From a virus, in IMG/VR virus record IMGVR_UViG_3300022074_000296, positions 1 to 27,492 of that record: 27,492 bases of DNA; one strand, written 5' to 3'. Under the pieces are notes generated by a model that saw nothing but the letters and a program-made list of their open reading frames with translations, did no database searches and was not told where the DNA came from. Shown piece by piece: positions 1 through 27,492 of the stretch; position 1 is the first letter of the stretch; the number at the start of each line of letters is the position of its first letter. The translations under genes were made by a program, and so were the position numbers.

Positions 1-1098
1 GTAGCCGGACGCTTTCTGACAACGTGAGTAACCACAATGCGTTGCTGCGTAGACTACGCGAGAATGGCAATCAAACGTCTGTGACGGGACGTGATATTGT
101 CCGTGAACTTGAGTATGCCGACAATGGAACTGTGCAGTTCTATTCAGGCTATGAGACACTAGATGTCTCACCCTCAGATGTGCTTACCAGCGCCGTTTAC
201 GAATACAAGCAACTGGCTGGAAACGTTACAATTTCTGGCTTGGAGCAAGTCAAAAACTCTGGTGAGCAAGCCATCATCAATCTGCTTGAGGCACGCATCA
301 ATGTGCTTGAAAAGTCGATGATGAACAGCCTTTCAACCTCGATCTATTCTGACGGTAAAGAAGTGTGCCTAGCAGCCTAGTAATAGGTTGCCGAAACTCC
401 CTTAAATTCAGGGAAGGCTTTAAAATGCTAATCCTGAGCCAAGCCCCGTAAGGGGAAGGTGCAGAGACTTGACAGGGGATGCCCGACCATTCAGTTGAGG
501 GCAAAGGTAAAGTCCAGACCACAAACAGCGCAAGCTGGCGGCGAAAGCCGTAGTTGGTAAGACAGGATCGAGTGGTAAAGAGGTGGGCGGTCTTCAGCTA
601 CTGGTTGCCGATTCCGGCACAGGTACTGTTGGCGGCATCAACTCCAGCACATTTACGTTTTTCCAAAATGTGCAAACCACTGCAACGTCATCGGCGTTCA
701 GCACCTCAAACGTGCAAGATGATATGAACAATATCTATCTCCAGCTTGTTCGTGGTGCAGACAGCCCTGATCTGATCATGGCTGGTACAAACGCCTACAA
801 GGCATTTCTGGGTAGCCTTCAGGCTATCCAGCGCATCACCAGTGATGATCTGGCAAACTCTGGTTTCACCAGTGTCCAGTATCTGAACAGCGATGTGGTC
901 TTTGATTCCGCATGTAACACCAACAGAATGTATTTCCTGAACACTGACTATCTCCGTCTTGAGGTAGCAGCGTCACGGGATTTCGTTCCAGGTGAAGCAA
1001 AGATGTCAGTCAACCAAGACGCAATGGTGACGCCAATGTTCTGGTCAGGAAATCTGACCTGTTCAAACCGCGCTCTCCAAGGCGTGATCCATACATAA
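1..1098 (+). CDS. Major capsid protein, 5'-truncated by the window edge and interrupted by a group I intron (join 3..356, 562..1098)
   Basis: This encodes the subunit of the virion head shell. The frame is open from base 3, so the true start lies left of the window. Exon 1 (3-356, 118 codons) ends ...NSLSTSIYSDG. Exon 2 (562-1098, 178 residues) begins TGSSGKEVGGLQLLVADSG and ends in ...GNLTCSNRALQGVIHT, a C-terminus typical of this phage capsid family as I remember it. The halves are in different frames. Removing 205 nt (1 mod 3) joins them without a stop and gives the continuous segment IYSDG-TGSSGKEVGG. Without splicing, translation stops at 378-380 after eight intron codons, giving a truncated capsid protein. 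The following gene, with a strong AAGGAG site, is a probable decoration protein. The family call is by eye and fairly sure; the exact splice points are inferred from intron rules and frame. Confidence 0.85.
357..561 (+). ncRNA. Group I self-splicing intron in the capsid gene
   Basis: The sequence shows the conserved core in order: P-like TTCAGGGAA (407-415), Q-like AATCCTGAGCCAAGCC (430-445), R-like GTGCAGAGACTT (460-471 region) and S-like AAGGTAAAGTCC (504-515 region). P7 pairs GACTT (466-470) with AAGTC (510-514), and P8 pairs GCCC (481-484) with GGGC (499-502). GNRA-type loops cap hairpins at 376-387 (GTAA), the P6-side CCCC/GGGG hairpin near 444-455 (GTAA), 526-537 (GCAA) and 539-550 (GAAA). 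An internal guide TTGCCG (388-393) pairs with exon CGGT plus AA across the 5' splice site, putting the G-U pair at U356-G390. The last intron base is G561, as required. The core strongly resembles the small cyanobacterial tRNA-Leu introns (IC3-like). No endonuclease ORF is present. Confidence 0.93.
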
Positions 1099-1113
1099 GA
1101 AAGGAGAACTGTT

Positions 1114-1587
1114 ATGGCTATTGCAGCAGTAATGGGTATTGACCCCACAGCAGTCGCTGACACTCCTGAGTTTCAGTTGGGTCAGCTTGGTGCGATCATT
1201 GACGACACAAGCGGCACACGCATCTATAAGTACGTTCAGTACGACACTGGTGCTGGAAGCGTGGCAGCAGTAAGCGGTAACGCCGCCTACTACTACACCT
1301 TGGATGGCTACAAGTTGTTCAAGGTGACGTCTGATCTGTCCGATTCTGTTGAAATCGGTGCAGGCATTTTGCAATCAGCGCCGACTGACGGCCAGTATTG
1401 CTGGGTGCAGATCAAGGGCATGGCAACCATGAACGCAGCCCTGACAGCAGGCGCTGACGGTGATCCGCTGACGCCAACTGGTTCAGCAGACGGCAAGCTG
1501 GATGTGTCAGCAGATGTAACAGACAACGTCTGTGCAATTGCTGGCGACATCAGCGACAAGGAAATCATCTGCGATTTCCCAATGTAA
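1114..1587 (+). CDS. Putative capsid decoration/head-associated protein
   Basis: This is a 157-residue protein directly after the major capsid gene, separated by 15 nt and carrying a strong AAGGAGA ribosome site. The sequence is rich in Ala, Gly, Thr and Asp with alternating beta-type segments. It contains a GADGDPLTPTGSADGKLDVS stretch that resembles the small capsid-stabilising (DUF2190-like) proteins encoded beside phage capsid genes. No enzyme motif is seen. A terminator follows immediately, so capsid and this gene form a high-output pair. The role is inferred mainly from position, size and composition; an alternative is an unrelated minor head protein. Confidence 0.55.
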   Translation: MAIAAVMGIDPTAVADTPEFQLGQLGAIIDDTSGTRIYKYVQYDTGAGSVAAVSGNAAYYYTLDGYKLFKVTSDLSDSVEIGAGILQSAPTDGQYCWVQIKGMATMNAALTAGADGDPLTPTGSADGKLDVSADVTDNVCAIAGDISDKEIICDFPM

Positions 1588-1591
1588 AACC

Positions 1592-1619
1592 AAAGGGGCG
1601 GGGCAACTCGCCCCTTTTT
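1592..1619 (+). terminator. Intrinsic terminator after the capsid/decoration genes
   Basis: A 9-bp perfect stem AAAGGGGCG (1592-1600) pairs with CGCCCCTTT (1609-1617) around an 8-nt loop, and the T run reaches 1619. It lies between the decoration gene and the next gene, which starts only 22 nt later on the same strand, so it probably acts as a partial terminator that lowers expression of the connector and tail genes relative to the capsid genes. Confidence 0.9.
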
Positions 1620-1641
1620 CTATGCAATCGGGAGGATTGAT

Positions 1642-2097
1642 ATGAGCGAAAAAGGCATCTTTTTTGAGCGAGAACTTAACGGCCAAAAGCGTGACTTTTG
1701 CCGGATTGAAATAGCAGGCATGCGCGACATCTGGGAAGGCCCAGCGCGGCCAGAAGATTTGCAGCGGTTCCCTGCTGAATGGAAAGCATACAAGGGCAAG
1801 AAGAGAAAGCCCCGCACCAAAGGCACCGGCCTGGCAGAACTGCCAGGGATGACAGAGCCGCGCCGGACTGAACTTGAACTGCATGACATTGAGACTGTTG
1901 AGCAGCTTGCTGCTGCTGAAGAAACAACGCTGCGCGGCATTGGTGAGCCATATGTTGAACTTGCCAAGATTGCCAAGCTGCAAGTCGAAGCGACAAAGCA
2001 AAAAGACAACCTGGTAGTTGAGGTGGCTGTAGCGGCCCAGACCTTGGCAGAAGAGGTAAAACATGAGCCTGCTGACAATAGCGCAAGCAGTAGCTGA
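1642..2097 (+). CDS. Hypothetical head/connector-region protein with helix-hairpin-helix-like segment
   Basis: This is a 151-residue protein with a strong GGGAGG ribosome site before ATG 1642. The N-terminal half is basic (KGKKRKPRTKG near residues 53-63). The second half contains LAELPGMTEPRRTELELH...TVEQLAAAEETTLRGIG, which looks like two tandem helix-hairpin-helix-type turns around Pro-Gly and Gly-Ile-Gly. This could bind DNA or simply be a small helical fold. It sits between the decoration gene and the head-tail adaptor and overlaps the adaptor start by 35 nt, which points to translational coupling in the head-completion block. I do not recognise a named family; a minor head or connector protein is an inference from position. 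Confidence 0.6.
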   Translation: MSEKGIFFERELNGQKRDFCRIEIAGMRDIWEGPARPEDLQRFPAEWKAYKGKKRKPRTKGTGLAELPGMTEPRRTELELHDIETVEQLAAAEETTLRGIGEPYVELAKIAKLQVEATKQKDNLVVEVAVAAQTLAEEVKHEPADNSASSS

Positions 2098-2782
2098 CTT
2101 TACGGGGTTTGAACGTCCGTCAACTGTGGTTGGCAACACAGACCCCATTGCACGCCAGCTATTTGCCTTCATCAACCGTGAAGGCAAGCAACTGATGCGC
2201 TCAAACAACTGGCCGGTGCTGCTGAAGGAACACACCTTCAACACGGTCAATGGGACACAGAGCTACGATCTGCCGACTGACTATGACCGCTCTGTGGGCA
2301 GCACAATGTACAACCGCACCGATCTGGATCAGATGGTCGGGCCTATAACGCCCCAGCAGTTCCAGCAGGATCGCTATGGCACAGCCAGCGCAGGCATTAC
2401 CCAAAAGTTCCGTTTCAAGCCTTCCAGCAATGTCTTGAAGTTTGACATCACGCCAACACCGACATCAGCCGAAAGCATTGGCTTTGAGTATGTCAGCAGT
2501 CACTGGAATCAAAGCAGCGGCGGCACCTCACAGGCCGCCATGGCAGCAGATACAGATGTTGGCATCCTTGATGAAACACTGATTGAGATGGGCGTCACCT
2601 GGCGTTTCAAGCAGAACCACGGCCTGACATATGATGAGGATTTCAGGCAGTACCAGCTTGAATTGCGGCAGGCCATCAGCCGCGCTGGCGGTGCGCCGGT
2701 CATCAGTCTGGATGATGCCAGACGCCTGCTGGTCAGCCCATACAGCTACAATCTGCCTGACAGCGGATACGGGGCCGTCTGA
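2063..2782 (+). CDS. Head-tail adaptor / tail tubular A-like protein
   Basis: This 239-residue protein resembles podovirus head-tail adaptor (tail tubular A or P22 gp4-type) proteins. It has an N-terminal helical part (MSLLTIAQAVADFTGFERP...LFAFINREGKQLMRSNNWPVLLKE), then a beta-rich centre with YDLPTDYDRSV, then a helical C-terminus with WRFKQNHGLTYDEDFRQYQLELRQAI. These proteins dock under the portal ring and seal the head before tail attachment. The order capsid, adaptor, large propeller-like tail protein matches podovirus genomes. The stop codon overlaps the next start by one base (TGATG), so the two are translationally coupled. The family assignment is by pattern and synteny, moderately sure. 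Confidence 0.68.
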   Translation: MSLLTIAQAVADFTGFERPSTVVGNTDPIARQLFAFINREGKQLMRSNNWPVLLKEHTFNTVNGTQSYDLPTDYDRSVGSTMYNRTDLDQMVGPITPQQFQQDRYGTASAGITQKFRFKPSSNVLKFDITPTPTSAESIGFEYVSSHWNQSSGGTSQAAMAADTDVGILDETLIEMGVTWRFKQNHGLTYDEDFRQYQLELRQAISRAGGAPVISLDDARRLLVSPYSYNLPDSGYGAV

Positions 2783-4326
2783 TGCTGCAAGCGCTGCCAA
2801 CTTCCAGAGGCTACCGCGTCAAGGCGGTCAGCGTGCCAGCCCCTGTGGGTGGTCTGAACAGCCGTGACAGCATTGATGCAATGGCACCGACTGACGCACT
2901 GATCATGTCCAACTTTTTCCCGACTGTGGAGAAAGTCACCCTGCGCGACGGATACACCAGTTTTTGTACAGGGATCGGCACCGGCAATGTTGAAACACTG
3001 GTGGAACACAATGCTGGTGCGAACCGGCAGCTTTTGGCAATCGGCAGCAACGGCACGCTGTACCAGATTGACAGCGGGACAGCCGTCAGCAAGAAAACCG
3101 GCCTTGCCAACGGCAGGGCAGAAAGCATTGAGTTCAACAACCACACCATCTTTGTGCCGTCAGGGGCGAACGTGCCTTTTAGCTGGGACGGGTCGAGCGC
3201 CAGCGATTTGTCGATCACGCTGTCTGATAGCGTCAACGCCAACACGCTGACCGGCGTTCACGCGCACAAAAACCGCGTCTATTACTGGACTGGCACAAGC
3301 CAGAACTTTTACCACAGCGCCACTGTGGACACCTTTCAGGGCAACTTTACCAAGTTTCCCGTTGGTCTGGTCGGCACATTCGGCGGCAACATCATTATGA
3401 TCAACACGCTCACCATTGATGGCGGTGAGGGCGTTGATGACCTTCTGTGCATCATCATGACCAGCGGCGAGGTGCTGCTGTATTCAGGTTCTAACCCTGC
3501 CAGTGATTTTAGCCTGGTTGGTACGTTCCGCATTGCAGAGCCGATCAATGAGAAACGCGCCATTGCCAAGTTGGGCGGCGATGTAATCGTGATGACCAAA
3601 GAGGGCTATCTGCCTTTGAGCCAGGTCGTGCGCCAGGACATTGTGGGCAACAAGGCAGCAGCCATTTCAGAGAAAATCCGCGGCACCGTCATCAGTCAGG
3701 TCAAGGCCACCGGCACATCAACCGGCTGGCAAGTCTTTGTCAGCCCTGACGGCGACAAGGTGTATTTTAATTATCCGACTGGTGAGCCTGACCCGTTCAA
3801 TCAGCATGTCTTCAACCCCATCATCCGCGCCTGGTGCATCTTTGAGAATCTGCCAGCCCATGTCTGGGGCCAGTTTAACGGCGATACATTTTTTGGCAGC
3901 GCATCCGGCGTTGTATTCAAGGTGACTGGTGATGCTGATAATGGCGAAAACATTGTTGGTGATTTGGCTACGGCTTACAACTATTTCGGCGACAGAGGCG
4001 GTGTGAAGCGCTTTAGCAGCGTGCAGCCAATGCTTGAGGGTGAAACAGACGTTGATTTCAGTTTCGGCGTGGGCGTCGATCAAACGCCTGTCGCGACCAT
4101 TGATGTCTCGCCGGTTACATTTCAGTCAAATCTGGCGGCGTGGGATACCGCCACCTATGACGACTTTTTCTGGGCTGACACGGCTGGCGCTGGCGTTACC
4201 AAGCGGCGCAAGGCGGTCAACCGGCTAGGCTACTCCAGTGCATTGCGGATCAAGGTTGCAACCAGCACGCAGACAATCTCGTTCATCAGCGCTCACTATA
4301 CATTCGCACCAGGAGGGCCACTCTAA
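2782..4326 (+). CDS. Tail hub / packaged-DNA stabilisation protein (tail tubular B or gp10-like)
   Basis: This is a 514-residue protein. The opening PAPVGGLNSRDSIDAMAPTD followed by FPTVEKVTLRDGYT is the characteristic start of podovirus tail proteins that fold as beta-propellers around the DNA exit channel (T7 gp12 or P22 gp10 type). Repeated beta blades follow, for example ANRQLLAIGSNGTLYQID, GGNIIMINTLTIDGGEGVDDLL and TSGEVLLYSGSNP. The end is a fibronectin/jelly-like beta segment (FISAHYTFAPGG). The ATG at 2782 overlaps the adaptor stop by one base, so I chose it even though the conserved part begins about 18 residues in. The next gene starts on its stop codon. Confidence 0.78.
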   Translation: MLQALPTSRGYRVKAVSVPAPVGGLNSRDSIDAMAPTDALIMSNFFPTVEKVTLRDGYTSFCTGIGTGNVETLVEHNAGANRQLLAIGSNGTLYQIDSGTAVSKKTGLANGRAESIEFNNHTIFVPSGANVPFSWDGSSASDLSITLSDSVNANTLTGVHAHKNRVYYWTGTSQNFYHSATVDTFQGNFTKFPVGLVGTFGGNIIMINTLTIDGGEGVDDLLCIIMTSGEVLLYSGSNPASDFSLVGTFRIAEPINEKRAIAKLGGDVIVMTKEGYLPLSQVVRQDIVGNKAAAISEKIRGTVISQVKATGTSTGWQVFVSPDGDKVYFNYPTGEPDPFNQHVFNPIIRAWCIFENLPAHVWGQFNGDTFFGSASGVVFKVTGDADNGENIVGDLATAYNYFGDRGGVKRFSSVQPMLEGETDVDFSFGVGVDQTPVATIDVSPVTFQSNLAAWDTATYDDFFWADTAGAGVTKRRKAVNRLGYSSALRIKVATSTQTISFISAHYTFAPGGPL

Positions 4327-5264
4327 TGGCATTCAGCGGCGGTACGTTTTCACGCACATTTGACTGCACGACAGATCGTGACAATGGCGTCAAAATCCTT
4401 GCATCCAAGTTCGACACAGAACTAGACGGGTTCGCAACGGGCTTGTCCACTTGCATACTTAAAGACGGCACACAGACATGCACTGCTGCAATCCCGTTTG
4501 CAGAAGGTCTGACTGTGCCTGACAACAAGACCATCGTTCTTGGCACAAATAGTGACATCACCATTCAGTATGATGAAAGCACAAACGACAGCCTTGAGAT
4601 TGCAGCCAATGTAGAGGGCGCGGCACTTGGCATCGTGCTGAAGGCTGACCAGGGCGACGACAATGCAGACCAGCACAAGCTGAACATCGCTGACGGCGGC
4701 GTGCTGACGCTTGGAAGCAAGATCAGCGGCAGCTTTGTCAGCTACCTCACCCACACGCCAAATAGCACTGTCGCCAGCAGCACAACGGCTGTTGCAGGCA
4801 ATCTGACAGTCGGCGGTGATCTGACGCTGGGATCAGGCGCTGTCATCAGCGAGGCTGAGTTAGAGGCCATCGACGGCGTTACAGCAGGCACTGTGACGGC
4901 ATCCAAGGCCGTCATTGTGGACAGCAACAAGGATATTTCCAGTTTCCGCAACGTGACTCTGACCGGCGAGTTGGACGCTGGGTCACTGGACATTAGCGGC
5001 GATGCCGACATTGACGGCACGCTCGAAGCCGATGCCATGACGCTTAACGGCACAGCCATTACAGCAACAGCGACGCTAGACACAGGCATCTCAAACAACA
5101 ACGTGCCAAAATTCACTAGCGGCGTGGCAGATGATGATTTCCTGCGCGTGGCTGGGACGGCCATTGAAGGCCGGTCTGCATCAGAAGTGTTGTCCGACAT
5201 CGGTGCAGTCACACAGGCAACCGCGCAAGCCGATGCCACAGCTTTAGCAATAGCGCTAGGATAA
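4326..5264 (+). CDS. Tail fibre-like structural protein
   Basis: This 312-residue protein is typical of marine phage tail fibres. The N-terminus (GGTFSRTFDCTTDRDNGVKILASKFDTELDGF) is a probable tail-attachment domain. The long low-complexity beta segment has repeated LTVGGDLTLGS, LTGELDAGSLDISGDADIDGTLEADAMTLNG-type units that suggest a trimeric beta-helix shaft. It ends with an Ala-rich helix (AVTQATAQADATALAIALG). The protein has no obvious receptor-binding tip of its own; the three paralogous proteins encoded downstream may supply it. The start overlaps the upstream stop (TAATG). Confidence 0.72.
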   Translation: MAFSGGTFSRTFDCTTDRDNGVKILASKFDTELDGFATGLSTCILKDGTQTCTAAIPFAEGLTVPDNKTIVLGTNSDITIQYDESTNDSLEIAANVEGAALGIVLKADQGDDNADQHKLNIADGGVLTLGSKISGSFVSYLTHTPNSTVASSTTAVAGNLTVGGDLTLGSGAVISEAELEAIDGVTAGTVTASKAVIVDSNKDISSFRNVTLTGELDAGSLDISGDADIDGTLEADAMTLNGTAITATATLDTGISNNNVPKFTSGVADDDFLRVAGTAIEGRSASEVLSDIGAVTQATAQADATALAIALG

Positions 5265-5274
5265 GAGGTAAAAC

Positions 5275-5634
5275 ATGGCCAACACTTTCAAAGTAGTATC
5301 GCACGATGTGATGCCAGCAAGTGCTGGCACGCCAGAAGATTTATACACAACGCCAGGATCAACCACGACTGTTGTCATCGGATTGTTGATTGCAAACATT
5401 CATACGGCGCAAGTCACCGCATCGGTGAAGCTGGTCAGCGATACATCTGGTGGTGGCAGGACCGCAACCAACACCACTACGTTCCTTATCAAGTCAATGC
5501 CGATACCTGTCGGGGCATCAATGGAGGTGCCGCTTGGTGGCAAGCTGGTTCTGGAAACAACCGATAAAGTGCAAATAGACTGCTCTGTTGCTGACAAGGT
5601 TTCAGTCACCATGAGCATTATGGAGATTACCTGA
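5275..5634 (+). CDS. Small beta-rich tail-associated protein
   Basis: This 119-residue protein follows the fibre gene at 10 nt. The sequence is almost entirely predicted beta (TTVVIGLLIANIHTAQVTASVKLVSD...VPLGGKLVLETTDKVQIDCSVADKVSVTMSIMEIT), resembling small Ig- or jelly-roll-like virion proteins found beside marine phage fibre genes. No signal peptide, membrane segment or catalytic motif is visible. Its stop overlaps the next ATG by one base, so it belongs to a tightly coupled string of tail genes. A virion accessory role is inferred from context. Confidence 0.6.
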   Translation: MANTFKVVSHDVMPASAGTPEDLYTTPGSTTTVVIGLLIANIHTAQVTASVKLVSDTSGGGRTATNTTTFLIKSMPIPVGASMEVPLGGKLVLETTDKVQIDCSVADKVSVTMSIMEIT

Positions 5635-5822
5635 TGAGCAAGGATAATTTCATTGGCAAGGACGGGCGGCAGACAAGCTATGAGAGCATTATCCGTCAGA
5701 ACGAACAGACTGTGGTTGCAAGCTTAACGATTGATGCAACTAACAGCGGCATGTCGGCTGGCCCTATCACGATTGACACCAGCACAACCGTCACCGTGAA
5801 TGGGTATTGGAGCATCGTATGA
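5634..5822 (+). CDS. Small hypothetical tail-block protein
   Basis: This 62-residue protein has N-terminal polar residues (MSKDNFIGKDGRQTSYESIIRQNEQ) followed by a beta segment VVASLTIDATNSGMSAGPITIDTSTTVTVNGYWSIV. The phrase SAGPITID..TTVTV..G..W.IV recurs in my memory as the end of phage fibre modules, so it may be a detached fibre tip or spacer fragment. It is translationally coupled on both sides: the start overlaps the previous stop and the ATG of the next gene (5819) overlaps this stop. Function is unknown. Confidence 0.55.
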   Translation: MSKDNFIGKDGRQTSYESIIRQNEQTVVASLTIDATNSGMSAGPITIDTSTTVTVNGYWSIV

Positions 5823-6175
5823 CCAGCGTACTGAATGTAGACACGATTGCTGACAAGGCGGGTACGGGTCCGGTAGGGTTGACGAAGCAACATGCCTTAA
5901 AAGCGTGGATTTTAGGTGAAACAGATGCCTCATTGCTTGGCAGCTTTAACACCGCCAGCGGAACAGACCAAGGCACTGGAGATTTTCAGTATTCTTTTAC
6001 TAACAGCATGTCTGACGCTAATTACGCAGTTTCTACAGTTGGCACGGCGCAAAACAACGCAGAGCATGTTTACAATCCTGCTAGAGCAACAGGCACAGTA
6101 GACATCAATGTCTTTGATGGTTCTGCTGTGCGGGATAGGCGGCAAGGCGTACATATCGCAGGAGACCTCGCATAA
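5819..6175 (+). CDS. Tail/adhesin paralogue 1 of 3
   Basis: This is a 118-residue protein, taking the ATG at 5819 that overlaps the upstream TGA. It shares an architecture with the two following genes: an opening MTSVLNVDTIADKAG, an ALKAW block, then SFNTASGTDQGTGDFQYSFTNSMSDANYAV, and an end in GDLA. Proteins with this KAW...GTGDF...SMSDA.Y pattern are common in marine phage tail regions and are probably fibre-tip or receptor-contact proteins. The last 13 bases before the next start (GGAGACCTCGCAT) recur at the ends of paralogues 2 and 3 and supply the ribosome site for the following gene. The adhesin role is inferred. Confidence 0.68.
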   Translation: MTSVLNVDTIADKAGTGPVGLTKQHALKAWILGETDASLLGSFNTASGTDQGTGDFQYSFTNSMSDANYAVSTVGTAQNNAEHVYNPARATGTVDINVFDGSAVRDRRQGVHIAGDLA

Positions 6176-6978
6176 TGGCAAGCATACTCAAAGTCGATAC
6201 AATCACAGGAGTATCCACGGCTGGCTCTATTGCGGTGACAGGCGAGGGCAACTCGACCACAACGAATTTGCAGCAGGGGCTGGCGAAGGCGTGGATTAGT
6301 TACAACATGAATAGTTCAAGCAGTATTTACGATAGTCTAAATTTCGCCTCTCTGACAGATAATGGGACAGGAGATGCAACTGTTACGGCAACCAACAATC
6401 TAAGTAATGCTAACTTTGCACAGGTCGATGGTACAGGAGATGAGGGTTCTCAGTTTAATAATAGTAGGGCATTGGCAACTGCTACCTCTGGTAGAAAATC
6501 TACTGCTGGGACAAGATTTGATACTGGCGGTGAGTCGGTTAATGCGGCGTATGATTTCATAGAAAATGATATTCTGATACACGGAGACCTCGCATAATGG
6601 CAAGTGAACTTAGAGTAAACACCCTGAAGGATGCCAGCGGGAACAACAGCATTGCCACCAGCTTTGTTGCAGGGGGTAGTGCGAAGGCGTGGTTACACTA
6701 TGACCAAAAAGACACCATTGTAGTAAGGGCTAGTTTTAACACTTCTTCAGTAACAGACGTAGGAACCGGCGATTTTACAATTAACTTTACGTCTTCAATG
6801 TCTGACGGTCACTACTCTCCGCAGATGTGTTCAATCGCTACAGTTAGCAATCTTGGCTTTAATCGTATTTATGCAGTTAGTACCACTGTAGCTGGTAGTG
6901 TCCGGATGGTTCATTATGAAAATCAAAATGAAGTTGACACCGACATTAATACGGTAACGATTAACGGAGACCTCGCAT
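6161..6978 (+). repeat. Junction repeat shared by the three tail paralogues
   Basis: GGAGACCTCGCAT occurs at 6161-6173, 6583-6595 and 6966-6978. Copies 1 and 2 stay identical for nine further bases, into the next gene's start codon. Each copy encodes the terminal GDLA of one gene and supplies the GGAG ribosome site of the next, so it marks cassette borders within a tandem array. Confidence 0.9.
6175..6597 (+). CDS. Tail/adhesin paralogue 2 of 3
   Basis: This 140-residue protein has the shared opening MASILKVDTITG, a longer Gly/Ser/Thr spacer than its neighbours, then LAKAWISYN, SLNFASLTDNGTGDATVTATNNLSNANFAQV and a terminal HGDLA. The centre is Asn/Ser/Thr-rich and diverges most from the other two copies, as expected for a receptor-contact surface. 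The start codon overlaps the stop of paralogue 1 (TAATG) and its own stop overlaps paralogue 3 in the same way. Base use in the middle (6300-6600) is visibly more AT-rich than in the surrounding structural genes, which may mean recent acquisition of this variable part. Confidence 0.68.
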   Translation: MASILKVDTITGVSTAGSIAVTGEGNSTTTNLQQGLAKAWISYNMNSSSSIYDSLNFASLTDNGTGDATVTATNNLSNANFAQVDGTGDEGSQFNNSRALATATSGRKSTAGTRFDTGGESVNAAYDFIENDILIHGDLA

Positions 6979-6980
6979 GA
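6597..6980 (+). CDS. Tail/adhesin paralogue 3 of 3
   Basis: This 127-residue protein begins MASELRVNTLKDASGNNSIATS, followed by AKAWLHYDQK, SFNTSSVTDVGTGDFTINFTSSMSDGHYSP and a terminal INGDLA. It is the copy closest to paralogue 1 in the GTGDF...SMSD block. Its start overlaps the stop of paralogue 2, and its end overlaps the ATG of the next gene by four bases. Probably a tail-fibre tip or virion surface protein, by analogy with similar genes in marine phages; no enzyme motif is present. Confidence 0.68.
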   Translation: MASELRVNTLKDASGNNSIATSFVAGGSAKAWLHYDQKDTIVVRASFNTSSVTDVGTGDFTINFTSSMSDGHYSPQMCSIATVSNLGFNRIYAVSTTVAGSVRMVHYENQNEVDTDINTVTINGDLA

Positions 6981-7456
6981 CAGTGACACCTGAGTTTACC
7001 GGCACACATCTGTGGGACAGGCTCTGCTGGGCCAAAGAGAACCTTGAGGGTGTGCAGTCTGACTACCGTGTAGTGTACGAAGACAGCGTTGATGAGTGCG
7101 CCAAGATACTGGTGCCTGACCCTAACTGGATGGCGTGTGCGCTACAGGGCGGTATCTTGCCACCTGTCGAAGTTTATTGGGAACTGGCAAAGGACGAGGC
7201 CGCAGAGGGCTTTACCAAGCACACTCGCGGCTATCTGCTGCACAACAGCAAGCCTGTTGACGCAATGACAGAAGAACAGGCGATTGAGTACCTCATTATG
7301 AAAGACGTGCCGCAGTCTGTGTGGCGCGAATGGGATGGCGGCAACAAACCGAAGATGGTGATCTGCCGCAAGGAACAGCTTCCGGCGACTAGAGAGTGGC
7401 GAAATGCTTGGAAGATATCTGAAGACCTAGCCACAAATCATCACATAGCCGCATAG
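6977..7456 (+). CDS. Hypothetical tail-region protein
   Basis: This 159-residue soluble, acidic protein is rich in Trp (THLWDRLCWAKENLEG, DPNWMACALQGG, SVWREWDGGNKPKM, TREWRNAWKIS). No transmembrane segment or signal peptide is visible. The final VICRKEQLPATREWRNAW resembles the end of small phage proteins encoded next to tail-fibre assembly chaperones. The start ATG overlaps the upstream TGA by four bases (ATGA). Position between the fibre-tip paralogues and a chaperone-like gene suggests a role in fibre maturation or attachment, but I cannot name a family. Confidence 0.6.
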   Translation: MTVTPEFTGTHLWDRLCWAKENLEGVQSDYRVVYEDSVDECAKILVPDPNWMACALQGGILPPVEVYWELAKDEAAEGFTKHTRGYLLHNSKPVDAMTEEQAIEYLIMKDVPQSVWREWDGGNKPKMVICRKEQLPATREWRNAWKISEDLATNHHIAA

Positions 7457-7467
7457 GAGCGATCCAC

Positions 7468-7839
7468 ATGGCAACCACCTACATCGTTGATAAGGACGGT
7501 AATCAGATTGATGCGTCCGCAGCCACAGTCCCATCAGACCGGCACTTTCGTGGTGCTTGGTCACTGTCGGGCAAAGTCATTTCTGAGGATATGGACGCAG
7601 CCCAAGCAATCTTTAAGGATAAAATACGTGAGGTACGCGCACCCCTGCTGGCAGCAGAAGATGTCGTTTTTATGAAGGCACTAGAAGCCGCCGACAGTTC
7701 TGCACAATCCGCATCTGTGGCCAAAAAAACAGCCCTGCGTGATGCACCGGCTGCATCTGCAATTACCAACGCCTCTGACATTGCCGCGCTCAAGGCAGCT
7801 TGGGACACGGCTGTGCTTGGCGACAGCCCATACGCATAA
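7468..7839 (+). CDS. Tail assembly chaperone-like protein
   Basis: This 123-residue protein has an N-terminal segment (TTYIVDKDGNQIDASAATVPSDRHFRGAWSLSG) followed by AAQAIFKDKIREVRAPLLAAEDVVFMKALE. That second block is the recognisable core of small phage proteins usually annotated as tail-fibre assembly or DUF4376/XkdW-like (I.R.RAPLL...D). The C-terminal half is an Ala-rich helix. Such proteins help fold or attach fibres and are normally encoded right after fibre genes, as here. A GGAG ribosome site precedes the ATG, and its stop overlaps the next start (TAATG). Confidence 0.6.
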   Translation: MATTYIVDKDGNQIDASAATVPSDRHFRGAWSLSGKVISEDMDAAQAIFKDKIREVRAPLLAAEDVVFMKALEAADSSAQSASVAKKTALRDAPAASAITNASDIAALKAAWDTAVLGDSPYA

Positions 7840-8009
7840 TGGCAAAGCCCACAGCCGCATCTGTGCAAGCACAGATCGACACTCACGAAGCTGTGTGTGC
7901 TGAGCGTTGGAAGGAAACCATCCTGCGGATCAAGCGCATCGAACACATCATGATAGGTACGGCTGGCACAACCATCGTCCTGCTGATCGGCGTCCTCCTT
8001 AGCGAGTGA
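7839..8009 (+). CDS. XhlA-like small membrane protein
   Basis: This 56-residue protein has ATG 7839 overlapping the previous stop. The N-terminal 33 residues are amphipathic and basic (ETILRIKRIEHIM), and a single hydrophobic helix fills residues 34-54 (IGTAGTTIVLLIGVLL). This matches the hemolysin XhlA-type phage proteins that sit in the inner membrane and often accompany holins. Here the main holin and lysozyme are 5.7 kb downstream, so a direct lysis role is uncertain; it could equally be a membrane-anchored tail or ejection accessory. The next gene begins GTG on its stop (GTGA). Confidence 0.6.
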   Translation: MAKPTAASVQAQIDTHEAVCAERWKETILRIKRIEHIMIGTAGTTIVLLIGVLLSE

Positions 8010-8194
8010 TCCACGCTTTTCTGCTGTTCGTGTTTTTGGACGGCAAGCTGGTTTCAAACGATCTTTATTTCCGCAGTGTTGATGACTGCACCTACTTTGC
8101 CCGCGCTTTGTCTAAGCAAAGCGGACGCAGTGGGCTTGTGACGGCCTATTGCCTGCCTAAGCTCATAGATCCAGATAAAGTGAGGGTGTACTGA
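8006..8194 (+). CDS. Small secreted/hydrophobic hypothetical protein
   Basis: This 62-residue protein starts at GTG 8006 inside the previous stop codon. The first 12 residues are hydrophobic (MIHAFLLFVFLD), followed by a polar domain with two cysteines (DDCTYFARALSK and TAYCLPK). Genes of this size and pattern recur in marine phage genomes between tail and ejection genes. The N-terminus may be a signal or a short membrane anchor. Its stop overlaps the next ATG by one base. Function unknown. Confidence 0.5.
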   Translation: MIHAFLLFVFLDGKLVSNDLYFRSVDDCTYFARALSKQSGRSGLVTAYCLPKLIDPDKVRVY

Positions 8195-8901
8195 TGTTTG
8201 ATCCAGTCACCATCGGCACCGCGCTTCAAGTGGCCACAGGCGCATTTAAAGTTTTGCAAAAAGGTTTCGCCGCTGGTCGTGAGTTAGAACAAATGACGCA
8301 GGATATGTCGCGCTGGATGTCGGCTGTCTCAGATGTCGATCACCTCCACAAGGCCGCTGAAAATCCAAGCCTCTTTTTGAAGCTAACGAAAGGCAAGAGC
8401 ATTGAATCCCTCGCACTTGAAGCGTTCTCTGCCAAAAAGCAACTTGAGGATCAAAGATATCAGCTCAAAATGATGATCCAGCTTACGCGCGGCACTGCGG
8501 CTTGGTCGGAATTGTTGGCCCTTGAGGGGTCTATAAGAAAGAAACGGCAACAAGCAATTTATGACGCGCAAAAGCGACGGCAAAAAATCATTGAGTACAT
8601 TGCTTGGACTATCGTGTTTGGCGCTGGCTTGGCTGTTCTGACAGCCTTTGTTCTGCTGCTCAAGGCGCACACAGCGCAGGCAGCAAACGACCTGACGGTC
8701 TGCCGCTTGGTCAAGTGTATGAAGATCGACAAGGACACCACAGCGTGCGTCTATAGGGGCGCTCACAACACACAAGAAACCATGATGTTCTCGCCGCGTG
8801 AGTTCCGGCCACGCGAATACCTGTGCCAGTGGGACATTGACCAGCCGCCACCGCCTGACATTTACGAGACGTTAAAAGGCATCAGGGACAGCCAAAATTG
8901 A
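8194..8901 (+). CDS. Coiled-coil single-pass membrane protein
   Basis: This 235-residue protein has a long helical N-terminal part (residues 1-133, with charged coiled-coil-like stretches such as KKQLEDQRYQLKMM and RKKRQQAIYDAQKRRQ). One strong transmembrane helix follows at about 134-157 (IAWTIVFGAGLAVLTAFVLLL), then a Cys-containing domain (Cys at about 170, 175, 185 and 214) that would lie on the other side of the membrane and could form disulphides. I recall uncharacterised proteins of this layout in marine podoviruses. It may act at the membrane during genome entry or lysis. The following gene starts inside its stop codon. Confidence 0.58.
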   Translation: MFDPVTIGTALQVATGAFKVLQKGFAAGRELEQMTQDMSRWMSAVSDVDHLHKAAENPSLFLKLTKGKSIESLALEAFSAKKQLEDQRYQLKMMIQLTRGTAAWSELLALEGSIRKKRQQAIYDAQKRRQKIIEYIAWTIVFGAGLAVLTAFVLLLKAHTAQAANDLTVCRLVKCMKIDKDTTACVYRGAHNTQETMMFSPREFRPREYLCQWDIDQPPPPDIYETLKGIRDSQN

Positions 8902-9350
8902 ACCGCATCATTTTTGGCGCAGACGACTATCTAAAATCATGGGCAGCGAAGCGCATTGGCATCAACCAGTTTGGGCCAAGCGTGGCGATTGGTGTGCAGC
9001 GTGACGATCAGATCATTTGCGCCACCATTTACCATGACTTGAGAGAAGGGCAGATCGAGGCGTCAATAGCTGCATCCTCCCGGCGCTGGGCGTCCCGATC
9101 TGTCCTGCATACATTGTTCGCCTATCCGTTCAAACAAGTCGGGGCGCACCGGCTGCTAGTGCAGTGCAGCGAGGCCAACGCCAAGGCAATGAAGATGAAC
9201 AGGCAGCTAGGCTTTACGCAAGAGGGCAGGCTGCGGCATCTGCATGGGCCAGATGATGGCATTCTGTGGGGCATGTTGAGGGATGAATGTAAATGGATAA
9301 AGGGTCAAAGTAATGGGCAAGTCAGCGCCTTCACCACCACCAGTTCCTGA
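8898..9350 (+). CDS. GNAT-family acetyltransferase-like protein
   Basis: This 150-residue protein starts at TTG 8898, overlapping the upstream stop (TTGA). The C-terminal pattern matches GNAT proteins: AHRLLVQCSEANAKAMKMNRQLGFTQEGRLRH...DGILWGMLRDE, where the N-x-x-A-x-x-x-x-x-x-x-LGF-x-x-E-G-x-x-R block is the end of the acetyl-CoA fold. The acceptor site motif V-x-G-x-G is not well conserved, so activity is uncertain. Its last 38 bases overlap the next gene in another frame. GNAT-like genes next to ejection-protein genes are known from podoviruses; the substrate is unknown. Confidence 0.7.
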   Translation: MNRIIFGADDYLKSWAAKRIGINQFGPSVAIGVQRDDQIICATIYHDLREGQIEASIAASSRRWASRSVLHTLFAYPFKQVGAHRLLVQCSEANAKAMKMNRQLGFTQEGRLRHLHGPDDGILWGMLRDECKWIKGQSNGQVSAFTTTSS

Positions 9351-10485
9351 TCCAAACGAACTGATCAACGCTCAAAGCAATGCAAATCGCATCACTCAGT
9401 TTACGCCGTATGGCAATCTGCTGTTCGGATCTGTGGGCGATCAGGGGCAGTTTGTTCAGGGTCCAGTGCCGGACGATGGACAAGCGGCAGCGTTCACCCA
9501 AGAAACACCGTTTCAGGCACAGTTGCGTGCGGCGACTGAAGGCACCGGCCTGGGGCTGGGCAATCTGGCATTCAACCGTGTGACAGGCCGACAAGTCATC
9601 GGCCAGAACCCTGATGGCTCACCGATTTTTGCTGACGACCCTGATTTCCAGAACCCGTTCAGAACGGCCCCGACATTGGCTGGCGTGCAGCAGGCGCAAG
9701 ACATTGACCCGACTACCGGCCTGCCTGCGTTCCAAAGCCAGATCAGCACGACCACGCCAATGCCTACAAGCATTGACACTGCCGGTTTGACAGCCCTACA
9801 GAGCGATCCAGTGGCGTTTCGCAGCAACATTGAGCAAACACTGTTCAATCGGCAGCTAGGGCTGTTGCAGCCAGAGTTTACCCAGCAGCGTGAGGCGCTT
9901 GAACAGAACCTCGCAGATCGTGGCATTCCCATAACATCACAAGGCTACAATGACGCTGTGAACCGTCTTGAGACACAGCAAGGCGAACAGCTAGGGCGTC
10001 TGGCACAGCAGGCGACACTGGCGGCAGGGCAGGAATCTGACCGGCTGGTCAACCAGGCACGTAACATCAGAGCGCAGCAGTTTGGTGAGCGTGCGGCCAG
10101 CGGTGAGTTTGGACTGGCGGCGCAGGGCCAAGGCTTTAGTCAAGCGGCTGCTAACACGCAGCTTGCCAACGCGGCACGCCAAGACACTGTGGCCAATCAA
10201 CTGCTGTCAAACCAGATCGCTAATCAAGCACGCAGTCGCCAAATTGCAGAGCGCAATGCGCTGCGCGGTCAAAACTTCAACGAACTGGCAGCACTGCTGG
10301 GTGGCCCACAAATCCAACAAGGCAGCTTCTTTGCACCTGGCGGCGTCGATACGCAGGGTGCGTTTGGCGCACAGATGGCGGCGCAGCAGAACGCCTATTC
10401 ACAGGCGATGCAAAATCGTTCAGCAAATCTTGGCGGACTTTTCGGATTGGCTGGCAATCTTGGCGCAGCTTACTTGTTGAGGTAG
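9313..10485 (+). CDS. Internal virion / DNA-ejection protein 1
   Basis: This 390-residue protein begins MGKSAPSPPPVPDPNELI. It is extremely rich in Gln, Ala and Asn, with long helical heptad stretches (QLGRLAQQATLAAGQESDRLVNQARNI..., ANTQLANAARQDTVANQLLSNQIANQARSRQIAERNALRGQNF). It ends in a small hydrophobic tail (ANLGGLFGLAGNLGAAYLLR). This composition is typical of podovirus ejection proteins, which are packed in the head and form a channel across the host envelope. It is the first of three consecutive large genes of this kind. The ATG at 9313 overlaps the GNAT gene by 38 bases and has a ribosome site inside it (AAAGGGTCAAAGTA). Confidence 0.68.
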   Translation: MGKSAPSPPPVPDPNELINAQSNANRITQFTPYGNLLFGSVGDQGQFVQGPVPDDGQAAAFTQETPFQAQLRAATEGTGLGLGNLAFNRVTGRQVIGQNPDGSPIFADDPDFQNPFRTAPTLAGVQQAQDIDPTTGLPAFQSQISTTTPMPTSIDTAGLTALQSDPVAFRSNIEQTLFNRQLGLLQPEFTQQREALEQNLADRGIPITSQGYNDAVNRLETQQGEQLGRLAQQATLAAGQESDRLVNQARNIRAQQFGERAASGEFGLAAQGQGFSQAAANTQLANAARQDTVANQLLSNQIANQARSRQIAERNALRGQNFNELAALLGGPQIQQGSFFAPGGVDTQGAFGAQMAAQQNAYSQAMQNRSANLGGLFGLAGNLGAAYLLR

Positions 10486-10488
10486 ACG

Positions 10489-11775
10489 ATGGCACACACA
10501 CCATTCCACGGTCTGATGCAACCAGGCCAACGCCCGTCAATGCAGTTTCAGCAGCTTAATCAGGCGTATCAGTCCGATCCGCGGCGCATCCTTGGCCAAG
10601 CGCTGATGGGGCAGGGTGCAAGTTCTGCGCCTGTTAGGACGCCCTTACAAGGGCTTGGCAGGCTGTCTAGCGCACTGGTGGGCGCATACCTACAGCGCAA
10701 GGCTGGTGATGCACAAGTCGAGCGTGAGACTGAAATGACAAATCAGATCATGGGAATGCTGGGGCCGAATGTGGCTCCAGGTGTTCGCGCTGCTGTTGCT
10801 GCCAATCCATCAGCGGCTATGCCAGCATTACTGACCGCACAGTTCGCGCCAACAACCACCTCACAAATAACAAACCTAGGCGACTTTTCAGCGGTTGAAA
10901 CAACCACGACTAATCCATTGACGGGAGCCACCAGCAGTTCACTTGGCAACCCCGTGCAGCGCCGTGCGCCAGCAAAGCCGGATGTGTTTAATTTTGTGAA
11001 TCCGAATGACCCGTCAGACGTACAATCAATTTTAAGCACTGACCCGCAATTTGCCGCAAAAACACAAACCTTGATTGATGCCGGTTATGTGGAGCGACAA
11101 GGCGGTGGCACGTCCGTTTCAGTCAACCCAACCATTGCGATGGGCAACGAACAGCAATCAGAGTTCATGAAAGCCGCTGCAACGTCAGCAGCCAAACGAA
11201 TAGAGGACTTGAGTAAACAAGTGCAAAGCGAGTCTGATTTGATCACAAGGCTAAATATTGCCGATCAATTGCTTGAGATTGGCACCGAAACAGGGCCAAT
11301 TACCAATATAACGATGCCCATCAGAAACCTTGGAAAGGAATTTGGATTTTTAAACGATGAGCAAATCCGCGATTTAAACAACCAACAAGTTTTGACAGCG
11401 GCGTTCAACTTTATAATTCCACGCATGAGAGTGGTCGGATCGGGGGCAACATCCGACTTTGAAGCCCGATTGTTTTCAAGTGCCACTGCTAATATGAGCA
11501 ACACGCCAGAGGCAAACAAAGCCTTGGTGAAATCAATGCAAGCACTTGTACAGCGTCGAGCAGATATTTTGAAAGCGATGGAAAAATTCGCCAAGAAAAA
11601 TAACAGTTTGATTGGATTTGCAGAATTTGCAGATGAGAACGTGCCGCCAGCCTTACAAGCGTACATGACGGACGGAGAGTATGACGCGGCTGTTGAAAAC
11701 GGTGAATTGAAAAACGGGGATTTATATTTCAACGGCATCACCGGCACATTTGAAATTTATGAGGGGGATGCCTAA
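10489..11775 (+). CDS. Internal virion / DNA-ejection protein 2
   Basis: This 428-residue protein lies 3 nt after ejection protein 1. It has an N-terminal Gln/Pro-rich region, a conserved-looking ALVGAYLQRKAGDAQVERE helix, a Thr-rich middle, then a long helical C-terminal half (SAAKRIEDLSKQVQSESDLITRLNIADQLLEIGTETG..., ANKALVKSMQALVQRRADILKAMEKFAKKNNS). It ends with an acidic segment. The helical half is suited to oligomeric assembly. No catalytic residues are recognised. The third ejection gene starts on its stop codon (TAATG). Confidence 0.62.
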   Translation: MAHTPFHGLMQPGQRPSMQFQQLNQAYQSDPRRILGQALMGQGASSAPVRTPLQGLGRLSSALVGAYLQRKAGDAQVERETEMTNQIMGMLGPNVAPGVRAAVAANPSAAMPALLTAQFAPTTTSQITNLGDFSAVETTTTNPLTGATSSSLGNPVQRRAPAKPDVFNFVNPNDPSDVQSILSTDPQFAAKTQTLIDAGYVERQGGGTSVSVNPTIAMGNEQQSEFMKAAATSAAKRIEDLSKQVQSESDLITRLNIADQLLEIGTETGPITNITMPIRNLGKEFGFLNDEQIRDLNNQQVLTAAFNFIIPRMRVVGSGATSDFEARLFSSATANMSNTPEANKALVKSMQALVQRRADILKAMEKFAKKNNSLIGFAEFADENVPPALQAYMTDGEYDAAVENGELKNGDLYFNGITGTFEIYEGDA

Positions 11776-13373
11776 TGCCTTTACCGCGAGAGTCAAAAAC
11801 AGCGCCTGTTGGGGAACGCACAACCGGCGATGTTGCAATGGATTTTGGGCGTGCTGCCGCACAAGGTGTTTCGTTTGGATTTGCGGATGAGATAGAGGCG
11901 GCTGTAAGGGCGGCTTTTGACAGCGGCAAAACATATGCAGAAGTGGTGAAGGATGTCAGAGGCCAAATTGACAGCTTTCGACAACGCAACCCAGCCGCTG
12001 CCTATGGCACAGAGATAGCTGGTGCAATACTGCCAACTATAGCCGCACAGTTTATTCCTGGGGTAGGTCAAGCTGCAACGGCTGGCAGAGCAACGCAACT
12101 AATGCGTTCCGCTGGCATGGGAGCCGGTAGTCAAAGGGTTGCCAGAGTTGCAGGCACAAGTGGCGCACAAAGCGCGATCTATGGCGCAGGGGCGGCTGAA
12201 GGCGGTATTGCAGAGCGTTTACCTAGTGCAGCAGCATCAGGCGCAATTGGCGCTGTTGCAGGCCCAGTGGTGGACAAGGTAGCGCCAGCGATCACGGCAG
12301 GGGCGGCTGATCTAATAAAAAAAGGTGTAGCGCTTACACCTGGGCAGGCTGTTGGCGGCTCAAGCCTGCTTGGCACGGCATTGCAACGTGCAGAAGAACG
12401 TGCGGCTGACACTGTGCCACTTTTGGGTGACGCAATTAGGGGCGCATTTGACCGCGCAACGGCTGGCTTCAATCGCGCTGCGGTTACGGAAGCGCTTGCG
12501 CCACTTCAAACAAAAGTGCCAAAAAATCTTGAAGGCAAAGAACTAATTGGCTACGGCCAGCGGCTGATAAGCAACGCTTACAACGCTACCTTGAGCAAAA
12601 TGAAAATAGAAAATGTAATGCCTCTTGCATCAGAAATGGACACCATAACTAAAGATTTATCAGACGACATTGCAAAAGACGTTCAAGGCCGCGTTTCCCG
12701 CTACATTACCAAAAAATTTAAAAACGGCGGTATGTCTGGGCAAGATATCAAAAAAGCCCAAACACTTTTGCGTAAAGATATTTTGCGTTTGCGCCGTGAG
12801 GGCAGTGAAATTGGAGCGCGTAAAGCTGATGCGCTCGAAGATATTCGCAACGTATTCAGTGCAGAGTTGCAAAAAGCAAACCCGGTTCAAGGCCCAAAAC
12901 TAAACCAAATTGATAAAGCCTATGGTCAGTTTGAGATTGTGCGAAACGCAGAACTGCGCCGCAAAACCAGTGAAGGGTTTTTACCCGGTGATTTGCTGCA
13001 ATCGGTGGCAAAAGGCGATGTCACAAAGAGGCAGTCAAAATTTACTGCTGGGGAAGCCCGGATGCAAAACCTTGCGCGTGAGGCTCAACAAGTAATGGGC
13101 AACAAGACGCCAGACAGCGGCACAGCGGCAAGATTGATGTCACCCACTGGTATGGGTGTAGCGTCAGCGGGCGGTGGTGCTTTATCACAAGCAGATCCTA
13201 TAACCATAGGGGCGACTTTAGCCTCGCCAGCGGCATACTCCACATTTGGCGTGCCAATCGCCAGAAACGTTGTGGCTGGATCAGGTCGTGCCTTGAGGGC
13301 AGCGGTGCCGGTAGCAGCGGCAAACACGACAGAGCTTAGTCGTCAGGCTTTAGCTGATCTTTTGCGGCGATAA
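11775..13373 (+). CDS. Internal virion / DNA-ejection protein 3
   Basis: This 532-residue protein has Gly/Ala-rich amphipathic or membrane-active stretches (YGTEIAGAILPTIAAQFIPGVGQAATAG, SAAASGAIGAVAGPVVDK) in the first third and a basic helical region after residue 260 (KNLEGKELIGYGQRLISNAYNATLSKMKIENV..., QDIKKAQTLLRKDILRLRREGSEIGARKADALEDI). It ends in another hydrophobic Ala/Gly segment. This layout resembles the large phage ejection proteins that insert in the envelope; the AGAILPTIAAQ... motif is frequent in phage proteins annotated as DNA transfer. It ends exactly where the next gene begins (TAA then GTG). Confidence 0.62.
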   Translation: MPLPRESKTAPVGERTTGDVAMDFGRAAAQGVSFGFADEIEAAVRAAFDSGKTYAEVVKDVRGQIDSFRQRNPAAAYGTEIAGAILPTIAAQFIPGVGQAATAGRATQLMRSAGMGAGSQRVARVAGTSGAQSAIYGAGAAEGGIAERLPSAAASGAIGAVAGPVVDKVAPAITAGAADLIKKGVALTPGQAVGGSSLLGTALQRAEERAADTVPLLGDAIRGAFDRATAGFNRAAVTEALAPLQTKVPKNLEGKELIGYGQRLISNAYNATLSKMKIENVMPLASEMDTITKDLSDDIAKDVQGRVSRYITKKFKNGGMSGQDIKKAQTLLRKDILRLRREGSEIGARKADALEDIRNVFSAELQKANPVQGPKLNQIDKAYGQFEIVRNAELRRKTSEGFLPGDLLQSVAKGDVTKRQSKFTAGEARMQNLAREAQQVMGNKTPDSGTAARLMSPTGMGVASAGGGALSQADPITIGATLASPAAYSTFGVPIARNVVAGSGRALRAAVPVAAANTTELSRQALADLLRR

Positions 13374-13694
13374 GTGGCCCAGAAAAAGCTGGAGAGGTCG
13401 AGCGAGTTTGAGCGCTACGATCTCGACAATGACGGCGTGGTCACTGACGCAGAAATTGAACGCGCCCGTGAAATCCGTGAGACAGAAGACAAGAGCCGCA
13501 AGCACCTGGCGCAGCTACGTCTAGCTAGGTTCGCACTGATGGGCATGGGCGTTTACACTATTTTGCTGTTCATGCCGTTCATTCCAGACGCACGCATCAA
13601 ACTACTAAGTGAGGTCAGCCCACTGCTCTACATCAGCTTGTCTGGTGTGGTGGGTGCCTACATGGGCTTCACGCAAATGGGGGATAAGAAATGA
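13374..13694 (+). CDS. EF-hand-containing small membrane protein
   Basis: This 106-residue protein starts at GTG 13374 directly after the previous stop. Residues 16-27 form a canonical EF-hand loop with Asp16, Asp18, Asp20, Gly21 and Glu27 at calcium-binding positions. A charged linker follows (RAREIRETEDKSRKH), then two hydrophobic helices at about 51-70 and 80-98. Calcium-binding plus two membrane helices next to the holin suggests a lysis regulator or sensor, but this is inference. The stop overlaps the holin start (ATGA). Confidence 0.72.
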   Translation: MAQKKLERSSEFERYDLDNDGVVTDAEIERAREIRETEDKSRKHLAQLRLARFALMGMGVYTILLFMPFIPDARIKLLSEVSPLLYISLSGVVGAYMGFTQMGDKK

Positions 13695-14086
13695 TCCAGG
13701 CATTGATAGGGCCGGTCACCGGCTTGCTGGATAAGTTCATTGAGGACAAAGACCAGAAAGCGAAGCTGGCGCATGAAGTCGCCACGATGGCACAGAACCA
13801 CGCCCAAGAACTGGCCAAGGGCCAGCTTGAAATCAACAAGGCTGAAGCACAGCACCGCAGCATCTTTGTGGCCGGGTGGCGTCCTTTCGTGGGTTGGACG
13901 TGCGGCATCGCCTTGGCTTGGCATTTCGTTCTGGCACCGCTGACCATGTTTGTTTGCGCCTACATCGGCGTCACGATCCCGGATCTGCCCACCTTTGATA
14001 TGTCGTCATTGCTTACCGTTCTAATGGGCATGCTGGGCCTTGGTGGACTACGCACGTTTGAAAAGGCCAAGGGCATCGCGAAATGA
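13691..14086 (+). CDS. Holin (GTA-type, 3TM-like)
   Basis: This 131-residue protein has an N-terminal amphipathic segment with a charged helix (LLDKFIEDKDQKAKLAHEVATMAQNHAQELAKGQLEINKAEAQH), then the conserved block FVAGWRPFVGWTCGIALAW, then hydrophobic helices at about 66-95 and 104-120. This matches the 3TM holin family named from gene-transfer-agent release proteins of alphaproteobacteria. Holins open the inner membrane so that lysozyme reaches the peptidoglycan. It directly precedes and overlaps the lysozyme gene by four bases (ATGA), the standard lysis-cassette order. Confidence 0.88.
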   Translation: MIQALIGPVTGLLDKFIEDKDQKAKLAHEVATMAQNHAQELAKGQLEINKAEAQHRSIFVAGWRPFVGWTCGIALAWHFVLAPLTMFVCAYIGVTIPDLPTFDMSSLLTVLMGMLGLGGLRTFEKAKGIAK

Positions 14087-14532
14087 ACAAAGATAAACTG
14101 CGCGAAGAACTTGCAGAAGATGAAGGGTGCAAGTTTGAAATCTATCTTGACCACCTTGGTTTGCCTACATTCGGCATTGGCCATTTAGTCAAAGAAGACG
14201 ATCCAGAACATGGCCAGCCGGTTGGCACACCTGTTGAAGATGAGCGAGTGCGTCAGGTTTTTGCGCTCGACCTTGCTGTCACCATCGAAGACTGCCGCGT
14301 ATTGTATGACAACTTTGATGAACTGCCAGACGACTGCCAATTGATCATCGCAAATATGATGTTCAACATGGGTCGGCCACGCCTTTCAAAATTCGTTGGC
14401 ATGAAGCGCGAGGTTGATGCACGCCGGTTTGACGCAGCGGCTGACGAGATGGTCGATTCGCGTTGGCATGATCAGGTGCCAAATCGGGCGAAAAGGTTGG
14501 TCAAGCGCATGAGGGCATTGGCGCATGGCTAG
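14083..14532 (+). CDS. Endolysin, T4-type lysozyme (GH24)
   Basis: This is a 149-residue N-acetylmuramidase that cuts the glycan chains of peptidoglycan. Residues 12-34 (EDEGCKFEIYLDHLGLPTFG...) carry the catalytic triad Glu14, Asp23 and Thr29 with exactly the E-8-D-5-T spacing of T4 lysozyme. The C-terminal NMMFNMGRPRLSKF and the final SRWHDQVPNRAKRLVKRMRAL fit the family's second lobe. There is no N-terminal signal or membrane anchor, so export must depend on the upstream holin. The next gene overlaps its end by eight bases. Confidence 0.92.
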   Translation: MNKDKLREELAEDEGCKFEIYLDHLGLPTFGIGHLVKEDDPEHGQPVGTPVEDERVRQVFALDLAVTIEDCRVLYDNFDELPDDCQLIIANMMFNMGRPRLSKFVGMKREVDARRFDAAADEMVDSRWHDQVPNRAKRLVKRMRALAHG

Positions 14533-14782
14533 GAAAGCGCCAGCCAAGGGCAAGGCCAAGGTCAAGGTCACTGCCACTGGCAAACGAGTGTCTTATGGCC
14601 AAGCTGGCAAGGCAAAGGGTGGTGGCCCACGGGTGCGCCCTGGCACATCGAAGGGCGACAGCTACTGCGCCCGGTCAGCCGGTCAAATGAAGAAGCATCC
14701 AAAAGCAGCAAAGAATCCTAATAGCCCGTTGAGGCTATCGCGCAAGCGCTGGAAATGCGCTGGCAAAAAATCACGCCGTTAA
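14525..14782 (+). CDS. Small highly basic protein (85 residues)
   Basis: Very rich in Lys, Arg, Gly and Ala at the N-terminus (ARKAPAKGKAKVKVTATGKR), with a conserved-looking C-terminal half: GDSYCARSAGQMKKHPKAAKNPNSPLRLSRKRWKCAGK. I recall this GDSYCARS...NPNSPLRLSRKRWKC pattern from marine phage genomes, where it is uncharacterised. The charge suggests binding to DNA or RNA, perhaps as a packaged histone-like protein. It overlaps the lysozyme gene by eight bases and begins a run of four small basic genes. Confidence 0.72.
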   Translation: MARKAPAKGKAKVKVTATGKRVSYGQAGKAKGGGPRVRPGTSKGDSYCARSAGQMKKHPKAAKNPNSPLRLSRKRWKCAGKKSRR

Positions 14783-14795
14783 AAGGAGAAATGCA

Positions 14796-14921
14796 ATGCC
14801 AATGGGTAAAGGAACTTACGGTAGCAAGGTTGGCCGTCCGAAGAAAAAGAAGCCGATGAAAGTTGCGGCTAAGAAAAAAATGGGTGGCCGCATGGGTGGC
14901 CGAAGCCTACGCAGGGTGTAG
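14796..14921 (+). CDS. Very small basic protein (41 residues)
   Basis: The start is ATG 14796, seven bases after a strong AAGGAGA site; the ATG five bases upstream is in another frame. The protein is MPMGKGTYGSKVGRPKKKKP followed by MKVAAKKKMGGRMGGRSLRRV. It contains an AT-hook-like GRPKKKK, so minor-groove DNA binding is plausible. Tiny proteins of the MPMGKGTYGSK type occur in related marine phages as far as I remember. It lies 13 nt after the previous basic gene and 3 nt before the next one. Confidence 0.75.
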   Translation: MPMGKGTYGSKVGRPKKKKPMKVAAKKKMGGRMGGRSLRRV

Positions 14922-14924
14922 GTC

Positions 14925-15101
14925 ATGGCACCGCGCAAAAAATCGTCTGGGCCAAAGCCGACAAACCCGAAACTGTATGCAACGGTCAAGGCGGCAGCAA
15001 AGCGGAAGTTTGATGTTTACCCATCTGCTTATGCCAACGCTTGGTTGGTACGCGAATATAAAAAGCGAGGTGGCAAATACAGCGGGAAAAAACCGTCATG
15101 A
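14925..15101 (+). CDS. Small basic protein (58 residues)
   Basis: The start is ATG 14925, three bases after the previous stop. The basic N-terminus (MAPRKKSSGPKPTNPKLYA) is followed by TVKAAAKRKFDVYPSAYANAWLVREYKKRGGKY. The block KRKFDVYPSAYANAW...EYKKRGG is strongly conserved among marine phage small proteins and resembles DUF5872-linked sequences. Its stop overlaps the next ATG (ATGA), so both are made from one translational unit. It is probably a nucleic-acid-associated or virion protein; function is unproven. Confidence 0.8.
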   Translation: MAPRKKSSGPKPTNPKLYATVKAAAKRKFDVYPSAYANAWLVREYKKRGGKYSGKKPS

Positions 15102-15361
15102 GCCTGACCAAATGGTTCAAGGAAGACTGGGTTGATATCAGCGCACCAAAGAAGGGTGGCGGTTACAAAAAGTGTGGCCGCACCTCTTCAGAGCGTGGCA
15201 AGCGTGGCTATCCCAAGTGTGTGCCAGCCGCAAAGGCAGGGCGCATGAGCAAGTCGCAGGTGCGGTCAGCGGTGCAGCGCAAGCGGTCTAAAAAGCAGGG
15301 CGTGGGTGGCAAGCCGACCAACGTGGCGACCTTTGCAAACAGGCGTAAAGCACGGGCGTAA
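15098..15361 (+). CDS. DUF5872-like small basic protein
   Basis: This 87-residue protein begins MSLTKWFKEDWVDISAPKKGGGYKKCGR, continues SSERGKRGYPKCVPAAKAGRMSKSQVRSAVQRKRSKKQ and ends KPTNVATFANRRKARA. The W...DWVDI.APKKGG...CGR...YPKCVP.AKA..M signature is that of the DUF5872 family, known from phages and giant viruses. The paired cysteines Cys26 and Cys41 could bind metal. It is the last gene of the late block; arm repeats of the attachment region begin four bases after its stop. Confidence 0.82.
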   Translation: MSLTKWFKEDWVDISAPKKGGGYKKCGRTSSERGKRGYPKCVPAAKAGRMSKSQVRSAVQRKRSKKQGVGGKPTNVATFANRRKARA

Positions 15362-15364
15362 TCT

Positions 15365-15381
15365 GGTCACGTTTGGTCACG
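15365..15381 (+). repeat. Paired GGTCACG repeat, left of the attachment core
   Basis: GGTCACG occurs at 15365-15371 and 15375-15381 (10-bp period), 80 bp left of the tRNA core. A similar pair lies on the right side, so these fit integrase arm-type binding sites. Confidence 0.75.
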
Positions 15382-15462
15382 GTTTCTACTTGCCAACGCC
15401 TGCCAGCATGCCCCAAAACACCCCATAAACTCTTAGTTTTTACCTCTGAATACCCATTAAAA

Positions 15463-15511
<49 letters not shown>

Positions 15512-15541
15512 GCTTACAACCCAAGCATAGCTTCAAAAACA

Positions 15542-15577
15542 AGCCCTCGGCCTTAACCGGCTGGGGGCTGTTTTTTT
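15542..15577 (+). terminator. Intrinsic terminator right of the attachment core
   Basis: The stem AGCCCTCGGCC (15542-15552) pairs with GGCTGGGGGCT (15559-15569), allowing G-U pairs, and is followed by a run of seven T. It would stop late transcription after the basic genes and shield the integrase promoter. Confidence 0.85.
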
Positions 15578-15582
15578 GTTTT

Positions 15583-15600
15583 GGTCACGTTTTGGTCACG
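15583..15600 (+). repeat. Paired GGTCACG repeat, right of the attachment core
   Basis: GGTCACG occurs at 15583-15589 and 15594-15600 with an 11-bp period. The pair ends six bases before the -35 box of the integrase promoter, so the bound protein could also control that promoter. Confidence 0.75.
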
Positions 15601-15606
15601 ATTTCA

Positions 15607-15635
15607 TTGACAATAAAAGTCAACATAACTATCTT
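15607..15635 (+). promoter_or_regulatory. Integrase promoter
   Basis: A perfect TTGACA (15607-15612), 17-bp spacer and TATCTT (15630-15635) precede the integrase start by 32 bp. The -35 box is part of an inverted repeat TTGAC...GTCAA (15607-15623), a possible operator. A ribosome site AAGGGG lies at 15655-15660. Confidence 0.72.
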
Positions 15636-15667
15636 TTTAAAACAACAGATGGTTAAGGGGCGGTTCG

Positions 15668-16915
15668 ATGCGTGATTTAAAAGTGCGTTTTAGGCAGTCA
15701 AGGCAGTGTTGGGTCATTAACGCAACTAGGGTGGGTTTGAGTAATACACACGGCGGCTTCCGCACAAAACCTGAAGCAGAGGCAGAGGCAGAAAAACTGA
15801 AAGCGCAGTTTGTTCTTGGCCAAGATGTTGAGGCTCAAGCCAAGCCGAAATTGTTTTCAGTCCGTGACGCGCTCAACGAATACCAAGCCAACCAGGCGTT
15901 GCTTCAAACCAAGTCATATTTTGAGGCACAAAAGTTCAATCTTGGATTGTTGGCCGCTGTCAAATTCAAAGGAGTTGCAGTCGGCAAACATCAAATGGAA
16001 CGGCTGGGCCGAAAGTTAGAGCGTGAAGATTTTAGAACGTGCATTCAATTAGCCATAAAGAATGAAGGTAAAAGCGTTGAGACAATGCAAACCCGCCGCA
16101 AGCATTGGTCAAAGTTTTTCAAGTTTGCGGCGGGCAAAGGATGGATCGACGCCAATCCGATTGAAGACATCCAGTTGCCCAAGCCCAGCAAAAAAGATGT
16201 GCGCGCGCCCAAAGTGCAGCCCGGTTTTATTGCTTGGCTGCAAACTGACGCGCTAGACGCGCACGCTGCCGCTTTCAAAAAAGCCGCAGAAAAAAAGTTC
16301 AAACACGGTCAACGAAATCATCTGACGATCAGTCCAGCAAAGCTGGAATTGATGATCTTGTTGTCGATCACCACTGGCCTGCGTCAGGGTGAGTTGCGTG
16401 CGTTGCGCCGCTGCGATTATTCCCCCAACAGGCAAATCATTTCAATTAGTGGTGGTATAGATCACGGCACACAAACGATTGGCCGCGCCAAGACGGAAGA
16501 GGGGCAGGATCGCGACATTGAGGTGCCGCCAGCAGTCTGTGCAATGCTGGACGATTTGCTTCAGAAAAGCAGGTTTCAAAAGTTTGATGATCTGGTCTTT
16601 CCGTCCACGACAGGCACGCCACTACGCAAAAACGATTTTTGTAATGCGATTAAGCCCATGCGTGCAGCTTGCCCTTATAAGGATGAAGAAACAGGCAAGC
16701 CGCTGCATTTCTTGTGGGCAGACATGCGCCACGCATTTGCCAGCAACATGATCAACCAGCTTGGTGCCAACTGGGTTGATGTGTCGGAATCCATGGGGCA
16801 CACCAATCCAGAGTTCACCAAGCGGCGTTACGGCCATTACATCGAAGATGAAGAAAAAAGCCAGCGCAAACGCGATGCGGCTGGCGCGGTGTTGGTAAAC
16901 AGAAAGGGGCGCTAG
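15668..16915 (+). CDS. int: Tyrosine-family integrase
   Basis: This 415-residue site-specific recombinase integrates the phage at the tRNA-Glu gene. An N-terminal arm-binding region (1-60) is followed by a core-binding helical domain (about 65-165) and the catalytic domain (about 220-400). Visible catalytic residues are Arg239 (TTGLRQGELRAL), Lys275 (GRAKTEEG), Arg354 (ADMRHAFAS), His378 (SMGHTNP) and the nucleophile Tyr388 (KRRYGHY). The box II histidine expected three residues before Arg354 is Ala351, an unusual substitution. The ATG at 15668 has AAGGGG seven bases upstream. The stop codon lies in the loop of a terminator hairpin that also contains the stop of the opposing gene. Confidence 0.95.
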   Translation: MRDLKVRFRQSRQCWVINATRVGLSNTHGGFRTKPEAEAEAEKLKAQFVLGQDVEAQAKPKLFSVRDALNEYQANQALLQTKSYFEAQKFNLGLLAAVKFKGVAVGKHQMERLGRKLEREDFRTCIQLAIKNEGKSVETMQTRRKHWSKFFKFAAGKGWIDANPIEDIQLPKPSKKDVRAPKVQPGFIAWLQTDALDAHAAAFKKAAEKKFKHGQRNHLTISPAKLELMILLSITTGLRQGELRALRRCDYSPNRQIISISGGIDHGTQTIGRAKTEEGQDRDIEVPPAVCAMLDDLLQKSRFQKFDDLVFPSTTGTPLRKNDFCNAIKPMRAACPYKDEETGKPLHFLWADMRHAFASNMINQLGANWVDVSESMGHTNPEFTKRRYGHYIEDEEKSQRKRDAAGAVLVNRKGR

Positions 16916-16924
16916 TGCGCCCCT
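16905..16924. terminator. Shared terminator hairpin with both stop codons in the loop
   Basis: A perfect 8-bp stem AGGGGCGC (16905-16912) pairs with GCGCCCCT (16917-16924) around TAGT. The loop holds the integrase TAG (16913-16915), and the opposite-strand TAG of the 52-residue gene lies at 16912-16914. The T-rich tract (TTTCTGTTT) follows on the minus strand, so it mainly ends the leftward operon. Confidence 0.8.
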
Positions 16925-17070
16925 CTCACAACGTCCCAGATTCTTTGCACCCAGTTTCTGGGCGGCGGCTCAATGCTCGCCGCTTGGAGTTTAGCTGCCC
17001 ATATGCGTTTCATGACCTTACTCTGCGCGGCACGCTTTTCAGGCGTCCATGCTGCTTTGTGTTTGTTCAT
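16912..17070 (-). CDS. Small basic protein at the end of the lysogeny operon (52 residues)
   Basis: The minus-strand ATG at 17068-17070 is preceded by AGGTGGG. The protein is MNKHKAAWTPEKRAAQSKVM followed by KRIWAAKLQAASIEPPPRNW and VQRIWDVVRGAH. The WTPEKRAAQS..MK..WA.K pattern is common in small phage proteins that resemble NUMOD/HTH-like basic peptides, so nucleic-acid binding is possible. It overlaps the excisionase-like gene by 32 bases and the integrase stop by three bases. It is the last gene of the leftward operon and convergent with integrase. Confidence 0.75.
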   Translation of the reverse strand: MNKHKAAWTPEKRAAQSKVMKRIWAAKLQAASIEPPPRNWVQRIWDVVRGAH

Positions 17071-17251
17071 CAATCCCACCTAATTTCACAATTTCGGCAC
17101 GCGGTATGAACCACCGTGAACCATCTTGAATGGCCTTGATCTGGCCGTCTTGTATCCAGCGCCTGACGCGCTTGCGACTAGCCTCGCTATAGCCTTCACC
17201 AAACAGGGCGTCACACGCTTCCCTGACCGTCAGTAGAGCGTTAGTAGCCAT
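17039..17251 (-). CDS. Excisionase-like DNA-binding protein (HTH_17/MerR-type)
   Basis: This 70-residue protein starts at ATG 17249-17251. It has a winged-helix pattern: LLTVREACDALFGEGYSEASRKRVRRWIQDGQIKAIQDGSRWFIPRAEIVKL. The central R-R-W-I-x-x-G-x-I-x-A...G-x-R-W-x-I-P-x-x-E is typical of HTH_17 excisionase and small recombination-directionality factors. It lies close to integrase and the attachment site, so controlling excision is likely; a transcription regulator role is the alternative. An extended start upstream would add a His-rich stretch that belongs to the neighbouring gene read in another frame. Confidence 0.72.
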   Translation of the reverse strand: MATNALLTVREACDALFGEGYSEASRKRVRRWIQDGQIKAIQDGSRWFIPRAEIVKLGGIDEQTQSSMDA

Positions 17252-17609
17252 TCTTTGCAGCCTCATAACCAGGTGGTGGTGGCGGTGCATCAGGCACGCT
17301 TGTATGGGGCGGTGGTGGTGGTGGCGGTGCATGAGCCGGTGCCGGTGCTGGTGCTTGCTGCGCTGGTGCGCCGTCATTGAGCCACAGGCGTGACCGGCAG
17401 ACCCGGTGGTAGGTGTCCCCCACCTTGACCTGTAGTTCCAGCCCAGGCTGCTGCTTATAGTCTTCTTTGTTGGCCTGATAGTAGGCATCCAGACGGGCCT
17501 TCAAGTCTGGGTCAGTGATATTAAACCAAAAGCTGATGCTAAAATTGTCGTCAATCTCGACGCCTCGCACCAACTGAACCTTGCCAGCCTTGTATTCAGG
17601 TTGTGCCAT
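17241..17609 (-). CDS. Hypothetical protein with Pro-rich tail, next to ERF
   Basis: This is a 122-residue protein from ATG 17607-17609. The N-terminal domain (about 1-82) is compact and beta-rich: MAQPEYKAGKVQLVRG, FSISFWFNITDPDLKARLDAYYQANKEDYKQQPGLELQVKVGDTYHRVCRSRLWLND. The tail from residue 83 is a disordered Ala/Pro run (APAQQAPAPAPAHAPPPPPPPHTS). A small folded domain plus flexible tail beside an annealing protein recalls a single-strand-binding accessory factor, but no OB-fold signature is certain. The start overlaps the ERF gene end by 14 bases. Confidence 0.65.
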   Translation of the reverse strand: MAQPEYKAGKVQLVRGVEIDDNFSISFWFNITDPDLKARLDAYYQANKEDYKQQPGLELQVKVGDTYHRVCRSRLWLNDGAPAQQAPAPAPAHAPPPPPPPHTSVPDAPPPPPGYEAAKNGY

Positions 17610-18192
17610 TTTCGATGTCCTTTTCCTGTTTTTTCCAGAACGCATAAAAGCGGTTGTAGTCGTTGGCATTAGCCTTGTGCATGTCAGTCAGCACAGGGTT
17701 CATCTCACCGATCCACGCATTTAGGCCGGTAAGTGATTTGAATGTTTTGATTTTGGTTTCGAGGGCTTCCAGGTCGTAAGACTTTTTGGGCGGGTCTTTC
17801 AACCCACCGTTCACCTGTCCGTCGTCATCGTCGTCAAATTCAACCTCTTGGATGCCAGCCGCCAGGCCCAGCGCTGCCATTAAGGCGTAACGCCGTGCGT
17901 AACTGATGGCCGATCCAAGTTTCTGATTGTTGGTCATGTCATCGACAGCGATAGGGTAACGCCCGATTTTTTCGTCACCGCTGGTGTGCATGATGTACGT
18001 TTTAAGGTGCATCCCTATGCCGTCTTCATAATCCACCAACTGGCTGAACGACAGGCCGTGTTGTGCCGCCTCTTTCACCTTGGTCATCACAGAGCCAACA
18101 CTAGCGTATTGTGATCTGTTGCTGGTCTTGTCCAATTCAAGCCCCGTCTGTGCGGCCTGAAACGTCGCCAGCGCTTTCGCCAACTCACTCAT
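17596..18192 (-). CDS. erf: ERF-family single-strand annealing recombinase
   Basis: This 198-residue protein anneals complementary single strands during phage recombination and genome circularisation. The family signature is clear: GSAISYARRYALMAALGL at about residues 93-110, preceded by NRSQYASVGSVMTKVKEAAQHGLSFSQLVDYEDG. An acidic linker (EFDDDDDG) separates it from a helical C-terminal part. The PD-(D/E)XK exonuclease is encoded upstream in the same leftward operon, giving a complete exonuclease plus annealase pair. The ATG at 18190-18192 directly abuts the stop of the DGQHR gene. Confidence 0.9.
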   Translation of the reverse strand: MSELAKALATFQAAQTGLELDKTSNRSQYASVGSVMTKVKEAAQHGLSFSQLVDYEDGIGMHLKTYIMHTSGDEKIGRYPIAVDDMTNNQKLGSAISYARRYALMAALGLAAGIQEVEFDDDDDGQVNGGLKDPPKKSYDLEALETKIKTFKSLTGLNAWIGEMNPVLTDMHKANANDYNRFYAFWKKQEKDIENGTT

Positions 18193-19062
18193 TTAGAACG
18201 CCACCATTTTGTCATTCATGCTGACGGTGATGTCAGCTTTGGTAGACGCCTTGTTGACCTTAAAATTGTAAAACGCACGGCTTAACAGCACGCTGTAGTG
18301 ATGCGCTGTAAGATGGAATGCAGCATCTATCCGCATGCGGTTTACGTTTTCTAAAAGGTATGGGACCGGCGCACGGGCCTTTGTGCCAATGCCTTTGCAC
18401 ATATGATCCAAAAACTGGGTGATTTGCTCCCGCTGACCCTTTTGCACGGCAACGTAAAAAAACGCCCCAATAATGCCAACACGCCATTTTGTCGTTGTGT
18501 ATAATTTACGGCCGACTGCAACAGATTCCTGCAACAGTGCGTGATCAATTTCCGAATTATACTTTTCTTTGATCCAATCGTTTGACACACCGGCATTTGG
18601 TGATCTGGAATGCCCGTGTTCGTAAGAAATGATCATTTTGATGGTGGTTGATGCGTCTTTTGCATTTGGCACGCCCATCATTGCCAGCGTGTCAGAGCCG
18701 TTGCGTAATTTGCCGATATCTATGTGCTGGAATGTTTCTGGGTCAATGCCAAACACCAAATGGGTTGCAAACGCTGTGTTTGCTCTGACGCAAGCCTCTA
18801 ACCTGTGCTGGCCATCTTTTAGCAGGCCGTCTGACCCAAACTTGATTGTTTCACCATTCAGGGTCCAGTTTTTTTTCACCATGTCTTTTGAATAATCGAC
18901 CACCTTACGAGAAGTAATTGGCCGATTTTTCTTGTTGGTTTCACCCAAAGTGAACTTGGCCATTTCTGGAGTGATCTTGTGAATCACACTGCCTTTCGGC
19001 GGGTGCAAAATGTGGTTCCGGAAACTCGTTTCGGTCAAATTTTCAATTGCGGCTGTAGCCAT
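18193..19062 (-). CDS. DGQHR / ParB-like domain protein
   Basis: This 289-residue protein starts at ATG 19060-19062, with AGGGAG six bases before it; a 14-residue upstream extension is possible but lacks a good ribosome site. The core motif is TSRKVVDYSKDMVKKNWTLNGETIKFGSDGLLKDGQHRLEACVRANT, where LLKDGQHRLEA is the hallmark of the ParB/sulfiredoxin-like DGQHR family, followed by VFGIDPETFQHIDIGKLR. Phage members are widespread but their job is unknown. In this recombination operon a DNA-associated role is the simplest guess. Confidence 0.75.
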   Translation of the reverse strand: MATAAIENLTETSFRNHILHPPKGSVIHKITPEMAKFTLGETNKKNRPITSRKVVDYSKDMVKKNWTLNGETIKFGSDGLLKDGQHRLEACVRANTAFATHLVFGIDPETFQHIDIGKLRNGSDTLAMMGVPNAKDASTTIKMIISYEHGHSRSPNAGVSNDWIKEKYNSEIDHALLQESVAVGRKLYTTTKWRVGIIGAFFYVAVQKGQREQITQFLDHMCKGIGTKARAPVPYLLENVNRMRIDAAFHLTAHHYSVLLSRAFYNFKVNKASTKADITVSMNDKMVAF

Positions 19063-19399
19063 CAGTATCTCCCTCGACTGATCTAGTGTTGAATAGCCCG
19101 TCATGGGCCGGGTTGTTTTTCATCCACAGCCGCGCATAGTACGGCTTGTGATGATCGTTAATCTTGAGCGCTTCACCATCTGGCCTAGCGTCAATGATGT
19201 TGATTGTGGTTTCCCAGCGGATGCGTTCCATAATCATTTGTGAGCCAACGCGCTTGTGGCCCTTGGCAATCGCCTCACGGGTGAAGCGATCCCAAAGCTG
19301 GTAGACCATCGGGTTGGCCTGATGAAACGATAGAAACCGTGCTTCACGCTCGTTACGCGGTGCCTGCATGGCCTCAAACAGCGTGGGCTGGGCGTTCAT
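19043..19399 (-). CDS. Conserved hypothetical phage protein
   Basis: This 118-residue protein begins MNAQPTLFEAMQAPRNEREA. It contains LWDRFTREAIAKGHKRVGSQMIMERIRWETTINI and LKINDHHKPYYARLWMKNNPAHDGLFNTR. The LNDHHxPYYARLWMxxNPxHxGFFxTR pattern is known to me from many phage and prophage recombination regions and has no assigned function. The protein is soluble and basic. The start overlaps the upstream stop (ATGA) and the end overlaps the DGQHR gene by 20 bases. Confidence 0.75.
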   Translation of the reverse strand: MNAQPTLFEAMQAPRNEREARFLSFHQANPMVYQLWDRFTREAIAKGHKRVGSQMIMERIRWETTINIIDARPDGEALKINDHHKPYYARLWMKNNPAHDGLFNTRSVEGDTDGYSRN

Positions 19400-19563
19400 G
19401 TCATCACCAGGTCAAGCAGCACGATGAAGCACCACAGGCTGAAGACAGCAAATAATGAGCCGATGACGATGCCGCACACGCGCAAGGCTTCACGCCATGC
19501 ACTGTAGGGCCGCAGTGGTCGGCCTGCTTCATCAACGTGAAGCCACAACAGGTTTCGTCTCAT
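19396..19563 (-). CDS. Small single-pass membrane protein
   Basis: The ATG at 19561-19563 overlaps the exonuclease stop (ATGA), giving a 55-residue protein: MRRNLLWLHVDEAGRPLRPY then SAWREALRV and a hydrophobic helix at about residues 30-53 (CGIVIGSLFAVFSLWCFIVLLDL). It probably sits in the inner membrane with a short cytoplasmic N-terminus. Small membrane proteins in lysogeny operons may act in superinfection exclusion, but nothing in the sequence proves that. A start four codons upstream is possible. Confidence 0.6.
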   Translation of the reverse strand: MRRNLLWLHVDEAGRPLRPYSAWREALRVCGIVIGSLFAVFSLWCFIVLLDLVMT

Positions 19564-20480
19564 TTGAACCCCCATAGTTTTTTTGCCTCTGTCAGAACCT
19601 CTGGGCGCATATCCCACGCCCACATATGTGCGAAATCTGGTTCAATCAGGCGCAGCATTTGCTCCACCGAATCGGCAGATTTCAGGATGTTTTCGCGGAT
19701 CGCGCACTTGGCTGTGATGTGATTGAGGGCAGCTTGCAGCCCCTCATTGGTCAGCCTGTCGCTGTTGTCAGCGTTGAAGACGCGGAAATCTTTGGCATTG
19801 GCATACACGATGGTCTGCATCAGGCCGGTGCCAGCCCAGTAGCCTGCGACCTGGCTTGTATGTGACCAGTCGGGCTGTGTGGGCAGGCTGGCAGCACGCT
19901 TGCCAGACTTGGTGTTTGCAGCAGCGCTAGACCATTTTGTTTTGAGTTCAATGCGGCGCGAAAAGTCAGGGAATCCTGAGTAGGGCAGTTCCAAACCGGA
20001 CAAGTTGGTGAAGATTTCAGATTCACCGTCAATGCGGTTGAGGCCATACAGGGCGTGCGCTTCTTTGACGCCTTCAATTGCGTTGGTCAGCACATCGGCA
20101 AACTCTGCGCGGTTGACCGCCAGCTTGCGCTCGTCCTTGCCATCATCCCAGGTGCGCGGCTGGTATTCATCCAGGCGGCTCATACCCTGCCGGATCACAG
20201 CCTCAATGGTGTGGCCGTCAATCAGGTGAAGGTTGGCGCAGTCCTGTACGACACGCCCTGCCAGCATGTTGGCATTGTCATCTTTATATAGGTTAACAGT
20301 AGCTTTGGCGGCGTCTGTGTCGCCGACTTTATCGCCTTTTATGACCGCCCAGGCTTGGGACACCTTGGGACGGATCACGCACTTTTCAAATAATGTCCGG
20401 CAGATTGGACGCGATGCCGGATTGCTGTGGTGGAAATAGTGCTTGTCAGCAGCCCATTTGATGGACGGTGGTAGCGACAT
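19560..20480 (-). CDS. PD-(D/E)XK exonuclease (RecE/YqaJ-like)
   Basis: This 306-residue protein is the likely 5'-3' exonuclease partner of ERF. The nuclease motif is clear: GFPDFSRRIELKTKW with Asp172, Glu178 and Lys180, followed by Gln210 and Tyr214 in SQVAGYWA, as in RecE- and lambda-exonuclease-type nucleases. The N-terminal half has a conserved-looking WAADKHYFHHSNPASRP and the region around residue 74-100 (LAGRVVQDCANLHLIDG). It starts 7 bases after a GAGG site and is separated from the repressor by an AT-rich promoter region. The stop overlaps the next gene. Confidence 0.85.
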   Translation of the reverse strand: MSLPPSIKWAADKHYFHHSNPASRPICRTLFEKCVIRPKVSQAWAVIKGDKVGDTDAAKATVNLYKDDNANMLAGRVVQDCANLHLIDGHTIEAVIRQGMSRLDEYQPRTWDDGKDERKLAVNRAEFADVLTNAIEGVKEAHALYGLNRIDGESEIFTNLSGLELPYSGFPDFSRRIELKTKWSSAAANTKSGKRAASLPTQPDWSHTSQVAGYWAGTGLMQTIVYANAKDFRVFNADNSDRLTNEGLQAALNHITAKCAIRENILKSADSVEQMLRLIEPDFAHMWAWDMRPEVLTEAKKLWGFK

Positions 20481-20513
20481 AAAAAAACCTCAACAGAAAT
20501 AGCTTCCTGCCAA

Positions 20514-20542
20514 GGTTTAAGTCCTTTTACTTATTCCGTCAA
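20514..20542 (-). promoter_or_regulatory. Leftward promoter before the exonuclease operon
   Basis: On the minus strand TTGACG (20537-20542), a 17-bp spacer and TAAACC (20514-20519) precede the exonuclease start. The -10 is weak. The direct repeat TTACTTATT at 20527-20535 (inside the promoter) and 20570-20578 could be a regulator site. The region is strikingly AT-rich. Confidence 0.5.
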
Positions 20543-20569
20543 TATACTTTTTTTATTTAGTACTTAAAA

Positions 20570-21355
20570 TTACTTATTAGAACCCAACATTTTATTACGA
20601 TAGCTCGTCACATCATAGTCAACCCACTGCATTTCGCGCAGTTCTGGGCGTATTATCATTGTGACAATCGGACAGCCCCATTCGAGTTCAAGGTTTGTGT
20701 ACGTGCCGAAATTGTTGCTTTCAAGTGAATATCGGTTTCTTCCAGTTTGATAAACGACACCGTAAAGCAAATGTTGGTTTGTTGTTTTCACGATGCTGTA
20801 GTGGCCAAGACATTCCTTGTCCACCACCCCGCGTTGCATCGGATCAATGTTGACGATATCAAGGTTGCCGTTCATCCAAGCTGATGGATGGTCAAGATCA
20901 TCTGTCATGTTCCAGTACACGCACATGGTGTCGTGCAAATAGTAGTCGTGCATATATATTGCTTTGTTTTGATAGGGTGACATGCGCTCCATATGACCAC
21001 CTGAATGACCCATCACTAATGTTGGATTTTTTCCATTGTTTGAGTTGATTAGGTGCGGTGCAATCTTTTTTGCTTTTTCACCACACTCTTCGTCCCACGG
21101 GAAAACGCAGGCCAGCACTGGGATGGGTGGGCTGGCAAAAAATATCTGTTGCGGTGTGCAGTTGAGGATTTTTGCATACTCTTCAGCGTCGCCAAGCGAT
21201 ATGCCAATATCGCCAGATTTATGGCGTGACAAGGTGGCAGGCTGGATGCCTTTAAGTTCGGCAACCATGTTATTTTTTAGGCCGCTGCGCCTAATCATCT
21301 TGTCCAAATTGTTTGGTGCCACTGGCCCAACGTCCTTCACTGAATAACCATTCAT
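20570..21355 (-). CDS. CI-like lysogeny repressor
   Basis: This 261-residue protein has an N-terminal helix-turn-helix (NNLDKMIRRSGLKNNMVAELKGIQPATLSRHKSGDIGISLGDAEEYAKILNCTPQQI, about 16-71) of the Cro/CI type. A larger C-terminal domain follows that resembles S24 peptidase-like repressor cores in length and beta content, with no clearly visible Ser/Lys pair; whether it self-cleaves cannot be told. It is transcribed away from the small Cro-like gene across a 106-bp region with an operator-like palindrome, so it is the switch repressor. A ribosome site AAGGTG precedes the ATG at 21353-21355. Confidence 0.85.
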   Translation of the reverse strand: MNGYSVKDVGPVAPNNLDKMIRRSGLKNNMVAELKGIQPATLSRHKSGDIGISLGDAEEYAKILNCTPQQIFFASPPIPVLACVFPWDEECGEKAKKIAPHLINSNNGKNPTLVMGHSGGHMERMSPYQNKAIYMHDYYLHDTMCVYWNMTDDLDHPSAWMNGNLDIVNIDPMQRGVVDKECLGHYSIVKTTNQHLLYGVVYQTGRNRYSLESNNFGTYTNLELEWGCPIVTMIIRPELREMQWVDYDVTSYRNKMLGSNK

Positions 21356-21390
21356 GATATCACCTTGTCGCTTTCAGTCAAACCTTTGAT

Positions 21391-21430
21391 ATAGGTAAGC
21401 CTATTGTCTTAATTGGTCAAGTCATATAAC
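21391..21430. promoter_or_regulatory. Divergent repressor/Cro switch region with operator
   Basis: The palindrome ATAGGTAAGCCTAT (21391-21404) lies over the -10 (21392-21397, TACCTA on the minus strand) of a leftward promoter whose -35 is TTGACC (minus strand, 21415-21420), spacer 17. It also touches the -35 TTGTCT (21404-21409) of a rightward promoter with TATAAC at 21425-21430 (spacer 15). One protein bound here could block both. Promoter calls are by eye. Confidence 0.55.
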
Positions 21431-21461
21431 TTCAGTACGAATATTTGGTACGGGTGACGTG

Positions 21462-21671
21462 ATGCAATTAAACGAATATCGACAAAGTAAGGGCTGGTCT
21501 TACAGCGAGTTGGCAAGGCTTGTAGGCGCTGCACACGCGACTGTGGTGCGCCGCTGGTGCCTGCCGGTTGGCCATGAACAGCGCTTGATACCTAAGGCCA
21601 GCAACATGCGTAAAATCGTGCAGCTAAGTGCTGGCGAAGTAACGCCCAACGACTTCTATCAAGATGACTGA
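21462..21671 (+). CDS. Cro-like small HTH protein
   Basis: This 69-residue protein takes the ATG at 21462; a GTG one codon upstream is possible. A helix-turn-helix spans residues 13-33 (SYSELARLVGAAHATVVRRW), followed by RLIPKASNMRKIVQLSAGEVTPNDFY, the usual end of phage Cro/CI N-terminal domains. It is the first gene rightward of the divergent switch region, in the position of Cro. Its end overlaps the VRR-NUC gene by eight bases, so it heads the early operon. Confidence 0.82.
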   Translation: MQLNEYRQSKGWSYSELARLVGAAHATVVRRWCLPVGHEQRLIPKASNMRKIVQLSAGEVTPNDFYQDD

Positions 21672-22080
21672 GGATGAACTGCAAACATATGTGGTTCATT
21701 GGCTTCAGGTGGCCCTGCCCCTGGGCAGTGTGTTTCATCACAGCCCGAATGAGGGCAAGCGCCACGTTAGCTACAAGATGCGCCTGAAGAAGCTGGGCAT
21801 GGCGGCTGGTTGGCCTGATCTGGAAATCTTTGTGCCTGACCACGGCTGGCGTGAACCGGCTGACCAAGGCCCGATCATGATTGAGTTGAAGCGCCCAAAG
21901 GGTGGCAGCTTGTCAGCCAATCAGAGAGACATCCAGGAACGACTGAAGTGTTGCGGCGTCTATTGCGTCACAGCAAAGCGCCTGGGGCATGTAGAGGCGT
22001 ATCTGAAGCCGTTGCTCAATCTGCGTGGCACCGGCCAGGCTGATGTGATCCGGCAGATGTGTGAGGCCGAAGGTGGCTAG
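21664..22080 (+). CDS. VRR-NUC family nuclease
   Basis: This 138-residue protein carries the signature of stand-alone phage VRR-NUC endonucleases: FHHSPNEGKR (25-33), GMAAGWPDLEIFV (with Asp52), IMIELKRPKGG (with Glu74 and Lys76) and LSANQRDIQERLKCCGVYCVTAK (with Gln87). Such enzymes of the PD-(D/E)XK superfamily act on branched DNA, including Holliday junctions, and may resolve replication intermediates before packaging. It is in the early operon between Cro and a zinc-binding protein. Confidence 0.9.
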   Translation: MTEDELQTYVVHWLQVALPLGSVFHHSPNEGKRHVSYKMRLKKLGMAAGWPDLEIFVPDHGWREPADQGPIMIELKRPKGGSLSANQRDIQERLKCCGVYCVTAKRLGHVEAYLKPLLNLRGTGQADVIRQMCEAEGG

Positions 22081-22306
22081 GGGCTTCAGTGAGATACCGC
22101 CGCGGATAGTTCGCATTTGCAGGACGCCCGGTCTATGGGAAGAACTGCCGGAGTGCAGCCATTGCGAGGGGCAGGGCGAGTGCGAGGTTGAATATGCGGT
22201 GCCTGACTATCGAACTGGCAGCGGGTTCATAGACACGCGGCACGGCGAATGCCCAGTATGCGAGGGCCGTGGCTATGTTGAGGCTGATGATGAAGACGAT
22301 GAGTAG
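22073..22306 (+). CDS. DnaJ-like zinc-binding protein
   Basis: This 77-residue protein is taken from GTG 22073, overlapping the nuclease stop; a GTG at 22061 would add four residues. Cys28-x-x-Cys31-x-G-x-G and Cys60-x-x-Cys63-x-G-x-G (CSHCEGQGECEV, CPVCEGRGYVE) form a zinc centre like one half of the DnaJ cysteine-rich domain. It ends in an acidic tail (EADDEDDE). Phage proteins of this kind are frequent near methyltransferases and replication genes; role unknown. The next start lies inside this gene. Confidence 0.75.
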   Translation: MARGFSEIPPRIVRICRTPGLWEELPECSHCEGQGECEVEYAVPDYRTGSGFIDTRHGECPVCEGRGYVEADDEDDE

Positions 22307-22871
22307 CGCCAGCCTGCAAGCCGGCATGAAGCTCATTGGCGTCAACGATCGCGGCGACCGGCAGAAGGATGACTTTTACGCCACGCCTGCCGCAAGCACA
22401 GAAGCCCTGCTTTCAGTTGAGAAGTTCAACGGCAGGATCTGGGAGCCGTGCTGTGGGCAGGGGCATATATCGGAAGTGTTGTCTGCTGCAGGCTACGAGG
22501 TGCAAAGCACAGATCTGGTTGATCGTGGCTATGGCACGCCTCGCGTTGATTTTTTGATGGAGACGCAGCGCTGCGAGAACATCGTGACCAACCCGCCCTA
22601 CGGCAAGCTGGCGCTGCCGATGGTGGCCCACGCCACGCAGTTGGCCAGCCGCAAGGTGGCCATGCTGTTGAAGTTGCAGTTTCTTGAAGGTGTAGAACGC
22701 AAAGCCTTCTTTGCTCACACGCCGCCGGCAAGAGTTCACGTTTTTTCAAGCCGGCAAAGCCTTATGAAAAATGGTGACGATTACAGCGACGGCCCAGGCG
22801 GCATGATGGCGCTGGCCTGGTTTGTTTGGGACAAGGGGCATGCCGGCGACACGGTGGTCAAATGGCTATGA
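22299..22871 (+). CDS. N6-adenine DNA methyltransferase-like protein
   Basis: This is a 190-residue protein from ATG 22299, eight bases inside the previous gene. The N-terminal DDFYATP (about 24-30) is a frequent start of phage adenine methyltransferases. Motif I is WEPCCGQGHISEVL (48-61) for S-adenosylmethionine binding, and motif IV is NPPY (98-101) for catalysis. It is short and lacks a clear target-recognition domain, as do many solitary phage enzymes. It probably protects phage DNA from host restriction or controls gene expression. The stop overlaps the next ATG (ATGA). Confidence 0.88.
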   Translation: MSSASLQAGMKLIGVNDRGDRQKDDFYATPAASTEALLSVEKFNGRIWEPCCGQGHISEVLSAAGYEVQSTDLVDRGYGTPRVDFLMETQRCENIVTNPPYGKLALPMVAHATQLASRKVAMLLKLQFLEGVERKAFFAHTPPARVHVFSSRQSLMKNGDDYSDGPGGMMALAWFVWDKGHAGDTVVKWL

Positions 22872-23242
22872 CCCGCACTGAAGCCCTGGCAGATGCAGAT
22901 CGTGAGATCAGCCGCCTGATCCAAGATGGGCGCGGTCTTTTCTATATTGCAGAATTGTATGGCGTGCCTGTCAGGCGTCACAGCAGTCGCTGGTTTGACA
23001 GCATAGACGGCAATCATTTGGCGTTGCCTGCATGGCTACAGGGCCAGCCAGGGACGCTGACACTAGGCTATCTGCAAGAGCAATTAGCCGATCAATTATC
23101 GGATGCACTTTGCGGGGATTGCGGGATGAAAAAACAAAAGAGCGACTACGTCGGACACGGACACCCCTATAGGGGTGTGTCCATGTCCGTCCGTAATTGT
23201 CGTGAAAGAATTGCTGACCAAAATCAGGACAACCGCAGATGA
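22868..23242 (+). CDS. Hypothetical early protein with internal DNA palindrome
   Basis: This 124-residue protein takes ATG 22868, overlapping the methyltransferase stop. The N-terminal helix (MTRTEALADADREISRLIQDGRG) and YIAELYGVPVRRHSSRWFDSIDG are reminiscent of a small HTH domain. The C-terminal part contains ALCGDCGMKKQKSDYVGHGHPYRGVSMSVRNCRERI with four cysteines. The DNA encoding residues about 96-107 is a long inverted repeat (see 23152-23189), so this end of the protein may be shaped by a DNA or RNA function. I do not recognise a family. Confidence 0.55.
   Translation: MTRTEALADADREISRLIQDGRGLFYIAELYGVPVRRHSSRWFDSIDGNHLALPAWLQGQPGTLTLGYLQEQLADQLSDALCGDCGMKKQKSDYVGHGHPYRGVSMSVRNCRERIADQNQDNRR
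23152..23189. repeat. Long palindrome inside the early operon
   Basis: The core ACACCCCTATAGGGGTGT (23161-23178) is a perfect 18-bp palindrome. The arms continue with CGGACACGG on the left and GTCCATGTCCG on the right, with one mismatch and a two-base bulge. It can form a strong hairpin or bind a dimeric protein. Confidence 0.85.
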
Positions 23243-23463
23243 TTGAGCAAGGTGATGGCCTGATGGCTAGGCGTGAGAAGCTGGGCCAGTGCGTGCGGTG
23301 CGCTGTAGCGATCAGCGAATCGGAGTGCAAAATCTGTGGTTTCAAGTCGGCGCGAAGCCGTCCGCGACAGCTAGCTTATGTTACTAAGCTAAGCCATGAC
23401 GCTAAGCCAGAAGGCTATCCAAGACATGAATTAAAAAGTGAAAACAAAAAAGGCCATGCTTGA
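23239..23463 (+). CDS. Zinc-ribbon-like small protein
   Basis: This 74-residue protein begins at ATG 23239, overlapping the previous stop. It has Cys18-x-x-Cys21 and Cys30-x-x-Cys33 (CVRCAVAISESECKICG), a compact four-cysteine zinc ribbon, followed by a basic tail (KSARSRPRQL). Small zinc ribbons like this often bind nucleic acid in phage early regions. Its stop codon lies in a hairpin that reads as a terminator on the opposite strand. Confidence 0.65.
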   Translation: MIEQGDGLMARREKLGQCVRCAVAISESECKICGFKSARSRPRQLAYVTKLSHDAKPEGYPRHELKSENKKGHA

Positions 23464-23474
23464 GAAGCATAGCC
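23441..23474 (-). terminator. Terminator-like hairpin facing against the early operon
   Basis: GGCCATGCTT (23452-23461) pairs with AAGCATAGCC (23465-23474), 9 of 10 bases. The A-rich run at 23441-23451 becomes a T run following the hairpin on the minus strand. No gene is visible on that strand here. Confidence 0.6.
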
Positions 23475-23498
23475 CTGCGCTAAGAGATAATTTTAACA

Positions 23499-23774
23499 AT
23501 GCCCGAAAATCCGTCAAGCACAAAATACGAAGCTGATAAAATTCAACACCTTATAAGCCGGACAGCGAAACACACAAATTTCAACTACAGGTGTGTCGCC
23601 GGCAAATTCAAGGCAGATAGGTGGGCAGTCAGGCAGGACAAGGTGTGGCGTCGATGCAGGGAAGACTGGTCTGTAGAGGCGTTTAAAGAAGCACGACAGC
23701 GATATTGGCGCATGAACCAGTTTCAACAGCGGCAGTTCATTGAACAGATGGAGAAGGCGCATGAGCGACGTTAA
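23499..23774 (+). CDS. Hypothetical basic early protein
   Basis: This 91-residue, Arg/Trp-rich protein starts at ATG 23499 after a 35-nt gap. It contains KYEADKIQHLISRTAKHTNFNYRCVAGKFKADRWAVRQDKVWRRC and ends FKEARQRYWRMNQFQQRQFIEQMEKAHERR. The pattern suggests a small helical nucleic-acid-binding protein, but I recognise no family. It overlaps the next gene's start by 14 bases. Confidence 0.55.
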   Translation: MPENPSSTKYEADKIQHLISRTAKHTNFNYRCVAGKFKADRWAVRQDKVWRRCREDWSVEAFKEARQRYWRMNQFQQRQFIEQMEKAHERR

Positions 23775-24168
23775 CGGACTACATGATCTGTTCCTAACAG
23801 CAGCCGAAACGGACAGGCGCATGCCGCCAGCCATGAGGAAGCAAAAGCTGTCGTCATGGCCAGACTATCCGCTGGACTGGCATGGCTATGGCTGGACGCA
23901 GGAAGGCGAGACAATTCTGAAGCCTACAAGCAGACAGATCACAGATTATGATCGGGCCATGCAGTTGACGGTGCTGATGAATGAGGATGACCGCAAGCTG
24001 GTCTGGGCTGTCGCTCACAGTGCTGCATTCAAGGCAAGAGGTGCGCCGTGGACGCGCCTTGCCAGGATGTTGCAGCTAGGGACGGATGGCAGGGTGGTAA
24101 AGCGCAGATACATGGATGCGCTGGTGCGGTTGCACTATCGCGCAAGGGCGTACAGATATCGCCTCTGA
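23761..24168 (+). CDS. DUF6362-like protein
   Basis: This is a 135-residue protein from ATG 23761, inside the previous gene. The N-terminal half resembles small phage early proteins (RMPPAMRKQKLSSWPDYPLDWHGYGW). The C-terminal half is LVWAVAHSAAFKARGAPWTRLARMLQLGTDGRVVKRRYMDALVRLHY, the recognisable DUF6362 pattern with a helix-turn-helix-like RGAPWTRLARML...RRYMDAL. A DNA-binding regulator or packaging accessory is plausible because it comes just before the terminase small subunit. It is followed directly by a terminator. Confidence 0.7.
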   Translation: MSDVNGLHDLFLTAAETDRRMPPAMRKQKLSSWPDYPLDWHGYGWTQEGETILKPTSRQITDYDRAMQLTVLMNEDDRKLVWAVAHSAAFKARGAPWTRLARMLQLGTDGRVVKRRYMDALVRLHYRARAYRYRL

Positions 24169-24169
24169 T

Positions 24170-24188
24170 GCAACCTGGTTGCTTTTTT
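24170..24188 (+). terminator. Intrinsic terminator ending the early operon
   Basis: A short GCAAC/GTTGC stem (24170-24174, 24178-24182) is followed by six T (24183-24188), two bases after the stop of the DUF6362-like gene. The stem is made of one copy of the GCAACC repeat that recurs downstream in both orientations. Confidence 0.8.
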
Positions 24189-24200
24189 GCGTTAAGGGTG

Positions 24201-24235
24201 TTGTCAACGGCACGAAATCTGGTATCGTTTCGATA
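24201..24235 (+). promoter_or_regulatory. Promoter before the packaging genes with overlapping operator-like palindrome
   Basis: TTGTCA (24201-24206), a 16-bp spacer and TATCGT (24223-24228) stand between the early terminator and the terminase small subunit. The -10 is part of the perfect inverted repeat TATCGTTTCGATA (24223-24235), so the promoter is probably regulated and may start late transcription. Confidence 0.55.
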
Positions 24236-24251
24236 TGCTGGCGCAAGATAT

Positions 24252-24288
24252 GGTTGCAAGGGTGCAACCTGACGCAACCAGCGCAACC
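24252..24288 (+). repeat. GCAACC repeats, upstream cluster
   Basis: GCAACC occurs at 24264, 24274 and 24283 and inverted (GGTTGC) at 24252, just before the terminase small-subunit gene. The spacing of the three direct copies is 10 and 9 bp, about one helical turn. Confidence 0.85.
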
Positions 24289-24302
24289 AATCAGGACATG
24301 AA

Positions 24303-24944
24303 ATGCGGAAGTATCAGCCAGCCCAGGTGGACTGGGCTGAGATAGAGCAACGCATCAAGGCTGGCGAGAGTTTCAACGCTGTGTCTAAGGATTACAGCGT
24401 GTCCAGGCAGGCCATACAGAAGCGGTGCCATAAGGAATGCTGGGTAGAGCATACGCCAGTGACAACCGCTGTGCGCCGCCAGTTGCGTAAGCGCAACCAG
24501 TTGCAACCAGATGTGCAACCAAGTGAGGTTGCATTGCAACCAGTGGCATCCATGCAACCGCAAGCTGTGGCAGAGCCAAGCGCTGCCGTAATGGCAAGAG
24601 ATGACAAGCAAGGCGCAGCACTAGAGCTGCTGCGGGATGGCGTGCCGCGTAAGCATGCAGCGCAAGGCGTGGGCGTGAGTGAAAGCACGCTACTGCGATG
24701 GATCAATGACGATGAAGGATTTGGCTCAGAGGTACGCGCAGCAGAAAGTGCTGCTGTCGCTCTCAGGGTGCGCCGGATCGGAAAAGCCGGTGAAAAGGAC
24801 TGGCGTGCCGATAGCTGGTATCTAGAACGCACACAGAGGGCTGAGTTCGGCTCTGACAGCCAGAAAGGTGGCGGCGTAGCGGTCCAGATCAACATCGAGC
24901 GTGGCGGCGATACAGAGGTGATTGACGTAACACCTGGCAGCTAA
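24303..24944 (+). CDS. terS: Terminase small subunit
   Basis: This 213-residue protein is the DNA-recognition subunit of the packaging motor. It has an N-terminal helix-turn-helix (SFNAVSKDYSVSRQAIQKRC, about 23-42), a repetitive QP-rich linker (about 66-87), a second helix-turn-helix-like block (GVPRKHAAQGVGVSESTLLRWIND, about 113-136) and a C-terminal oligomerisation part, DWRADSWYLERTQRAEFG, a typical terminase small-subunit ending. The position before a virion gene and a probable large terminase supports this. The linker is encoded by the GCAACC repeats at 24493-24559, so protein and DNA site may have co-evolved. A GGA site precedes the ATG. Confidence 0.83.
   Translation: MRKYQPAQVDWAEIEQRIKAGESFNAVSKDYSVSRQAIQKRCHKECWVEHTPVTTAVRRQLRKRNQLQPDVQPSEVALQPVASMQPQAVAEPSAAVMARDDKQGAALELLRDGVPRKHAAQGVGVSESTLLRWINDDEGFGSEVRAAESAAVALRVRRIGKAGEKDWRADSWYLERTQRAEFGSDSQKGGGVAVQINIERGGDTEVIDVTPGS
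24493..24559 (+). repeat. GCAACC repeats inside the terminase small-subunit gene
   Basis: GCAACC occurs at 24493, 24503, 24515, 24536 and 24554 and inverted at 24527. With the upstream cluster this makes ten copies within about 310 bp, against well under one expected by chance. Confidence 0.88.
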
Positions 24945-24945
24945 A

Positions 24946-24963
24946 CGTGACCAAACCGTGACC
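24946..24963 (-). repeat. Third paired GGTCACG repeat, after terS
   Basis: The minus strand carries GGTCACG at 24946-24952 and 24957-24963 with an 11-bp period, starting one base after the terminase stop. It matches the pairs flanking the attachment core but in inverted orientation and 9 kb away. Confidence 0.8.
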
Positions 24964-25148
24964 AGTGTATCTGGCTGCTGCCGCAAAGCGTTGTGGGCCT
25001 TGGACTGCAGCGCTGTGCGTTACCGCCTTGAACAGGCGGCACAGATTCTGACGGCCCCCGCGGCATGCCCCCAGGCCAGCCGTCGCGCGACGACGAAGGC
25101 GTTATGTAAACACGCCCGCTTCTACAAAATCACAGGGTTTCAGGTTGC
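24964..25148. other. GC-rich noncoding spacer between terS and the 776-residue ORF
   Basis: I see no convincing gene here. The centre is unusually GC-rich, with a perfect 12-bp palindrome CGTCGCGCGACG (25081-25092) and two C5 runs around 25054-25075. The last 50 bases return to average composition and hold a weak ribosome site (CAGG) before ATG 25149. It could be part of a cos or pac region or an insertion scar. Confidence 0.6.
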
Positions 25149-27479
25149 ATGGCAGAACAGCCACAAGGATTTGCGCGTCGCATGATGGCGCAGAAGTTGA
25201 TGGCTGACGCGCGTGCTACGCCTAACAGCGACAGTCCGTCCTTTTTCGGGCGCATCAGGCCATCAGTGCAGGACATGGCTGATCCCACGCGGTTCAGCGA
25301 CATGGCTGGTCCTGCGTACACGACTGGCGCTACGGCCAGCTTATTTGCGCCGGGTGCTGGCGTTGTTGATATCTTTGGCGGTGCGCCTGATCCCATGCAG
25401 CCGGGTCAGATGCTGCCCAGCTTTGGTCAGAACGTCACTCAGGGCAATTATCTTGATGCTGGTTTACAGGCGTTGGGTGGTGCTGGCGATGTGATGATGG
25501 CGGCTGGTGCTGTCATACCGCCTGCCTTGCCTGCTGCGACGATGCTTGGGACTGCATTAAAGGCACCACGGGCAGCTAGGGTGGCCGGTCAGGCGGCTGA
25601 TGCTGCCAATACGTTGGTGGATGATTTGCCTACATTGCGTTTCGACGGCACCGACGACATTGATCTAGAGGGTAAAAACATCTTCCCGATTGTTGCTGAT
25701 TTGACAGCGGCAGGCGGTAGATTTGAAGGCATAGACAGCAGCAAGTTGGATGCCCCTGAGTTGCTACAGGGTGGCCCAGAATTTCCAAATCTGAAGGGCA
25801 GCAGGGATGCTGGGGTGGTGTGGGCGGTACAAGGCAAAGGCGTCGGCACAAAAAAGTTATCCAAAGAAGCTGATTACGGTCTTGTAGTTGCGATGAATCC
25901 AGATTCGCATCGTTCCAATGCAACCTTTGTAAATTCTATACTGGGCAACACGCTGGCATATGTGCGTGATGGCCGGATATCACCAGAGAATCTGGCTAAA
26001 TTAGATGCATTTGTTCGGACAGGGACAGATCAAAAGCAGTTACAAAAACTGAAAAATTGGCCTGGTTTTGAAAGCCCCCAAGCGGCAGAGTTTGTCAAAA
26101 GCCTGAATTTCGAAGAGCGCAAGCGTATTGCAGACGTTGTAGGCAGTTCACGCGGCCAAGCCTTGGGTGCGCCAAACATTGACAAGATCATACGCGCAAC
26201 TGGCGATCCAGCGCTTCTGGGGCTGAACAGCCGTGATGCAATTATGTTGGTGAAACTGGACAAGGAGGCTGACTTGGTACGCCTTGGTACTGAGGGGTCA
26301 CTTGAACATAATTCTTATGATTTTGGCATCAAGGGTGAGCCGGTTGCCCGAATACCAGTAACCAGCGCTAGAAATATGTTCCCTGATTTCTTTGCCCAGG
26401 CAGAGGCTGAAGGCAAACAAAATGTCCGGCGTGCATTTGACTTGGCCCTGCCGGTTGAGACTTTGACAGCCGAAAAGATTGCCAACATTCGCAGTTTGGC
26501 CACGCAATCGATTGATAGCCCCCGACAAGCGGCTTTGACTGCTGATTTGCTGACTGGCAACTGGAAATCGTCCAGCACGCCCAAAAATGCTGGTGGATTA
26601 AGCCCGACAGAATTTGTTCAGGCGCTGAAAGGCAGTGATGCGTCGTCAACGCTGACGATGATGGACTTGCCGGACGTTCAGAAAAAATTGCGTGGCGGCA
26701 ATTTTGAAGTGTTCCAGCTTGGCGATGGCGAAGTCTTTTTTGGGTTGGAAAAGTCCTATAATTACGACGACGTTTACGGGCTGACCGACAACCCGACTTA
26801 TGTAAAGGTTGAGGGTGGACCTGAACTGACAGGCGATGAAAAGGCGCTTGTCAGCGTTATAAACAATGAGGTCGGCGCAAAGGGCGTAGGCAAGGCAACA
26901 GTCCTGAAGGCCATTGAAGAGGGCGCGACAGCATTAGATGCGTTTGCAGTGCCTTCAGAGCGATTTCCTGATGGATTTTTACCAGATTTCTATGGTAGTT
27001 TTGGGTTTGAAGAAGTGGGCCGAATCGATTTCGATCCATCTTTCTACAGCCAGACGGAATTGGCTGACCTGGAGGACTATTGGCGATCTACTGGCTGGGA
27101 CGAAAGTGCTGGCCCACCAAAGATTGTCATTATGAAATGGACTGGTAACGATGGCTTTCGAGCAGACGCAACTAAACGCTTTGTCAAAGAAGGTCGCTTC
27201 TACGCTGGGGAAGCAGCTACTGGAATATTCGCCGGAGCAGGCGATCTTGTTCGAGCAGGCGATGGGCCGAATCTTGAAGCGGCACAAAGGGGACGCAGCG
27301 TTGGTGACCCCGCAGGAAATCTTGGGAGCGCAGGACTTGGTTCTGGATCACTTGCTCCCGATCGACTTGCAGCGGTTGCAAGAGAACTCCTAACACTACC
27401 TGACGCAGCAGTCGAAAACCTGGGCATAGACCCGTCCCGACTTACACAAGTGCGGGATGATTTGGGCTTGTTCAGGTAA
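25149..27479 (+). CDS. Large virion-type polyvalent protein with C-terminal GNAT-like domain
   Basis: This is a 776-residue protein between terS and the next packaging gene. Residues 1-150 are Gly/Ala/Pro-rich with amphipathic stretches (LFAPGAGVVDIFGG, LPSFGQNVTQGNYLDAGLQALGGAGDVMMAAGA), like injected phage proteins. A middle domain (about 190-430) includes LVVAMNPDSHRSNATFVNSILGNTLAYVRDGRISPENLAKLDAF. The C-terminal domain (about 480-670) has GVGKATVLKAIEEGATALDAFAV, YGSFGFEEVGRIDFD and PKIVIMKWTG, the layout of GNAT-like folds in large polyvalent phage proteins. It probably enters the host with the DNA and modifies a host target, but this is inference. The tail end is basic and Ala-rich. 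Confidence 0.62.
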   Translation: MAEQPQGFARRMMAQKLMADARATPNSDSPSFFGRIRPSVQDMADPTRFSDMAGPAYTTGATASLFAPGAGVVDIFGGAPDPMQPGQMLPSFGQNVTQGNYLDAGLQALGGAGDVMMAAGAVIPPALPAATMLGTALKAPRAARVAGQAADAANTLVDDLPTLRFDGTDDIDLEGKNIFPIVADLTAAGGRFEGIDSSKLDAPELLQGGPEFPNLKGSRDAGVVWAVQGKGVGTKKLSKEADYGLVVAMNPDSHRSNATFVNSILGNTLAYVRDGRISPENLAKLDAFVRTGTDQKQLQKLKNWPGFESPQAAEFVKSLNFEERKRIADVVGSSRGQALGAPNIDKIIRATGDPALLGLNSRDAIMLVKLDKEADLVRLGTEGSLEHNSYDFGIKGEPVARIPVTSARNMFPDFFAQAEAEGKQNVRRAFDLALPVETLTAEKIANIRSLATQSIDSPRQAALTADLLTGNWKSSSTPKNAGGLSPTEFVQALKGSDASSTLTMMDLPDVQKKLRGGNFEVFQLGDGEVFFGLEKSYNYDDVYGLTDNPTYVKVEGGPELTGDEKALVSVINNEVGAKGVGKATVLKAIEEGATALDAFAVPSERFPDGFLPDFYGSFGFEEVGRIDFDPSFYSQTELADLEDYWRSTGWDESAGPPKIVIMKWTGNDGFRADATKRFVKEGRFYAGEAATGIFAGAGDLVRAGDGPNLEAAQRGRSVGDPAGNLGSAGLGSGSLAPDRLAAVARELLTLPDAAVENLGIDPSRLTQVRDDLGLFR

Positions 27480-27492
27480 TGGCCCAGAAAAC
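27479..27492 (+). CDS. Start of the next gene, cut by the window edge
   Basis: An ATG at 27479-27481 overlaps the previous stop (TAATG), as many gene pairs here do, and opens M-A-Q-K before the window ends. By position after terS it is likely the terminase large subunit, but four codons cannot show this. Confidence 0.45.

Follow-up and report, generated by a model that had tools for sequence, protein, structure and literature searches.

A compact tRNA-type group I intron in a phage major capsid protein gene and its apparent spread among capsid gene sites

The question raised by this locus is what a 205-nt insert is doing in the middle of a phage major capsid protein (MCP) gene, and how it came to be there. 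When positions 3-356 of the window (the whole 27,492-nt stretch of viral DNA analysed here) are joined to 562-1098, a single frame results that encodes a 296-residue MCP fragment, which matches PHROG 9953 'major head protein' (E 8e-90) and, weakly, the Pfam model of the SU10 MCP; the gene downstream has a Pfam match to the SU10 adaptor. The full-length MCPs of relatives have 313 aa, and residue i of the window is MCP residue i+17, therefore the window begins inside the MCP gene. Its source is a temperate tailed phage whose contig was opened inside that gene. Most of the roughly 100 relatives fetched from IMG/VR are uninterrupted across codons 135/136, and when the joined protein is aligned to capsid homologues, as the first-pass annotation had advised, the junction falls in a region that is continuous in dozens of intronless relatives. 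At the DNA level a cut after 356 or after 357 gives identical joined DNA. A group I intron is preceded by a U and ends in a G, and since these rules leave one choice the junction is placed at 356/561. The intron had been put at 357-561, which proves exact to the base, and its excision restores the MCP frame. The features are as follows.

3-356, plus strand: MCP exon 1, codons 18-135 of the 313-aa MCP (from frame and relatives)
357-561, plus strand: 205-nt group I intron that lacks a reading frame as well as P7.1/P7.2 (from Rfam, relatives and covariation)
562-1098, plus strand: MCP exon 2 including the stop codon (from frame and relatives)
354-356, plus strand: exon strand of P1, GGU, with U356 at the 5' splice site (from pairing and comparison)
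364-369, plus strand: internal guide UGUGCC; 367-369 pairs with GGU (P1) and 364-366 with ACA of the 3' exon (P10)
354-356/367-369, plus strand: P1, with U356.G367 at the cut (from pairing and comparison)
562-564/364-366, plus strand: P10 (exons GGU^ACA against UGUGCC)
372-379/384-391, plus strand: P2 hairpin, GUAA loop, compensatory change in 7 of 8 pairs
398-403/474-479, plus strand: P3, compensatory change in 5 of 6 pairs
408-412/433-437, plus strand: P4 (covariation)
416-418/427-429, plus strand: P5 (covariation)
444-447/452-455, plus strand: P6a hairpin, GUAA loop (covariation)
466-470/510-514, plus strand: P7, enclosing the 3' strand of P3 (474-479) and P8 (covariation)
480-484/499-503, plus strand: P8 (covariation)
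526-529/534-537, plus strand: P9.1 hairpin, GCAA loop (covariation)
539-542/547-550, plus strand: P9.2 hairpin, GAAA loop (covariation)
561, plus strand: terminal G of the intron (from splice-junction analysis)

The covariance search that had been proposed gives one Rfam match in the entire window, RF00028 (Intron_gpI) at 310-532 with an E-value of 2.4e-11, and its 54.2 bits lie near the threshold of 50 bits. The match is correctly located, but the model's own P1 and 5' end, starting from 310, are in the wrong register and were set aside, as the internal guide sits at 364-369. The helices from P3 to P8 are all present together with P7, and the splice sites have what a group I intron needs, namely the guide with its U356.G367 pair, the terminal G561 and the ACA/UGU pairing of P10. 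The U-G pair and guide had already been noticed, and P10 can now be added to them. P1 has three exon pairs only. Four hairpins carry GNRA loops, in the order GUAA, GUAA, GCAA and GAAA. Three nucleotides separate P7 from P3, so the intron has no P7.1/P7.2, the hairpins that mark IA-type introns of the T4 td kind. The proposed structure (44 pairs in nine helices) was then compared over an alignment of 17 related introns, where 99.1% of the cells are paired and compensatory changes occur at 29 of the 44 pairs. The covariation score of 0.582 exceeds both the 0.187 +/- 0.014 of shuffled alignments and the 0.04-0.08 obtained with slid partners, which argues that the structure is real and not due to chance.

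The sequence evidence identifies 357-561 as a compact group I intron interrupting an MCP gene, as the first-pass annotation had it, and the assignment is carried by the Rfam match, the intronless relatives, the strong covariation and a second example at the same site. That example (L147) comes from another metagenome and its contig terminates within the intron. A chimeric contig as the source of the intron is ruled out by the agreement of the two independent metagenomes. Judged from its anatomy and covariation, the intron probably splices in the cell. U356 would pair with G367 of the guide and a guanosine would cut after 356; the freed exon would then attack behind G561 while P10 (ACA with UGU) keeps the 3' exon in place, and the product would be a capsid mRNA free of the interruption.

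As to what kind of intron this is, a core pattern (GAGCCAAGC..AAGGTGYANAGACTNGAC) was scanned in cellular genomes, and in a narrower form in viral contigs. Among the matches listed from cellular genomes, 108 of 119 sites lie within a tRNA found by ARAGORN (Leu, Arg, Met, Ser, Phe and others). The window intron resembles the IC3 introns of bacterial tRNA genes (Azoarcus tRNA-Ile, cyanobacterial tRNA-Leu) in its core sequence and in its size of about 200 nt; like them it has no P7.1/P7.2, and they too usually have no ORF. It differs from them in sitting in a protein-coding capsid gene, with a guide fitted to capsid exons, instead of a tRNA anticodon loop, and a tRNA search of the window found none. 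We therefore call it tRNA-type or IC3-like rather than IC3, a reservation about habitat and not about structure. The cyanobacterial tRNA-Leu introns had been named as its closest relatives, which is right as to kinship with small tRNA introns, given the core pattern and 76% identity over 170 nt to a Rhodobacterales tRNA-Phe intron (L225), but its nearest kin interrupt other phage capsid genes. The core pattern also occurs in two Pacearchaeota records (L152 and L160) whose neighbouring genes (KH/KRR1-like, TYW3) look archaeal; in L152 it is an Rfam group I intron of 83 bits inside a tRNA-Asn according to ARAGORN.

In viral contigs the narrower pattern gave at least 75 tRNA sites, at least 6 sites in the MCP family of the window (including L147, which an earlier scan had found) and at least 31 in a second, unrelated MCP family, that of the HTVC010P-type pelagiphages (Pfam Phage_capsid_2, E 1.5e-93); these last form 26 clusters at 97% identity. 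Twelve other viral sites appear among the matches listed, of which seven are tRNA-like by eye, most with a tRNA 3' half, and two are T7-type gp10 MCPs (Pfam Gp10A-like). The remaining three are an intron with an HNH-type frame in what looks by eye like an HK97-type MCP (L370), the N-terminal part of which had no match in a Pfam scan, another with an HNH-type ORF in a phosphoesterase gene (L272), and one that has no clear assignment (L349). Insertions in viral protein genes are thus, among the matches listed, in MCPs in about 40 of 41 cases, at about nine sites in four families, and this suggests that such elements hop preferentially between coat-protein genes. One Phage_capsid_2 MCP gene (L336) has two tRNA-type introns, at codons 91/92 and near 200.

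A tree of 194 cores over about 145 columns places the introns of the SU10-type MCPs in one clade (0.988) that adjoins a Phage_capsid_2 intron, L274 (0.951), and both lie within a clade of nine capsid introns (0.997) and then of 17 (0.911). In a subset analysed with IQ-TREE, SU10 plus L274 has a UFBoot of 99, and two cyanobacterial tRNA introns enter at the next node, inside the clade of SU10 and Phage_capsid_2 introns. The tree thus suggests that the MCP family of the window may have got its intron from Phage_capsid_2 MCP genes or from a source common to both. Across seven capsid sites the P10 part of the guide tracks the 3' exon of its own site (exon/guide ACA/UGU, AAA/UUU, AAG/CUU, GAGAU/AUCUU and AAU/AUU). 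Only 16 of 5040 permutations match this fit as well, though the two SU10 sites, being near copies of each other, do not count as independent cases.

Capsid genes are not, as the first-pass annotation would have it, a new home for group I introns. A group I-like intron in the MCP gene of mycobacteriophage LittleE is spliced in vivo, and a 156-bp part of it recurs at 98% in a tail gene of related phages (PMC3706429); the same paper cites a capsid intron in Tuc2009, and crAss-like phages of the Delta and Zeta groups have group I introns in the MCP, several per gene (PMC7886860). These are different elements from the one described here. The LittleE intron is 819 bp long with an endonuclease frame, its type is left unsettled in PMC3706429 and it lies in another MCP family, and the crAss-like introns were detected through endonuclease domains, are not described as tRNA-type and belong to phages of other hosts. 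Our search of the literature, mainly open-access papers, yielded no report of tRNA-type introns in capsid genes, nor any of the HTVC120P intron described below. As far as we have searched, what is new is the tRNA-type lineage in capsid genes and its move within one gene.

That move is seen when the intron is compared between two sites of the MCP gene, S1 at codons 59/60 and S2 at codons 135/136, the site of the window. The core-pattern search found an intron 98% identical to that of the window at S1, 76 codons upstream, in three relatives (L082, L083 and L084), and further S1 copies in L295 (93% identical) and L146 (92%). With such copies elsewhere in the gene and many relatives intronless, the element has the optional presence and ectopic sites of a mobile intron. 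The guide target ACGGT^ACAG is present at S1 as well as at S2, and what the two sites have in common is limited to some nine bases with the splice junction at their centre. Intron types also cross the sites, as the window intron (S2) groups with L082-L084 (S1) and L147 (S2) has the P4 variant of L146 (S1). In the core tree the S2 copies are nested among the S1 copies, and with two S2 copies only, this is a hint that the move may have gone from S1 to S2. Position +4 of the intron is G at codons 135/136 and C at 59/60, regardless of intron type. In the window, the exon-intron start at 354-365 (GGTAAAGAAGTG) resembles exon 2 at 572-583 (GGTAAAGAGGTG) in 11 of 12 letters.

The explanation that in our judgement very probably holds overall is that of an ORF-less, IC3-like intron in a temperate-phage MCP gene that splices, has spread among MCP genes and most likely passes between sites by reverse splicing. 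A lineage otherwise resident in tRNA genes would have spread among phage MCP genes and, within this gene, come to occupy two sites with GGU^ACA as their common guide target. Passage from one to the other would most likely start when the excised RNA reverse-splices into MCP mRNA and proceed by copying into DNA and recombination, while ordinary recombination, or else homing in trans, could carry the intron to the same site of other phages. That group I introns reach new places by reverse splicing is an old proposal, but instances in bacteria and phages are difficult to catch; here a single intron, 98% identical between two positions of the same gene and with one six-base guide target at both, makes the question testable. 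The process is reviewed in PMC3984707.

The strongest alternative, which we think rather unlikely, relies on DNA recombination only, with a free-standing or lost homing endonuclease cutting a short target common to S1 and S2 and the intron being copied in. An endonuclease that acts in trans and recognises ACGGTACAG could provide such a route, and two introns of the same type, L370 and L272, have HNH-type ORFs that might supply homing activity to the copies lacking one. At the Phage_capsid_2 site the intron is common to at least 24 phages, which suggests homing. However, the window intron, at 205 nt and with no ORF, carries no homing endonuclease of its own and none was recognised among the scanned proteins of the window, where the sole nuclease-like one is VRR-NUC/resolvase-like (21664-22080). 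The stretch shared by S1 and S2 is also just the guide target, a pattern easier to reconcile with RNA pairing than with a nuclease plus homologous repair.

Reverse splicing may also bear on the bias toward capsid genes, for which MCP mRNA as the most abundant late RNA would be a simple reason. Extended in this way, the tRNA-type lineage would be a specialist of MCP genes that reverse-splices into the most abundant late mRNA, within one gene, from one MCP family to another unrelated one and among differing kinds of phage, with abundance and not DNA homology setting the target. We hold this only tentatively and somewhat doubt it; if true, transcript abundance would decide where tRNA-type introns land.

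Another possibility is that splicing regulates head protein production rather than being neutral. Unspliced mRNA meets a stop at 378-380, so in principle splicing gates MCP synthesis, and the first-pass annotation went as far as to say that splicing would set the rate of head production. Nothing in our analysis shows such control. At least one intron is present in 10 of 80 contigs sampled by exon 2 alone, but the other 70 have none in the MCP gene, and the patchy, optional presence at many sites resembles a mobile element, which makes regulation very improbable. Least credible of all is a degenerate, unspliced intron in a broken capsid gene, for although the MCP is essential and usually uninterrupted in relatives, the core is intact with compensatory changes, the exons are 96-99% amino-acid identical to an intronless MCP, and L147 has the same arrangement, as do many phages at other sites, the cultured HTVC120P among them.

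The relatives of the window have further introns in the MCP gene, at codons 14, 158/159, about 290 and 293/294. These are group I introns with no ORF that share only 42-53% identity with the window intron and the close copies of it, and by inspection they have two extra hairpins between P7 and P3; they appear to be IA-like. In L146 (5124-6264) a single MCP gene holds three group I introns of two types, at codons 14, 59/60 and 158/159. An additional group I intron lies in the gene immediately downstream of the MCP in L060 (3529-3816).

Among the four unrelated capsid families in which relatives of the window intron turn up, one example comes from a cultured pelagiphage. In this Pelagibacter phage, HTVC120P (L383, MH598807), gp29 and gp30 are both annotated 'capsid protein', and the intron is the gap between them at 19616-19806 of MH598807. 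The uncultured Chosvirus record KT997847 (L384) has the same split capsid annotation, with the intron at 22101-22286. A second intron in the MCP region is found in KT997847 and in L281, that of L384 near the MCP end (3153-3333). Capsid genes of marine phages are in this way mis-annotated as two genes and may escape marker-gene surveys. No copy of the Phage_capsid_2 intron was found in annotated phage records, and a collection of about 85,000 genomes had no relative of the window MCP that would point to a cellular host or prophage. Toward the far end of the window (15668-27476) there are an integrase, an ERF annealing protein, a Cro/C1-type repressor, a methyltransferase and a terminase small subunit, a gene set that marks the phage as temperate.
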